IMG/VR virus record: IMGVR_UViG_3300047557_000972
Coordinates: 1-44,501 of that record
DNA: 44,501 bases
Source of the DNA: a virus
Direction: 5' to 3' (one strand)
The first letter of the stretch is position 1, and every line of letters begins with the position of its first letter. The notes beneath the pieces were generated by a model that did no database searches, was not told the DNA's origin, and worked only from the letters and a program-made list of their open reading frames with translations. Shown here piece by piece: positions 1 through 44,501 of this stretch. A program made the translations under genes and the position numbers.

Positions 1-1
1 G

Positions 2-3000
2 GCTGGGCAGCTTGAGCGCAGTTGGCAAGCCGCAGGATACCAAGGCTCAATCGGAGGAGTCTCTCTCAGCGACCGGGCTATGGCACTTGCCAAGCAGCTT
101 GCGCAGCTTGGTGTCAGGGACCTGGAGAAACTTAGCACCGGGTCTACGGACAGGTACACCGGGGGTGATTCCCGAGCAAAGGCCGGCGAACTGGTTAATT
201 GGGGCACGTATCGTGGTGCGCCATTCGAGACATATTCGTACTTGTCTTACGATGGCAAACCCATCGGTTATATCCCCAGATCACCAAACGCCACATCGAT
301 CAAAGCCGATCCTTACGATCCGAATGGCGTTGGCATTCTTAATCTGTGGGATCCTGCCGGCAAGGGTCACGTAAAGTTCATTCCTACCGCTCAAGGACCT
401 GGAGATCTGGTCGGATTCACGCCTCAGTGGGGGTCTTCTAGTGACATCCCTTCTGAGGTGGTAGCTGTTTTGGGCGTTGCGCTGACGCTGAGTGGTGTGG
501 GTGCTGCGCTTGGTGGTGCCATTACCAGCAGCCTTGGATTGACCGCCAGTGCGGCAACCAACGCGCTCATCGGCAACACGTTAGTGCAGACTGTGCTCAA
601 CGGTGGCGACATCGGTGAGGCGGTCAAGGGGTCGCTGGCATCATGGGCGGGAGCGCAAGTCGGTGGCTACGTTGGTAACGCTGCCAAATCATTGTTCAGC
701 AACCCGGACGGGCTGCGGTTAATCAGCAACGTTGCCAATCAGGCGACTCGCGCAGCAATCCTCGGTCGTGACGTTGAGTCAGCGGTAAAGAACACCATCA
801 TCTCTGGCGCGGTTGACTTTGCCACTGCAAAGATTCCTAACTTTGGCAGTCTGCCGAAAGCGGTGCAAGACACGGTCAGGCAGTCCATCAACGCGGCCGT
901 GCAGGGCAAAGACATCGACGCCGGCACGATGCTGGCGAATGCGGCCAAAGAGGGCCTGCTGTCTTATGGTCTGAGCCAAGTCCCTGGCTTCAACGACGCG
1001 GATGCACGCACCAAGTCCTTCGTGACTACGATGCTGCGCACCGCGATTGATCAGGGTGATCTCTCGCAATCTGCGATCAATTGGGCGGTGGGTCAGGCAC
1101 AGCAAGAGCTTCAGAAGGTCATCAAGGTCGGGCCGGCGCTGGATGAACTCAAGAAAGCCGGGTTGATTCCGGAGGCCAGCTACTTCGGTCTTGACGACCG
1201 CATGAAGCAGTTGGTGGACAACTTCGCCCAGCAATCGGATCCTAAGGCCGCTGCAGCGCGGTATGTGAATTCTTTGAGCACGACGGACACAGAGATCCGC
1301 CAGATGTTCAAAGAACTGACGGGTCGAGATCCTACGGAAGAAGACAGAGCATTACTTGCGAGGTTCACTGGTGGATTGGACGAGGCCACCGCCAGGACGG
1401 GTCTGGACAACCAGATCCGTGCCGATGCAGCGGCGAACGAACTGCGGTTTGATCGACTGCAGAGCGTGCTAACGAACTCAAAAAGCACGGAGCAAGACCT
1501 TGCCAACGTCATGAACGAGTACGGCATCACGCCTGCGTTCATCGAACGGGTGACGGGCAGGAAGTACGACGAGATCTCCGGCGAAATCGCGTCACGCTCA
1601 AGGCCTCCTGTGCAGGAGACGGTTCCTGGTAGTGCTGCTGGCGCTACAACCACCGGAACCACCACCGGAACTGCCACCGGAACCACCACAGAGACCGCCA
1701 CTGATTCCGGTGCTGCGACGACCACCACCGCTGGGGCTGGACAGACTGCTCCTTTTGACTTCAGCAAGCTCAACATCACCCACGAAAACCAACGCAGGGC
1801 TGCGGAGGTGATTCGTCAAGAACTGGGTGACGCAGCACTCAATGACCCGAACTGGATTAGGTACCTCAACGAAGGTGGATTGAGTGCTGCGGCATCTAAC
1901 ATTTTTGCGGGTACGGAACAGCACCTGCGTGAACAGCTTCGCCTGATCAAGTCTGGACAGAGTGCAGCACTGGGACTTCCGCAAGATGCGCTCACCCGGC
2001 AACTGGCTGCAGGTTACGACATTGGCGATTATCGAGCGCCAGCCGGATTTTCAATCGGAGAAGCGGGCGCACCATTAGGAAATATCGGTTACACGGCAGC
2101 TGGAGTGCCAATCAATCTGATCGAGAGAATTGAGATCACTGGCAGATACCTGCCGACCGAATCTGGTGAGGTAGCAAAGAATGTGATGGACGCGGTCAAG
2201 GGAACTTGGCTGGAAGGTCCTGCCGCCATGGGCGTTGGCGCGTTGGGCGAGTTGGGTCAAACGTTTGCGGGCGGGGCGTCTTGGTTCTTCAACCTGCCGG
2301 CAACGCATAGTCTGAACCGGGCCTTCAACGAAATCACACAGGCGGCTGAGACCGGTGTTCCGCAAGACGTTAAAGACCAGTGGAAGAATTGGCGAGAGAA
2401 CGTCGGCAAGGCCGAGGGGTTCTGGGGCACGCTCTGGGCAGGTATGCGCAGCGCACCCGACAACTTCAAGGGCATCCTTTGGGAAACCGGCAAAGAGATT
2501 CTCCAAGAACTGCCTACGCTCGGTGTGGGCCTTCTTGTGCGTGGTACCGCTGCTGGTCTTTCGTTGGCAGAAAAGACCGCCGCCCGCCTGGGCGTCAGTG
2601 TGGCCACCGCCATGGAGATGCTGGAGAACGGCGGCGCTGCTTATAACGAAGCGGTGAGTCAGACGCTGCAGAGACTGGAGCCCCTGATCAGAGAAGGCAA
2701 GATGACCAGGGAGGAGGCGCTGTACATCGCGCATGGCAACGGTGGAGAGGCACTACTCTATGGTGCTGGCATAACCGGGATCATCTCCAGGGTGCCGGGT
2801 GGCAACACCCTGATCGAGCAGATCGTGGGTGGCAACCGGTTCAGCGGCGCAGCGAATCTCGCTCAGTCAATCGCTACCGCCGCGACTACTGGCGGGAAGT
2901 CGGCTGTAAAAGAATTCTTCTCCGAGGGCTTTGAAGAGGGGCTCACAGACGCGGGTACGCAATACGCAGTCACCGGCCAAGTCAACCCTCAGCAGGCGGC

Positions 3001-5917
3001 ATACGCAGCCATCACTGGGGCATTCATTGGGGGGACCGCAACTGGGTCTTTGTCGACTCTGGACTCCCTGAGGGCTAACCTCCAAAACGCCTACGCGGGG
3101 CAGGACGCCAGCACGGTGATTGGCATCAACCCAAGCACCGGGCGCGAAGTTACGCTCGGTGAAACTTTGCAGGTTCTCGACACAAAAAGGCAGGAACTTG
3201 GCGGTACGACAGAAGCCGGCGCTGCGGGAAGCGCCGTGGATACTTCCGACTCAACTGTTGGCACATCGGCGGGAACTGTTGTTGATACTGGTGCCGGAAC
3301 TGCTCCGACCACCACGACTCCTTCGACGACCGTAGATGCCGGAGGAACCGTTGTTGACACTACGGCGGGTTCTACAACCGCCAACACCACATCCGATGGC
3401 GCGACAATTGTTGGTGACATAGCAGGCGGAACCGCTGGTGGAACCACTGCCGGAGGAATCACGGCTGGTGGAGCGGCCGGAACGACGGCTGGCGGCACGA
3501 CTGCCGGTGTGGATACCACGACCAGCGCAGCGGCAGCGGGGACTGCAGCAGAAGGCACTACTGAAACGCTTCCAGGTGCTGGAACGGCCGGTGTGGTCTT
3601 GGATACAAGGGGCGGGACCGCTCCGGGGACAACTGCTGGAGCAACTACAACCGGAACGACTACGGAAGTTACTACCGGTGCAACATCAGATACGACAGCG
3701 GGAACTTCGGCTGGTACGACGGCAGACACCACGGCCGGTGGTGCGACTACCGCAGCAACGTCTACTGGAGGAGATGTGGCTCAACTCACTACGGCAGACG
3801 TAACCAAGATCGTCAACGATGCAATTGCTGCGAACCCTGGTCTTCAGGCCACGGATGTGCAAAACATCGTCTCCCAGGCTTTGGCGAACATTCCCGCTGG
3901 TCTGACGACCGCTGATGTCAACAACGCCATCAGCACGGCTCTGGCAGGACTTCCTGCCGGTGTCACTGCTCAGCAAGTACAGAACACTGTCTCCCAGGCA
4001 TTGAGCGGCTACGCCACGCGCAGAGACATCGAGAACGCCATTGCAGGCATCCAGTTCCCTGCTGGGCTAACAACCGCTGACGTAACGAACATTGTCAGCA
4101 ATGCTCTTGCGGCGAATCCTGGCCTGACTCTGGCCGACGTTCAAGGCGTGGTGACTCAAGCCCTGTCGAGTCTCCCAGCGGGCTTGAATATCGCTGATGT
4201 CAACACGGCAATCAGCACTGCACTCAGCGGCCTGCCTGCCGGGGTGACGCCTGAACAGATGCAGCAGGCCATCGGTTCTGCCGTATCTGGTTTGTCCACG
4301 AGTGTCACCCAGCAGATCGGTGACCTCAGGACAAACCTGACTGCCGCAATCGATGCGGCCAAGGCTTCGGGTCTCCAGGGTGATGCAGCCCTACAGTCTG
4401 GTCTGAACGCGGTTGCCGCAAGCGTTGGCACCACCAAACAGGAACTGCTGACGCAACTTGGAACTACCGAGCAGGGACTCCGCACTGAATTCGCCTCGCA
4501 GATTGGCGGGGTCCAGACCCAGGTGCAGGAGCTTGGCACCAGCCTGAGCGCCGCTATTGATGCTGCCCGTGCGGAGGGATTGCAGGGCGATCAGGCTCTG
4601 CAGCAGGCGATTGATAAGGTTGCACAGCAGAGCAACCAGTCTCGGGATCAGGTGCTTAGCCAACTGGGCAAGACCGAACAGCAGCTTCGTTCAGATTTCA
4701 GCACGCAACTGTCTGGTGTGACTACTGCGTTGGAGCAGCAGACTCAGCAACAGCAAGAGGCTCTGACCAATGTCGAGAGCCGCCTTGATGCCCGTATCGA
4801 GCAATTGATGCAAACGGGCATGACCCAACAGCAGGCCACGCAACAGGCTATCCAAGAGACCAACCAGCGCATCGCGGATGTGCAGACTGGTCTGAGCCAA
4901 GACATTGCGACAGGCCAACAGCAGACCCAACAGCAGATCCAAGAGCAGACCCAGCAACAGCAGCAAGCGCTCACTAACGTTGAGACCCGCCTGGACGCTC
5001 GCATCAATCAGTTGATGCAGCAGGGCATGGATCAACAGTTGGCTACTAGAACGGCCATCGACGAGATCGACCGGGAGTTGGAACTCACCAGGACGCAGTT
5101 TGGAGAGCAGCTAACGGGTCTTGGAGGAGAGTTCGCGGCATATCGCACTCAGGTGGCGGAGCAAGAAGCCGCACGCCAGCAACAGGCTCGGCAAGCTGCA
5201 GAGCAGTCTCGCAGTCAGAACATGATGCAGCAGGCCCTCACCATGATGGGGGTAGGCGCTGCGGCCGGTCCTGTAGAGAACTACTACGCCAAGTTCAGGG
5301 ACCCATTAACTACCCGTGTTACTCAGGATAAGTTTGAAAGTCCTCTGGATGCGTTCCTCAAGCAGGTGGAGGTCGGAAGTTACACAGATCCGTTCAAACC
5401 CACCAAGCCGCAAGAGCAGCCCGACAGAATCTCAGGAGAGCAGCAGATGCCTGACTACTTTAACTATGGGCAAGTCAATGAGATCGATGATCTTCTGAGG
5501 CTGCCGGAAGAGCAGATGAGCGGCTTGCCGTATCGATCTGGTGGTTTCGTTCCAGGGTATGCGGAAGGCGGAATCGTGCCCGCGTATGCTGGTGGCGGAG
5601 CACTCCCTGTGGTACCCTTTGCCGGCAAACACCGGGTTGATTTCCGGCATGGTTCTGCGGTGCATGGGCCTGGGGATGGACAATCTGATGACATCCCGGC
5701 CATGTTGGCTGACGGGGAGTACGTCTTTGACGCTGAGACGGTTGCGGCGCTTGGCAACGGCTCCACGAAGGCCGGGGCTGATAGGTTGGACAAAATGCGC
5801 CTTGCCATTCGCAAGCACAAACGCTCCGGCCCCCTAGACGAGATCCCTCCTCCGTCTAAATCGCCGCTTGAATACCTGTCCGAAGGCAGCCGCTTTGGGA
5901 AGAAAGGCAAGAAATGA
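2..5917 (+). CDS. Giant repeat-rich virion protein, 5' end cut by the window edge
   Basis: The frame is open to the left edge without a stop, and the residues before the first ATG (position 80) look like normal coding sequence, so the gene is probably truncated rather than starting at 80. From that Met, 1,945 aa are visible. They include alanine/glycine-rich segments, two Thr/Ala/Gly low-complexity stretches (about residues 514-553 and 1050-1233), repeats built on LTTADV and AGLPAGVT (about 1234-1414), and Gln-rich coiled coil (about 1453-1713). The C-terminus has GGFVPGYAEGGIV and then SDDIPAMLADGEYVF...ALGNGSTKAGADRL, a region seen at the C-terminus of many phage virion proteins. The size, repeats and late-operon position fit a tape-measure, ejected or internal virion protein; which of these cannot be decided. 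Its stop overlaps the next start (ATGA). Confidence 0.85.
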   Translation, partial: AGQLERSWQAAGYQGSIGGVSLSDRAMALAKQLAQLGVRDLEKLSTGSTDRYTGGDSRAKAGELVNWGTYRGAPFETYSYLSYDGKPIGYIPRSPNATSIKADPYDPNGVGILNLWDPAGKGHVKFIPTAQGPGDLVGFTPQWGSSSDIPSEVVAVLGVALTLSGVGAALGGAITSSLGLTASAATNALIGNTLVQTVLNGGDIGEAVKGSLASWAGAQVGGYVGNAAKSLFSNPDGLRLISNVANQATRAAILGRDVESAVKNTIISGAVDFATAKIPNFGSLPKAVQDTVRQSINAAVQGKDIDAGTMLANAAKEGLLSYGLSQVPGFNDADARTKSFVTTMLRTAIDQGDLSQSAINWAVGQAQQELQKVIKVGPALDELKKAGLIPEASYFGLDDRMKQLVDNFAQQSDPKAAAARYVNSLSTTDTEIRQMFKELTGRDPTEEDRALLARFTGGLDEATARTGLDNQIRADAAANELRFDRLQSVLTNSKSTEQDLANVMNEYGITPAFIERVTGRKYDEISGEIASRSRPPVQETVPGSAAGATTTGTTTGTATGTTTETATDSGAATTTTAGAGQTAPFDFSKLNITHENQRRAAEVIRQELGDAALNDPNWIRYLNEGGLSAAASNIFAGTEQHLREQLRLIKSGQSAALGLPQDALTRQLAAGYDIGDYRAPAGFSIGEAGAPLGNIGYTAAGVPINLIERIEITGRYLPTESGEVAKNVMDAVKGTWLEGPAAMGVGALGELGQTFAGGASWFFNLPATHSLNRAFNEITQAAETGVPQDVKDQWKNWRENVGKAEGFWGTLWAGMRSAPDNFKGILWETGKEILQELPTLGVGLLVRGTAAGLSLAEKTAARLGVSVATAMEMLENGGAAYNEAVSQTLQRLEPLIREGKMTREEALYIAHGNGGEALLYGAGITGIISRVPGGNTLIEQIVGGNRFSGAANLAQSIATAATTGGKSAVKEFFSEGFEEGLTDAGTQYAVTGQVNPQQAAYAAITGAFIGGTATGSLSTLDSLRANLQNAYAGQDASTVIGINPSTGREVTLGETLQVLDTKRQELGGTTEAGAAGSAVDTSDSTVGTSAGTVVDTGAGTAPTTTTPSTTVDAGGTVVDTTAGSTTANTTSDGATIVGDIAGGTAGGTTAGGITAGGAAGTTAGGTTAGVDTTTSAAAAGTAAEGTTETLPGAGTAGVVLDTRGGTAPGTTAGATTTGTTTEVTTGATSDTTAGTSAGTTADTTAGGATTAATSTGGDVAQLTTADVTKIVNDAIAANPGLQATDVQNIVSQALANIPAGLTTADVNNAISTALAGLPAGVTAQQVQNTVSQALSGYATRRDIENAIAGIQFPAGLTTADVTNIVSNALAANPGLTLADVQGVVTQALSSLPAGLNIADVNTAISTALSGLPAGVTPEQMQQAIGSAVSGLSTSVTQQIGDLRTNLTAAIDAAKASGLQGDAALQSGLNAVAASVGTTKQELLTQLGTTEQGLRTEFASQIGGVQTQVQELGTSLSAAIDAARAEGLQGDQALQQAIDKVAQQSNQSRDQVLSQLGKTEQQLRSDFSTQLSGVTTALEQQTQQQQEALTNVESRLDARIEQLMQTGMTQQQATQQAIQETNQRIADVQTGLSQDIATGQQQTQQQIQEQTQQQQQALTNVETRLDARINQLMQQGMDQQLATRTAIDEIDRELELTRTQFGEQLTGLGGEFAAYRTQVAEQEAARQQQARQAAEQSRSQNMMQQALTMMGVGAAAGPVENYYAKFRDPLTTRVTQDKFESPLDAFLKQVEVGSYTDPFKPTKPQEQPDRISGEQQMPDYFNYGQVNEIDDLLRLPEEQMSGLPYRSGGFVPGYAEGGIVPAYAGGGALPVVPFAGKHRVDFRHGSAVHGPGDGQSDDIPAMLADGEYVFDAETVAALGNGSTKAGADRLDKMRLAIRKHKRSGPLDEIPPPSKSPLEYLSEGSRFGKKGKK

Positions 5918-6957
5918 GCATCACCCAAGGTTCACCGTTACCTGACGTAACGGTTACCACGACCCAGAAAGATACTGCACCGCAGTATTACACCGACTAC
6001 CTTACTAGTCTGGCCGGCGCTGGTACAAAGGGGTTATCGGCGGGTGTGGCCGGGTACGATCCCCTGCAAACTCAAGGATACGGGGCGCTTCCCGCTGCGG
6101 CAGACGCTTACAAACCCAGCTTGAGTTCTGCCGAGGCAACGGCAAGGTCCGCTGCCGGTGGTCTCGATGCGGCTCGGATCCAGAGCTTCATGGATCCCTA
6201 CCGCACCAATGTGGTAGACGAGATGTCGCGCCTGCAGCAGCAGAATCTGCAGCGCAACGTGATGCCGATGCTGAAGGCCGGGTTTGTCGGGCAGGGCGGT
6301 CTCGGAAGTCAACGGTACGCGGGAGCCCTTGGACAGACCTTGGCCGAGATGCAGGCCAACCTGACGGGCCAGCAGTACGGAGCCCTTTCTAAGGGATACA
6401 GCGAGGCTCTTCGGGCGGCTCTGGACGAGGCGCAACTGGAGAACGAAGTCGCCAAGACCCAACTCGGGCTCGCACGGGGTGCCCAGGAGATGGGCCTGAC
6501 AGGCGCTGGAGCGCTGACGAAGGCGGGTGCGGAGCGGCAAGCGTATGAGCAATCGCTGATCGATGCTCCGCTGAAGAATGCCGTCACTGCGGCTGGTCTT
6601 CTGCGTGGCTACCAATTCCCGATGATAAAAGAGGACAAGCGAGTCGGTCCCATGGCTGGAGCATATGGAATGTCTCCGTTGCAGACTGCCACTGGCTTAA
6701 TTAGCTTGCTGGGGTCTGCAGCCGCTGGCACGGCAGGCAACCGGGTGCTGGGGGCGTTGCGTAACCTGCGCGGACTTTTGCCTGCTGACATCCCAGCGAT
6801 CTTCGGGGTGGCCGACGAAGTGGGTCAAGGTTCGAGCGCTGTCAGCACCGACCCGAACAGGCCCGTGGACATCTTTAATCCGGACAGTCCATTTTTCAAC
6901 CTCGGCGGCGACACCAGTGATGTCCGAGACGGCGTCGATCCTGGCCCCGGTCCCTGA
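5914..6957 (+). CDS. Probable virion-associated protein, function unknown
   Basis: 347 aa, starting in an ATGA overlap with the giant protein, so translationally coupled to it. The middle is a long predicted helix rich in Ala, Gln, Glu and Leu (about residues 90-230) with SFMDPYRTNVVDEMSRLQQQ as its most family-like stretch, and YQFPMI closes the helical part. The C-terminus is Pro/Asp/Gly-rich. No enzymatic motif, signal peptide or clear membrane segment is seen. The position in the late operon between large virion-type proteins suggests a structural or ejected protein. The assignment is by context only. Confidence 0.75.
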   Translation: MSITQGSPLPDVTVTTTQKDTAPQYYTDYLTSLAGAGTKGLSAGVAGYDPLQTQGYGALPAAADAYKPSLSSAEATARSAAGGLDAARIQSFMDPYRTNVVDEMSRLQQQNLQRNVMPMLKAGFVGQGGLGSQRYAGALGQTLAEMQANLTGQQYGALSKGYSEALRAALDEAQLENEVAKTQLGLARGAQEMGLTGAGALTKAGAERQAYEQSLIDAPLKNAVTAAGLLRGYQFPMIKEDKRVGPMAGAYGMSPLQTATGLISLLGSAAAGTAGNRVLGALRNLRGLLPADIPAIFGVADEVGQGSSAVSTDPNRPVDIFNPDSPFFNLGGDTSDVRDGVDPGPGP

Positions 6958-6976
6958 GATTTAACAGGAATACGGC

Positions 6977-8650
6977 ATGGCTACAAAAGCTCAAGGCGCA
7001 CTGTATGCCGCTGGTGGTGAGCCAGAGGATATTGACGCCAATCAGGCATATCAAGAAGCTCAACGCAAGTTGATGGAAGCCTTGAATGCTCGCAAGAATC
7101 GGCTGTTTGACCCGACACTGCTGGCTCTTGCGGAGGGCTTTCTTGCTCCAACGAAGACTGGTTCGTTCGGTGAATCGTTGGGGATTGCTGCGGGCAAAGT
7201 CCGCGAAGCCGAGGCGGCGAGCCTTGCAGAGCAACAGAAGCTGGCTGAAGCTCAGATGGGGCTTGCTTCGCAAGGCATCGCTCTGCAGCAACAGAGGGCT
7301 CGTCAGCGTGCCCTGATGGGAATGCTTTCTGGCGAGCAGCCTCCAACAGCGGCCCCTAGTGCTCCCGGAGCGACTCCTGCTGCTCCTACGGCCCCAACGG
7401 CCCCTGGAGCGGTTCCTGCTGGCGCTCCTGGTGCTCCTGCAACTCCTATGGGTGCCCCCGGTGCAGCGGCTATCCAGGCAGCAGACAAGCCTCCCGGCAT
7501 GGAGGGGGTCAAGGGCATTCCTGTACAGCCCCCTGATCCCAACATCGCAAACCGTCGCAGCATCATCCTGGCGGCAGTAGCAGATCCCAACGCAAGGCCG
7601 ATGGATGTGGCCAAGGCGTTGAACGATCTTGCCACGCAGCGTTACAAGACCACGGAGCGTGGGACGCTGGACCTTGCCACGGGCCTGTTTTATCGTGCCC
7701 CGAGTCCTATCGATGTGGCTCCCACGACAATCACGCTGCGCACGGTTCCTGGTGCGGGGGCGTTCTCCGTGCCTGCCGATCAAGCCAAGCGGCACATGGA
7801 ACTCGTCAACGAGGCAATGTCCACTGGTAACGCCAGTGCGCTAAGGCAGTTTGAGGCATCACTCATCCGCACCTTTCCCGAAGAGCCGCCTGCGGGTACT
7901 GCAAAAACCTCCCCGGTTGCTCCTGGGAGGATTATGTCTGCCTCAGAGATTGAAGCGGCGGCTGCTGGGCAAAAGGCCGAAGCCACCACGATGGCAACCA
8001 AACTTGCCGAGGCGGCTGTCGAGAAAGAGGTGCAGGCAGAACAAAAAGCATCGTCTGCTAGAACGATGCTCTTTAACGCTGATCGAGTTACTCAGCTTGT
8101 TCGTCAGAGTCCTCAAGCCTTCGGTATCTTCTCTCGCCCGACTTTGATGTCTGCACTTGGGAATGTGATCAGCAGAGGTCTTCAAACCCCTGGCGGTACT
8201 ATCAACATGGCGGGCTTTGAAGATGCCATTCGACAGGCCATGCCGGGTGTCAAGCAACGTGACATTGACAACGTCATGGCTGCTGCTGGTTCTTTGGCGG
8301 AGATTGAGCTTGTCTACACTCAACTGTATATGGCCAAACAAGGTCAGATTACAGAGGGTGAGCGAGAGATTGTTCGAAGGATTGGCGGCAATGTCAGCCA
8401 GAGTCCCGGGTCGTTGTTGGAGAAGGCCAAACTGTTGAAGCTCCGTGCGCAGCATGACTTGAATGTCAATGATGCCTGGAGAGAGTTCAAGGCCGCGAAT
8501 CCGCGAGCAAACTTCATGGAGTTCGAGCGGTCTAACAGGTATCGTGATCTTCGGTCCAGCTACGACCAAACGCTCTATGGCGCTTTTGGACTTGAAAGGC
8601 CTGGAGCAGCGCCCGCTCCCAAATTCAATGTCAGGCGCGTACAGGAGTAA
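6977..8650 (+). CDS. Probable virion protein with helical and Pro/Ala linker segments
   Basis: 557 aa. The N-terminal part (about residues 15-110) is helical, with TLLALAEGFLAPTKTGSFGE followed by a Gln/Ala-rich coiled-coil segment. Residues of about 120-170 form a Pro/Ala/Gly linker with repeated APTAPG-like units. The C-terminal half is again helical and ends in a folded-looking region containing LVYTQLYMAKQGQITEGERE and MEFERSNRYRD. The N-terminal pattern is common in phage proteins encoded beside internal virion proteins. No catalytic motif was recognised. A weak ribosome site (caggaat) precedes the ATG, 19 nt after the previous stop. Confidence 0.75.
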   Translation: MATKAQGALYAAGGEPEDIDANQAYQEAQRKLMEALNARKNRLFDPTLLALAEGFLAPTKTGSFGESLGIAAGKVREAEAASLAEQQKLAEAQMGLASQGIALQQQRARQRALMGMLSGEQPPTAAPSAPGATPAAPTAPTAPGAVPAGAPGAPATPMGAPGAAAIQAADKPPGMEGVKGIPVQPPDPNIANRRSIILAAVADPNARPMDVAKALNDLATQRYKTTERGTLDLATGLFYRAPSPIDVAPTTITLRTVPGAGAFSVPADQAKRHMELVNEAMSTGNASALRQFEASLIRTFPEEPPAGTAKTSPVAPGRIMSASEIEAAAAGQKAEATTMATKLAEAAVEKEVQAEQKASSARTMLFNADRVTQLVRQSPQAFGIFSRPTLMSALGNVISRGLQTPGGTINMAGFEDAIRQAMPGVKQRDIDNVMAAAGSLAEIELVYTQLYMAKQGQITEGEREIVRRIGGNVSQSPGSLLEKAKLLKLRAQHDLNVNDAWREFKAANPRANFMEFERSNRYRDLRSSYDQTLYGAFGLERPGAAPAPKFNVRRVQE

Positions 8651-8656
8651 CGGGCC

Positions 8657-9673
8657 ATGAGCAAACTTGTGATGTTTGAGGCCGAAGGTCCGGATGGAAC
8701 CATATTCAGATTCAGGGCTCCTGAAAATTCAACGCCTGAGCAACTGAACCAGTACGCTGCGATTGAATACCAGAACCGCATGGGTGCGAGGCCGGCCCCT
8801 ATGCCCGCTGCCGCACCTCCTGAACCTTCTGCTGGACTTTCTGGGCCTCCTTCTGGACCTCCTGTCGAACCCCCTATGGAGTCTCCCATGGGGCCTGAAG
8901 CTGCGCCTGAAGAGGACTTTGAGGCAAGGCTGAAGCGTCTCCAGCAAGAGCAAGACATTGGACAAGCCCAGCTATTTGGTGGAGGCGCAGGTGCCGGTCT
9001 TGCTGGCGTGCGCCTTGGGCGAGATATCGGGATGGGTGCGGCTCAAGCTCTGGGAAAGCAGGCAGAACTTGGCCGTATATCTGCTCAAGGAGGCACGAGC
9101 GGAGAAAAGTGGGCTCGCAACTGGGCAGGGCAGGAAAGGCCCGGTATTGGTGGGGTGCCAGAAGCCTCTGCGGCTTATCAGCGATCCAAGGGGCGAGGCA
9201 ATGTCTCTAAGCGCATGAGCAAAATGTGGGGTGTTGCTGGCCCTAACGAACCTCGCGCTCTGATTGATCGCCTTATAGCAAAGTCCAATCCTGTTAGGCC
9301 ATCTGGACTCGATCAGGCCACGGCTCTCTTTAAGGGAATGCTGGGACCGATTGCACGTTATGCTCTTCCTCCAGTGGCTCTGGCGGGTGCAGCGGGTGAG
9401 GCAGTGCGAGGCACTCAGCAGATTGAAGAAGGCGACAAGCTGGGCGCTACTCTGTCTGGTATCAGCGCACTTGGCGGACTGGCCTCTCTGTATCCCCCAG
9501 CGGCGGTGGTAGGCGCTCCCGTTGCATTAGGGGCCGGCGCTCTGCAATACGCAAGAGGCCGGCTTGCTCCGAACGAGCCTGTGTCTCCTCGTGAAGAAGA
9601 GGAGGCCAGCAGGGCAGCATTCGGAATCTACCCCAGAATGGCCCCCCGTCGCTCTTCTTCTGTGATTCGTTAA
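8657..9673 (+). CDS. Virion-region protein of unknown function
   Basis: 338 aa, last gene of the plus-strand late operon before the terminator at 9734. The N-terminus (MSKLVMFEAEGPDGTIFRF) contains APENSTPEQLNQYAAIEYQN, a short module found at the start of many phage proteins (a ligand-like EGPDG...F..P...T..Q... pattern). It is followed by a Pro/Ala/Glu linker and a hydrophobic Ala/Gly-rich part (about residues 235-300, VALAGAAGEAVRG and LASLYPPAAVVGAPVALGAG) that could contact membrane or pack inside the virion. No catalytic residues are recognised. A membrane-active ejection protein is possible, but this is a guess from composition. Confidence 0.7.
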   Translation: MSKLVMFEAEGPDGTIFRFRAPENSTPEQLNQYAAIEYQNRMGARPAPMPAAAPPEPSAGLSGPPSGPPVEPPMESPMGPEAAPEEDFEARLKRLQQEQDIGQAQLFGGGAGAGLAGVRLGRDIGMGAAQALGKQAELGRISAQGGTSGEKWARNWAGQERPGIGGVPEASAAYQRSKGRGNVSKRMSKMWGVAGPNEPRALIDRLIAKSNPVRPSGLDQATALFKGMLGPIARYALPPVALAGAAGEAVRGTQQIEEGDKLGATLSGISALGGLASLYPPAAVVGAPVALGAGALQYARGRLAPNEPVSPREEEEASRAAFGIYPRMAPRRSSSVIR

Positions 9674-9733
9674 GAATTCGGGGAACTTCTCCAGCCCCGA
9701 ATACCGCAAGCAGTTGCCACAGTAAGCGGTATT

Positions 9734-9757
9734 GGCCCCCTTCGGGGGGCCTTTTTT
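9734..9757 (+). terminator. Intrinsic terminator of the late operon
   Basis: A 7-bp GC stem, GGCCCCC (9734-9740) with GGGGGCC (9745-9751), closes a stable C(TTCG)G tetraloop and is followed directly by six T (9752-9757). It lies 60 nt after the last late gene and is oriented to stop rightward transcription before it meets the convergent minus-strand operon, whose last stop codon shares the T-run. No T-run follows on the minus strand, so it should act in one direction. Confidence 0.9.
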
Positions 9758-9989
9758 ATGGGCGCTGCGTCTGCAAAGCCTTGGCAACTTCCCGATTCAT
9801 GCTGGACACGATCTTGACGCATCGGTCATGCTCCTCCCGAGCAATCTCCCTGCGCATCACAGCGTATAACTTCTCTGCGAAGTCTTTAAGGTTTACGTTG
9901 TCCGCATAGACACCATTCGGGTCTTTGTCGTTGACGTAGAAGAAGACTTGTTTGACGAGGTCTTCTGTAATCTGCATATTAAACCCCAT
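9756..9989 (-). CDS. Small acidic helical protein, unknown
   Basis: 77 aa, last gene of the minus-strand early operon. It begins with MGFNMQITEDLVKQVFFYVN; the second Met (9977) is an alternative start, and neither has a good ribosome site. The start overlaps the end of the nuclease gene. It is a mostly helical, charged sequence (KDFAEKLYAVMRREIAREEH) with no recognised domain. The stop codon lies inside the T-run of the rightward terminator, so the two convergent operons meet here with no gap. Confidence 0.65.
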   Translation of the reverse strand: MGFNMQITEDLVKQVFFYVNDKDPNGVYADNVNLKDFAEKLYAVMRREIAREEHDRCVKIVSSMNREVAKALQTQRP

Positions 9990-10731
9990 ACTTGTTTTTG
10001 AGTTGCCAGAATCGAAGAAGGTGGATAAACATTGCCCACCCTCGATTTAGTTCATCGAGTGTCCACTCCTTGATCACGCACAGTCCTGGGGCTGAGCGGG
10101 AGACAAAGATGTTTGCCGCTCTAGCATCCTGCATCCCCAGGCCAACACGATAGGCGGCTAGTTGCATCAAATGATCATCGTATGCGTCCACCTTAGACGG
10201 ATCGGTGAACTCCTTCGTCTTGATGTCCACCACAGCAAAGCCGCAGTGGAGGTCAACTTTCCCCCCGAATCCGATCTCGTGGGCGAAGGATCGTTCGGCA
10301 GACCACGCCTGAGGCCCAAAATGGCCCTCCAAAGCCTTGTGGCAGGCTTGGACATGGTCTTGGTGCCTGTCCCATACTTCGCCCCTGTAGAAGGCTTCTA
10401 TGGCCCCGTGGATGTCCGTTCCAGCATCCGCTGCTGATCGTCCCTGCTCCTTGGAGTCTTCGAGGATCCGCTGGAGGTATTGGTCTTCCGTCTCCGAGTC
10501 GATCTTGGGAAGCGTCAAAGCAGCCAGCAGGACTTGCTTCTGAAGCCACTGGGTGAGTTGAGGCTTGGCGGCAACATTCAGGATGGTGGTGACGGAGGGG
10601 ACAAGGTTGTGCTCCCTGGCGTCACGAAGCGTGGTGTTCCTGACCTTGCCGTTCTTCCCAACGATGGTGTATCTGGGGCTTCCATCGGTTGCGTACCAGT
10701 GTGTACTTTCAGGAATTGCCTTAACAATCAT
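9979..10731 (-). CDS. PD-(D/E)XK nuclease, Cas4/RecB-like
   Basis: 250 aa. The PD-(D/E)XK fold residues can be read in order: His in GTDIHGAIEAF (H108), Asp in GFGGKVDLH (D160), the core DIKTK (D169, K171) and the trailing QLAAY motif (190-194), which is typical of Cas4/RecB-type exonucleases. An N-terminal VPSVTTIL segment is also common in phage members. It probably degrades or trims DNA ends during phage recombination or replication. It sits in the early operon that begins with an SSB-like gene. The start overlaps the upstream stop by ATGA, with AAGGAG-type ribosome site encoded in the end of the preceding gene. Confidence 0.85.
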   Translation of the reverse strand: MIVKAIPESTHWYATDGSPRYTIVGKNGKVRNTTLRDAREHNLVPSVTTILNVAAKPQLTQWLQKQVLLAALTLPKIDSETEDQYLQRILEDSKEQGRSAADAGTDIHGAIEAFYRGEVWDRHQDHVQACHKALEGHFGPQAWSAERSFAHEIGFGGKVDLHCGFAVVDIKTKEFTDPSKVDAYDDHLMQLAAYRVGLGMQDARAANIFVSRSAPGLCVIKEWTLDELNRGWAMFIHLLRFWQLKNKYGV

Positions 10732-10916
10732 TTTTTCTCCTTGAGTTGCATGAGGATCAAGTTCCTGCGAAGAGTAACCAGCGCCAACTCCATTTGCAGC
10801 GCGTGATCTAGCGCCTCCATGTACTGCTTATTTAAGCAGTAGTCATGAATGATCCGCGCCTGAGTATCTATTTGCATAAGAGGCATGGCGTAGTCAACAA
10901 GTTCTTCACTGCTCAT
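10728..10916 (-). CDS. Small helical protein, unknown
   Basis: 62 aa, ATGA overlaps at both ends. It is entirely helix-forming (QYMEALDHALQMELALVTLR) with no cysteines and no recognised domain. Its last residues, LKEKK, are a by-product of the downstream gene's ribosome site (AAGGAGAAAAAATGA), a pattern repeated through this operon. Confidence 0.7.
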   Translation of the reverse strand: MSSEELVDYAMPLMQIDTQARIIHDYCLNKQYMEALDHALQMELALVTLRRNLILMQLKEKK

Positions 10917-11164
10917 TTCTTCTCCTTAAATAGTGTTGCCTTTGGCCCGCAAAGGCCGATCCTTGCGTCGATGCAATATGCATGATCTTTGCGGCCGGCA
11001 GTAGTTCTTACGGCTTTGCATCGCATGACATGAGTTATTTCTTTGCCGCCTTCTAACCTACAGATTACATTTGCACAGCGCAGGCATTGTTCTCGTTGTT
11101 CCCACCATAAAGTTGTGGCTGGATGGGGGCGCAAGAATTCATCCGAAAGAAGGGTTGGAGTCAT
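10913..11164 (-). CDS. Cys-rich small protein, possible zinc-binder
   Basis: 83 aa from the ATG at 11164, which has GAAGG seven to eleven bases upstream; a longer reading frame (to 11251) would overlap the previous gene much more and reads as noise. The pattern CLRCANVIC ... HVMRCKAV ... YCIDAR ... LCGPKATLF gives six Cys and one His that could bind zinc. This arrangement is familiar from small phage early proteins, but I know no function. The last residues FKEKK encode the next gene's ribosome site. Confidence 0.7.
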   Translation of the reverse strand: MTPTLLSDEFLRPHPATTLWWEQREQCLRCANVICRLEGGKEITHVMRCKAVRTTAGRKDHAYCIDARIGLCGPKATLFKEKK

Positions 11165-11366
11165 TTTGTTTGCCTTCGTGCCACTCAAGAGCTTGTGCGG
11201 CTTTGCAGGCGTTTCGCAGCCCCTCCATTGTGAAGTAAACGTAGTTGGCAAACTCCGGGCCGTCTATACCAAAAACAAACTCAGGGGCTTTGTTGTCATC
11301 TGTGTCTAGCCAGATGCGAAGCTCTCCGAGGTGTCCGTTAGACACGCTGAACTGCGTGGGCTTCAT
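11139..11366 (-). CDS. Small protein, unknown
   Basis: 75 aa, starting in an ATGA overlap with the gene upstream and overlapping the downstream gene by 26 nt. The sequence (HLGELRIWLDTDDNKAPEFVFGI) looks like a small beta-rich fold with a C-terminal helix. No Cys cluster, membrane segment or known motif is visible. Confidence 0.65.
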   Translation of the reverse strand: MKPTQFSVSNGHLGELRIWLDTDDNKAPEFVFGIDGPEFANYVYFTMEGLRNACKAAQALEWHEGKQNDSNPSFG

Positions 11367-11611
11367 GCGACCTCCTGTTGTTGGCCTCGGGCGCGGATGG
11401 CCCTAATCACTTCTTCAATGATCGGCCACTCAACGCGGAACCCCTGCAAGATCAGTCCGGCTTCCCGCGCACACACCTCTCGTTCCTGGACCAGTGCCGC
11501 TGCCGCATAGGCTCGCATCTGTTCTGCCCACGCCGCATAAACATGCGGAGCAATTTCGCGGTGCAACTCCATAAAAGGTTCCGGCAGCGGGGGTAGTTGT
11601 TCGCTTGTCAT
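11363..11611 (-). CDS. Small helical protein, unknown
   Basis: 82 aa from ATG 11611 (MTSEQLPPLPEPFMELH), chosen because AAGGAG lies just upstream and the start makes a 4-nt overlap with the previous stop; the open frame extends further upstream only as a shadow of the neighbouring gene. It has a Pro-rich N-terminus, then helices with AWAEQMRAYAAAALVQERE, a pattern recurrent in phage mini-proteins that carry an AxAxAVxxEREAC-like segment, as in the next gene upstream. Confidence 0.7.
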   Translation of the reverse strand: MTSEQLPPLPEPFMELHREIAPHVYAAWAEQMRAYAAAALVQEREVCAREAGLILQGFRVEWPIIEEVIRAIRARGQQQEVA

Positions 11612-12039
11612 TCCTTGCTCCTTGCGCGGATGGCGGCGGCGCATCGTCTGGCCTCCATGTCCTCGCGGTTGTTGTCGCCCATGTATCGGGCTTCGCACAC
11701 CTGCGCACACGCCTCGCGTTCCTCTAGCCGAGCCTGCTCGGCCACGGCGCAGAACTGCGTGGTCTTCTGCCCCTGGGCGCACTGCCGCCAGCCGTCAGCG
11801 ATCATGTGGTCGCGCATACCTTTGATGTGCGCGTTGATGCGCTCGATTTCCGGTGCGTTGGCGGCAATGATTCTCTCGCGTTCGGCTGCGACACCGGCCT
11901 CGTAGGCCAGGGTGAAGAAGCGTTCAAGAGATTCGTCGTCTGCTGCATGGTCCCCAGCCCAGCATTGCGGGTCAACGCTGTCCACAACAGTAAACCCCGC
12001 CTCCCGCGCCATGCGGATGATGTCGTCTCTACTCAGCAT
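11608..12039 (-). CDS. Small helical protein with repeated ERE motifs, unknown
   Basis: 143 aa from ATG 12039 (MLSRDDIIRMAREAGF), preceded by GGAG; the much longer frame upstream is a shadow. It contains MAREAGFTVVDSVDP, LERFFTLAYEAGVAAERERI and ARLEEREACAQVCEARYMG. Such MAREAG.../FA.L....AA.EREAC arrangements are very common in phage early proteins of unknown role. It ends RARSKE, again read from a ribosome-site-bearing overlap with the gene downstream. Confidence 0.7.
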   Translation of the reverse strand: MLSRDDIIRMAREAGFTVVDSVDPQCWAGDHAADDESLERFFTLAYEAGVAAERERIIAANAPEIERINAHIKGMRDHMIADGWRQCAQGQKTTQFCAVAEQARLEEREACAQVCEARYMGDNNREDMEARRCAAAIRARSKE

Positions 12040-12233
12040 GTGATCTCCATCTTCGGCAAGGGTTTGCACGGGCAGTGTTGAACGAACGGGGCGTTGCCGC
12101 GTCCGCAGGCGGGGCAGAGCCAGCCCACAGGGGTGATGGGCGTGACTGGCGCGTTGGGTGCTTGCTGCCACACACCTTTTTGCAGCGACCGTATCGCTTG
12201 CTGAATACCGGAGTTGTCTTTGTGGTTGGTCAT
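12033..12233 (-). CDS. Zinc-ribbon mini-protein
   Basis: 66 aa. The C-terminal half has CPACGRGNAPFVQHCPC (CxxC ... CxC), a compact zinc ribbon or knuckle. The N-terminal half (NSGIQQAIRSLQKGVWQQ) is polar and helical, followed by a Pro/Thr-rich linker. It starts in an ATGA overlap and ends 7 nt into the next gene. A nucleic-acid or protein adaptor is possible, but only the metal-binding pattern is visible. Confidence 0.7.
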   Translation of the reverse strand: MTNHKDNSGIQQAIRSLQKGVWQQAPNAPVTPITPVGWLCPACGRGNAPFVQHCPCKPLPKMEITC

Positions 12234-12568
12234 GTCTTGCTCCTCTCAATCTCAGCCGCAGCACGCACGATGGCGCGGCGGGTGGCGGCGTAGGGGTCGG
12301 TGCCGTGTGCTTCAATAAAAAGCATCCGACCGTTCGCGTTGTCAACCCTCGTGGCTGGAGTATCTATGTCTCCGTCTGGCGTGCCGTCGGACGTGTCAAT
12401 AATTAGTCCCAACTTCACCGCCAGCCGCAAAGCGTCGGCATCAGAGGTGAGGGGGTTCCATCTATATCCTCTAGACCACATATCAGTGGCAAGCGAATTT
12501 TCGTGGTCATAGGACACAAATCCCGCCGCCTTCGCAGCGGCCTCCAGCAGTTCGCGGTCGGTGGTCAT
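12230..12568 (-). CDS. Small early protein, unknown (LLEAAAKAAG family)
   Basis: 112 aa, overlapping both neighbours by 4 nt. The N-terminus MTTDRELLEAAAKAAG is a very common start among phage early proteins; it continues with WNPLTSDADALRLAVKLGL and closes with ATRRAIVRAAAEIERSKT. The final ERSKT is the translation of the ribosome site used by the next gene. No function is known to me; the fold looks like a small alpha/beta domain. Confidence 0.75.
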   Translation of the reverse strand: MTTDRELLEAAAKAAGFVSYDHENSLATDMWSRGYRWNPLTSDADALRLAVKLGLIIDTSDGTPDGDIDTPATRVDNANGRMLFIEAHGTDPYAATRRAIVRAAAEIERSKT

Positions 12569-12792
12569 GTCTTGCTCCTCTCTGCCAGCATGGCGCGGGC
12601 CACGGCGTCCACATACGCCGCATCGTCCTCCGGGTTAAACCTCGGGCTGCTTGGGTTGCGCGATGCCATCATGCCCATCAGCGCCTGCCCCGCGAACCAA
12701 TCGCGCAGGGTCATGCCGCGCTGTTCCTGCACCGTAAGGTCTTGGCAAAGTTCTGCTGGCACCGGAAACGCCGGTCCTCCGGTGTCTTTCAT
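12565..12792 (-). CDS. GGPAFPV/LRDWF family phage mini-protein
   Basis: 75 aa from ATG 12792, with GAGGAG just upstream; the frame extends to 12834 only as a shadow. It carries the recognisable family signature GGPAFPVPAE ... GMTLRDWFAGQALMGMMA found in many phages and prophages, usually annotated as hypothetical. The C-terminus (AAYVDAVARAMLAERSKT) is helical and again ends in a ribosome-site-derived ERSKT. The family is widespread but I know of no assigned function. Confidence 0.8.
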   Translation of the reverse strand: MKDTGGPAFPVPAELCQDLTVQEQRGMTLRDWFAGQALMGMMASRNPSSPRFNPEDDAAYVDAVARAMLAERSKT

Positions 12793-13019
12793 GTGCGACT
12801 CCTCTCCGGCCACCACGCGGGCCGGTCGGTCCATTCGATGTCGTTGGACGAGTACGTCTTCTCTGTCGATTGCTCTGCCGCGTCTTCGGCAGTCATCTCG
12901 TCATGCGCCGCGAAACTCCACGCTTCCCCGTCCCACCATCGCAGGATGGCGGGGTTTCGGTGGCTACTCGCAGGCCACCAGCCGATGCTGGGCGGTGGGC
13001 CTTTTCTCCATGTGGTCAT
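12789..13019 (-). CDS. Small Trp-rich protein, unknown
   Basis: 76 aa from ATG 13019 (MTTWRKGPPPSIGWWPAS), which has GGAGAA upstream and a 4-nt overlap with the previous gene. It is unusually rich in tryptophan (8 of 76) with NPAILRWWDGEAWS, a short module common in phage mini-proteins that read WRxGPPPxxGWWPA...RWW. It is probably a small beta fold. It ends WWPERSRT, carrying the ribosome site for the gene downstream. Confidence 0.7.
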   Translation of the reverse strand: MTTWRKGPPPSIGWWPASSHRNPAILRWWDGEAWSFAAHDEMTAEDAAEQSTEKTYSSNDIEWTDRPAWWPERSRT

Positions 13020-13288
13020 TTCGGTTCTCCTTCTGCCCGTGCGATGGCGGCGCGGGCCATCCGAACCATGCCAGTCGCCGCCGCACACCAGTCTGATTTG
13101 AACTCTTCGGCAAACTTCGCAGTAGCCGCGATGTTCTGCAACGCCTCCAACAGTTCGGCGTTCACCGCGTGCAGGCGGCGCAGTTCGGCGGCGGCTTCAA
13201 GGCATCGCTCCCAATGTTTTGCCCACGGGTTTTTACTGATTGCTTGCAATTCATCAGCCAGCCGCAGGGCTTCGGGTTGTGTGGTCAT
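13016..13288 (-). CDS. EALRLAD-family coiled-coil mini-protein, copy 1
   Basis: 90 aa from ATG 13288. It begins MTTQPEALRLADELQ, continues with the coiled-coil-like AAAELRRLHAVNAELLEALQ and ends ARAAIARAEGEPK. This three-part plan (EALRLAD start, AAELRRL...N.ELLEAL core, AIAKAEGE.K tail) is shared with the genes at 13671 and 13889, and partly with 13285, so these are paralogues made by duplication. The first 39 nt region around its start is identical to that of the 13671 gene. Function unknown. Confidence 0.75.
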   Translation of the reverse strand: MTTQPEALRLADELQAISKNPWAKHWERCLEAAAELRRLHAVNAELLEALQNIAATAKFAEEFKSDWCAAATGMVRMARAAIARAEGEPK

Positions 13289-13292
13289 TTCG
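13254..13292. repeat. 39-nt direct repeat, copy 1
   Basis: Identical over 39 nt to 13858-13896; both span the start of an EALRLAD paralogue and its ribosome site. The first 23 nt recur a third time at 14238-14260. They mark duplication of the gene starts and could support recombination between the cassettes. Confidence 0.8.
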
Positions 13293-13674
13293 GCTCTCCT
13301 TCCGCTTTGGCGATGGCGGCGCGGGCGATTGGCAGCGCTTGATCGAGCCAGCCTTCGGTCCAATGCGTTCCGGCTCCCGGCACTGGCAGGGCGCAGTTGA
13401 CGAACATGCGCAATGCCTCCAGCAGTTCCGGATACAGCGCAGCGCGGCGAGCGGCTTCATCCTTGGCGGCTTGGGCTTCCTTGATCGCAAGCTGTCGCGC
13501 CGCAAACTGTTTGTTCCATTCAACGCTCCGAGCCTCCCGCTTCGCCCACACGGTGGGCGGGTGGTGCGTCTTGCAGTACCACTTCCCGAGGTGTTCGTAC
13601 TTGGCCGTCCTGCCGCAGGTGTATCGTGCAAAGACATTTCCGACCATGCCGCAGCACTTGTGTTGCTCGGTCAC
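13285..13674 (-). CDS. Zinc-finger/coiled-coil mini-protein
   Basis: 129 aa. The N-terminus has a Cys/His cluster (HKCCG ... YTCGRTAKYEHLGKWYCKTHHP) that looks like a small zinc finger. The middle is Arg/Ala/Lys-rich helix, and the C-terminus has YPELLEALRMFVN and ends ARAAIAKAEGEPK, the tail of the EALRLAD paralogues on both sides. It therefore looks like a fusion of a zinc finger to the shared C-terminal module. ATGA overlaps on both ends. Confidence 0.75.
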   Translation of the reverse strand: MTEQHKCCGMVGNVFARYTCGRTAKYEHLGKWYCKTHHPPTVWAKREARSVEWNKQFAARQLAIKEAQAAKDEAARRAALYPELLEALRMFVNCALPVPGAGTHWTEGWLDQALPIARAAIAKAEGEPK

Positions 13675-13892
13675 TTCGATTCTCCTTCTGCTTTTGCGAT
13701 TGCGGCGCTGATAGCGTCATGCTCTTTGCCAAACCAAATAAGTGGTAAAGCCAGTTTCAACGCCTCCAGCAGTTCCTGATTCACCGCGCTCAGGCGGCGC
13801 AGTTCGGCGGCGGTGTCTAGTTCGGTCTGTGTCCGGATGAAGTTGGCTTCAAGCCGGTCAGCCAGCCGCAGGGCTTCGGGTTGTGTGGTCAT
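13671..13892 (-). CDS. EALRLAD-family coiled-coil mini-protein, copy 2
   Basis: 73 aa from ATG 13892. Same plan as the 13016 gene: MTTQPEALRLADRLEA, then TAAELRRLSAVNQELLEALK, then SAAIAKAEGESK. The first 39 nt around the start are identical to those of copy 1, which shows recent duplication or recombination, while the middle has diverged. Function unknown; dimerisation through the leucine-rich helix is plausible. Confidence 0.75.
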   Translation of the reverse strand: MTTQPEALRLADRLEANFIRTQTELDTAAELRRLSAVNQELLEALKLALPLIWFGKEHDAISAAIAKAEGESK

Positions 13893-13896
13893 TTCG
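13858..13896. repeat. 39-nt direct repeat, copy 2
   Basis: Second exact copy of the repeat at 13254-13292, 604 nt away, again covering the MTTQPEALRLAD start. A deletion between copies would remove exactly two genes in frame with the operon. Confidence 0.8.
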
Positions 13897-14338
13897 CTTC
13901 TCCTTCTGCTTTTGCGATTGCGGCGTGTAATCCGCACGAACAAGGCTTTCGCATAGGCGGGAGAGAGGTGAGCAAGATCAGGTAATCACAATTCCCGTCG
14001 TGCGCTCCGTGCCTCTTCAACGCCTCCAGCAGTTCCCCGCTCACTTTCCGCAGTTCAGCGTGCGCCAACCTCAGGTCTTCAATCTGTATCTCATACCCAC
14101 GCACGGACAGCTTCATCTCGTGCGACTGGTTGATCTGGTGCAGGCGTTCGTTTTCTGCGTGCAGGCGGCGCAGTTCGGCTGCTGCCTTATCCACATCTTT
14201 GTAATCACTTGGACGGAGTTCTACGTGGTCAAGGACATCAGCCAGCCGCAGGGCTTCGGGCCAATTTGCTTTCGCGTCTTTGCGCAACTGCTCCATCCAC
14301 CAACCGTGGTTTTCCAGCGGGGATATTTCTTCAGCCAT
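13889..14338 (-). CDS. EALRLAD-family coiled-coil protein, long copy 3
   Basis: 149 aa from ATG 14338 (MAEEISPLENHGWWMEQL), supported by AGAAAGAAC just upstream and the overlap with the previous gene. It holds WPEALRLADVLDHVE, AAAELRRLHAENERLHQINQ, a longer coiled-coil core and a C-terminal Cys patch (CDYLIL ... KPCSCGLHAAIAKAEGEAK). It is the longest member of the local paralogue family and shares a 23-nt exact repeat with the other two copies. Function unknown. Confidence 0.75.
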   Translation of the reverse strand: MAEEISPLENHGWWMEQLRKDAKANWPEALRLADVLDHVELRPSDYKDVDKAAAELRRLHAENERLHQINQSHEMKLSVRGYEIQIEDLRLAHAELRKVSGELLEALKRHGAHDGNCDYLILLTSLPPMRKPCSCGLHAAIAKAEGEAK

Positions 14339-14519
14339 GTTCTTTCTCCACAGGTACATCGCGCCACTCTCCGGGCGCACCGTCCACCCAGTACACGTCG
14401 TGCGTGCTGCTCTCCCACCACTGCTGGAGGATGCGAACGGTGCGGGTAAAGATTGGTGCCGGATGCTGCTCGACGATCTCTTCGCGCTCCACGAAGCGCA
14501 AACGGTTGGTCGGGGTCAT
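14331..14519 (-). CDS. Small protein, unknown
   Basis: 62 aa from ATG 14519 (MTPTNRLRFVEREEIV), which overlaps the previous stop as ATGA; GAGAAG in the end of the upstream gene gives the ribosome site. The frame extends upstream to 14837 only as a shadow of the 14516 gene. The sequence RILQQWWESSTHDVYWVDG resembles short phage proteins with a QQWW...G.WRDVP pattern, of unknown role. It overlaps the next gene by 8 nt. Confidence 0.7.
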   Translation of the reverse strand: MTPTNRLRFVEREEIVEQHPAPIFTRTVRILQQWWESSTHDVYWVDGAPGEWRDVPVEKEHG

Positions 14520-14989
14520 TGGTTCTTCTCCTTGCAAGCCTGCTCGACGGCGCGGGCGAACGGTATTGCCGTGGCGCGAACGTCGCTTCTGTCGGGTCTG
14601 GGCCAGAGAGTCCGTTGATTGTGAAACGTAAGTTCTCTGATCTCCTCCTCCGTCAGGCTCACCCACTCGCGGCGGGGTGGGTCGCCCACAAGCACATGGC
14701 CGAAATAGGCGTCGATGATCGGCAGCGCCACATCGTGATCTTTGCGGCGCATCGTCACGGTCTTGATCTGCATCTCTTGGCGGACGTTTTCGACGGCGTG
14801 ATCCAACGCTTCGCAGAATCGCTCTCGCGTGCTCCATGCCACCGGCTCCTGCTCCTGCTGCGCCAGCGCGGTGCGGAGGGCGGTGATGGCAACCTCAAAC
14901 TGCGCGTACAACGTATCGCTATACGTCGTATCCCTTGCGTTCTCCAACGCCTCCAGCGCCTGCTGCGCTGCTGCTCTTAGGTCAGTCAT
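14516..14989 (-). CDS. Early-operon protein, unknown, modular
   Basis: 157 aa. N-terminal helical module MTDLRAAAQQALEALENA followed by AITALRTALAQQEQEPVAW, a combination extremely common in phage small proteins (RxAAQQALEALE ... LRxALAQ). The C-terminal part has EWVSLTEEEIRELTFHN and ends AIPFARAVEQACKEKNQ. Many phage proteins combine this N-terminus with different C-termini, so it looks like a reusable module. Function unknown. It starts in an ATGA overlap. Confidence 0.75.
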   Translation of the reverse strand: MTDLRAAAQQALEALENARDTTYSDTLYAQFEVAITALRTALAQQEQEPVAWSTRERFCEALDHAVENVRQEMQIKTVTMRRKDHDVALPIIDAYFGHVLVGDPPRREWVSLTEEEIRELTFHNQRTLWPRPDRSDVRATAIPFARAVEQACKEKNQ

Positions 14990-15354
14990 TTCTTAACCTC
15001 CTTAATTCCATGCGCTTTTTCAGTCGCAGATGCGGCCATTAGCCAGATGCGCATAGCGTCACCACGGTCAACGCCAGCGAACGTACCCTGCGGCACCGTG
15101 TCCATGAGGTCCATGATGGCGTTAAAGCCGAGAGATGTACGCCGATAAAACCCCGCCCCGTTCAGAATCTCTTCCAGATTCGGCCCCATGATCTTCGTCG
15201 GCTTGACTTGGAGTGCGTCCTCTTTCAACGCTTTCTCCAACACCTCCAGTGCCACGCATACCGGACACTGACAATGATCCCCTTGTGGAGGGATGTCATC
15301 CGCTGCCCATTTCAGGGCGGTGCGGGCTTGCTCTGCGGCTTCTCGTAAGCTCAT
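14986..15354 (-). CDS. Early-operon protein, unknown
   Basis: 122 aa. It starts MSLREAAEQARTALKWA, a variant of the helical module in the next gene, and has an early CQCPVC Cys cluster (H27, C28, C30, C33), then LEVLEKALKEDALQ. The C-terminal half, LNGAGFYRRTSLGFNAIMDL, is distinct. The tail KEVKK overlaps the downstream ribosome site (AAGGAGG). ATGA overlaps join it to both neighbours. No known function. Confidence 0.7.
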   Translation of the reverse strand: MSLREAAEQARTALKWAADDIPPQGDHCQCPVCVALEVLEKALKEDALQVKPTKIMGPNLEEILNGAGFYRRTSLGFNAIMDLMDTVPQGTFAGVDRGDAMRIWLMAASATEKAHGIKEVKK

Positions 15355-15551
15355 TCCAGCCCCTCCATCGCCTCAACAACCTCACCCCGGATTTGCTCCA
15401 GGCTGCGGATCAAATCCCCGTCATGTTTCAACGCTGTCCGAGCGATCTGATCGATGCGGTTAAGTGCCGCAAGAGAACGCAGGCCATGAATAGCGGCTTT
15501 TGCTTCGTAGGATTCCTTGGGCATGGTGAAGGTCAGGGTGATGGTGCTCAT
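15351..15551 (-). CDS. Small protein, unknown
   Basis: 66 aa, MSTITLTFTMPKESYEAK followed by two amphipathic helices (GLRSLAALNRIDQIARTALK and LIRSLEQIRGEVVEAME). The starting beta strand plus ...E...A..G....ALW.ID...R...KH pattern is common among small phage proteins. 4-nt overlaps with both neighbours. No function known. Confidence 0.7.
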   Translation of the reverse strand: MSTITLTFTMPKESYEAKAAIHGLRSLAALNRIDQIARTALKHDGDLIRSLEQIRGEVVEAMEGLE

Positions 15552-15733
15552 ACCAACCCCGCTGCTTTGGCTACGATTGCGCCAATCACCGCCAAGACCA
15601 TGACGGTGATGGCAAAGTCAGAAATGAAGTCAGATCCCCAATCTTCATCGTCTTGCCCCACCTCAGTAACCGCCTCGGCGGCCTCTGGATGACGGCCTTG
15701 CTGATCGCATCCTTGTGGTAGTTTGTTCGCCAT
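15548..15733 (-). CDS. Small protein with C-terminal membrane segment
   Basis: 61 aa. The first 38 residues are polar and acidic (AAEAVTEVGQDDEDWGSDF); the last 22 (DFAITVMVLAVIGAIVAKAAG) form one hydrophobic helix, so a tail-anchored inner-membrane protein is likely. It follows the two-helix membrane protein at 15743 by 9 nt. A small membrane pair in an early operon could affect host or superinfection, or be part of lysis; nothing in the sequence decides. Confidence 0.65.
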   Translation of the reverse strand: MANKLPQGCDQQGRHPEAAEAVTEVGQDDEDWGSDFISDFAITVMVLAVIGAIVAKAAGLV

Positions 15734-15742
15734 GTTGATTCC

Positions 15743-15892
15743 TTACGTAAACCAGAGATAGATTCCATGCAAGATTCCAATGGGGAAGAACAGCGCTCCG
15801 GCGATCAGGAAGCCCCACATCGCCTGCGAGAAGCAGGTAAAGATGTGGGTCAACCATGCCAACAAACAGATGACAGAGATGACCCAGGCCAT
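15743..15892 (-). CDS. 49-aa two-helix membrane protein
   Basis: Short gene between the 15895 and 15548 genes. ATG at 15892 lies 2 nt after the upstream stop and has AAGAGG upstream; TAA at 15743. The translation begins MAWVISVICLLAWLTHIFTC and continues FSQAMWGFLIAGALFFPIGI with a short LHGIYLWFT end. This gives two hydrophobic helices joined by a short turn and almost no charged residues. The size and topology would suit a pinholin-like or accessory membrane protein, but it sits in the early operon and no endolysin is nearby, so the role is open. Confidence 0.7.
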   Translation of the reverse strand: MAWVISVICLLAWLTHIFTCFSQAMWGFLIAGALFFPIGILHGIYLWFT

Positions 15893-15894
15893 GA

Positions 15895-16119
15895 TTACCT
15901 CTTCTTCCGGGGGCGACCAGGAGGCTTGCGAGGCGTGCCGTCAGCCTTCACGCCGTACTTGGGTACAGGCGGAGCAGCAGGCGGAGCAGCGGGAGCAGCA
16001 GGCTGTGCCGCAGGCTCCTCCGGCTTGGCCAGAATGGCTGCGATCAGCACGCTGTGCTTCAGACGGATTGCGTCTGCGATGATCTCTGCATCGAGATCGG
16101 ATAGGGTCAGAGTTTTCAC
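15895..16119 (-). CDS. Small protein with Ala/Pro linker and AT-hook-like tail
   Basis: 74 aa. The N-terminal 30 residues are a helix pair (LSDLDAEIIADAIRLKHSVL), followed by an Ala/Pro linker and a basic end, GTPRKPPGRPRKKR. PPGRPRKKR matches the GRP core of AT-hook DNA-binding motifs, so minor-groove DNA binding is plausible. It is the second intact gene of the early operon, 9 nt after the SSB-like gene, with AAGGAG before its start. Confidence 0.7.
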   Translation of the reverse strand: MKTLTLSDLDAEIIADAIRLKHSVLIAAILAKPEEPAAQPAAPAAPPAAPPVPKYGVKADGTPRKPPGRPRKKR

Positions 16120-16128
16120 TTGTTCTCC

Positions 16129-16773
16129 TTAGAAGGGGATGTCATCCAAATCATCGTGACTGGATGCTGCTTGTTCCTTGGCGTACTGTTTGCCGAAGAA
16201 CGATGTCCACTCAGGAGAAGCTTGAATCTTCTCCTTGATGGATTTCGAGAAGGTCTCGAACATTTCCATATCTGCCTCCGCAATGGAGAACAGCACGGGC
16301 TTGTTGAAGCCTTCGGGAAGGCCGGCCTTCTTCATGGCGGCAGGAACCGCAGAGATGGTGCGGATGTTCGTGTACTCCTTCCCGTTGTTGCCGAGATCCT
16401 TGGACACGGACAACATGGCCCAGTGACCGAGGATGTTCTTTAACTCGAACCCCCGGAGTTCCTGAGGAGTGAAGTCACGGCCACGCCAGGACGAGAGATC
16501 CTTGCGCAGCGTGGCGTTCTCGCCCAGGCTGACGGTGTAGTTCTTCGAGATGGAGAGGGGCTCACCCTTTGCCGTGACGAGAGGATTCCCATCCTCATCC
16601 TCAGAGTGAACCTCGAACTGGATCATCACCTTCTGCTGGAGCTTCTCGCCCCAACTGCCGACACTCTTCTGAGTGCCGAGATCGATGACCCGGTAGCACC
16701 GCGCCAGATGCGTCCCAGGCGGCACAGGGGTGAAGTTGTCCTTCGACCCAGACTCTTTCGCTACTAGTCCCAT
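16129..16773 (-). CDS. Phage single-stranded-DNA-binding-like protein
   Basis: 214 aa. It ends DDLDDIPF, the acidic SSB C-terminal tip that in bacteria recruits replication and repair proteins. The body is beta-rich with conserved-looking segments PPGTHLARCYRVIDLGTQ, KVMIQFEV and SISKNYTVSL, as in phage proteins annotated as SSB-like or 'DUF' OB-fold proteins. It probably coats ssDNA made by the helicase/primase encoded across the divergent promoter. It is the first complete gene of the minus-strand operon, so likely abundant early. AGGAG lies before ATG 16773. Confidence 0.8.
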   Translation of the reverse strand: MGLVAKESGSKDNFTPVPPGTHLARCYRVIDLGTQKSVGSWGEKLQQKVMIQFEVHSEDEDGNPLVTAKGEPLSISKNYTVSLGENATLRKDLSSWRGRDFTPQELRGFELKNILGHWAMLSVSKDLGNNGKEYTNIRTISAVPAAMKKAGLPEGFNKPVLFSIAEADMEMFETFSKSIKEKIQASPEWTSFFGKQYAKEQAASSHDDLDDIPF

Positions 16774-16783
16774 GTTGGGCTCC

Positions 16784-16987
16784 TTACTGTTGAAACTTCT
16801 GAATGCACTCCTTCAGCCAATCGATCTGGTTCTTCATACGATGGGCTTCGTTCAAGTAGTGCGCCGAGAGGTTGGCGTACTCCTATGAGGCTGTCATGTA
16901 AGCGATGTGCCTACGCTCTGCCTCTTGGATCTGACGTGTCGCCACCATGACCCCTGAGGGTTTTTTGAAAAGATCTAAGAACTTCAT
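16784..16987 (-). pseudogene. Small coiled-coil protein gene interrupted by an in-frame TAG
   Basis: ATG at 16987 opens MKFLDLFKKPSGVMVATRQI and runs to a TAG at 16883-16885 (codon 35); the same frame continues with EYANLSAHYLNEAHRMKNQI to TAA at 16784. The joined product would be 67 aa and matches a common small phage protein type: FxxLFK start, charged helix, then EYA...Y...RI..L. The amber falls where that family usually has a polar residue; a single C-to-T change from CAG (Gln) would explain it. TAG is used as a normal stop elsewhere (18940, 21983), so genome-wide recoding is unlikely. Either a nonsense mutation, an assembly error, or a suppressed stop. It is the promoter-proximal gene of the early operon. 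Confidence 0.6.
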
Positions 16988-17016
16988 CGCTGTCTTTCGC
17001 TGTTGATGGAAGACCT

Positions 17017-17070
17017 ATCCTACCATGCGTGTAAGGTAAACTTGCAATACCCTACAAGTTCGTGTAGGAT
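17017..17070. promoter_or_regulatory. Divergent early promoters with two operator dyads
   Basis: A palindromic TTGCAA (17042-17047) can serve as -35 in both directions: rightward with TAGGAT (17065-17070, 17-nt spacer), leftward with TAGGAT read from 17022-17017 (19-nt spacer). Two 18-bp dyads, CCTAC...GTAAGG (17019-17036) and CCTACA...TGTAGG (17051-17068), overlap the two -10 boxes and are 32 bp apart, about three helical turns. Outermost 7 bp of the region are perfectly symmetrical. This is the arrangement expected for a repressor choosing between divergent operons; the Cro/YdaS-like protein starting at 17101 is the obvious candidate. Confidence 0.7.
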
Positions 17071-17100
17071 TGTGTTACTTTGACTTTGAAGGAGAGCCCA

Positions 17101-17337
17101 ATGGGCCTGAAGGAATACTTTGACGGTCAACCCTACGGGGCGAAGGCTACGATGGCCAGGAGGCTCGGCATCACGAAGACCTGGATGAGCTTGCTCATCA
17201 GCGGTCGTCAAAAGTGCGGGCCTGAACTGGCGGTGGAGATCGAGAAGGCCACGGGGGGAGCGGTGACGCGAGAGTCGTTGCGCCCTGATCTGTTTGGCAA
17301 GGGGACGAAAGATGAAGTGGTACAAGCATCAGATTGA
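17101..17337 (+). CDS. Cro/YdaS-like helix-turn-helix regulator
   Basis: 78 aa from ATG 17101, chosen because AAGGAGAG lies 8 nt upstream; an in-frame ATG at 17080 would place the promoter-proximal leader in the protein. The sequence MARRLGITKTWMSLLISGRQ is a helix-turn-helix, followed by AVEIEKATGGAVTRESLRPD, the signature ending of YdaS/Cro-type phage repressors. It should bind the two dyads at 17017-17070 and control the divergent early operons. It overlaps the next gene by 26 nt. No CI-like partner or integrase was seen, so temperate life is not shown. Confidence 0.8.
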   Translation: MGLKEYFDGQPYGAKATMARRLGITKTWMSLLISGRQKCGPELAVEIEKATGGAVTRESLRPDLFGKGTKDEVVQASD

Positions 17338-17653
17338 CGACTACTGGGACGAGATCTACGGCCTTCCAGATGCCGAAGATCTGGCCTATCGCAGGCTTAA
17401 AGACCTGTACTACGTCAAAGAAGCCCCCCTGCCCGCCAACGAGGCGTGGTTGACGCAGCACGTAAACCTTACGTGGGACTGCATCGAGCCGGTGCTGGTG
17501 AAGTTCTTCCGTCGCCAGGACGCTGAGTGGCTTCACTCTGAGTGGCAGTCGGACATCAACACCCGCCTGCAGGTGAGAGAGAACAACCGAAAGGCCGGCC
17601 GGATTGGGGGCAAGAACAAGAAGGGCTTGCGCAAGAAGCCCGACGCCGTCTAA
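17312..17653 (+). CDS. DUF1376/YdaU-like replication-associated protein
   Basis: 113 aa from ATG 17312 (MKWYKHQIDDYWDEIYGL), overlapping the regulator gene. The N-terminal pattern YKHxIxDY, then LAYRRLKDLYYVKEAPLP, matches DUF1376-type proteins, which are winged-helix-like phage proteins usually found next to replication genes. The C-terminus NNRKAGRIGGKNKKGLRKK is basic and resembles the DNA-binding linker of longer members, which suggests this copy lacks the usual C-terminal domain. The next gene has a related N-terminus, so the two may be diverged partners in replication initiation. Confidence 0.75.
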   Translation: MKWYKHQIDDYWDEIYGLPDAEDLAYRRLKDLYYVKEAPLPANEAWLTQHVNLTWDCIEPVLVKFFRRQDAEWLHSEWQSDINTRLQVRENNRKAGRIGGKNKKGLRKKPDAV

Positions 17654-17669
17654 GATGTCCCTCAGCGCC

Positions 17670-17794
17670 GTGGAAAGCGCAAAAGGGGCATTTGAGTCAG
17701 TCTCCTCGGGGGACGGCCTCAGATGCCGTTTTACACCCGCAATGGGTGCAGATGCCCCCGGTAATTTCCACACTGGGGCCGTCCACCCGAGGAG
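17670..17794 (+). promoter_or_regulatory. Interleaved (pseudoknot-type) structured leader of the replication gene
   Basis: The 147-nt gap before the 17801 gene is packed with complementary arms. A/A': GTGGAAA (17670-17676) with TTTCCAC (17765-17771), and after an internal loop GGGGCATTTG (17685-17694) with CAGATGCCCC (17749-17758, one G-U). B/B': 17702-17718 with 17777-17794, nine plus eight base pairs around one bulged A. Between B and A' is a hairpin CACCC (17734-17738)/GGGTG (17744-17748). The order A-B-A'-B' is a pseudoknot. B' contains the GGAG ribosome site of the ATG at 17801. A second copy of CAGATGCC (17720-17727) offers A an alternative partner. It could be an RNA switch for translation, or at DNA level part of a replication origin. 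Confidence 0.7.
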
Positions 17795-17800
17795 ATTGGG

Positions 17801-18538
17801 ATGAAGCGTCCTTCATTTCAGTTCTATCCATCCGACTGGCTTAGGGATACCGCCCTGCGCTCATGCTCTACGGGCGCTCGTGGCTTGTGGATCGACATGA
17901 TCTGCTTCATGCACGATGGCACCCCTTATGGGCACCTGAAGGTTGGTGGGAAGGTTATCCTTCCTGACAACCTTGCCCGCATGGTTGGGGAAACCTTACC
18001 GCAAGTGCGAGGTTGGCTCGATGAGTTGCATCAGGCCGGAGTCTTCGATCTTGGAGAAGATGGCCAAATCATCTGTCGTCGGATGATCAGAGACGAAAAA
18101 ATCCGAAACGCTAGAGCAGCCGGGGGCAAGCTGGGAGGTAACCCCTTACTTCTGTCTGGGAAGGTTAACCTTCCAGATAACGTTGGGGTAAACCTTGACG
18201 TTAACGAAGAGGTTGGCTTGGAGGATAAACAAAAAACAACCCCTTCATCTTCATCTTCTTCTTCATCTTCAAAAGAGAAGAAAACGCTCCAGCAAGCTGT
18301 CGCCAAACCTGAGGAAGTTCCCGATCAGGTCTGGGAGGACTGGTTAGCCTTACGTAAGTCGAAGAAGGCCCCTGTCACGCCAACCGTGCTGCAACGTGCT
18401 CGCAAGGAGGCCGGGAAGGCCAAGATGTCTCTTGCGGACTTTCTGGAGATCTGGTGCAGCCGAGGCTGGCAAAGCTGCGAGGCCGACTGGATCCTCCCTA
18501 AGGGGCAACCCTCTGTCCCGGAGAGGAAGGGTCTGTGA
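17801..18538 (+). CDS. Phage replication protein, winged-helix type
   Basis: 245 aa. The N-terminal domain PSFQFYPSDWLRDTALRSCS followed by ARGLWIDMICFMHDGTPYG is typical of phage replication proteins with a DUF1376/winged-helix initiator fold; RMIRDEKIRNARAAGGKLGG is the usual basic junction. A run of nine serines (about residues 153-161) links to a C-terminal domain with WEDWLALRKSKKAPVTPTVL and GWQSCEADWILP, also seen in phage replisome organisers. It likely recruits the helicase encoded two genes downstream. Its ribosome site (GGAG, 17791-17794) is within a 17-bp stem, implying regulated translation. Confidence 0.8.
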   Translation: MKRPSFQFYPSDWLRDTALRSCSTGARGLWIDMICFMHDGTPYGHLKVGGKVILPDNLARMVGETLPQVRGWLDELHQAGVFDLGEDGQIICRRMIRDEKIRNARAAGGKLGGNPLLLSGKVNLPDNVGVNLDVNEEVGLEDKQKTTPSSSSSSSSSKEKKTLQQAVAKPEEVPDQVWEDWLALRKSKKAPVTPTVLQRARKEAGKAKMSLADFLEIWCSRGWQSCEADWILPKGQPSVPERKGL

Positions 18539-18942
18539 TCGAGAACTTCCTCCAGAACCTCACGAAAGTGAGAGGCCGCAACGGACGCTGGACTGCCTGT
18601 TGCCCTGCCCATAACGACAAGTCACCATCTCTTGCGATCAGACTGACGGATGACGGCCGCATCCTGCTCCATTGCTTTGGCGGCTGCAGCGTTCACTCCA
18701 TCGTCACGGCTGTTGGGATGGACCTGACCGACCTCTTCCCCCCCCGAGATGGAGAGTACCGGGCATCTAAGTCTGCCTTTACTGCCGCCGACCTTTTAAG
18801 AGTCATTGCCTTTGAATCCTCTATCGTCTACCTTGTGGCCAGCGATATTGCCAGAGGCAAAGAGGTATCGTCTGACGATATCGAACGAGTGAAACTCGCC
18901 AGCGAAAGAATCGAAGAAGCTAGGAGATATGCGAATGTATAG
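18535..18942 (+). CDS. Stand-alone CHC2-type primase zinc-binding protein
   Basis: 135 aa starting at GTG 18535 in a GTGA overlap. The pattern CCPAHNDKSPSLAI ... ILLHCFGGCSVHSIV (C23, H26, C47, C51) is the CHC2 zinc-binding domain of DnaG-type primases. No TOPRIM catalytic domain follows: the rest is a helical tail (DDIERVKLASERIEEARRYA). It may act with a separately encoded or host primase, or as a loader/recognition subunit for the helicase. It ends in TAG, inside the start of the helicase gene. Confidence 0.8.
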   Translation: MIENFLQNLTKVRGRNGRWTACCPAHNDKSPSLAIRLTDDGRILLHCFGGCSVHSIVTAVGMDLTDLFPPRDGEYRASKSAFTAADLLRVIAFESSIVYLVASDIARGKEVSSDDIERVKLASERIEEARRYANV

Positions 18943-19933
18943 CGACATTGAAGAACGAGCCAAGGCTTTAGATGAATCTCGCCGTATCCGTATGATTACG
19001 GCTGAAGATATTGATATTGACCAATATGCCGAAGCCGATGGAGTTACTCATAAGGTATACCCTGCCGAGACATGGATTGAGGAACTCCAGCAGGAACTTA
19101 CTGCCCCTGTCCGCCAGCAGGTATTAACCCTCCCATGGTCCAAGGCTGACGGCAGATTTGGATTCCGCCCCGGAGAAGTAACCCTCTACGCCGGAAGCAA
19201 TGGTGGCGGCAAGAGCCTGATGACCGGCCAGATCGCGATGCACCTGATGAAGCAGCAGCAGCGGGTCTGCATCGCGAGCTTCGAGATGAAACCGAAGCGA
19301 ACGCTCTATCGGATGCTGAGGCAGTTCAGCGGCGAGAACATAGAGCACCCCTACCTCGACAAGAAAAATCGCCTACAGGCCCTTCTAGGCCGCTTCCAGG
19401 CCTATTCCCACGACCGGTTGTGGATCTACGATCAGCAGGGCACCACAAGTTCGCGTCAAGTGGTGGCCATGTCCCGGTACTGCGCGGTCAAGTTGGGGAT
19501 CCAGCACATCTTCATTGATAGCCTGATGAAGTGCGTATCCGGGGAGGACGACTACAACGCTCAGAAGGGGTTTGTGGATCAATTAACTTCGGTGGCCAGA
19601 GACCATAACGTACATATTCACCTGATTCACCATATTCGCAAACTATCCAGCGAAGAAGTAAAGCCCAACAAGAACGATATTAAAGGTACCGGGGCTATTA
19701 CTGATCAGGTAGATAATGTCTTGCTGGTCTGGCGTGACAAGAAGAAAGAACACCAGACCCAGATGGGCAAGCCAGTCGATCCACTTACTCCTGATGCGAT
19801 GCTGATGTGCGAGAAGCAGAGAAACGGAGAATCAGAAGACTGGTTCAATCTCTGGTATCACGCACCGAGTCAGCAGTTTGTGGAATCTCACGACAGTGTC
19901 CCCATGGACTTTGATAATAACGGCAAGTTCTGA
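18929..19933 (+). CDS. DnaB-like replicative helicase/RecA-fold ATPase
   Basis: 334 aa. Walker A GSNGGGKS (residues 89-96) and Walker B HIFIDSLMK; then VHIHLIHHIRK, GTGAITDQVDNVLLVWRDKK and EKQRNGE, the order of motifs in DnaB-family RecA domains. The N-terminal DnaB domain is short, as in phage Twinkle/DnaB-type ATPases without fused primase. It should unwind DNA at the fork with the CHC2 protein upstream. ATG 18929 overlaps the previous gene by 14 nt; the second ATG at 18935 is better spaced from AGGAG and could be the true start. Confidence 0.85.
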   Translation: MRMYSDIEERAKALDESRRIRMITAEDIDIDQYAEADGVTHKVYPAETWIEELQQELTAPVRQQVLTLPWSKADGRFGFRPGEVTLYAGSNGGGKSLMTGQIAMHLMKQQQRVCIASFEMKPKRTLYRMLRQFSGENIEHPYLDKKNRLQALLGRFQAYSHDRLWIYDQQGTTSSRQVVAMSRYCAVKLGIQHIFIDSLMKCVSGEDDYNAQKGFVDQLTSVARDHNVHIHLIHHIRKLSSEEVKPNKNDIKGTGAITDQVDNVLLVWRDKKKEHQTQMGKPVDPLTPDAMLMCEKQRNGESEDWFNLWYHAPSQQFVESHDSVPMDFDNNGKF

Positions 19934-20139
19934 TGGATATTGAAGAGCACAAACATAGATGTCTCGTTCGTTCAATCATATTGAGGAGATTGAAGGATCG
20001 AGACAAGGCCCATCAGGATCTGTATGGGGACGGCAAGAGATGGCCGGGGTACAAAGAGAAGAACCCGCAGGTATTGAATGATGTCTTGACCCAATGGAAA
20101 CGAGGCAACCGAGGCAACCCAGGAGAGTGGCATGAGTGA
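19933..20139 (+). CDS. Small basic protein, unknown
   Basis: 68 aa, starting in a TGATG overlap with the helicase stop. It begins MDIEEHKHRCLVRSIILRRL and is rich in Arg/Lys; EHxHxCxVR...LR....R pattern with Lys/Arg tail is a common small phage protein placed after replicative helicases. It overlaps the next start by 8 nt. Function unknown; basic charge suggests nucleic-acid contact. Confidence 0.7.
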   Translation: MDIEEHKHRCLVRSIILRRLKDRDKAHQDLYGDGKRWPGYKEKNPQVLNDVLTQWKRGNRGNPGEWHE

Positions 20140-20410
20140 GATGAGTGACTTCCAACGTAAGTTCTTCGCGCACGGACTGGGGCAGAAGCTCTACACCGAG
20201 CAGGAGTTCGCAGAGGCCATTGCAGCCGCGAAGGCGGAGATCATGGCGGTGGCGATCCAGACCAGCAGGCAAGTCGTGTTCATTGAGCGTGACGCCTGTG
20301 CGGAACTTGTGGATAACCTTGCCACGCAGGAGGACGAGGGTGAAGTCTGCACGGCCCTACGGAATGCGGCAGAGGCGATCCGCAACCGCATCCCCAGTCA
20401 GCGGCAGTGA
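20132..20410 (+). CDS. Small helical protein, unknown
   Basis: 92 aa; ATG 20132 follows AGGAG. Two ATGs (MSEMSDF) are close together. Mostly helical, with FAEAIAAAKAEIMAVAIQTS and IERDACAELVDNLATQ; the latter recalls the EREACA...L segments of the minus-strand early genes. No catalytic motif. It ends in the GTGA start of the resolvase gene. Confidence 0.7.
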   Translation: MSEMSDFQRKFFAHGLGQKLYTEQEFAEAIAAAKAEIMAVAIQTSRQVVFIERDACAELVDNLATQEDEGEVCTALRNAAEAIRNRIPSQRQ

Positions 20411-20865
20411 GACTCTTCGTCGGCATCGACCCAGGTGCCATCAGTGGTGCCTGGGGGATCGTGGACCACCACGGCGACTACTGGTCGAGTGGCTTCATCC
20501 CGCATGAGGACGGCAGGATCAAGGCCGCGCTCTTCAAGGCTGAACTGTCCCAGGCCATCGACCAGCAGGATGTGACGTTCGTGATCGAGGACGTTCATGC
20601 GATGCCGAAGCAAGGTGTAAGTAGCACGTTCAAGTTTGGCGTGGCAGTAGGTGCGATCCAGGCGGTGGTGGAGTTGTCCCGAGCCCCCTGGATGATCGTT
20701 CGGCCGCAGTCATGGAAGCGAGATATGCAGGTGACTGCGGACAAGGGCACGAGTTTGGAGTTGGCGAGGCGGCTGTGGCCGAGCGCCCCGCTTGCAAGGC
20801 AGAAGGACCACGGTGTGGCTGAAAGCCTGTTGTTGGCCGAGTGGTTAAGACGAAAGGAGATGTGA
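20407..20865 (+). CDS. RuvC-like Holliday junction resolvase
   Basis: 152 aa from GTG 20407 (overlapping TGA). RNase-H-fold acidic residues are readable: D8 in VGIDPGAISGAWG, E61 in FVIEDVHAMP, and D134/E139 in KDHGVAESLLLAEWL, with a STFKFGVAVG segment typical of phage RuvC-like proteins. It likely resolves branched intermediates before packaging. It lies in the replication operon between small genes, with its stop coupled to the next start (GTGATG). No dimerisation partner is needed in this family. Confidence 0.85.
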   Translation: MRLFVGIDPGAISGAWGIVDHHGDYWSSGFIPHEDGRIKAALFKAELSQAIDQQDVTFVIEDVHAMPKQGVSSTFKFGVAVGAIQAVVELSRAPWMIVRPQSWKRDMQVTADKGTSLELARRLWPSAPLARQKDHGVAESLLLAEWLRRKEM

Positions 20866-21197
20866 TGCAGTTGGAGTTTGACCTGTCCGCCAGCAAGGCG
20901 GCTCGTGATCGTGGTGCTGGTTTGGCAGAGGACCATGCTGGTGCAACCTGGAACGAGCGTGCGGTTGAGATCGCGCTGTCGTTCCTGAAGGCATCGGGTC
21001 CGGAGGGTGCGCTCTTCGAGGATGTTCGGTCCTACGCCTCGTTGCTGGGCCTGCCGGAGCCGCCTCATCCGAATGCCTGGGGGGCGGTGGCGCTGTCGAT
21101 GTCCAGGCGCAAGCTGATCGTGAAGACCGGGGTGTGGATCAACAGCAGCAGCGTGGCGGCTCATGCTCGTGCTGCTCCGATGTGGAGGCTGGCATGA
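20865..21197 (+). CDS. Winged-helix-like small phage protein, unknown
   Basis: 110 aa from ATG 20865, which has AAGGAG upstream; a start at 20841 would lie inside the resolvase gene. The sequence AARDRGAGLAEDHAGATWNE, then FEDVRSYASLLGLPEPPHPN and AWGAVALSMSRRKLIVKTG, is a well-known phage pattern (ARDxGmxxAxxHA...W...A......FT.EDVR...G.P.PP..raWG). It looks like a winged helix. The role is not established as far as I know. Confidence 0.75.
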   Translation: MQLEFDLSASKAARDRGAGLAEDHAGATWNERAVEIALSFLKASGPEGALFEDVRSYASLLGLPEPPHPNAWGAVALSMSRRKLIVKTGVWINSSSVAAHARAAPMWRLA

Positions 21198-21493
21198 GCG
21201 ACCCGAGACTGGTGGATGTGGTTGCGATGATGGCCATGCACGCCTTGATCGACAAAGATCAGTTCAGGAGTGCCCAGCGGCTGGCGATAGATTCATACGA
21301 CATCGCTCATCAGATGATCAAAGAGTCAAAGCGGAGAGAAGACGATGGACAACCCCTGCCAAATCGACCCCGAAAGAAGTCTGGAGTACATCTGGCGGCA
21401 CTCGAAAGCCTTTGCCAAGGCCAAGGCAGAGCGGATCTACTTGGAGGAGTACCGAAAGAGCCTCAAGGCGATCTTGATGAAGAAAGCCCTTGA
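21194..21493 (+). CDS. Small protein with unusual 149-nt overlap into the next gene
   Basis: 99 aa from ATG 21194, with GGAGG upstream and an ATGA overlap with the previous stop. The first half (RLVDVVAMMAMHALIDKDQF, then SAQRLAIDSYDIAHQMIKES) looks like a helical phage protein; the second half after DDGQPLPNRPRKKSG runs over the 21345 gene in another frame and looks unconstrained. A frameshift that lengthened the protein is possible, or the overlap is genuine. Confidence 0.6.
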   Translation: MSDPRLVDVVAMMAMHALIDKDQFRSAQRLAIDSYDIAHQMIKESKRREDDGQPLPNRPRKKSGVHLAALESLCQGQGRADLLGGVPKEPQGDLDEESP

Positions 21494-21692
21494 GGCAGGC
21501 TACGAGGCCGCGAACGCGCAGGAGCGCGAGGCGTATGCAGACCCCGAGTACAAAACCCTCCTGGAGGGCCTTAGAACCGCCGTAGAGGCCGAGGAAGCCA
21601 TCCGGTGGGGGTTGGTAGCAGCAGAGGCGGCAATCGAGATCTGGAGGTCTAAGGAGGCCTCCGCACGCCAGGAGATCAAGGCAGCACTATGA
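21345..21692 (+). CDS. Conserved coiled-coil phage protein
   Basis: 115 aa. LEYIWRHSKAFAKAKAERIY, then EEYRKSLKAILMKKALE, NAQEREAYADPEYKTLLEGL and AEEAIRWGLVAAEAAIEIWR form a long helical protein that is widely conserved in phage replication/recombination regions and typically lies next to a small nuclease gene, as here. Its role is unassigned to my knowledge. GGAGAGAAG precedes ATG 21345. The stop overlaps the next start (ATGA). Confidence 0.8.
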   Translation: MDNPCQIDPERSLEYIWRHSKAFAKAKAERIYLEEYRKSLKAILMKKALEAGYEAANAQEREAYADPEYKTLLEGLRTAVEAEEAIRWGLVAAEAAIEIWRSKEASARQEIKAAL

Positions 21693-21985
21693 CGACACTC
21701 GCAGAGAAGAAGCACATGGCCCGCGTGGCGGAGCTTGGATGTGCTGTATGCAGGCGTATGGGCCACGAGGGAACGCCGGCAGAACTGCATCACCCGAGGA
21801 AGGGTGCAGGCATGGGCAAGCGCAGTGGGCACTTCAGCGTGATCCCCCTCTGCCCGGAGCACCATCGAGGCAACACGGGCGTACATGGCCTGGGCACGAA
21901 GGGCTTCCCGAAGCACTGGGGCTTCACCGAGGAAGATCTGCTGAAGGATGTGCTCGAACTACTTAAAGACCCTGTGGAGCAGTAG
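21689..21985 (+). CDS. Ref/HNH-type nuclease
   Basis: 98 aa. CAVCRRMG, then AELHHPRKGAGMGKRSGHF, VIPLCPEHHRGNTGVHGLG: a zinc/HNH nuclease pattern matching the Ref (RecA-dependent nuclease)/DUF968-like small phage enzymes. The paired C..C and C..HH positions would bind zinc, with HH of ELHHPR catalytic. It probably cuts recombination intermediates. The gene ends in a true TAG stop at 21983-21985, 4 nt before the first of the repeated promoters. Confidence 0.8.
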   Translation: MTTLAEKKHMARVAELGCAVCRRMGHEGTPAELHHPRKGAGMGKRSGHFSVIPLCPEHHRGNTGVHGLGTKGFPKHWGFTEEDLLKDVLELLKDPVEQ

Positions 21986-21989
21986 ACAT

Positions 21990-22051
21990 TTGACACTAGC
22001 GTGGAAGTTCGTCTTATACTGCACGCACTGCACGTCGCAGGCAACAAGGAG
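21990..22051 (+). promoter_or_regulatory. Promoter P1 with repeated leader hairpin
   Basis: TTGACA (21990-21995), 19-nt spacer, TATACT (22015-22020). The leader has CACTGC (22026-22031), 5-nt loop and GCAGG (22037-22041), then CAACAAGGAG with ribosome site at 22046-22051, 7 nt before the ATG at 22059. This leader is the first of five near-identical copies (P1-P5). Confidence 0.75.
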
Positions 22052-22058
22052 CAGAGAG

Positions 22059-22340
22059 ATGATCACCACCACCCGCATCGATGAACTCGGCACCCTCCTG
22101 GCGGAAATCGCCAAGCTGACGGAGAAGGCTGAGACGATCAAGAAGGACATCAAGGAAGAGGCCAGCCTCTCCGGTCAGAAGTCCTTCCCTGGCGACCTGT
22201 TCAGCGCCAGCTACATCGAGTCCAACCGCAGCACGGTGGACTGGAAGGCCCTGGCCAAGGAACTGGCGATCCCCGCCGACCTGATCGCCAAGCACACTGC
22301 TACCACGGCCGTGTACTCGGTCAAGGTCACCAGCCGCTAA
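22059..22340 (+). CDS. Small coiled-coil protein of known phage type, unknown role
   Basis: 93 aa from ATG 22059, 7 nt after AAGGAG of the P1 leader. MITTTRIDELGTLLAEIAKL opens a helix that continues KAETIKKDIKE; then FPGDLFSASYIESNRSTVDW, KALAKELAIPADLIAKHT. The DELG.L.A.IA.L......LK.......... G..F....... S...VDWK plan is widespread in phages, and may be a small host-interaction or recombination accessory protein. Followed by a GC hairpin before the next gene. Confidence 0.75.
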   Translation: MITTTRIDELGTLLAEIAKLTEKAETIKKDIKEEASLSGQKSFPGDLFSASYIESNRSTVDWKALAKELAIPADLIAKHTATTAVYSVKVTSR

Positions 22341-22348
22341 ACCCATAA

Positions 22349-22364
22349 GCCCCCTACGGGGGGC
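22349..22364 (+). promoter_or_regulatory. GC hairpin before the 22376 gene
   Basis: GCCCCC (22349-22354), 4-nt loop TACG, GGGGGC (22359-22364). No T-run follows, so it is not a standard terminator. The ribosome site CAGGAG begins directly after the stem, so it could pause ribosomes, protect the upstream mRNA end or tune downstream translation. Confidence 0.5.
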
Positions 22365-22375
22365 AGGAGATTCTT

Positions 22376-22567
22376 ATGTCCTCTCATCTGACTGGCCGTC
22401 ACATCATCGAAGTGCTCGAAGTTCTCAAGTTTGCAGAGAACTTTCCTATCGATCCTTCGCCCGAGCAGATCGGTATGCTGCGGGGAAAGGCGGCAAGCGC
22501 AGCCATCACCCTGCGCGTCTTCAGCGGCATCGAGTTGATGAAGGTGGAAGTGAGGGCGGAGGAATGA
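22376..22567 (+). CDS. Small helical protein, unknown
   Basis: 63 aa, with CAGGAG ten bases upstream. MSSHLTGRHIIEVLEVLKFA and EQIGMLRGKAASAAITLRVF suggest a two- or three-helix bundle. It ends in an ATGA overlap with a 36-aa Pro-rich gene. No recognised domain. Confidence 0.65.
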   Translation: MSSHLTGRHIIEVLEVLKFAENFPIDPSPEQIGMLRGKAASAAITLRVFSGIELMKVEVRAEE

Positions 22568-22674
22568 ACTGGCCTTTCCCAAAGGAGCCGCTGGACTACC
22601 CGGTGGCTCCTCCCATCCCAGGGTGGGTGCGGCCCAGGAAGCCCAAGCTGCCCACAGAGCCTGCACCCTTTTAA
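22564..22674 (+). CDS. 36-aa Pro/Trp-rich micro-protein
   Basis: ATG 22564 in an ATGA overlap, GGAGGA upstream, TAA at 22672. The product MNWPFPKEPLDYPVAPPIPG, then WVRPRKPKLPTEPAPF, is one-third proline and cannot fold as a helix. Short proline-rich products of this kind could bind partner proteins. Coding is supported mainly by the coupled start and ribosome site. Confidence 0.5.
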   Translation: MNWPFPKEPLDYPVAPPIPGWVRPRKPKLPTEPAPF

Positions 22675-22694
22675 CCCTACATCACACTTGGGCT

Positions 22695-22752
22695 TTGACA
22701 GTGCAAGCATTTCGCTTACACTGTCTTCACTGCATTGTGCAGGTAACAAGGA
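22695..22752 (+). promoter_or_regulatory. Promoter P2 with repeated leader hairpin
   Basis: TTGACA (22695-22700), 16-nt spacer, TACACT (22717-22722). The promoter holds an inverted repeat, GACAGTGCAAGC (22697-22708) with GCTTACACTGTC (22714-22725), eleven of twelve positions paired. The leader has CACTGC (22728-22733), loop and GCAGG (22739-22743), then TAACAAGGA before the ATG at 22759. Confidence 0.7.
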
Positions 22753-22758
22753 AGCAAG

Positions 22759-22935
22759 ATGTATACAGTCATCACAGAATCCAAGGGCTGGGCCACCAGC
22801 CTGCCGTTCGTGGTCACGCGCACGTTCGATGATCGTGACGAAGCGCTTGATTGGATCGCGGACGAGCTTTGCGGCGAAGACGTACTCCGCGTGCGTTGCC
22901 CGGAGATCGACTTCGAGGATGTCCCCAGCATTTAA
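22759..22935 (+). CDS. 58-aa acidic protein, unknown
   Basis: ATG 22759 follows AAGGA of the P2 leader by 6 nt; TAA at 22933. The translation begins MYTVITESKGWATSLPFVVT and contains RTFDDRDEALDWIADELCGE; the compact strand-helix order suggests a small alpha/beta fold. Isolated between two copies of the promoter cassette, so it is transcribed as its own unit. Function unknown. Confidence 0.7.
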   Translation: MYTVITESKGWATSLPFVVTRTFDDRDEALDWIADELCGEDVLRVRCPEIDFEDVPSI

Positions 22936-22942
22936 TGGGTTA

Positions 22943-23004
22943 TTGACAGTGTAGTTCAACTCTGGGTTACACTGTCTTCACTGCGCGTTGCAGGTAACAA
23001 GGAG
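22943..23004 (+). promoter_or_regulatory. Promoter P3 with repeated leader hairpin
   Basis: TTGACA (22943-22948), 19-nt spacer, TACACT (22968-22973). GACAGTGTA (22945-22953) and TACACTGTC (22968-22976) form a perfect 9-bp inverted repeat that covers both promoter boxes. Leader: CACTGC (22979-22984), GCAGG (22990-22994), TAACAAGGAG ending 23004; ATG at 23011. Confidence 0.75.
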
Positions 23005-23010
23005 ATCACG

Positions 23011-23823
23011 ATGCACCCCTTCCAAAAGTCTGGCCTCGGTCTGGCCCCCTTCCGTTGCGTTGGCGTTCAGGAGAACGTCTATGTCTCCGGTGGCTACGCA
23101 CAAGCCGGTGGCTCGTGCGACTACTGCGGCACGGGCATTCGCTGGGAGTTCCTGATCCGCAGCGCCGACAACCGGACCTTTAAGGTCGGCTGCGACTGCG
23201 TCGAGAAGACCTACAGGGAGTACGGCGTCGAGGTCGAGGGCTTCAAGGCCGTCCGCCTGGAGCACGCCCGCCAGCGCCGTCAGGCCGGTGCTCAGGCCCG
23301 CCGTGAGGCCCGCCAGAAGGCCTGGGAAGAGCAGCGTGCAGTGTGGGCTGCAGAGCGCCAGGAAGCCGGTGCTGCATGGCGTGAAGAGCACGCCGAACTG
23401 ATCGCCCGTATCGAGCAGCGCAAAAGCTCCAACGAGTTCCTGTTCGCGATGGCTGATGCCATCAAGCAATATGGCAAGCTCACGGAGCGCCAGCAGGTTA
23501 GCGTGGAGCGTTCGCTGGAGATCCTGGAGCGCCAGGAGCAGCAGCGCAAGACCAGCCGCCATGTAGGCACCCCTGGCCAGCGTATCAAGGGCGCGAAGCT
23601 CCGCGTAACCCGCTGCATCGTGATCGGCCGGGAGCCTTTCTATCCCTACGCCCCCCGGTATCTCGTGGCTCTGGAGGACGAGGCTGGCAACGCCCTGACT
23701 TGGTTCACGGGTAACGGTCTGAATCCTTGCAATGAGTTCGAGCCGGCCGCGTTCACTGTGAAGGACCACTCGGTGTACAACGGCATCCAGCAGACCGTGG
23801 TGCAGCGCGTGGCGTTTAAGTAA
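23011..23823 (+). CDS. Zinc-binding phage protein with long coiled coil
   Basis: 270 aa. The N-terminal domain has SCDYCGTGIRWEFLIRSADN and FKVGCDCVEKTYREYG (CxxC and CxC), a probable zinc site. Residues of about 80-180 are an Arg/Glu/Ala-rich coiled coil. The C-terminal domain (IKGAKLRVTRCIVIGREPFY, then FTGNGLNPCNEFEPAAFTVK and YNGIQQTVVQRV) looks like a small beta domain that occurs in other phage proteins with the same N-terminus. Function unknown; nucleic-acid binding is plausible. It has its own promoter (P3). Confidence 0.75.
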   Translation: MHPFQKSGLGLAPFRCVGVQENVYVSGGYAQAGGSCDYCGTGIRWEFLIRSADNRTFKVGCDCVEKTYREYGVEVEGFKAVRLEHARQRRQAGAQARREARQKAWEEQRAVWAAERQEAGAAWREEHAELIARIEQRKSSNEFLFAMADAIKQYGKLTERQQVSVERSLEILERQEQQRKTSRHVGTPGQRIKGAKLRVTRCIVIGREPFYPYAPRYLVALEDEAGNALTWFTGNGLNPCNEFEPAAFTVKDHSVYNGIQQTVVQRVAFK

Positions 23824-23833
23824 CCGCACGAAC

Positions 23834-23905
23834 AAGTCAGGATTTGGCCCACAAGTCGAATCCTGACTTATACTGCGAGCACTGCATCAGCAGGCAACCA
23901 AGGAG
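23834..23905 (+). promoter_or_regulatory. Promoter P4 with flanking inverted repeat and leader hairpin
   Basis: TTGGCC (23844-23849), 19-nt spacer, TATACT (23869-23874). AAGTCAGGATT (23834-23844) and AATCCTGACTT (23859-23869) form a perfect 11-bp inverted repeat around the promoter core. The leader has CACTGC (23880-23885), GCAGG (23890-23894), then CAACCAAGGAG ending at 23905; ATG at 23913. Confidence 0.7.
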
Positions 23906-23912
23906 ATCTGAG

Positions 23913-24185
23913 ATGAAGCGCGATTACTTGTTCGACTTTCTGTATGACTTGGACGAGGAGACGAGCGTCACGGTGTACGTGACTGACGTTGACTTTGGTA
24001 GTCCGGGTCAGACCTGGGGGCCTCCGGAGCGGTGCTACCCGCCCGAGCCTGCGGAGATCTGCTGGCACGCCGCGAACGAGGACGGCAAGGAGCCGGCTCT
24101 CACGAACAGCCAGATCGAGGCGATCGAAGAGCTTGCCTGGGAAAAGGCGCAGGATCTGCAGGAAGAGCCCGACTACGACGATTGA
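23913..24185 (+). CDS. Small acidic protein, unknown
   Basis: 90 aa from ATG 23913, placed 7 nt after the P4 leader ribosome site; the open frame starts earlier but covers the promoter. The sequence DYLFDFLYDLDEETSVTVYV, then YPPEPAEICWHAANEDGKEP and IEELAWEKAQDLQEEPDYDD, is strongly acidic, ending in a run of Asp/Glu. Such DNA-mimic-like charge is common among phage host-takeover proteins, but nothing specific supports that here. Confidence 0.7.
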   Translation: MKRDYLFDFLYDLDEETSVTVYVTDVDFGSPGQTWGPPERCYPPEPAEICWHAANEDGKEPALTNSQIEAIEELAWEKAQDLQEEPDYDD

Positions 24186-24194
24186 CCACACGCA

Positions 24195-24266
24195 TAAGTC
24201 GGGATTTGACACTGCGTTGAATCCCGGCTTACAATGCAGGCACTGCACAACGCAGGTAACAAGGAG
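24195..24266 (+). promoter_or_regulatory. Promoter P5 with flanking inverted repeat and leader hairpin
   Basis: TTGACA (24206-24211), 18-nt spacer, TACAAT (24230-24235). TAAGTCGGGATT (24195-24206) pairs with AATCCCGGCTTA (24220-24231), 12 positions with one G-T. Relative to P4 the A-T pair in the arms is replaced by G-C on both sides. Leader: CACTGC (24241-24246), GCAGG (24252-24256), TAACAAGGAG ending 24266; ATG at 24273. Confidence 0.75.
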
Positions 24267-24272
24267 TCAAAC

Positions 24273-24518
24273 ATGATCAAGCTGCCCGCCAATCCAGACC
24301 GTCTGTGGCAACTCGCCCAGGTCAAGGAGTTCGTCAAGCAAGTGCAAGGCAAGGTAGGCTGTGGCTGGGACTATCTGTCCGAGCCGATGCGTTCGGCCAT
24401 GATTGCCGAGAAGGCTCTCTTCATCGTCACCGGCCTGGAGCGTGGTGACATCCCCTGTGCTGCCATCGGCTGCCTGCGCCGCGATATGCTGATCGTCGCC
24501 GGCCTGCTCGACGCCTAA
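24273..24518 (+). CDS. Small helical protein, unknown
   Basis: 81 aa, 6 nt after the P5 leader ribosome site. It reads NPDRLWQLAQVKEFVKQVQG, CGWDYLSEPMRSAMIAEKAL, and GLERGDIPCAAIGCLRRDML: three or four helices with three cysteines. No domain recognised. It is followed 16 nt later by the 24535 gene, probably in the same transcript. Confidence 0.7.
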   Translation: MIKLPANPDRLWQLAQVKEFVKQVQGKVGCGWDYLSEPMRSAMIAEKALFIVTGLERGDIPCAAIGCLRRDMLIVAGLLDA

Positions 24519-24534
24519 GCCGAGGAGAAGCATC

Positions 24535-24858
24535 ATGCAAGTCGAAGCCCGCATCGCCATCGAGCGCAAGGTCGTCAGGCACCTGATCCGCACGGCCAAG
24601 AAGCATGGCTACTCTGTGGTTAAGGTTTGGGACGGTGGAGAGTACGTCCCCACGCCCACTGAGCGCGAGGCCCTGGACGCAGTCTTTAGCGTGGACGAGA
24701 GCCTCATCCGGTTCAAGCACCCCGAAGAGCCCAAGGCCCACTGCGCAGTCATCGTGCTGGGCAACAGTGGCTGGGACGCCATCGCGGACGCCAGCATGGG
24801 AGAACGCTGGGACAAGGTCATGGACGAGGCCCAGGACTACGCAGATAGGTTCTGCTGA
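24535..24858 (+). CDS. Small alpha/beta protein, unknown
   Basis: 107 aa with GAGGAG upstream of ATG 24535. RKVVRHLIRTAKKHGYSVVK, VWDGGEYVPTPTEREALDAV, SLIRFKHPEE, CAVIVLGNSGWDAIADASMG. The strand-helix order and GNSGWDxIxDxS segment recur in phage proteins encoded ahead of terminase, of unknown role. Last gene of the P5 transcript before the terminase small subunit. Confidence 0.7.
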   Translation: MQVEARIAIERKVVRHLIRTAKKHGYSVVKVWDGGEYVPTPTEREALDAVFSVDESLIRFKHPEEPKAHCAVIVLGNSGWDAIADASMGERWDKVMDEAQDYADRFC

Positions 24859-24863
24859 GATAA

Positions 24864-24886
24864 ACTCCGGCCCAACAACCCGGAGT
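24864..24886 (+). promoter_or_regulatory. Hairpin covering the terminase small subunit ribosome site
   Basis: ACTCCGG (24864-24870) and CCGGAGT (24880-24886) form a perfect 7-bp stem with a 9-nt loop. The 3' arm contains GGAG (24882-24885), the only ribosome site for the ATG at 24892, so translation of the small terminase should need the stem to open. Confidence 0.6.
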
Positions 24887-24891
24887 CAACC

Positions 24892-25479
24892 ATGCCCCGC
24901 AAAGCCACCAAAACGCCCCAGGAGCCACCAAAGCCCAAAGACAAGGGTAAGGTGGCTTCAACGCTTCCAGCGGCCCCTAAAGGGCGTATGGGCAGGCCCT
25001 CCATCTACTCCCAGCAGATAGCAGCAGAGATCTGCACCCGCATCGCTCAAGGGGAAAGCCTGAGATCCATCTGCAGGGACGACGCCATGCCGTCAATGGC
25101 AAGTGTGTTCTTGTGGCTCGCGCAGAAGCCAGATTTCTCTGAGCAATACGCTCGCGCACGGGAGGAGCAGGCTGAGGTTCACGCTGATGCAATCGTGGCC
25201 ATTGCTGATGAGACGCCTGATGTGGAAGAGGTGCGTGACCGAGAGGGGAACGTGCTGGATCTGAAGATGCACAGCGCGTATGTGCAGTGGCAGAAGAACC
25301 GCATCGACGCCAGGAAGTGGGTGGCAGCCAAGCTCAAGCCCAAGAAGTATGGCGACCGCGTAGCCCTTGCAGGAGACCCTGAGAGCCCGATCAAGGTCGA
25401 GGCTGAAGTGCAGGCCGACAAGCTCTTCCAGGCCCTCCTAACGAACGCAGAGTTGAAGAAGCAGGTAGATGCATCGTAA
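24892..25479 (+). CDS. terS: Terminase small subunit, Sf6-like
   Basis: 195 aa. After a Lys/Pro-rich N-terminus, GRPSIYSQQIAAEICTRIAQ, GESLRSICRDDAMPSMASVF, LWLAQKPDFSEQYARAREEQ give the helix-turn-helix DNA-recognition domain of Sf6-type small terminases, followed by the oligomerisation part (DAIVAIADETPD) and the family's NRIDARKWVAAKLKPKKYGD motif. It recognises the phage pac/cos DNA and stimulates TerL. Unusually, it is separated from TerL by seven small genes. Its ribosome site lies in a hairpin. Confidence 0.9.
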   Translation: MPRKATKTPQEPPKPKDKGKVASTLPAAPKGRMGRPSIYSQQIAAEICTRIAQGESLRSICRDDAMPSMASVFLWLAQKPDFSEQYARAREEQAEVHADAIVAIADETPDVEEVRDREGNVLDLKMHSAYVQWQKNRIDARKWVAAKLKPKKYGDRVALAGDPESPIKVEAEVQADKLFQALLTNAELKKQVDAS

Positions 25480-25663
25480 CTTAGTTACGGTCAGTGAAGA
25501 TGAGAGTGCCGAAAAACACGGGGTTCTAGGTAACTCTGGTTACGGCTGCAAGACTTGCCGGTGGTCGAGCCAGACTCCTGCGCTGGTGCTGTGGTGTGGG
25601 TTCTTCGAGCGTCCCTGCTACCTGCCGTGCCCTCAGTACACCTACGAGCCGGGGACTCTTTAA
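25469..25663 (+). CDS. Cys-rich mini-protein
   Basis: 64 aa, overlapping the end of the terminase small subunit by 11 nt. GYGCKTCRWS, LVLWCGFFERPCYLPCPQY and YEPGTL: a CxxC followed by three more Cys, probably a small zinc-binding fold. Short phage proteins ending in YEPGT with the same Cys spacing are common. No obvious ribosome site, so expression may depend on coupling to the terminase gene. Confidence 0.6.
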   Translation: MHRNLVTVSEDESAEKHGVLGNSGYGCKTCRWSSQTPALVLWCGFFERPCYLPCPQYTYEPGTL

Positions 25664-25683
25664 CCCTCCGTGTAAGTAGGATA

Positions 25684-25743
25684 TTGACACAAGCGTCCAA
25701 GATGCGCTTATACTGTGCTCCATCGACACACCAACTGGAGCAC
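25684..25743 (+). promoter_or_regulatory. Promoter P6 and ribosome-site hairpin
   Basis: TTGACA (25684-25689), 19-nt spacer, TATACT (25709-25714). The core is very like P1 (both have AGCGT in the spacer and CTTATACTG at the end). The leader differs from P1-P5: GTGCTCCA (25715-25722) pairs perfectly with TGGAGCAC (25736-25743), and the 3' arm holds the GGAG ribosome site for ATG 25747. Confidence 0.75.
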
Positions 25744-25746
25744 GAC

Positions 25747-25938
25747 ATGGACAACTACGACGCCAACAACGCCGAGCACCGCATGGTGCTGGCACTCGAC
25801 TTCGTCGCCCGCGCCGGAGCGACAGAACCCGCCCTCGACCGAGCGGCGCATCAGTACCAAGTTGACCGCGAAGCGCTGACCGCGCAGTACGACCAGCAAT
25901 ACCTGCGCTGGGCGGCGGATCGCGGGCTGGACAACTGA
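25747..25938 (+). CDS. Small acidic helical protein, unknown
   Basis: 63 aa from ATG 25747 just after the P6 hairpin; the open frame upstream covers the promoter. It reads NAEHRMVLALDFVARAGATE, then AAHQYQVDREALTAQYDQQY. Helical, two halves of about 25 residues, no cysteine. Has its own promoter and a buried ribosome site. Function unknown. Confidence 0.7.
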   Translation: MDNYDANNAEHRMVLALDFVARAGATEPALDRAAHQYQVDREALTAQYDQQYLRWAADRGLDN

Positions 25939-25945
25939 CAAACCC

Positions 25946-25979
25946 CGCTGGTGCCAGCGGCCTGCCCCAGCGGCAGGCC
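25946..25979 (+). promoter_or_regulatory. Tandem GC hairpins between small genes
   Basis: CGCTGG/CCAGCG (25946-25959, very tight loop) is followed by GGCCTGCC (25959-25966), loop CCAGC, GGCAGGCC (25972-25979), a perfect 8-bp stem. No T-run follows. They may stabilise the upstream message or weaken read-through to the 26008 gene. Confidence 0.5.
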
Positions 25980-26007
25980 AGTGTCACCCACAACCACAGG
26001 AGCCACC

Positions 26008-26295
26008 ATGACCGCAGATCAAGTCCGAGCCCTCGTCGCCGCCAAGTACCCCGGCGTGCTGCAGTCCCCTCTGGCCCAGGCCATGCACGGCGCGAGCAGC
26101 ATGGCCATGCTGGAAGCCAGCGATGCCGATGTGGTGGCGTTGCGCGGCGAGGCGCTGGAGCACGCCCGCGCCTGCCTCCGCGCCTGTGGCGGCTGGACGG
26201 TCGAGACGCTCGGCCACAACATTGAGAGCGCGTTCGGCGGCGACCTCGATGCCGACGAGTGCGACGAGATCGCCCGCAGGGCGCTGGGACTCTGA
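26008..26295 (+). CDS. Small helical protein, unknown
   Basis: 95 aa from ATG 26008 with CAGGAG upstream; the in-frame ATG at 25951 lies in the hairpin region and has no ribosome site. TADQVRALVAAKYPGVLQSP, then EALEHARACLRACGGWTVET and LDADECDEIARRALGL. Acidic, helical, Cys in the middle. G+C is higher than in the neighbours. No known function. Confidence 0.7.
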   Translation: MTADQVRALVAAKYPGVLQSPLAQAMHGASSMAMLEASDADVVALRGEALEHARACLRACGGWTVETLGHNIESAFGGDLDADECDEIARRALGL

Positions 26296-26298
26296 GCA

Positions 26299-26478
26299 GT
26301 GAGCCGCATCGTTACACACTGCGTGAACCCGCCCGTGCCGACGCGGCAGTGGGATTGGGTGGCATACATCGAAGGCGATGAGGAGGCGAACGGCCCAACC
26401 GGGCGCGGACCGACAGAAGCAGAAGCTCTGCGCGACCTGTGCGAGCAGCTTGCCGACCTCTCCAATCACAGGGCTTAA
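26299..26478 (+). CDS. 59-aa phage mini-protein (PPxPxRxxDW type)
   Basis: GTG 26299, 3 nt after the previous stop; TAA at 26476. MSRIVTHCVNPPVPTRQWDW, VAYIEGDEEANGPTGRGPTE, AEALRDLCEQLADLSNHRA. This is a recognisable small phage protein type: NPPIPxRxxDWxA, then GxxGxGxTxxEAxxxLxEQ. The GTG start has only a weak ribosome site, so it is likely coupled to the 26008 gene. Function unassigned. Confidence 0.7.
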   Translation: MSRIVTHCVNPPVPTRQWDWVAYIEGDEEANGPTGRGPTEAEALRDLCEQLADLSNHRA

Positions 26479-26502
26479 TCAGCCTCACCACAGGAGAACG
26501 AC

Positions 26503-26673
26503 ATGGACCAGTACGAAGAGCACCTCGCCCACAGCGCCCCCTGCTCCAGCCAGTGGGACGGCTTCGACCGGGGCGACACCTGCTACTGTTATGAGGATGG
26601 CACGCCCTACGGGGCTGCGATCCAAGCCTCCGGCCCCGATCTAGAAGACGACTGGGCTGACATCCCCTTCTAA
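26503..26673 (+). CDS. 56-aa acidic protein ending in an SSB-like tip
   Basis: ATG 26503 with CAGGAG upstream; TAA at 26671. MDQYEEHLAHSAPCSSQWDG, FDRGDTCYCYEDGTPYGAAI, QASGPDLEDDWADIPF. The acidic last nine residues EDDWADIPF resemble the DDLDDIPF tip of this phage's own SSB-like protein and the DDIPF tip of bacterial SSB. It could compete for, or recruit, SSB-interacting host proteins. That is inference from the tip alone. Confidence 0.65.
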   Translation: MDQYEEHLAHSAPCSSQWDGFDRGDTCYCYEDGTPYGAAIQASGPDLEDDWADIPF

Positions 26674-26675
26674 CT

Positions 26676-26939
26676 ATGTACACCCTACGAGTCACCCCCA
26701 CCATCCTCAACGAGTGGCAGGTACGCTGCATCGAGGACGTTATCCCTGGCTTGGGCTCCATTGGCAAGCCTGGGAACATCGCGGTCTCCCAGGAGACCCT
26801 GAAGGAGATCAAGGCCGACTGCGAGTTCATGCTCGACGCCAACGGCCCGGACCTCTACCCCAGTGAACGGGCGGCGTACCGGGCGATGCTCAAGCAGTGC
26901 AAGCTTGCTCTCTCTGTCGGCCCGGTGGAGACAGTATGA
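26676..26939 (+). CDS. Small protein, unknown
   Basis: 87 aa. Starts 2 nt after the previous stop, no clear ribosome site, so coupled translation is likely. YTLRVTPTILNEWQVRCIED, AVSQETLKEIKADCEFMLDA, SERAAYRAMLKQCKLALSV. A short beta segment followed by helices; LxxYxxLLKQ-like ending is common in small phage proteins. It overlaps the next gene by ATGA. Confidence 0.65.
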   Translation: MYTLRVTPTILNEWQVRCIEDVIPGLGSIGKPGNIAVSQETLKEIKADCEFMLDANGPDLYPSERAAYRAMLKQCKLALSVGPVETV

Positions 26940-27145
26940 GCGGCGGCAGCGTGACACTACCCGCTGACGTTGCCCGCTGCGAAGGGCGTGAGGCTGATCA
27001 CCCATACTACAGGGAGTGTGAGCACTGCCTGAGGCGGACCAGTCCCCCGCACGAGCGGTCTGACTGGCTCGCGCTTCCGGTCTGGATCATTGGCTGGGGC
27101 GGGCACGGGGAATGTCCTGACAAGATAGATGAGCGACCTGATTGA
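26936..27145 (+). CDS. Zinc-binding mini-protein overlapping terL
   Basis: 69 aa from ATG 26936 (ATGA overlap); the frame opens further upstream only as a shadow. VARCEGREADHPYYRECEHC, then LRRTSPPHERSDWLALPVWI and HGECPDKIDERPD: two Cys pairs (C12, C27/C30, C60) consistent with a small zinc fold of a type common in phage mini-proteins (ARCxG......C..C.RR.SP). It overlaps the terminase large subunit start by 17 nt. Confidence 0.65.
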   Translation: MSGGSVTLPADVARCEGREADHPYYRECEHCLRRTSPPHERSDWLALPVWIIGWGGHGECPDKIDERPD

Positions 27146-29369
27146 AGCGCTGAAGGACCCGAAGGTCCAGGCGCAACTGAAGGCTCTGCCGCCAGAGAAG
27201 CGGCTGGCTTACCTTTGGCGTGCCAAGTGGGTGGAGACGGCCCACAAGCACCAGATCGTTCCGAAGGGGGACTGGTCCATCTGGCTGATGCTGGCAGGCC
27301 GGGGGGCGGGCAAGACCCGTACTGCTGCTGAGCAGATCGGCTGGTGGGCCTGGACGGAGCCTGAGACCCGCTGGCTGGTTGCGGCCCCGACCAGTGCGGA
27401 TGTGAGGGGTACGTGCTTCGAGGGCGACTCGGGGCTGCTGAACGTCATCCCGAAGGCTCTGGTGGCGGACTACAACAAGGCGTACCACGAGCTACGGCTG
27501 ATCAACGGGAGCCTGATCAAGGGCATCCCTGCGAGCGAGCCTGAGCGGTTCCGTGGGCCTCAGTTCCACGGGGCTTGGTGCTGCATCCCAGGCACGATGA
27601 TCGCCACACCAAGCGGAGACCGGCCCATTGAGATGTTGACGGCTGGCGATACCGTGCTGACCCGACACGGCCCCAGGCGAGTATTGGCAGCAGGGCCATC
27701 TGGAAACCCTGCCGACCTAGTGCGTCTGGATTGTGGTGATACGAGCTTGACTGTCACGGAGGATCATCCGATACTGGTTGGAGACCAGTGGGTGGCTGCT
27801 GGTGACATCAAGGAAGGGGCCTATGTATGGGCTACAAATACATCGGCAGTAGATATGCCCACCGCGTCATTTACGAGCGGCATTACGGGTCGATACCAGC
27901 AGGCTGGGTGGTTCATCACCGGGATGGCGATCCTGGCAACAATGACCCGGCAAACCTTGAAGCGATGCCTCGGTCTGAGCACAACAGAATGCACCAGACT
28001 GGCAAGCCGACCACGGAAGCTCAGAAAGCTGCTGCTGCGGCGACTCTGGCCAAACTACGAACTCCGAAGGATGGTCGCTGCCTGCAATGCAGCGCCGAGT
28101 TTGTCTCCTTGGCCGCTGGGAGGGTGGGTGCCTTCTGTTCGCGGCCTTGTTTGGAGCGGTGGCGGCGCAACGTATTCAAGCCGGAGCAGCGCACCTGTGA
28201 TGTCTGCAAGGGCCTGTATATGGCCAAGAAGCGGTTCCAGCGATATTGCAGCAAGGTCTGCAACAACCGATCACAAGTACGGACCTATCGCAGTCAGCCC
28301 ACTGGAGGTACGCCGCGTCGAACGCTTGCCCAACGCGAAGACATACAACCTAACGGTTGAGGGCGAGCACGAGTTCATCGCAAACGGCATTGTTGTCCAC
28401 AACTGCGACGAGCTTGCAGCCTGGGAGTACATCCAGGACGCCTGGGATCAGATCCAGTTCGGCGTCCGACTGGGGACGAAGACCCGCACGATCATCACGA
28501 CGACCCCCAGGCCGAAAGACCTGATCCTGGAGTTGATCAACCGTGATGGGGACGATGTGGTGGTAACGACTGCCAGCACGTATGAGAATCTGGCTAACCT
28601 GTCAGATAACTTCAGACGGCAGATATTGCAGTATGAGGGGACGAAACTAGGCCGGCAGGAGATATACGCGGAGATTATTGACCCTGAGGAGGGGGGTATC
28701 GTCAAGCGTGAGTGGTTTAAGTTATGGCCTGCAGGGAAGGCGTTCCCCAAGTTCGAGTACATCATTCAGTCGTATGACTGCGCGACCTCTGAGAAGGTTA
28801 TGAACGATCCTACGGCCAGTGGTACGTGGGGGGTATTCAAACCTCAGGATGGGCCGATGTCTGTGATGCTGATTGACTGCTGGCAGGAGCGGATGCAGTA
28901 CCCGGACCTGAGGCCGAAGGTGATCGAGGAGTACGACACGGTCTTCGGTGAGGGGAAGGACAAGAAGCGGGTGGACCTGATCCTGATCGAGGACAAGAGC
29001 GCGGGGATCAGTCTTATACAAGACCTGCAGAGAGCACATCTGCCGGTGAGGGCGTACAACCCTGGCAAGGCGGACAAGGTGCAGAGGCTGAACATTGTCT
29101 CGAACATCATCGCCCGGGGCAGGGTGTGGATACCTGAGTCGGATCGTAGGAAGGGATATGTGAAGGACTGGGCGGAGGGATGCGTGTCCCAGATCTGCAG
29201 CTTTCCTGAGACGACTCACGACGACTTCGTGGATATGACCACACAGGCGCTGAGGTTTCTCAGGGACTCTGGGTGGTTGGAGATTGATCCCCCGCCTGAG
29301 GATGACTGGGATGAGGATGACTTCGTGGACAGCGGGAAGGTCAGGAGGGAGAACCCCTATGCTCAATAA
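27129..29369 (+). CDS. terL: Terminase large subunit precursor containing an intein
   Basis: 746-aa precursor. Extein N-part: Walker A AGRGAGKT (56-63), adenine-motif-like LVAAPTSADVRGTC, coupling region FRGPQFHGAW. The Walker B motif GAWCDELAAW is split: residues 151-425 are an intein, and C426 is the +1 residue. C-part: motif III IITTTPRP, nuclease acids in QSYDCATSEK (about 548), LILIEDKSAG (about 620) and TTHDDFVDMTTQ (about 697). After splicing the protein would be 471 aa, a normal TerL length. It hydrolyses ATP to pump DNA into the prohead and cuts concatemers. Activity should need intein removal because the catalytic DE pair is interrupted. Confidence 0.93.
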   Translation: MSDLIEALKDPKVQAQLKALPPEKRLAYLWRAKWVETAHKHQIVPKGDWSIWLMLAGRGAGKTRTAAEQIGWWAWTEPETRWLVAAPTSADVRGTCFEGDSGLLNVIPKALVADYNKAYHELRLINGSLIKGIPASEPERFRGPQFHGAWCCIPGTMIATPSGDRPIEMLTAGDTVLTRHGPRRVLAAGPSGNPADLVRLDCGDTSLTVTEDHPILVGDQWVAAGDIKEGAYVWATNTSAVDMPTASFTSGITGRYQQAGWFITGMAILATMTRQTLKRCLGLSTTECTRLASRPRKLRKLLLRRLWPNYELRRMVAACNAAPSLSPWPLGGWVPSVRGLVWSGGGATYSSRSSAPVMSARACIWPRSGSSDIAARSATTDHKYGPIAVSPLEVRRVERLPNAKTYNLTVEGEHEFIANGIVVHNCDELAAWEYIQDAWDQIQFGVRLGTKTRTIITTTPRPKDLILELINRDGDDVVVTTASTYENLANLSDNFRRQILQYEGTKLGRQEIYAEIIDPEEGGIVKREWFKLWPAGKAFPKFEYIIQSYDCATSEKVMNDPTASGTWGVFKPQDGPMSVMLIDCWQERMQYPDLRPKVIEEYDTVFGEGKDKKRVDLILIEDKSAGISLIQDLQRAHLPVRAYNPGKADKVQRLNIVSNIIARGRVWIPESDRRKGYVKDWAEGCVSQICSFPETTHDDFVDMTTQALRFLRDSGWLEIDPPPEDDWDEDDFVDSGKVRRENPYAQ
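27579..28403 (+). mobile_element. Intein in the Walker B motif of TerL
   Basis: 275 codons. Block A CCIPGTMIATPSGDRPIEML starts with the catalytic Cys; block B is LTVTEDHPILVGDQWVAAGD with the T..H pair; blocks F and G are AKTYNLTVEGEHEFIANGIV followed by VHN and a Cys in the extein. Taking the first of the two Cys as residue 1 restores GAWCDELAAW exactly. The region between blocks B and F (about residues 233-400 of the precursor) reads as unstructured nonsense in this frame because it overlaps an HNH gene in another frame. All splicing residues look intact. Confidence 0.93.
27827..28360 (+). CDS. HNH homing endonuclease nested out of frame in the intein
   Basis: 177 aa in the -1 frame relative to TerL. 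ATG 27827; this frame has a stop at 27803 just before, and AAGGAAGGGG (27810-27819) could act as ribosome site. HRVIYERHYGSIPAGWVVHH, RDGDPGNNDPANLEAMPRSE, HNRMH form an HNH-3 nuclease core. Then come two zinc-finger-like units, CLQCSAEF...FCSRPC and RTCDVCKGLYMAKKRFQRYC...VC. These finger/HNH combinations are typical of phage homing endonucleases, which cut intein-free target genes and spread the element. Its last 20 or so codons overlap the intein C-terminal splicing blocks. Confidence 0.85.
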   Translation: MGYKYIGSRYAHRVIYERHYGSIPAGWVVHHRDGDPGNNDPANLEAMPRSEHNRMHQTGKPTTEAQKAAAAATLAKLRTPKDGRCLQCSAEFVSLAAGRVGAFCSRPCLERWRRNVFKPEQRTCDVCKGLYMAKKRFQRYCSKVCNNRSQVRTYRSQPTGGTPRRTLAQREDIQPNG

Positions 29370-29373
29370 GGGG

Positions 29374-29401
29374 TTGCGCTCCAGCCGCTGCTGTGTATAA
29401 T
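29374..29401 (+). promoter_or_regulatory. Strong promoter of the noncoding RNA after terL
   Basis: TTGCGC (29374-29379), 16-nt spacer, TATAAT (29396-29401, consensus). Starts 4 nt after the terL stop. Transcription would begin at about 29408 and meet the terminator at 29556. It is the only exact TATAAT consensus box I noted among the promoters of the window. Confidence 0.75.
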
Positions 29402-29407
29402 GCTGGC

Positions 29408-29556
29408 ATCTATCGGGGTGGCACCCGGTAGTAGCACTCGTAGTGCGAATACCGAACCCATTGGGGAGCGGGCTTCGTCAAAGCGCATGGAAGGGCTACG
29501 AGACCGACCATGCTGCGGCAGCCAAGCCTAAAGCTCGTTCCCCAATGGGTTTTTTG
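29408..29556 (+). ncRNA. Stand-alone structured RNA of about 150 nt, family unknown
   Basis: Bounded by the promoter at 29374 and a T-run (29550-29555). The main stem pairs 29455-29475 with 29531-29551: 21 consecutive pairs, two of them G-U, so the terminator stem also closes the RNA. Inside is a second stem, GCATGG (29485-29490) with CCATGC (29508-29513) extended by two pairs past a bulge, with a 17-nt loop whose GGCT can reach AGCC outside (possible pseudoknot). The 5' part has hairpin TATCGGG/CCCGGTA (29411-29430) and hairpin GCACT/AGTGC (29434-29446); CGGTA (29426-29430) can instead pair with TACCG (29450-29454). No coding signal fits. It resembles long-stem phage RNAs, but I cannot name a family. 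Confidence 0.75.
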
Positions 29557-29848
29557 CTTTCTGCCTGCCCGTCAGGGCGCGTTAGCACTGGGCCTGCATG
29601 GGCTGCACCCAAGAAACACCGGCCTTCCTCCACCCGGAAGCGAGCCGACCAGCCTGTCAGCGAGGGACTGGGGAAGATGCGGGGGCAAGTGGTGAGACAA
29701 ACCCCGCATCGAGTGAATCGCTGCCTCATGGGTACTCTGGGCGGGCTGCTAGACGGCCCTGCCGGGAGAGGTGAACAGCCGGGGCTGTCACCCTTGGGGA
29801 TCTATTGGACTTGACCGCTCATCAAAGTTATGATCTGTCCATCTGAAC
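29557..29848 (+). other. Noncoding stretch with strong hairpins before the polyvalent protein gene
   Basis: 292 nt with no gene I can support; the frames across it are low-complexity shadows. Structure is dense: GCCC/GGGC near 29567, GATGCGGGG (29676-29684) with CCCCGCATC (29702-29710), GGGC...GCCC near 29741-29758, and GGTG-ACAGC (29770-29779) with GCTGT-CACC (29784-29792). It could be a second structured RNA, a long 5' leader or the packaging site region next to terL. Confidence 0.5.
29805..29834 (+). promoter_or_regulatory. Possible promoter for the polyvalent protein gene
   Basis: TTGGAC (29805-29810), 18-nt spacer, TATGAT (29829-29834). A start at about 29841 would leave only a few bases before ATG 29849 and no ribosome site, so leaderless translation or the second start (29864) would have to be used. 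Weak evidence, boxes only. Confidence 0.4.
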
Positions 29849-32800
29849 ATGGCGGATCGTGTAATGGATGACGCCGAATACCTACGCAGGCTTGAGAAGC
29901 TGCGTCCTCGGGCTGGTAAGCGTGCCCCGCTGGAAACTCCTCTTCCTGGCTCGTCGGTGCTGGATGTGCCTGTTGGCGGAACGAAGAGGATTCCGGACAC
30001 TGTACTGCGTCGGCGTCCTGAGCCAGAAGACACGATCACGGGGCTGAATCCCTCGATGGCGCAGAGGCACGCCGAGAAGATTGAGCAGTTCCTGTCCCCC
30101 AGGAGTGCTGGCCCGAAGCTGGTGGATAGCGCCCAGAGGGAATTGGCCAAGATGGCATCCCAGACCCTTATGGGCGGAGACAAGAGCCTGCTTCCGTTTG
30201 GGATTGGCTTACAAGAAGCTGTCCCCTTCTCCCCTTATGTGGCCGAGGAGTCGGGCGCAATGGTCCGGGAAGGGGTAGAGACTGGCAGCCCCCTGACGAC
30301 GGGCCTGGGGCTGGGTTTAGGGGCCCTACAAGCCTTTCCTGTGTTCAAGCCTATAGCCAAAGGCGTGCAGGCCGGTGCGATGGCAGCAGGCCGTGCTGGA
30401 GAGCGTCTGGCGGAACGGGTGGTGCCGCAGGTCATGGAGCGAGGGGGCCTGGGCGCTGAGATGCTGGGGGCTATGGGGACTGGTTCCCAATCTGCCGTGA
30501 TCAAGCCTAAGGGTCTTAGTGGGAACTGGTTGGCAAATGAGGTTGAGCGGCAGACAAAAGGGCTGAAGGTCCAGCCCGATCCCCCGTATGCCCCATACAA
30601 CGAACAAGAGCTTCAGCAGGCGGCTGCTCGTGGGTTTGGCCCTTATGACCCAGAAACTGGTGTGATGCCTGCCCCAGTAAATCCCGAGAATGCGGCTCTG
30701 AACAACTGGGTAGACAAGAAGCTCACCAAGTACATCAAGGCCGAGATGGGCACGCCGGAGGATCCGGTGCGTGCTCTTGCAGAGCGCGGTGTTCTGCACT
30801 ACGAGCCCATGGCGCTAGATTTTGGCGCGGTGCCTTCTCAGTTGATGAAGAAGCGTGCCAGTGCAGGTATGCAGGCTCCCCTGATGGGAAAGAGCGATCT
30901 GGCCCGCAGATGGGAGATGATGGCGGACAAGGCAATTGATCCCAGCCGAGCCCGTGATTGGACTGGTGCGCCAGAATGGGGATTAATTGATGAAGCAGTA
31001 CAAAGTGAAAATCCTTGGTTAACCAAAGTTCCAGAGGACACGCCTGTATATACAATTAAAGGGATATCGTTTTTTAATCAAGACGCCGGGTTTGATCACC
31101 TTCTCGATGAACTGAAGAACGCCGTTCGTGCTGATTCTGATTTGCCTGCTCACCTGAGGTACAGCCCCAAGGATCTGGAGAAGGTCACAGTTCCCCAAGC
31201 GGTGGAGCGGGTTGCCAAGATCAACGAGTACCGCGCCAACAAGAAGGCTGAGGCCAACGCTGCTATTGCAAGGAACTCCGCGACCATTCCGGTCAAAGAG
31301 TATCCAGAAGCCAAGATGACTTGGGTTGAATTCCAGCCGCCCAAGATAGAGGCGTTGCCTGAGGATGTAACCCGCAGGCAAATGAGTGCGACTCAAGGTG
31401 GGTTTGACGTTCCTGGGATTGGTTTCGTTGCTGCCAAGTGGGATCCCAAGACTGGGCTAGATTGGGCGCAGGCAGAGAACGATGTAAGAAAGCTGCTGGG
31501 CAGGAAGCCTTTGAGTGAGGCCCTGGACTACGAAGGTGACCTGATGGGTCACTGTGCTGGCAGATACTGCGATGATGTTATATCGGGTAACTCTCGGATC
31601 TACAGCCTGCGAGATGAGAAGGGCAACCCTAAGGTAACCATCGAGGTTAAGCCTGGGCAAGTCAGAACAACTCATGAAGATATTGATGCAATAGGTAAGC
31701 AGGCCACAGAAGAGGCCAACAGCAAAAACTTTGCATCGACAACAGATTACGATTTGTTTTATTGGCCTAGAGTTCGAGAGTTGCAAATGCAACTGATTGA
31801 ACAGAAGCGTAAAACTATCGCCCCTCAGATTGTTCAGATTAAGGGTTCTGGCAAGAAAGACCCTGGACAGCGCATCAGGCCAGAGGATTCTCACCTGCTA
31901 CCGTTTATTCACGACTTTGTGAAGAGCGGCACTTGGAGCAGCGTGGCAGATCTTAAAAATGCTGGCATGACTCGTTTGGGAGATAAGTATGTGACTAATG
32001 AAGAAATTGCTCCATTAGTTGCTGAAGCGAGGAAGTTTATTGATGAGACGCCTGCTCTTGAGCAGCAGCGTCAGGCACAAAGGGCGTATGAAGCCTACAG
32101 AGGGCCAATTCCATCTCCGGAGTACACACAACTGCAAAAAGAGATTAACAAACAAGTTCATCCAGATATTCCCTATACATACAGTGAACTAAGATCAATT
32201 TTTGATGATCCTAATGCATATGATGAAGGTGCATTAGGAGACAACTTAGAGCGTGTTAATCAGTTGCGCAAGCTGTTTGGAGATGCCAATTACGCACAAG
32301 GCGGCTTCGTCCAAGACACTGATGCTCTAGTGCAGAAGCTCATCCAAAGCGGCCTGAGCGAAGAGGAAGCCCTGACCCAGGCTCTTCGTATGGCGGGAGC
32401 CAGGGAAGAGGCCAGGATGGCCGGTGGAGGCCTTGCGAAGGCTGCTGGCAAGACTCCTAAGAAGGCCAAGAAGGCCGCTGGAGGGCGTGTTGATGCACCC
32501 GAGGGAGCCGAAGACTTCATCGCTCAGGTGAAGCAACGCATGGCCGGATCCAAAGATAAAGAACGCGACATGACAAAGGCTGAAGGAGGCGCTGTGATTG
32601 AGCCACCAGTTGACCAGATGCGTTTGGAGATGATGGAGCGAGGCTACGCGGGCGGATCAATCGTCAAAAGATTGAAGCCGGGCAGTCAAGCTGCAAAAGG
32701 TGCCGGTCAAGCAAAGCAGTCAGTCCTGCCTCCTGAGAAGCCCAGGGAACTTACCGGGCTGTTGCGTCCTGATGTAGATCCTGTGCGCGGTCAAACCAGC

Positions 32801-34912
32801 CGGGAGCTTACGAGGGCTCAGAATAAGGCGTTGACTGACCAGCAGAAGGAAATGCTGGAGGGACTGAAGAAGAAGTTCCCTGACTTTGCCGCCTCGGTAA
32901 AGTTTATGACCCCCCAGGAGGTTGGGAAGATTCTGTCTAACCCGCAGGGTGTTCAAGAGGTCAATCGTCTGTTGGAACTGCTGCCCCAGGCCAAGCAATT
33001 GTCTAGCGTGGCCAAAGCTGGAGAGGCCAAAAGAGGTTGGTACCGGGCAAGCACGCAAGCCTTGATTGATGTGTTTGGCAACGATGCTCCCAGGTTTGCG
33101 ACCCTGCTTGCGTCTTTGTCTCCACAGACTTCAGTGGAGATGAATCTTCTGAACACCTTGAATGTTTGGAAGAACTGGACCGCTGCTGGAAGGCCTACTG
33201 ACCCTGCCAGGATCAAGCAGATCATGGGGCAGTCTGTTGCGGGAACAAAGGGCGAGCAATCTGTGCTTGACGCATGGACGAACAATGCAATCAGGTCTTT
33301 GACCGTTGCGGATCCTGCGAAGGTAACTCTATCGGGGCCGAAGGTTGATTCCTTCTTCCGCAACTTGGCGGACGATGTTTATCGGGTTACCAATGATGCA
33401 TGGATGGCCAGTGGCCTGGGGGTTGGGCAAGATCTGTTCAGCGGGGCACCTACGGCCCTGCAGATTGCCCGAGGTGACCCTGGCCTGACGCCTGGATACA
33501 TCGCTACCAGCGCTCGTATGCGAGAGGCTGGCCAGCAGGCAAATATGCTGCCTTCCGAGGCACAGGAGACCACTTGGTCGGTCTTCATGCCTCTGTATGA
33601 GATGCAGCGCAGTACGGGCATTCCTGCGCGAGACATTCTTCAAAGAGGTCTGCTGACGCCGCAGCAAATCAGGGGAACGCCTGACTTCTCCTCGTTGCTT
33701 CAAGATCCCAAGTACGGCTCGATCCTCCAGCAGGCTGGCTATGGTGAGAACTTGGCCGCGCTCAAGCCTTACCAGTGGTCTGATCCAAAGATGGACTTGT
33801 CGCTGGCTGATCAGCGTGAACTGGAAAAAGTTGCCGAGCGGTTGGAGGGGCTTAAGAGCAGCCGTGAGCGCGAGAGCAGGGCCAAGGTGTTTTCCATGCC
33901 CAGCGGTCGTCCGCAAAGTGGTTTTGCGTATGAGACACCGGAATACATTCCTGGAAGGGGTACTGGGCATTTGGAAGAACTGATTGACGTTCCGCTGGAG
34001 TCTCGTGAGTTCTTCAGTTCACGCGCTGCAAATGCGTTTAAGGATCTTCAAGGGCGCGATGTCTTGCAGCAGTCTCTTCAATTGCCGACCATTCAGACAA
34101 GATCCATGACGGGTGCGTTCAGGCCCCCAGGTGAAATTCCTTACGCCTCGGGCAGGCTTGGTGGTGAGACGATACCGGGCCGGCACCCGGTGGAAGTTCA
34201 GCCTGGGTTTGCCATGGGAGCCGAGGTTCCTATTACCAGTAACTTGGACATTCCCGAGCGAATCAAGCGCAAGCTGACGGCTGCGGCAGGTGTTCGTGGT
34301 GCCATGACGGCGCAACTTGGATCGCCATGGAACTTGCAGATACCCACCAAAAGAGGATCTGGTTTGTTTGTCCCGCTCGATAAGAAGGTTGCCCAGGAGA
34401 ATATGCAGCTATCTGGAGCGCTGATGGATCCAAACACGGAGGCGCTAGCAGATACTGGCAGGGGCGTTGCCATGCTGAACTGGGGCAGTAGACTATCTGA
34501 CGACGAAGCTAGAGCTATTGCGCAACGTCTTGGTGCTAATGACCTTGTGCGTACCAAAAATGTGAGTGATTACGTCGATTACAGTCCAGAGTGGAATCAA
34601 CCTCCAGGATCTGGTGCTGTTACACGTAAGATGTTGAGCCTTGTAGACGAGTTGAACAAAGCGGACATCGAAGCTCTAAGCAGGGCAACGCAAGAACCGG
34701 CAGGCAAACTGTATGAGTTGTACGAACAACTCAAGCGTACCCGTGGATACGCTACTCGCGAGGACTTGATGCATTTGCTCAAGACTCTGCGAGATAAGGG
34801 TATCCCCGGAGTTATCACAGGTCTTGCGGCTGGGGAGGCGTTTGCGGCTCCTCAAGAGAAGAAGGCTGCGGGTGGCCTCGCGAGCCTACAACGTAGAGCG
34901 GCCCACTATTGA
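29849..34912 (+). CDS. Large polyvalent virion/ejection protein
   Basis: 1,687 aa; no ribosome site before ATG 29849 and an alternative ATG at 29864. About residues 550-620 hold a PcfJ-like segment: SEALDYEGDLMGHCAGRYCD, then SRIYSLRDEKGNPKVTIE. Around residues 1000-1230 is a region typical of large polyvalent proteins (GWYRASTQALIDVFGNDAPR, LASLSPQTSVEMNLLNTLNV, WKNWTAAGRPTD). Several short Gly-Gly motifs (YAQGGFV, MAGGGLAK, KAEGGAV, YAGGSIV, KAAGGLASL) occur. Polyvalent proteins are thought to travel in the virion and act on entering the host; placement between terL and portal is consistent. Enzymatic role not established here. Confidence 0.8.
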   Translation: MADRVMDDAEYLRRLEKLRPRAGKRAPLETPLPGSSVLDVPVGGTKRIPDTVLRRRPEPEDTITGLNPSMAQRHAEKIEQFLSPRSAGPKLVDSAQRELAKMASQTLMGGDKSLLPFGIGLQEAVPFSPYVAEESGAMVREGVETGSPLTTGLGLGLGALQAFPVFKPIAKGVQAGAMAAGRAGERLAERVVPQVMERGGLGAEMLGAMGTGSQSAVIKPKGLSGNWLANEVERQTKGLKVQPDPPYAPYNEQELQQAAARGFGPYDPETGVMPAPVNPENAALNNWVDKKLTKYIKAEMGTPEDPVRALAERGVLHYEPMALDFGAVPSQLMKKRASAGMQAPLMGKSDLARRWEMMADKAIDPSRARDWTGAPEWGLIDEAVQSENPWLTKVPEDTPVYTIKGISFFNQDAGFDHLLDELKNAVRADSDLPAHLRYSPKDLEKVTVPQAVERVAKINEYRANKKAEANAAIARNSATIPVKEYPEAKMTWVEFQPPKIEALPEDVTRRQMSATQGGFDVPGIGFVAAKWDPKTGLDWAQAENDVRKLLGRKPLSEALDYEGDLMGHCAGRYCDDVISGNSRIYSLRDEKGNPKVTIEVKPGQVRTTHEDIDAIGKQATEEANSKNFASTTDYDLFYWPRVRELQMQLIEQKRKTIAPQIVQIKGSGKKDPGQRIRPEDSHLLPFIHDFVKSGTWSSVADLKNAGMTRLGDKYVTNEEIAPLVAEARKFIDETPALEQQRQAQRAYEAYRGPIPSPEYTQLQKEINKQVHPDIPYTYSELRSIFDDPNAYDEGALGDNLERVNQLRKLFGDANYAQGGFVQDTDALVQKLIQSGLSEEEALTQALRMAGAREEARMAGGGLAKAAGKTPKKAKKAAGGRVDAPEGAEDFIAQVKQRMAGSKDKERDMTKAEGGAVIEPPVDQMRLEMMERGYAGGSIVKRLKPGSQAAKGAGQAKQSVLPPEKPRELTGLLRPDVDPVRGQTSRELTRAQNKALTDQQKEMLEGLKKKFPDFAASVKFMTPQEVGKILSNPQGVQEVNRLLELLPQAKQLSSVAKAGEAKRGWYRASTQALIDVFGNDAPRFATLLASLSPQTSVEMNLLNTLNVWKNWTAAGRPTDPARIKQIMGQSVAGTKGEQSVLDAWTNNAIRSLTVADPAKVTLSGPKVDSFFRNLADDVYRVTNDAWMASGLGVGQDLFSGAPTALQIARGDPGLTPGYIATSARMREAGQQANMLPSEAQETTWSVFMPLYEMQRSTGIPARDILQRGLLTPQQIRGTPDFSSLLQDPKYGSILQQAGYGENLAALKPYQWSDPKMDLSLADQRELEKVAERLEGLKSSRERESRAKVFSMPSGRPQSGFAYETPEYIPGRGTGHLEELIDVPLESREFFSSRAANAFKDLQGRDVLQQSLQLPTIQTRSMTGAFRPPGEIPYASGRLGGETIPGRHPVEVQPGFAMGAEVPITSNLDIPERIKRKLTAAAGVRGAMTAQLGSPWNLQIPTKRGSGLFVPLDKKVAQENMQLSGALMDPNTEALADTGRGVAMLNWGSRLSDDEARAIAQRLGANDLVRTKNVSDYVDYSPEWNQPPGSGAVTRKMLSLVDELNKADIEALSRATQEPAGKLYELYEQLKRTRGYATREDLMHLLKTLRDKGIPGVITGLAAGEAFAAPQEKKAAGGLASLQRRAAHY

Positions 34913-35078
34913 GCGCTTCCATGACTTTTGCGACGACATCACTTGGAGCTTGGTTCCAGCCGACGCGCTCAAACATTGCGCAGACTCGTTCACCGTTCTT
35001 GTCGGTGTACCAGACTGAGATGATCTTGTCGTCTTTCCCCCAGCGAACTATCCGCGCTCTGCGCTTCTTGCCGTCCAT
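34815..35078 (-). CDS. Antisense single-gene insertion, unknown protein (moron-like)
   Basis: 87 aa from ATG 35078 with AGGAG 6 nt upstream; the frame opens to 35144 but the upstream part covers a promoter. KKRRARIVRWGKDDKIISVW, YTDKNGERVCAMFERVGWNQ, APSDVVAKVMEALNSGPLYV: a small, basic beta-rich domain followed by a helix and Pro-rich tail. It lies alone on the minus strand between two late genes, has its own sigma70-like promoter, and its 3' end overlaps the polyvalent gene by 98 nt. Independent expression is the mark of a moron; function unknown. Confidence 0.7.
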   Translation of the reverse strand: MDGKKRRARIVRWGKDDKIISVWYTDKNGERVCAMFERVGWNQAPSDVVAKVMEALNSGPLYVVGSRGHPQPSSLEEPQTPPQPQDL

Positions 35079-35114
35079 AGCCACTCCTATGCAGCCCATG
35101 CTGCGTGCCGACAG

Positions 35115-35144
35115 AGTGTAACACAGGGTTGAACGACATGGCAA
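35115..35144 (-). promoter_or_regulatory. Minus-strand promoter of the antisense gene
   Basis: On the minus strand: TTGCCA (35144-35139), 18-nt spacer, TACACT (35120-35115). The -10 hexamer is identical to those of P2 and P3, so it should be read by host RNA polymerase. The -35 box overlaps the start codon of the portal gene, so the two genes may interfere. Confidence 0.65.
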
Positions 35145-37684
35145 CAGAATTTCCGATTGACCCCGAGTTCGGTCGGTTCGTAGGCCCTCAGAGTGCCGAA
35201 GAGCCGGCCGAAGAGCCGATGGAAGTCGAGATTTCTCTTGACGACTCGGACATTGAGGAGCTGCCTGATGGTTCTGCCATCGTCCGTATGCCCACCAAAG
35301 GGCCGCTGGAGGATGAAGACTTCTATCAGAACCTTGCGGATAGTGATGTCATTGACTCGTTGGACCTGAGCGGGCTGGCTCTGCGGTACATCCAATACGC
35401 CGAGAAGGACAAGGAGGCCCGCAAAAACCGCGACAAGCAGTACGAAGATGGGATTCGACGTACTGGCCTGGGGAACGATGCTCCTGGCGGGGCGAATTTC
35501 AACGGCGCATCGAAGGTTGTGCATCCGGTGATGGCCGAGGCGTGTGTGGACTTTGCGGCGCGGGCGTTCAAAGAGATGTTCCCGCCTGACGGCCCGACGA
35601 AGACGAAGATCCTGGGGGATGTTGACGCCGAGAAGACCGCGATTGCTGAGCGCAAGCGGGACTTCATGAACTGGCAGTTGACTGATCAGATCGAGGAGTT
35701 TGCTGACGAGCAGGAGCAAATGCTCACGCAACTGCCGCTTGGGGGGTCTCAGTACCTGAAACTCTGGTATGACGAGCGCAAGAAGCGACCCTGTGCGCAG
35801 TTTCTGCCTATTGACAACGTACTTTTGCCGTTTGCGGCGGCAAATTTCTACACGGCCCAGCGTGTAACCGAGGTTGATGACATCTCCGACTACGAGTTCA
35901 AGCGTCGGATCAACTCTGGGCTGTACCGTGATGTCAGTTTCATCCGGGCAACGATGGATCCTGAGCCTACCGGGCCTCAAAAGGCCACGAACAAGGTCGA
36001 GGGGAAGAGCGAAAACGACAACGAAGACGGTGTTCGGCGGGTCTACCACATCTATACGTGGCTGGAGCTCAAAGATGACCCTCGGACAAAGGGAGAAATG
36101 GCTCCTTACATCCTGATGATCGATGAACTGGACACGGAAGTGGTCGGTTTGTACCGAAATTGGGAAGAAGGGGACGAAACTTTCACGAAACTGGACTGGA
36201 TTGTCGAGTTCAAGTTCATTCCCTGGCGCGGAGCCTATGCTGTTGGCCTTCCGCACCTTATTGGGGGCCTTTCTGCTGCTGCTACGGGTGCTTTGCGGGC
36301 TCTTTTGGACTCTGCGCACATCAATAACGCTGCCACGCTGCTCAAACTGAAGGGCGCGAAGGTCTCTGGACAGTCGCAACAGGTCGAAGTGACCCAGGTG
36401 GCCGAGATTGAGGCTGCTCCAGGGGTGGATGATGTCCGCAAACTGGCCATGCCGATGCCTTTTAACCCCCCGAGCCCGGTGCTGTTCGAGCTCCTGGGGT
36501 GGCTGACGAATGCGGCAAAGGGTGTGGTGACGACCGCCGAGGAAAAGATCGCTGATGTGGGCCAAAACACCCCTGTTGGGACCACCCAGGCCCTGATTGA
36601 GCAGGGTGCAGCGGTGTTTTCGTCCATCCACGCCCGTTTGCACAAGTCCCAGGGCCGTGTTCTTCAAGTGCTGCAGCGCATCAACCGCTGGTACCTGGAG
36701 GATATGCGCAAGGGCGAGGTGGTCGAAGACCTGGAGATCAAGCAGAGCGACTTCTCCAAGCTGACGGACGTTATCCCGGTATCTGATCCGCATATCTTCT
36801 CAGAGACCCAGCGGATGGCCCAAACCCAAGCGGTTATGGCCATGATGCAACAGAACCCTGACCTGTTTAACCGCAAAGCAGTGGTTCAGAGGTTCCTCAA
36901 GCAGATCAAGGTGCCGGCTATCAACGAACTGATGCCGGATACTCCAGAGCCAAACAAGGCTGACCCTGCTAACGAGAATGTGGCGATGAGTATCGGCCAA
37001 GCGGCCTTTGCGTACCCAGAACAAGACCATCTAAGCCACATTCAGGCTCATCTGGACTTTGCGAAGAACCCAGTATTCGGCCAGAACCCGGTTATCGCTC
37101 CTACGTTCCTTCCAAAGGCGGTGGAACATATTAAACAGCACATGGTGCTGTGGTATCTGAACCGCATGAACGGCTGGGTGCAGAAGTCCTTCGGAAAACC
37201 CATCGAAGAGTACGCCCTGCTGGATGATCCAAAGAAGCTGGACCGCCTGTACGGAGCGGCTTCTCAGCACGTTCTGCTAGACAGCGATGAGACGCTGAAG
37301 GGCACGTTGCCGGTGATCCAACAGATGTTCAAGGCTCTTGAACAGTTCAAGCCGAAGCCTGAACTCCCGCCTGATGCTCAGGTGCTGCTGCAGACCAGCA
37401 TGGCTGAGACGGAGCGCCGGAAGCAGCGTGATGCGGCCGAGATGCAACTTAAGGGCCAGGACATGGCCGGCAAACTGGAACTGGCCGCACAAAAGCAGAT
37501 GGACTCGAAGGATCTCGCCATCGAGGAACTGCAGTTGCGTCTGGCCATTGCGCAAGGCGACAACGAGATGAAGGAGCGTATCGAAGCCGCACGCCTGACA
37601 CGGGATGCGGCTCGGTTGAAGCAAGACGGGGAAAAGATCGTCCTCGACCACACCAGCAAAGGAGGCCAGTATGGCTACCAGTGA
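35138..37684 (+). CDS. Portal protein
   Basis: 848 aa from ATG 35138; a start at 35105 would add 11 residues without a ribosome site. YAEKDKEARKNRDKQYEDGI, then GGANFNGASKVVHPVMAEAC, RKRDFMNWQLTDQIEEFADE, KFIPWRGAYAVGLPHLIGGL and GRVLQVLQRINRWYLEDM are typical of the large portal proteins of short-tailed phages. The C-terminal 150 residues are Gln/Glu/Lys-rich coiled coil. Twelve copies form the ring through which TerL pumps DNA. Position between terminase and scaffold/capsid genes agrees. Confidence 0.85.
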   Translation: MATEFPIDPEFGRFVGPQSAEEPAEEPMEVEISLDDSDIEELPDGSAIVRMPTKGPLEDEDFYQNLADSDVIDSLDLSGLALRYIQYAEKDKEARKNRDKQYEDGIRRTGLGNDAPGGANFNGASKVVHPVMAEACVDFAARAFKEMFPPDGPTKTKILGDVDAEKTAIAERKRDFMNWQLTDQIEEFADEQEQMLTQLPLGGSQYLKLWYDERKKRPCAQFLPIDNVLLPFAAANFYTAQRVTEVDDISDYEFKRRINSGLYRDVSFIRATMDPEPTGPQKATNKVEGKSENDNEDGVRRVYHIYTWLELKDDPRTKGEMAPYILMIDELDTEVVGLYRNWEEGDETFTKLDWIVEFKFIPWRGAYAVGLPHLIGGLSAAATGALRALLDSAHINNAATLLKLKGAKVSGQSQQVEVTQVAEIEAAPGVDDVRKLAMPMPFNPPSPVLFELLGWLTNAAKGVVTTAEEKIADVGQNTPVGTTQALIEQGAAVFSSIHARLHKSQGRVLQVLQRINRWYLEDMRKGEVVEDLEIKQSDFSKLTDVIPVSDPHIFSETQRMAQTQAVMAMMQQNPDLFNRKAVVQRFLKQIKVPAINELMPDTPEPNKADPANENVAMSIGQAAFAYPEQDHLSHIQAHLDFAKNPVFGQNPVIAPTFLPKAVEHIKQHMVLWYLNRMNGWVQKSFGKPIEEYALLDDPKKLDRLYGAASQHVLLDSDETLKGTLPVIQQMFKALEQFKPKPELPPDAQVLLQTSMAETERRKQRDAAEMQLKGQDMAGKLELAAQKQMDSKDLAIEELQLRLAIAQGDNEMKERIEAARLTRDAARLKQDGEKIVLDHTSKGGQYGYQ

Positions 37685-37820
37685 CAAAGAGCAGCAGAGC
37701 ATCCTCGTTCCCCAGCACAAGCGGCTGGCGCAGGGGGCCCCGATCACCGGGCAGACCCTTGAAAACAAGGGCCAGTCCAAGAGCAACGGAGGTGCGCTGA
37801 CGCAGGCTAAGAAGAAGTGA
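37671..37820 (+). CDS. 49-aa basic protein after the portal
   Basis: ATG 37671 with AAAGGAGG upstream, starting inside the last codons of the portal gene; TGA at 37818. MATSDKEQQSILVPQHKRLA, QGAPITGQTLENKGQSKSNG, GALTQAKKK. Polar, Lys/Gln-rich, probably disordered. The ribosome site is strong and it is coupled to both neighbours, which supports coding. A small head-completion or assembly factor is possible; nothing specific is visible. Confidence 0.65.
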   Translation: MATSDKEQQSILVPQHKRLAQGAPITGQTLENKGQSKSNGGALTQAKKK

Positions 37821-38002
37821 ACACACTAGGCGACCTCATCGGCGGGATCAAGGCTAGGCAGGCTGAAATCGCCGCGTCCCTAGCTGCTGGCAATGCAGCT
37901 AACTGGGAGTCTTACCAGCGGATGGTAGGTCATTCACAAGGGCTTCAGGAGGCCCTAGACATCCTGAACGATTTAATGAAAGACCCTGATGAAGATGATT
38001 GA
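37817..38002 (+). CDS. Small helical protein, unknown
   Basis: 61 aa from GTG 37817 overlapping the previous TGA. NTLGDLIGGIKARQAEIAAS, GNAANWESYQRMVGHSQGLQ, EALDILNDLMKDPDEDD. The pattern with W..Y...VG...GL..A......L is very common between portal and scaffold genes of phages; likely a helical hairpin. Role unknown. It overlaps the co-chaperonin gene by 14 nt. Confidence 0.75.
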   Translation: MNTLGDLIGGIKARQAEIAASLAAGNAANWESYQRMVGHSQGLQEALDILNDLMKDPDEDD

Positions 38003-38426
38003 GCCGGAAGTCGCTAACGCGGCTGAATTAGCTTGGGCATTTCCGAGCGTGGACCCCGGTGCAAAGCCTCTTGGTGGACGGATTCTGGTGCAACTGCGCC
38101 GAGTCAAGAAGAAGACTACGAGTGCCGGGATTATCTTGGTCGAAGAGACCAAGGAAGCAGAGAAGTGGCAGAACATGGTTGCAAAGGTGGTCGAGATCGG
38201 CCCCTTGGCGTTTAAGCACCGTGACACGATGAAGGATTGGCCAGAGGGCTCTTGGTGTGCTCCTGGCGATTACATCCGTGTGCCGAAGTGGGGTGGTGAC
38301 CGCTGGGAAGTCAAGATCCCCGGCGAGGACGACTTTGAAGACCCCGCACTCTTCATGATCCTGAACGACCACGAGGTTATTGCCAAGGTCACTGGCGATC
38401 CTCTTACGATGAGGGCTTTCATCTAA
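37989..38426 (+). CDS. GroES-like co-chaperonin
   Basis: 145 aa. PLGGRILVQLRRVKKKTTSA, GIILVEETKEAEKWQNMVAK, VVEIGPLA, WCAPGDYIRVPKWGGDRW: order of strands, the mobile-loop-like Lys/Thr segment (KKKTTSAGIIL) and the late PKYGG-type motif match GroES/gp31-like phage co-chaperonins. It would cap host GroEL during capsid protein folding. Placement among head genes agrees. A second Met (37995) could be the start. Confidence 0.8.
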   Translation: MKMIEPEVANAAELAWAFPSVDPGAKPLGGRILVQLRRVKKKTTSAGIILVEETKEAEKWQNMVAKVVEIGPLAFKHRDTMKDWPEGSWCAPGDYIRVPKWGGDRWEVKIPGEDDFEDPALFMILNDHEVIAKVTGDPLTMRAFI

Positions 38427-39340
38427 TGAGCACTGAAAACAAAGCCGACGACGAAATCACCGTTGTCGAAGAGAAGGACGGTTCTGTAACCGTTGAGATC
38501 CCTGAAGAGCTTGCACCAGAGGAGCAGCAAACTCAGGATTCCGGCCAGGGTGATGAAGATCAGCCTGGGGACACTGATGCCATCCGCGAAGCCCGTCGCA
38601 ATCGACGCAAGGCCAAGAAGGAGTACATCAAGCGCACCAACGAGGAGAAGGACCAACGCCTTCAACTCCTGCAGCGTCAAAACGAAGAACTGATGCAACG
38701 TCTGGCGCAAGTCGAGCGCAAGACCGTTGAATCTGATCTTCTACGCCTGGACAAGGCCATTGAAGACGAAGAACTGAAGGCGCGTTACTGGGAGACCAAG
38801 CGCAAAGAGGCGTTTAGCAACCAGGATGCCGATACGTTCTCGAAGGCAGAAGAAGCTCTGGCCCAGGCGCGGCAGCGTCTGTATCAGATGAAGTCTGCCA
38901 AGCAGAGGGCGTCTGAGCCTCAAGAACAAGGCCCTGATCCGCGAGTGGCTCGAAAGGCCAAAGAGTGGATTGAGCGCAACGACTGGTTCGATCCCGAGGC
39001 AAAAGACGAAGACAGTCAAATTGCCAAGGTGATTGACAAGCGTCTAAGTGACGAGGGGTTTGACCCGTCATCTGACGAATATTGGGAAGAATTCGATTCT
39101 CGCTTGCAGAAGCGTCTTCCTCATCTGTATACTCAAAGACAAGACAAGTCCGAAAGGAGGCCCCGTAGTTTAGTGACTGGATCAGAACGCGGATCGAATG
39201 GTCGCGGAAACACCGTCAATTTCGTTCTTGAGCCTGAACAGGTTCGAGCGATGAAGGAGGCGGGATTCTGGGATGACCCAGCGAAGCGATCCAAGATGAT
39301 CAAGCGTTACGCTGAAGCAGCACGAAACAACCGGAGCTAA
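38426..39340 (+). CDS. Capsid scaffold-like protein
   Basis: 304 aa. Strongly charged: an acidic N-terminus (EELAPEEQQTQDSGQGDEDQ), a long coiled coil (ARRNRRKAKKEYIKRTNEEK to about residue 165), and a C-terminal part with WIERNDWFDPEAKDEDSQIA and VNFVLEPEQVRAMKEAGFWD. This composition and the position right before capsid genes are typical of scaffolding proteins. Start in a TAATG overlap. Confidence 0.75.
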   Translation: MSTENKADDEITVVEEKDGSVTVEIPEELAPEEQQTQDSGQGDEDQPGDTDAIREARRNRRKAKKEYIKRTNEEKDQRLQLLQRQNEELMQRLAQVERKTVESDLLRLDKAIEDEELKARYWETKRKEAFSNQDADTFSKAEEALAQARQRLYQMKSAKQRASEPQEQGPDPRVARKAKEWIERNDWFDPEAKDEDSQIAKVIDKRLSDEGFDPSSDEYWEEFDSRLQKRLPHLYTQRQDKSERRPRSLVTGSERGSNGRGNTVNFVLEPEQVRAMKEAGFWDDPAKRSKMIKRYAEAARNNRS

Positions 39341-39344
39341 TCAA

Positions 39345-39887
39345 ATGGACAGTCGTCTCAAGAAGTCTCTTTCGGCTGGTGGCCGCGAAACTCGTGCTAG
39401 CGAGGACGCATCCCGCCGTCCGGTAGAGGAAAAGTTCATGTCAGCGCAGGAACGTCGAAAGATGTGGAGCGATGAGTGGACACAAAGTGCGCTGCCAAAG
39501 ACTCCCGAACTTCCCGGGTGGCACCTTTGCTGGCTATCGACCACCAACAGCTACGACAGCATCGACAAGCGAATTCGGCTTGGGTACGTTCCCGTGCGAG
39601 CGGATGAGTTGCCTGGGTTTGAGAATTACAAGGTCAAGGCTGGCGAAGATGTAGGTTTCATCGCGTGCAACGAGATGCGCCTGTACAAGATCCCGATGGA
39701 TGTGTACCAGGACATCATGATGCAGATGCACCATGAGATGCCCAACGACGAGGCGGACAAGATCCGTGTCCAAGTTGAGAATCTCCAGGGTGCGCGTGAT
39801 AGCTCAGGCAAGAGCCTGGGTCGGGTCGAAGGCGAAGGCTTTGGCGATCTTGATCGAAACGTTGCAGCCCCCGTATTCCACGGGTAA
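39345..39887 (+). CDS. Head-region protein, unknown
   Basis: 180 aa with CGGAG upstream. The N-terminus is basic (DSRLKKSLSAGGRETRASED). LPGWHLCWLSTTNSYDSIDK and RIRLGYVPVRADELPGFENY, then VGFIACNEMRLYKIPMDVYQ, are a pattern that recurs next to capsid genes of related short-tailed phages. Predicted alpha/beta. Probably a minor head protein; no enzymatic motif. Confidence 0.7.
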   Translation: MDSRLKKSLSAGGRETRASEDASRRPVEEKFMSAQERRKMWSDEWTQSALPKTPELPGWHLCWLSTTNSYDSIDKRIRLGYVPVRADELPGFENYKVKAGEDVGFIACNEMRLYKIPMDVYQDIMMQMHHEMPNDEADKIRVQVENLQGARDSSGKSLGRVEGEGFGDLDRNVAAPVFHG

Positions 39888-39896
39888 GGAGCAAAA

Positions 39897-40520
39897 ATGC
39901 CTGCTACCTCTGCTCCGTTCGGCTTGCGCCCCGCGTTCCACCCTTCCGGTCTGGATCGCGCTCAAGCGCTGGCGAACGGCATTCAAGCGGTGTCTACCAG
40001 CGGCAATGTGTCTGCTGGTTATGCCACCACCATCCTCAAGGGCCAAGCGGTAAAGATGAACACCGCCGGCTACATCGAAATCGCTGCTGCCACTGGGCCG
40101 CTGCTGGGTGCCTTTGCGGGCGTCGAGTGGACGGATTCCACGGGTCGTCGGCGCGTCTCGAACTACTGGCCGGCCAACGAGTCGTTCCAGGTCGGTTCGG
40201 TGGTCGCGTACTTCTACAGCGATCCCAACATCGTCTACGAGATCCAGTCTGACGCCACGCTGGCGCAGTCTGCAATCGGTGACGAGGGCAACCTGAGCAA
40301 CCACACGGCAGGGTCCACCACGACCGGTCTGTCGCAGGCAACGCTCAATGCGTCCCTAGTGGGAGCCAACGGTGAAGCCCAACTGCGCATCATCGACATC
40401 GCGCCGTATCCGGACAATGCGTGGGGTGACAACTTCGTCATCGTTCGCGTCCAGATCGCGGAACACCAGTACAGCCAGATCCGTGTGTCGACCACCGACT
40501 ACACGCCGATCGCCATCTAA
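39897..40520 (+). CDS. Probable capsid decoration protein
   Basis: 207 aa, with AAGGAG upstream. APFGLRPAFHPSGLDRAQAL, then ILKGQAVKMNTAGYIEIAAA, GPLLGAFAGVEWTDSTGRRR, NYWPANESFQVGSVVAYFYS: a beta-rich protein of a kind usually encoded immediately before the major capsid gene, where decoration/stabilising proteins sit. It ends at a strong ribosome site for the capsid gene. Assignment is by composition and context. Confidence 0.65.
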   Translation: MPATSAPFGLRPAFHPSGLDRAQALANGIQAVSTSGNVSAGYATTILKGQAVKMNTAGYIEIAAATGPLLGAFAGVEWTDSTGRRRVSNYWPANESFQVGSVVAYFYSDPNIVYEIQSDATLAQSAIGDEGNLSNHTAGSTTTGLSQATLNASLVGANGEAQLRIIDIAPYPDNAWGDNFVIVRVQIAEHQYSQIRVSTTDYTPIAI

Positions 40521-40533
40521 GGAGGGCTAAGCC

Positions 40534-41448
40534 ATGGCAGCCCCGATGCGCAGTACCGACTTCCGTTCCATCGTTGAGCCGATCCTCAACGAGTGCTTCG
40601 ACGGAGTCTACGACCAACGAACCGACGAGTGGTCTCGTGTCTTCCGTGAGCAGGAAGGCATTCCCCGCAACTACCACGAAGAGCCGGTGCTCTACGGCTT
40701 TGGTGCGGCCCCGCAACTGCCTGACGGCACCCCGGTGTCGTATCAGCAGGGTGGCGTGCTGTTCCTGAAGCGCTACGTCTACAACGTGTACGGTCTGGCC
40801 TTCGCGCTGACCAAGGTGCTCGTTGAAGACGGCGATCACATCCGGATCGGTCAGGTGTATGCCCGACATCTCGCTCAGTCGCTGATCGAGACGAAGGAGA
40901 CCCTGTCGGCAAACGTTCTGAATCGCGCCTTCAACTCGTCCTACCCGGGCGGTGACGGCGTGGCGCTGAACAGTGCTTCGCACCCCATCGTGAACGGCAC
41001 GTTCTCCAACCTTCTGACGACGGCGGCGAATCTGTCGCAGACCTCGCTTGAGCAGATGCTCATTCAGGTCCGTCAAGCGGTGGACAACAACGGCAAGAAG
41101 ATTCGTCTGGTGCCCCGCCAACTGGTGGTGGCCCCTGGCAACGTCTTCCAAGCCGAAGTGCTGCTGAAGTCGGTCCTGCGGGCCGGCAACGCCAACAACG
41201 ACATCAACCCGATCAAGTCGATTGGGCTGCTGGACGAAGGCGCTGCCGTGATCAGCCGTCTGACTTCTGCCACGGCGTGGTGGGTGCAGACGGACGCTCC
41301 GGAAGGCATGAAGCTGCTGATGCGCCGCCGCCTGGAGAAGACGATGGAAGGTGACTTCGAGACCGATACCATGCGGTATAAGGCCACGGAGCGCTACGAT
41401 GTCGGCTTCACCGATCCGCGAGCCATGTACGGCACGCCTGGGGTCTAA
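40534..41448 (+). CDS. Major capsid protein, HK97-like fold expected
   Basis: 304 aa with AAGGAGGG upstream, one of the best ribosome sites in the window. FRSIVEPILNECFDGVYDQR, RVFREQEGIPRNYHEEPVLY, KRYVYNVYGLAFALTKVLVE, QSLIETKETLSANVLNRAFN, PRQLVVAPGNVFQAEVLLKS, WWVQTDAPEGMKLLMRRRLE. These follow the plan of Mu-like/HK97-type major capsid proteins without a large N-terminal delta domain; the scaffold is separate. Followed by a hairpin that may protect the transcript. Confidence 0.85.
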   Translation: MAAPMRSTDFRSIVEPILNECFDGVYDQRTDEWSRVFREQEGIPRNYHEEPVLYGFGAAPQLPDGTPVSYQQGGVLFLKRYVYNVYGLAFALTKVLVEDGDHIRIGQVYARHLAQSLIETKETLSANVLNRAFNSSYPGGDGVALNSASHPIVNGTFSNLLTTAANLSQTSLEQMLIQVRQAVDNNGKKIRLVPRQLVVAPGNVFQAEVLLKSVLRAGNANNDINPIKSIGLLDEGAAVISRLTSATAWWVQTDAPEGMKLLMRRRLEKTMEGDFETDTMRYKATERYDVGFTDPRAMYGTPGV

Positions 41449-41453
41449 GGCAA

Positions 41454-41476
41454 TAGGGGGCCTAACCAGCCCCCTA
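41454..41476 (+). promoter_or_regulatory. Hairpin after the major capsid gene
   Basis: TAGGGGGC (41454-41461), 7-nt loop, GCCCCCTA (41469-41476), perfect 8-bp stem. No T-run, so transcription probably continues; it may protect the capsid message from 3' decay or act as a partial terminator that sets expression of later genes. Confidence 0.55.
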
Positions 41477-41493
41477 CCTTCAAGGAGCGAGAG

Positions 41494-42180
41494 ATGTTCA
41501 TGACTACTCGTTTCCCCAATGGCGTCACGAACGTGGGCGAAGACTCCCTCTTCGCCGCCATGGGGCAACTCGCAGCCACGAAGTTCCATACGTACTTCGA
41601 GGATTTCGACTACTACACGGCGGCCAACTGGACGGTCACCGAAACCCAAGCTGGGGCTACGCAGGCTCTGGCTGATGGTGATGGGGGCTTGCTCCTGCTC
41701 ACCAACTCGGCTGCGGACGATGACCTCGTGGCGCTGCAGAAGGTCGGTGAGTCTTTCCGGTTTGAGGCCGGCAAGAAGCTGTTCTTCGAGGCGCGGTTCA
41801 AGGTCAGCGATGCCACTCAGTCCGATGTCGTCATGGGGCTGCAGATCACCGACGCGACTCCTCTGGATGTCTCGGATGGTGTGTTCTTCATCAAGGCAGA
41901 CGGGTCTACTTCGGTCTCGCTGCTCGTGGAGAAGAACGGCACCGCCACCACCACGGCTTCAGTGGCTACCATGGCAAACGACACGTTCGTGCGCCTGGGC
42001 TTCTACTATGACGGTGTGTCGCAGATCCAATACTTCGTCAACGGCGTGCTGGGTGGCGCGAGCGTCACGACCAATCTGGTGGATGACGAAGACCTGACGG
42101 TCTCGTTCGCTATCCAGAACGGCGAAGCTGTTGCCAAGACGATGACGGTCGATTACGTCTTCGTGGCGAAGGAGCGCTAA
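41494..42180 (+). CDS. Beta-sandwich capsid or fibre protein
   Basis: 228 aa with AAGGAG 7 nt upstream of ATG 41494. HTYFEDFDYYTAANWTVTET, GGLLLLTNSAADDDLVALQK, KLFFEARFKVSDATQSDVVM, RLGFYYDGVSQIQYFVNGVL. The pattern of strands with F.AR.K......D...G is that of concanavalin/LamG-type beta sandwiches found in capsid decoration and fibre proteins. Probably surface-exposed on the head. Confidence 0.7.
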   Translation: MFMTTRFPNGVTNVGEDSLFAAMGQLAATKFHTYFEDFDYYTAANWTVTETQAGATQALADGDGGLLLLTNSAADDDLVALQKVGESFRFEAGKKLFFEARFKVSDATQSDVVMGLQITDATPLDVSDGVFFIKADGSTSVSLLVEKNGTATTTASVATMANDTFVRLGFYYDGVSQIQYFVNGVLGGASVTTNLVDDEDLTVSFAIQNGEAVAKTMTVDYVFVAKER

Positions 42181-42182
42181 TC

Positions 42183-43205
42183 ATGGGCCAATTCAAGCCG
42201 ATGGTGAAGATGGAGACCACCGAGCCTTCGGTGGAACTCAAGCTCAAGGGTGGTGGCGCTGTGAAGAAGATGCAGATGGGCGGCACGCCTGCTGCAGCGC
42301 CTTCCATGCCTGCTCGCGGCGGCGCGATGCCTGCCATGGCCCCCAAGAAGCCTTCGATGGCCGCAAGGCGGCGTGCGATGATGGCTCGTCCTTCTGGAGC
42401 GGCTCCGGCCGGTCCGGTCGGGATGGCTGGTCGCATGATGAAGGAAGGTGGCGAAGCTGACCTCAAGAAGCACGCTGCAATGCCTGCGTCCAAGGCCCAT
42501 GCGGGCCTGAAGACCGGTGGCGTGGCGATGGGTCAAGGCGGCTATAAGAAAGGTGGCTCGGTTCACACCACGAAGGTAGACACGGCCAAGCCCGATCATT
42601 CGCCGGCCAAAACCGGTGATGTGAAGATGGGCAACGCTGGTGGTTTCAAGAAGGGTGGCGTGGCCAAGTACGCCAAGGGCGGCGGCGTCACGGGTAACGT
42701 CTCTACCAGCCATGCTGGTGTGACGGGCACCACGACGGGTGAAGTGAAGAAGGCCAATGCTGGCGGCTACAAGGAAGGTGGTGCCGCAAAAAAAGCCTTC
42801 GCCACGGGGGGGCTTGTTAACACAGGTCGTCCCGTGGCCATGCCCCAAGGCCAGAAGCGCCCGCCTTCTCCAGTGAGCATCAATCGCCTCTCCGGCACCT
42901 ACAAGAAGGGCGGGGAGGTGAAGATGAATGGGGGAGGTGCTGCTTCCAAGGAAAAGATTCCAAGTGAAGCGGCGCTTGAACTGCAAGTGCAGCGCAACCA
43001 GAAGGCTTACGAGGACTACGAGAAGTCTCGTGCTGAAGAAGCCAAGGCTGAGCGGGACATGATCCCGAACTTGGCCAAGCGTGCTGTAAGTTCAGTGAAG
43101 CGATTGTTCTCTCCGTCCCCTGCGGCTTCTGCTCCTGGAAGCGTTACAAAGACTGAGAAGTCTGTAACGGTCACTCCGGGAAAGAAATCTGGCGGACGTT
43201 GTTGA
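42183..43205 (+). CDS. Low-complexity Gly/Lys/Ala-rich repeat protein
   Basis: 340 aa with AAGGAG upstream. The first 265 residues are built from Gly-Gly motifs: GGYKKGGSV, GGFKKGGVA, KYAKGGGV, GGYKEGGAA, FATGGLV, TYKKGGEV. A repeated block (T..D..K...AK TGDVKMGNAGGFKKGG) occurs about every 40 residues. The C-terminal 75 residues are helical (YEDYEKSRAEEAKAERDMIP) then basic. Proteins with KGG repeats are common next to capsid genes of aquatic phages; role unknown. Related short motifs occur in both giant proteins. Confidence 0.7.
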   Translation: MGQFKPMVKMETTEPSVELKLKGGGAVKKMQMGGTPAAAPSMPARGGAMPAMAPKKPSMAARRRAMMARPSGAAPAGPVGMAGRMMKEGGEADLKKHAAMPASKAHAGLKTGGVAMGQGGYKKGGSVHTTKVDTAKPDHSPAKTGDVKMGNAGGFKKGGVAKYAKGGGVTGNVSTSHAGVTGTTTGEVKKANAGGYKEGGAAKKAFATGGLVNTGRPVAMPQGQKRPPSPVSINRLSGTYKKGGEVKMNGGGAASKEKIPSEAALELQVQRNQKAYEDYEKSRAEEAKAERDMIPNLAKRAVSSVKRLFSPSPAASAPGSVTKTEKSVTVTPGKKSGGRC

Positions 43206-43212
43206 TCTGGCG

Positions 43213-43226
43213 GGGGCTTCGGCCCC
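43213..43226 (+). promoter_or_regulatory. cUUCGg hairpin after the repeat protein gene
   Basis: GGGGC (43213-43217), TTCG, GCCCC (43222-43226): the extra-stable cUUCGg tetraloop seen in many terminators, and the same loop as the 9734 terminator, but no T-run follows. Probably a processing or stability element within the late transcript. Confidence 0.5.
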
Positions 43227-43246
43227 TGCGTTCATTTGGAACTTCT

Positions 43247-43552
43247 ATGAAGCTGCAAACTGTTTCCCAGACTGGAACGGGATCAACTGCCCCAATTGTC
43301 ATGGACACCAACAAGAACCCATTCAACGTGGGGTTTGGTGTGGTCAAGACTGGGACTGTGGACTTTACCGTTCAGCACACCTTCGACAATCCGTTCGGCA
43401 CGATCACTACGTGGTTCAACCACCCGACTGTGGCTGCGCAGATTGCGAATGCAGACGGGAACTATGCGTTCCCGGTGACGGCGATCCGTCTGACCATGAA
43501 CTCTGGTGACGGCACCGCGACGTTGAAGCTCTTGCAGGCTGGAGTCGCGTAA
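43247..43552 (+). CDS. Small beta-rich virion protein, unknown
   Basis: 101 aa from ATG 43247; the frame opens at 43199 over the hairpin and is not used. MKLQTVSQTGTGSTAPIVMD, GVVKTGTVDFTVQHTFDNPF, YAFPVTAIRLTMNSGDGTAT, LKLLQAGVA. This is a compact beta-sandwich-like sequence common in phage late operons (TVQHTFDD.....WF.H......N......  PV.AIRL...SG.GT.T...LQ). Likely a minor head or tail component. Confidence 0.75.
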   Translation: MKLQTVSQTGTGSTAPIVMDTNKNPFNVGFGVVKTGTVDFTVQHTFDNPFGTITTWFNHPTVAAQIANADGNYAFPVTAIRLTMNSGDGTATLKLLQAGVA

Positions 43553-43773
43553 TGTCTGGCGGTGTCGGCTTCTCAAAAGTAGCTGACTTTGCCAATACGT
43601 ACCCCGGGCAGGCGCAAGGCGTTGTTGCGGATGCCCACAATGGGTTTGGTGATGACGTTGGCGGTCAATCAGTAATCGTCAATGGACCGGCTGCTGCTGG
43701 GCCGTATTACATTCTCATGGAGACGACTGGTTATGTCCTCCAAGAGAATGACGACAAGATCGAGTTGGAGTAA
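43552..43773 (+). CDS. Small acidic protein, unknown
   Basis: 73 aa; the ATG shares one base with the previous TAA. GVGFSKVADFANTYPGQAQG, DDVGGQSVIVNGPAAAGPYY, ILMETTGYVLQENDDKIELE. Beta-rich, acidic C-terminus with N..D.IELE ending that recurs in phage late proteins. Function unknown. Confidence 0.65.
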   Translation: MSGGVGFSKVADFANTYPGQAQGVVADAHNGFGDDVGGQSVIVNGPAAAGPYYILMETTGYVLQENDDKIELE

Positions 43774-43776
43774 GCC

Positions 43777-44364
43777 ATGGCCGACACCAAAATCTCAGCG
43801 ATGACGGCGGCGGCTTTGCCGCTTACCGGGGCTGAACTTGTTCCTATCGTCCAAAGTGGCGCGAACAAGAAGACGACGGTTGCAGACATTCTGGACTACA
43901 GCCGTTCTTATGGTGCGTGGAGTGATTCCACGGATCAGAGTGGAAACGTTCTCTCTGGCACGGTCGTTTCGTTCAACACCATCGATGTCGCTGATGGCAT
44001 CACGCTAGTAGACAATTCAAAGATCACAGTCCCAAGCACTGGCGTTTACAACCTTCAGTTCAGCATCCAGTTTAAGAACGTCGCAAACGCTCAAAACGAT
44101 GCGACTATTTGGCTGAAGATTAACGGCAGCGATTTGGCGAACTCCGCTACGAAGTACACGATTCCCGCCAGAAAGTCGGCTAGCATCTTTGGGTACAACG
44201 TGGCTTCGCTGACGTTCTTGCTGTCTTTGAACAGCGCCGACTACGTCCAGATTTTCTGGTTGCCCGATTCGACTGATGTAACGATTGAGCATCTGCCGGC
44301 AAGTGTGTCTCCTGCATACCCGGCGATTCCTTCCATCATCGCGTCTGCGATTCAGGTGTCGTGA
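43777..44364 (+). CDS. C1q/TNF-like fibre or decoration protein
   Basis: 195 aa with GGAG upstream. The N-terminus TKISAMTAAALPLTGAELVP, IVQSGANKKTTVADI is the standard adaptor segment of many phage fibre-like proteins. The rest, NTIDVADGITLVDNSKITVP, STGVYNLQFSIQFKNVANAQ and DYVQIFWLPDSTDVTIEHLP, has the strand pattern of the C1q/TNF-like trimeric jelly roll. It may bind host surfaces or decorate the head. Confidence 0.7.
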   Translation: MADTKISAMTAAALPLTGAELVPIVQSGANKKTTVADILDYSRSYGAWSDSTDQSGNVLSGTVVSFNTIDVADGITLVDNSKITVPSTGVYNLQFSIQFKNVANAQNDATIWLKINGSDLANSATKYTIPARKSASIFGYNVASLTFLLSLNSADYVQIFWLPDSTDVTIEHLPASVSPAYPAIPSIIASAIQVS

Positions 44365-44501
44365 TGCCTGCCAAGACCAAAGCCCAGTTCCGTCTGATGA
44401 AGGCGGCAGAGAACAATCCGGCGTTTGCGAAGAAGGTAGGCATCAGCCCCAGCACGGCGGCTGAGTTCACTGAGAAGAACGTCAAGGGCAAGGCTTACGG
44501 C
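44364..44501 (+). CDS. DUF3008-like small basic protein, 3' end cut by the window edge
   Basis: Open from ATG 44364 (TGATG overlap with the previous stop) to the window edge, 46 codons. MPAKTKAQFRLMKAAENNPA and FAKKVGISPSTAAEFTEKN resemble the small basic phage proteins that begin MPA.SKAQ..LM....  The remainder lies outside the window. Partial, but coding signal is good. Confidence 0.7.
   Translation, partial: MPAKTKAQFRLMKAAENNPAFAKKVGISPSTAAEFTEKNVKGKAYG

Follow-up and report, generated by a model that had tools for sequence, protein, structure and literature searches.

PeSL (promoter-early stem-loop) cassettes, which Arbiol and colleagues reportedly described in 2010 in the T4-type phages RB49 and phi1, are said to carry a stem-loop that acts as a terminator and to shuffle genes through recombination between cassettes. 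Mycobacteriophage L5 carries stoperators, asymmetric 13-bp repressor sites that block elongation. In Cluster K mycobacteriophages, the SAS, a fixed 13-bp sequence, and the ESAS, a 17-bp repeat of unknown role, are start-associated elements repeated before many non-structural genes of differing families; half of those elements have an inverted repeat with a variable spacer, subclusters use differing repeats, and the L5 stoperators are named in the same paper (PMC3203893). Hairpins at the 5' end have been reported to hinder RppH and RNase E, stabilising mRNA (PMC3997798, PMC5360333). The stabilising stem-loops of ompA, papA, Bacillus subtilis aprE and the mycobacterial DrrS sRNA have their stem at or adjoining the first transcribed base. 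The Cro/YdaS proteins of lambdoid and Rac-type prophages are small HTH proteins whose genes adjoin replication genes and whose operators lie between divergent promoters (PF15943; PMC9986795).

The locus analysed here lies in a window of 44,501 nt, positions 1 to 44,501 of IMG/VR virus record IMGVR_UViG_3300047557_000972. Much as in PeSL, a putative sigma70-like early promoter and a stem-loop recur together through a hyperplastic region whose small genes are presumably non-essential. Unlike in PeSL, the main stem-loop of this locus follows the promoter, at the predicted +2 position, and lacks a U tract, the carriers are not T4-type, and a predicted Cro operator is built in. It shares with SAS/ESAS the repetition before differing gene families, whereas its own element is a hairpin of 4-6 bp whose position is tied to the -10 box and whose arms covary, accompanied by a predicted operator. 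The SAS 13-bp sequence GGGATAGGAGCCC (start codons) is absent from the five window leaders, which read CACTGC..GCAGGYAACNAAGGA. As in ompA, papA, aprE and DrrS, the stem is predicted to adjoin the first transcribed base; unlike in those single genes, the hairpin, with its presumed protective role, recurs as a standard component before almost all accessory genes of the lineage.

Five Cassette Copies in the Window

The initial annotation had counted five copies of a promoter and leader with differing loops, and both the number and the loops proved exact. The motif CACTGCN{4,6}GCAGG occurs exactly five times in the 44.5 kb, all on the plus strand (22026, 22728, 22979, 23880 and 24241), against a mean of 0.17 in shuffled windows, which never contained five. 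The whole cluster of CACTGC-N4/5-GCAGG copies is confined to 22026-24256. Each leader lies 5 nt downstream of a TTA[CT]A[CA]T -10 box and upstream of an AAGGA Shine-Dalgarno sequence and an ATG. TTGACA-like -35 elements are spaced at 19, 16, 19, 19 (TTGGCC) and 18 nt in P1 to P5. In relatives these elements are variably spaced or absent and the -10 box TTANA[CA]T is strongly conserved, so that it is chiefly the -10 box that argues for a sigma70 promoter of each cassette's own. An Rfam search of 20000-27000 gave no relevant family match, and megablast retrieved no phage match for the region.

All features of the five cassettes are on the plus strand. P1 has a predicted Cro operator dyad, GTGGAAGTTCGTCTTATAC, at 22001-22019 (13.5 bits with a position weight matrix, PWM, from other phages only), overlapping the -10 box TATACT (22015-22020). 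Its leader (22026-22051) consists of the hairpin CTGC(ACGTC)GCAG at 22028-22040, GCAAC and the Shine-Dalgarno sequence AAGGAG at 22046-22051. The ATG at 22059 opens a 93-aa gene (22059-22340; PHROG 6244, unknown function) that is the conserved first gene of the island, with homologs in 88 fetched loci. P2 (22717-22743) has the -10 box TACACT at 22717-22722, the hairpin CTGC(ATTGT)GCAG at 22730-22742 and a gene at 22759-22935; its dyad is weak or absent, with a spacing of N9, not N7. The dyad of P3 (22954-22994), GTTCAACTCTGGGTTACAC at 22954-22972, scores 18.0 bits and is the top-scoring site of the whole window; the -10 box (22968-22973), the hairpin CTGC(GCGTT)GCAG (22981-22993) and a 270-aa gene (23011-23823) follow. 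P4 (23855-23894) comprises a dyad at 23855-23873 (11.3 bits), a -10 box at 23869-23874, the hairpin CTGC(ATCA)GCAG at 23882-23893 and a gene at 23913-24185. In P5 (24216-24256) the dyad is at 24216-24234 (12.0 bits), the -10 box at 24230-24235, the hairpin CTGC(ACAAC)GCAG at 24243-24255 and the gene at 24273-24518. One small gene per promoter, as proposed, is only a loose description: the gene behind P3 encodes 270 aa, and a second ORF may follow P1 and P5.

The promoters of P4 and P5 are also spanned by inverted repeats, AAGTCAGGATT/AATCCTGACTT at 23834-23869 (sense-strand fold computed) and TAAGTCGGGATT/AATCCCGGCTTA at 24195-24231, which differ by a compensatory A-T to G-C change and a G-T wobble. 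Terminator-like or promoter-spanning hairpins lie upstream of a subset of cassettes (mean z -0.99; 37% below -1.5). A terminator role for the leader hairpin itself was rejected, as no U tract lies behind it.

A Position-Locked Hairpin with Covarying Arms

We sampled 101 cassette sites defined by the promoter only, with the hairpin not used for selection. A stem of at least 4 bp began at offset +2 in 82% of them. No other offset exceeded 10%, shuffled leaders gave 1.8%, and the hairpin was bulged or shifted by one base in most of the remaining sites. The hairpin began at the identical base in about 67 of 80 distinct promoter-only hits. The predicted transcript start lies 7 nt from the -10 hexamer, the canonical distance, and the stem would begin 0-1 nt from this start. 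RNAfold paired +2/+3 in 95 of the 101 leaders, and the mean folding z was -2.0 for leaders versus +0.46 for the coding DNA that follows. In two window copies, P1 and P5, the 60-nt leader plus start has another fold as its minimum free energy structure. A 4-bp stem contributes about -5 kcal/mol, weaker than the classic stabilising hairpins.

The arms at this one position take several self-complementary forms, namely CTGC/GCAG, CTGAC/GTCAG, CTGTC/GACAG, CGGTC/GACCG, CCAAC/GTTGG and ACGAC/GTCGT, with G-U wobbles in CGGTC/GATCG and CTGTC/GACGG. When the complement of each distinct 5' arm was sought in its own and in other leaders, it was present in 67 of 67 own leaders for CTGC, in 13 of 20 for CTGA (9 of 96 other leaders) and in 4 of 4 for ACAA (3 of 112 other leaders). 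Several different stems occur within one gene family. Because orthologous genes have different stems at the same position, compensatory change is required, and pairing is conserved through it across the leaders compared. The selection for structure that the initial annotation proposed is thus supported, and this position-locked covariation is evidence from natural evolution that pairing beside the first transcribed base, as predicted, is itself selected. The conserved feature, a hairpin from the predicted +2, fits a 5'-terminal stem-loop that protects mRNA.

The same comparison narrows two other descriptions from the window. Stem and flanks are fixed among the five copies, but relatives show other stem sequences, with compensating changes in the partner arm, and the related genome MW202545 bears additional stem types. 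The five loops all differ, but across the lineage they are constrained: among 66 non-redundant CTGC/GCAG sites, the five of the window included, nearly all loops begin with A and measure 5-6 nt, AATAA and AATCAA being the commonest. Conservation of loops by gene family was not seen; the P1 and P3 families carry differing loops, and that of P1 differing stems as well.

These patterns bear on three alternatives to an end-protecting hairpin. The hairpin could be the site of a phage or host RNA-binding protein, or a put-like antitermination element acting on RNA polymerase, and not a passive end block. Its place at the very beginning of the transcript would suit such a site, as would the A-initial loops, the apical GC-AATNNN-GC common to long hairpins and the likewise conserved GGTAACA downstream. 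We nevertheless consider this unlikely: stems and loops differ widely (CGGTC, CCAAC, CTGC, ACGAC) and several types lack the apical motif, which fits shape better than sequence, and cassettes that front single short genes leave little to antiterminate. That the inverted repeat is instead a DNA operator of a dimeric protein is very improbable. Short inverted repeats beside promoters are often operators and the arms are identical in all five window copies, but a sequence-specific dimer would require fixed arms and spacing, whereas here the arms change with pairing kept, loops range from 3 to about 16 nt across the lineage, and G-U wobbles occur. Marginally less credible still is shared ancestry, with one promoter-leader recently duplicated and its hairpin without function. 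Every carrier does belong to one phage lineage, but pairing persists through variation in loops and lower stems, and stems in orthologous genes show compensatory change.

A Dyad Shared with the Cro Promoter

The cassette promoter overlaps a dyad, GTGTAA-N7-TTACAC, that extends from -26 to -8 and overlaps the -10 box. A matching dyad lies upstream of a Cro/YdaS-family gene in all 29 phages tested, the window included. Scored with a PWM built without the test phage, the sites upstream of cro had a median of 14 bits; among 2367 control windows drawn from the same contigs, 0.6% reached at least 9 bits. In the window, the predicted operator GTGTAAGGTAAACTTGCAA (17029-17047, plus strand; 13.5 bits with a window-excluding PWM) is among the four best sites in the 44.5 kb. 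It lies between divergent promoters, upstream of a gene for a Cro-like small HTH regulator of 78 aa (17101-17337, plus strand; YdaS family, PF15943, E=1e-13, above the curated cut-off; PHROG 35, transcriptional repressor). YdaS-type Cro homologs are present across the lineage. That cassettes and cro promoter share this dyad is a new observation beyond the initial annotation.

Since the dyad and the -10 box share some positions, the promoter accounts for a part of the conservation seen in the dyad, and a correlation test of the dyad within cassettes was weak (p about 0.03-0.09). The left half (T..AA) and the recurrence upstream of cro speak against a mere by-product of the -10 box. The cassettes look like a Cro regulon, with a repressor that could probably shut their promoters. 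As in lambdoid and Rac-type prophages, the regulator is a small HTH protein, encoded beside replication genes, with a predicted operator between divergent promoters; unlike there, several scattered cassettes at a long distance from the immunity-like region also have matching dyads, which suggests a distributed regulon. Many predicted repressor sites dispersed in one phage genome recall the stoperators of L5, but here they are 19-bp dyads overlapping promoters. Where a bound protein had been proposed for the leader, our candidate is thus the predicted Cro/YdaS-family repressor, acting on DNA; we found no sign of sequence-specific binding to the hairpin.

An activator or a sigma-like factor of an unknown kind could occupy the dyad in place of a Cro-like repressor, and the weak, variably spaced -35 elements suggest a promoter that may need help. 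We give this a low probability, since a dyad from -26 to -8 over the -10 box is in a repressor position and recurs ahead of cro in all 29 phages. A search for a phage sigma factor as promoter reader found no sigma family above its cut-off, and one for a T7-type polymerase gave no match, as did its positive control. With -35 boxes absent or variably spaced, host RNA polymerase is a presumed user of the cassettes, and an activator may take part.

Proposed Mechanism

The explanation that we find most convincing, and reasonably probable overall, is a self-contained accessory-gene cassette with a Cro-repressible promoter and a protective 5' hairpin. Each cassette would be a complete expression unit for one early accessory gene, in the order UP-element-like A/T tract, -10 box (TTACACT) with overlapping Cro/YdaS operator, hairpin with its first pair predicted at transcript +2, open leader and strong Shine-Dalgarno sequence. 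After infection, host RNA polymerase would presumably transcribe every cassette. The 5'-terminal hairpin would leave about one unpaired nucleotide, and for that reason we propose that the triphosphate is hard for RppH to remove and that the short mRNAs resist 5'-end-dependent RNase E decay. Accumulating Cro, if it binds as we infer, would repress the cassettes and its own promoter together and turn the early accessory genes off. Genes may be exchangeable between cassettes because the unit carries all its signals.

More tentatively, the 5'-terminal hairpin may be a standard, sequence-interchangeable part, and Cro operator, promoter, hairpin and ribosome site a portable cassette that would yield a co-repressed, decay-resistant mRNA for every accessory gene and offer homology for gene swaps. 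The lineage supplies a natural library of some 100 promoter-hairpin pairs in which 5'-end mRNA protection could be tested, and the matching operators provide a predicted regulon with its predicted regulator in an uncultured phage lineage.

Distribution and the Variable Island

A motif search in related phages found the element lineage-wide. Full leaders are present in 8 contigs of IMG/VR. The promoter-leader occurs in 90 IMG/VR stretches, of which about 9 are chance matches within coding sequence (L019, L027, L032, L033, L038, L044, L066, L068 and L077, left out). A scan of 257 Gb of bacterial genomes returned only three matches, all coding chance hits without a promoter. The phages checked for it, cultured ones among them, did not show the cassette (Caulobacter phage RW, Limnohabitans phage DC33, phage zth2-2 and MW202484). 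Lineage homologs are present at 76 of 82 carrier loci, and the remaining loci have short flanks. The capsid protein matches that of MW202545 at 90.8% and that of Caulobacter phage RW at 77%, and genomes are about 45-60 kb. These are little-known, water-dwelling bacterial viruses.

About 100 IMG/VR contigs of this one uncultured lineage share the order Ref-like HNH nuclease, variable small genes, terminase, and nearly every variable gene at the locus has its own cassette copy. In the window, the conserved left border is a Ref-like RecA-dependent HNH nuclease gene (21689-21985, plus strand; PF16786; homologs in 75 loci) and the conserved right border the terminase small subunit gene (24892-25479, plus strand; PHROG 1482, E=7.5e-46; homologs in 91 loci). 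The island between them measures 2.5-8.3 kb across the lineage, and its cassettes are a clear marker of sites of accessory-gene gain and loss in these phages.

The idea that the cassette is a unit for adding genes agrees with this variable island between conserved genes, but the enrichment of alignment break points near cassettes (25% vs 8%) is ambiguous, as gene-boundary mosaicism alone could explain part of it. Modular gene exchange between cassettes is further suggested by one near-identical cassette that lies between different flanking genes in L072 and L171.

Five Leaders in the Window and the Lineage That Carries Them

The leaders of the five promoter cassettes P1–P5 (21990–24266) are present exactly as the initial annotation described them. 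The 44.5 kb contain five matches to the pattern CACTGCN{4,6}GCAGG, always on the plus strand and between 22026 and 24256, whereas shuffled windows gave a mean of 0.17 matches and never reached five. Each leader lies 5 nt after a TTA[CT]A[CA]T -10 box and is followed by a Shine-Dalgarno sequence and an ATG, and the genes behind P1, P2, P3, P4 and P5 encode 93, 58, 270, 90 and 81 aa, respectively. A GCCCCCTACGGGGGGC hairpin without a U tract (22348–22370) separates the P1 gene from the next ORF.

Motif searches of IMG/VR found the full leader in 8 contigs and promoter plus leader in 90 stretches, about nine of them coding coincidences. In bacterial and archaeal genomes totaling 257 Gb, the leader motif gave only three matches, each in coding-like sequence and lacking the promoter. 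The carriers form a single phage lineage. Homologs of window genes are encoded at 76 of the 82 cassette loci (the other six have short flanks), and the locus is syntenic, running from a Ref-like HNH nuclease through a variable set of small genes to the terminase genes. The capsid protein is 90.8% identical to that of metagenomic genome MW202545, where variants of the cassette are present, and 77% identical to that of Caulobacter phage RW. Limnohabitans phage DC33 (PQ492659.1) is placed under Inoviridae in its record, yet it has a 39-kb genome and a terminase annotated in its paper; the filing looks like a taxonomy error.

Pairing Is Conserved, Stem Sequence Is Not

We sampled relatives by promoter alone because a search requiring the hairpin would hide variation in it. 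A weight matrix of the 25 bases upstream of CACTGC sites recovered those sites and about 45 others on the same contigs whose hairpin differs but sits at the identical base. An independent promoter-only pattern scan of IMG/VR gave 80 distinct matches, about 67 of them with a hairpin at the same base; the rest resemble chance coding matches. The stem proposed as constant is so in the window's five leaders, but across relatives its sequence changes while pairing is kept: we found CTGC/GCAG, CTGAC/GTCAG, CTGTC/GACAG, CAGTC/GACTG, CCAAC/GTTGG, ACAAC/GTTGT, ACGAC/GTCGT and CGGTC/GACCG, the last with a G-U variant, GATCG. Depending on the phage, the P1 gene family by itself stands behind stems of CTGAC, CTGC, CGGTC, CCAAC or CTGTC. 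The suggested selection for structure is upheld by this pattern.

Of 101 cassettes defined by their promoter and drawn from 38 islands (the variable small-gene segments), 82% have a stem of 4 bp or more, with no fewer than 3 G-C pairs, beginning at offset +2; the figure is 10% at the next best offset and 1.8% in shuffled leaders. Most of the remainder show a bulged hairpin, CTG(A)CC..GGCAG, or sit one base off. In a non-circular check, the complement of each 5' arm was found in its own leader in 82.8% of cases and in leaders with other arms in 18.3%. Arm and stem counts are not independent events, since the phages are related and several arms occur in just one sequence or a few.

At the loci L006, L010, L012 and L056 (e.g., L006 8535, minus strand), a conserved GACATGGCTAGGTTAGCTCCCGAAAAGACG stretch replaces the hairpin leader behind the same promoter type. 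Phage zth2-2 has its P1 homolog behind a different promoter (upstream of 5001), and what by eye resembles an 8-bp hairpin containing one mismatch lies close to the predicted start; this may be the same design in an independent version. In relatives (e.g., L171, L072, L039), the gene for the small terminase subunit has a conserved TTACACT promoter immediately before it, with a small ATTC/GAAT hairpin.

Predicted Position of the Hairpin on the Transcript

Counting 7 nt, the usual distance, onward from the final base of the -10 hexamer puts the predicted transcription start on the A of CACTGC and the first stem base at +2. When +1 to +60 was folded, +2 or +3 was paired in 95 of 101 leaders; relative to shuffled sequence, the leaders gained stability (mean z -2.0) and the coding stretch behind them did not (+0.46). 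A hairpin at the 5' end hinders RppH and can stabilize mRNA (PMC3997798), and in the mycobacterial sRNA DrrS at least two unpaired nucleotides added before the 5' stem are destabilizing (PMC5360333). On these grounds we favor mRNA protection as the probable role of the hairpin.

Inverted repeats also span many promoters, in the window P2–P5. Since their sense strand folds somewhat more stably than shuffles do (mean z -0.99, reverse strand -0.31), they may be terminators or processing hairpins of the upstream gene.

The Promoter as a Predicted Cro Target

The cassettes have weak -35 hexamers at varying spacings. Their conserved feature is instead GT..AA at positions -25 to -20; combined with TTACAC, it makes up a dyad of 19 bp, GTGTAA-N7-TTACAC. 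Among the lineage's genes is one, here called cro, for a small HTH protein of the YdaS family (window copy at 17101–17337: PF15943, E = 1e-13); members of this family are considered counterparts of lambda Cro (PMC9986795). A symmetrized matrix of cassette dyads, rebuilt each time with the test phage excluded, gave a high-scoring dyad no more than 150 nt upstream of cro in all 29 phages tested (median score 14 bits, lowest 9); among 2367 control windows taken from those contigs, 0.6% reach 9 bits. The best sites in the window are P3, 35116, P1, the cro site at 17029, P5 and P4, and the scan found no N7 dyad at P2. By inspection, without a formal test, cassette and cro sites share TTAGA half-sites in MW202545 and locus L188, and TGAAA/TTTCA half-sites in the L171 group, so that the two seem to change together. 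The cassette promoter is predicted, from sequence, to be a member of the Cro regulon.

The window's second-best dyad (17.0 bits, 35116–35134) lies at the portal gene start and may be a further predicted Cro site controlling late genes. In the divergent promoter region at 16960–17100, the minus strand carries TTGCAAGTTTACCTTACACGCATGG and then a AACAGCGAAAGACAGCGATG leader resembling cassettes of relatives, which suggests a leftward early promoter under the same predicted operator as cro.

Overall, the initial observation is confirmed, and its reading is improved by placing conservation in the structure and the promoter in a predicted Cro regulon. PeSL-like cassettes, 5'-terminal hairpins and Cro operators are each of a kind already known separately; we found no description in the open-access literature searched of all three combined as a standard part of one phage lineage.

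Possible Exchange Between Islands, and Neighboring Genes

Island length lies between 2.5 and 8.3 kb. When similar islands were compared, 25% of the break points fell within -60 to +50 of a leader, as did 8% of random points; the control is imperfect, given that cassettes are both conserved and placed at gene boundaries. The clearest candidate for exchange is a cassette of about 105 nt that is near-identical in L072 and L171, with both flanking genes different.

The large terminase subunit (27129–29369, plus strand) has an intein-like insertion at about residues 151–425 (Hint_2 and Intein_splicing matches), which accounts for its split matches. Adjoining the portal gene, 29849–34912 (plus strand) encodes a 1687-aa protein with DUF7178 and a PcfJ-like match; it shares only 30–37% identity with the corresponding proteins of relatives, and the portal proteins of those relatives are 59–79% identical.

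What the first reader, a model, noticed from the sequence alone, without database searches (positions are those of the whole stretch)
27579..28403. HNH homing endonuclease encoded out of frame inside a TerL intein
Seen directly: the TerL frame has complete intein blocks at both ends, but its middle reads as nonsense, while the -1 frame (27827-28360) encodes an HNH core and two Cys4-type finger units. The usual design is an in-frame endonuclease domain within the intein. Here the intein linker must stay stop-free for 178 codons while another protein is encoded over it; by chance that is unlikely (well under 1% at normal stop frequency). Either a new gene-in-gene homing architecture, or a paired frameshift that was retained. 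The nuclease would be made independently of splicing, probably from the internal AAGGAAGGGG site.
Basis: partly seen in the sequence, partly recalled or inferred. Interest (0 to 1): 0.88.

Follow-up and report, generated by a model that had tools for sequence, protein, structure and literature searches.

The report
Homing nuclease gene overlapping a TerL intein
Inside a phage DNA-packaging gene sits a self-removing protein segment (intein) whose DNA also encodes, in a different reading frame, a separate DNA-cutting enzyme that probably spreads the segment; this double-coding layout recurs in dozens of unrelated phages, so it is a real and overlooked kind of intein rather than a sequencing slip.

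Summary
TerL (27129-29369) is one open frame. It carries an intein (27579-28403) with both splicing halves intact. The linker between the halves is overlapped, in the -1 frame, by a complete HNH_3 endonuclease with two Cys4 fingers (27827-28360).

The layout is conserved. Of 79 distinct loci with strong intein blocks on both sides of an HNH of this family, 78 have the HNH in the -1 frame with the intein frame stop-free; one is in frame. In 56 divergent loci, synonymous-codon nulls expect 99-217 stops and none occur. HNH-frame dN/dS is about 0.1; the overlapping intein frame is about 1, so the linker is constrained only to stay open. AlphaFold gives a confident Hint fold with an unstructured linker, and a folded HNH.

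Empty TerL alleles and HNH-less mini-inteins fit a mobile element: the intein splices, and the nuclease is made separately from its own start codon. Splicing, nuclease activity and homing are inferred, not shown.

Closest published case: the out-of-frame HNH 'ShiLan domain', which is not an intein. A preprint on non-canonical actinophage inteins could not be read and may overlap. Relatives occur beside terL and between split-intein halves.

The parts
27129..29369 (+). terL (terminase large subunit) with intein, one continuous ORF of 746 codons
   Evidence: PHROG 38 terminase large subunit 3e-27
27129..27578 (+). N-extein, ending ...FRGPQFHGAW
   Evidence: empty alleles L081-L083 read FHGAW|CDELAAW without a gap
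27579..28403 (+). intein, 275 codons, Cys1 (first Cys of CCIPGTMI) to His-Asn; +1 residue Cys (28404-28406)
27579..27842 (+). N-terminal splicing domain (residues 1-88; block A CCIPGTMI, block B TVTEDHPI)
   Evidence: pLDDT 94-97 for residues 1-80; Foldseek to Mtu RecA and gp41-1 inteins
27843..28277 (+). intein-frame linker, residues 89-233: open but not conserved in sequence
   Evidence: pLDDT 25-41; intein-frame dN/dS about 1; identity near the synonymous-shuffle null in divergent pairs
28278..28403 (+). C-terminal splicing domain (blocks F/G: RVERLPNAKTYNLTVEGEHEFIANGIVVHN)
   Evidence: pLDDT 92-97 from residue 241; TIGR01443 intein_Cterm 1e-8
28404..29366 (+). C-extein, beginning CDELAAW
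27827..28360 (+). HNH homing endonuclease gene in the -1 frame relative to TerL, 177 codons plus TGA
   Evidence: Pfam HNH_3 4e-20; PHROG 15471 8e-24; profile match to I-HmuI 1U3E 2.5e-4; HNH-frame dN/dS about 0.1
27851..27988 (+). HNH core (residues 9-54; H30 H31 D33 N38 N39 N43 H52 invariant; H56 just outside, also invariant)
28079..28150 (+). first Cys4 zinc-finger unit (C85, C88, C104, C108) in the HNH frame
28196..28261 (+). second Cys4 zinc-finger unit (C124, C127, C141, C145) in the HNH frame
27810..27819 (+). AAGGAAGGGG, possible ribosome-binding site for the HNH; also encodes intein residues K-E-G
   Evidence: conserved in the near clade but lost in several relatives
27827..27829 (+). 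ATG start of the HNH; position kept in all site-b relatives (GTG in L040)

Best explanation
This is a mobile intein in the ATPase (Walker B) region of TerL whose homing endonuclease is a separate gene nested out of frame at the usual endonuclease insertion site. Ribosomes reading TerL pass through the intein frame, and the disordered, stop-free linker lets the two Hint halves fold together and splice (inferred). Ribosomes starting at the internal ATG at 27827 make a free HNH + Cys4-finger nuclease (inferred). The nuclease cuts empty terL alleles at or near the insertion site during co-infection, and repair copies intein and nuclease together (inferred). Shown here: the two overlapping open frames, their conservation in many phages, purifying selection on the HNH frame, maintained openness of the intein frame, intact catalytic residues of both proteins, the Hint fold prediction, exact empty alleles and HNH-less mini-inteins.
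For: Overlap confirmed and annotated. Of 90 distinct loci with intein blocks on both sides of an HNH, 87 are in the -1 frame and 85 of those have no stop in the intein frame; with strict block scores 78 of 79. Two further nested loci were found by eye (L142, L186) and two more among phage records (L209, L214). Codon-null test 0 stops against 99-217 expected. HNH dN/dS about 0.1 against about 1 in the intein frame over the same DNA; substitutions fall on HNH third positions as in TerL itself. AF2 and Foldseek: Hint halves and HNH fold, linker does not. Empty alleles with 89-90% identical exteins and exact junctions. Mini-inteins without HNH that stay in frame, L044 and L020. No HNH was detected in the flanking DNA held for the empty loci L045-L098. 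Fixed start position. Free-standing relatives next to terL.
Against: No experimental evidence of splicing, HNH expression or cleavage. 36 of 85 loci lack a recognisable SD at the chosen HNH start, so initiation there needs another route. Foldseek support for the HNH model is weak (best I-HmuI, E 0.09). The survey was anchored on one HNH subfamily, so it says nothing about HNH inteins in general.
Confidence: 0.83

Rival explanations
1. Compensated frameshifts or sequencing error: the HNH was an ordinary in-frame intein domain and two indels put it out of frame.
For: In-frame HNH_3 inteins exist (cyanophage CL131 dCTP deaminase, PMC6293099; L177 here). There is a GGGG run at 27816-27819, close to the frame junction.
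Against: The same -1 relation is kept in 78 of 79 strict loci from independent assemblies and in complete phage genomes, with a conserved start codon at the junction and intein lengths that are all multiples of 3.
Confidence: 0.02
2. The HNH is made by -1 ribosomal frameshifting from the intein N-half, giving a Hint-N/HNH fusion rather than a free nuclease.
For: The HNH always lies in the -1 frame in well-supported nested loci, which is the frame a -1 shift would reach.
Against: In 34 of 85 loci an HNH-frame stop lies within 4 codons upstream of the start, so a slip would have to occur within that short gap; no X XXY YYZ heptamer is seen at 27800-27830; free-standing relatives have their own starts; one locus (L139) uses the +1 frame.
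Confidence: 0.05
3. The HNH is a packaging nuclease that works with TerL (as HK97 HNH does) and is kept for that reason, not for homing.
For: Nearly all nested copies are in TerL and free-standing relatives flank terL; the HK97 HNH cooperates with terminase in cos cleavage (discussed in PMC10448857).
Against: Close relatives with 80-90% identical TerL have neither intein nor a detectable nearby HNH, mini-inteins have lost it, and its nearest solved relative is the homing enzyme I-HmuI.
Confidence: 0.07
4. The intein no longer splices; the insert is a tolerated in-frame insertion carrying an out-of-frame HNH, as proposed for the ShiLan domain.
For: Splicing was not tested here.
Against: All splicing residues are kept, the Hint fold is predicted at pLDDT 94-97, splicing halves are far more conserved than the linker, and the insertion sits in a conserved ATPase motif of TerL, which phages need for packaging.
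Confidence: 0.03

Closest known systems
[quoted passage not shown] Arsenault, Gosselin and Gogarten 2025, PMC11855218)
   Same: Stop-free insertion in the host gene's frame with an HNH plus zinc-finger nuclease in the third frame; patchy distribution; internal start codon.
   Different: ShiLan has no intein splicing motifs or fold and is thought to remain in the protein; here both Hint halves are complete.
Canonical full-length intein with an in-frame endonuclease domain (LAGLIDADG; or HNH, e.g. cyanophage CL131 dCTP deaminase, PMC6293099)
   Same: Hint domain split at the standard endonuclease site, homing endonuclease between blocks B and F.
   Different: The nuclease is not part of the intein protein; it is a separate gene in the -1 frame.
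Fractured genes: split inteins with a homing endonuclease gene between the halves (Dassa et al. 2009, NAR 37:2560; cited in PMC8228797, paper itself not held)
   Same: An independently translated nuclease gene lies between the two intein halves.
   Different: In the window the intein and TerL stay contiguous in one ORF; the split form is seen in relatives (L154, L156, L160, L171, L187, L210).
Group I intron with its own HNH ORF (I-HmuI type)
   Same: Separate nuclease ORF inside a self-removing element; nearest solved relative of the HNH is I-HmuI.
   Different: No intron family match in terL; removal is at the protein level and the host frame stays open.
Free-standing terL-adjacent HNH genes (e.g. 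Exiguobacterium phage vB_EauM-23, Acinetobacter phage BP10, Pseudomonas phage FBPa53)
   Same: Same HNH + Cys4-finger family.
   Different: Not inside an intein; no need to keep a second frame open.
Gosselin et al. 2025 preprint on actinobacteriophage inteins and 'non-canonical architecture' (bioRxiv 10.1101/2025.01.02.630785)
   Same: Cited by PMC11855218 for overlapping reading frames in actinobacteriophages, so it may describe a related layout.
   Different: Not held and not read; overlap with the present class cannot be judged.

Membership tests
Class 1 intein | N-terminal Cys/Ser nucleophile (C1) | tested here: met
   Cys1 invariant in 22 aligned inteins
Class 1 intein | Block B T..H and C-terminal His-Asn followed by Cys/Ser/Thr | tested here: met
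   TVTEDHPI and VVHN|C kept; TIGR01443 match
Class 1 intein | Hint fold | tested here: met
   AF2 pLDDT 94-97 in both halves; Foldseek to Mtu RecA and gp41-1 inteins
Class 1 intein | Removal leaves an intact host protein | tested here: met
   Empty homologues read straight across GAW|CDELAAW
Class 1 intein | Protein splicing activity | not testable with these tools
   needs expression
Canonical intein with endonuclease domain | Endonuclease in the intein's own reading frame | tested here: not met
   HNH is in the -1 frame
HNH homing endonuclease (HNH_3, I-HmuI-like) | HNH core with catalytic and metal residues | tested here: met
   Pfam 4e-20; core invariant residues kept
HNH homing endonuclease (HNH_3, I-HmuI-like) | Present with the element, absent from empty alleles | tested here: met
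   L045-L098 empty, no HNH hit in the DNA held
HNH homing endonuclease (HNH_3, I-HmuI-like) | Cuts the empty allele | not testable with these tools
   needs purified protein
ShiLan-type out-of-frame HNH insertion | No self-splicing domain in the host frame | tested here: not met
   Complete Hint domain
Fractured gene / split intein with HEG | Host gene and intein broken into two ORFs | tested here: not met
   TerL is one ORF here; met in L160, L171, L210 and others
Group I intron | Conserved intron RNA structure | tested here: not met
   No Rfam match up to E 5 over 27100-29850

The most novel reading that the evidence does not exclude
Out-of-frame nesting is the normal way this HNH + Cys4-finger family lives in TerL inteins across phages of many hosts. 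It forms an evolutionary bridge: a free-standing terL-adjacent nuclease gene nests in an intein linker without being fused to it, and stop codons gained in that linker then turn the contiguous intein into a split intein with the nuclease gene between its halves.
Probability: 0.45. Interest if true: 0.85.

Novelty: new variant of a known kind. Interest (0 to 1): 0.74.

Why it matters
Inteins are described as protein elements whose nuclease is an in-frame domain or missing. Here the nuclease is a gene overlapping the intein, as in introns, so nuclease level and splicing can evolve apart. The class is hidden in annotation because the host ORF is called and the overlapping ORF is dropped: in TJE1, Highwayman and LS06-2018-MD07 only 'terminase large subunit' is annotated over the stretch. 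It is also a large natural set of overlapping genes in which one frame is constrained only to stay open, and it suggests a testable route to split inteins.

Tried and rejected
Chance ORF: rejected by the comparative codon-null test, although for this sequence alone chance openness is 5-6%. Sequencing error or paired indel: rejected by conservation. Group I intron: no Rfam match. Selection on the amino-acid sequence of the linker: divergent pairs show intein-frame identity close to the synonymous-shuffle null (z 0.8-3.6 for the window against all but its nearest relative), so only openness is kept. Co-divergence as proof of a single origin: HNH and Hint distances correlate strongly (Mantel r 0.89), but among distant pairs r falls to 0.23, and the HNH tree needs about 10 changes of the nested state (3 forced by starred branches). 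A single origin is therefore not supported, but the tree is poorly resolved. Insertion at TerL residue ~60 in some relatives: a canonical in-frame endonuclease-type intein with 3-27 stops in its other frames, used as a control. L185 could not be judged because of masked bases.

Full report
What is in the window. The window is a 44,501-base virus record. TerL is one ORF, 27129-29369. Its frame matches terminase domains split by Hint and intein profiles. The intein runs from Cys 27579 to His-Asn ending 28403. Removing it gives FHGAW|CDELAAW, exactly what uninterrupted homologues encode; three of them (L081-L083) have exteins 89-90% identical to the window's. In the -1 frame, 27827-28360 encodes a 177-residue HNH_3 endonuclease with two Cys4 units. 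It is the only such gene in the record. Its nearest solved relative is the homing endonuclease I-HmuI (profile E 2.5e-4; Foldseek E 0.09, weak).

Two proteins, one stretch of DNA. AlphaFold on 22 aligned inteins gives pLDDT 94-97 for residues 1-80 and 92-97 from residue 241, and about 25-41 for the linker. Foldseek's best hits are intein splicing domains. The HNH frame folds at mean pLDDT 81. Within the close clade the HNH frame has dN/dS about 0.1, while the intein frame over the same bases has about 1-2 and the third frame about 1-5. Differences fall mainly on HNH third positions, as in TerL exteins. The overlap is therefore asymmetric: the nuclease is the constrained protein, and the intein linker only has to remain translatable.

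Is the open intein frame more than chance? Across relatives the case is decisive. I searched viral contigs with the HNH and with TerL, then with an HNH alignment, and bacterial and archaeal genomes, and classified frames with profiles of the two intein halves. Of 90 distinct loci, 87 have the HNH in -1, and 85 of these have no stop in the intein frame. With strict scores the count is 78 of 79, all intein lengths being multiples of three. These counts include the window itself. In 56 loci thinned at 60% HNH identity, 99 to 217 stops are expected under two synonymous-codon nulls; none are seen, against 843 in the third frame. That thinned set was chosen among open loci; the two -1 loci left out, L156 and L160, have weaker intein scores and look split. 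Free-standing relatives mostly have stops in the corresponding frame (0 in L127, 1-14 in the others checked; L142 and L186 in that list proved to be nested), and canonical in-frame inteins in sister phages have 3-27 in their other frames.

Breadth. The -1 layout is found in complete phage genomes (Tetrasphaera TJE1, Acinetobacter Highwayman, Rhodobacteraceae LS06-2018-MD07), a faecal phage contig, and contigs assigned to Thermoplasmatales, Nitrospiraceae and Gammaproteobacteria. By their flanks most are TerL inteins at the nuclease motif before xDALRY; the window's clade sits at the Walker B site, and a few sit at other sites. Some TerL genes carry two such inteins (L013, L017, L043).

How the nuclease is probably made. 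The HNH start is at intein nt 249/252 in every site-b relative and mostly 250-290 elsewhere, ATG in 81 of 85. In 34 of 85 an HNH-frame stop lies within four codons upstream, which argues against a frameshift fusion. An SD-like motif is present in 49 of 85, against 36 expected from intein codons. This is slightly biased, because the best start was chosen by SD. Some of the rest have a TATAAT-like hexamer ending 5-7 nt before the ATG, a possible leaderless promoter (11 of 36 against 4.3 expected, none in SD loci). This is a lead, not a result.

Mobility. Empty and occupied alleles coexist in closely related TerL genes. The HNH travels with the intein and is absent from the DNA held for empty loci. 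L044 and L020 are mini-inteins that lost the HNH but stayed in frame, which fits an intein that does not need the nuclease. Free-standing members of the same HNH family sit beside terL, as expected of a nuclease whose target is in or near terL. On the HNH tree, nested, free and split states are intermixed, with about 10 changes of the nested state, 3 of them forced by well-supported branches.

Related arrangements. In L154, L156, L160, L171, L187 and Vibrio phage 1.238.A (L210) the N-half ends at a stop and the HNH lies between two intein halves. This resembles the 'fractured genes' of Dassa et al. 2009 (known to me and cited in PMC8228797; the paper is not held). L139 has an open intein with the HNH in +1, a likely independent nesting. 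L177 is in frame.

Comparison with the literature. The closest published case is the ShiLan domain (PMC11855218): out-of-frame HNH in a stop-free insertion, but with no intein domain. In-frame HNH_3 inteins are known and one splices (PMC6293099). The general endonuclease insertion site of inteins is conserved (PMC6801210), and the nested gene begins at the matching place, between the two Hint halves. Nine searches of the held library found no description of an intein with its endonuclease in another frame, but PMC11855218 cites a preprint (bioRxiv 10.1101/2025.01.02.630785, not held) for overlapping frames in actinophages, so some overlap is possible.

Verdict. Splicing, translation of the nuclease and homing remain to be shown by experiment.

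Noticed in passing
window 29395-29565 (just after terL): Strongly structured non-coding stretch (-81.6 kcal/mol, z -5.7) with a TATAAT near 29396 and a U-run end; no Rfam family. A 70% identical copy lies after terL in L096:3420-3589, with 6 compensatory pairs between the two. Possible small RNA.
   Followed up: partly
L111, L112, L113, L124, L153, L155, L161, L168 upstream of the nested HNH start: TATAAT-like (often TGnTATAAT) hexamers end 6 nt before the HNH ATG in SD-less loci, more often than intein coding explains (11 of 36 against 4.3): possible leaderless promoters inside the intein.
   Followed up: partly
L154, L156, L160, L171, L187, L210 (Vibrio phage 1.238.A): TerL inteins whose halves are separated by stop codons with the HNH gene between them; probable split inteins, possibly derived from nested ones.
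   Followed up: partly
L139:2500-3650: Intein frame open across an HNH in the +1 rather than -1 frame: likely independent nesting.
   Followed up: partly
L013, L017, L043 (also L023, L028): Two out-of-frame-HNH inteins in one TerL gene, at the Walker B site and at the nuclease motif.
   Followed up: partly
L026, L027, L033, L059, L077, L079 at TerL residue ~60: A third TerL intein site beside the Walker A motif, holding a canonical in-frame (DOD-like) intein.
   Followed up: partly
window 29849-34912: 1687-residue ORF after terL with a DUF7178 match and a borderline PcfJ match; function unknown.
   Followed up: no
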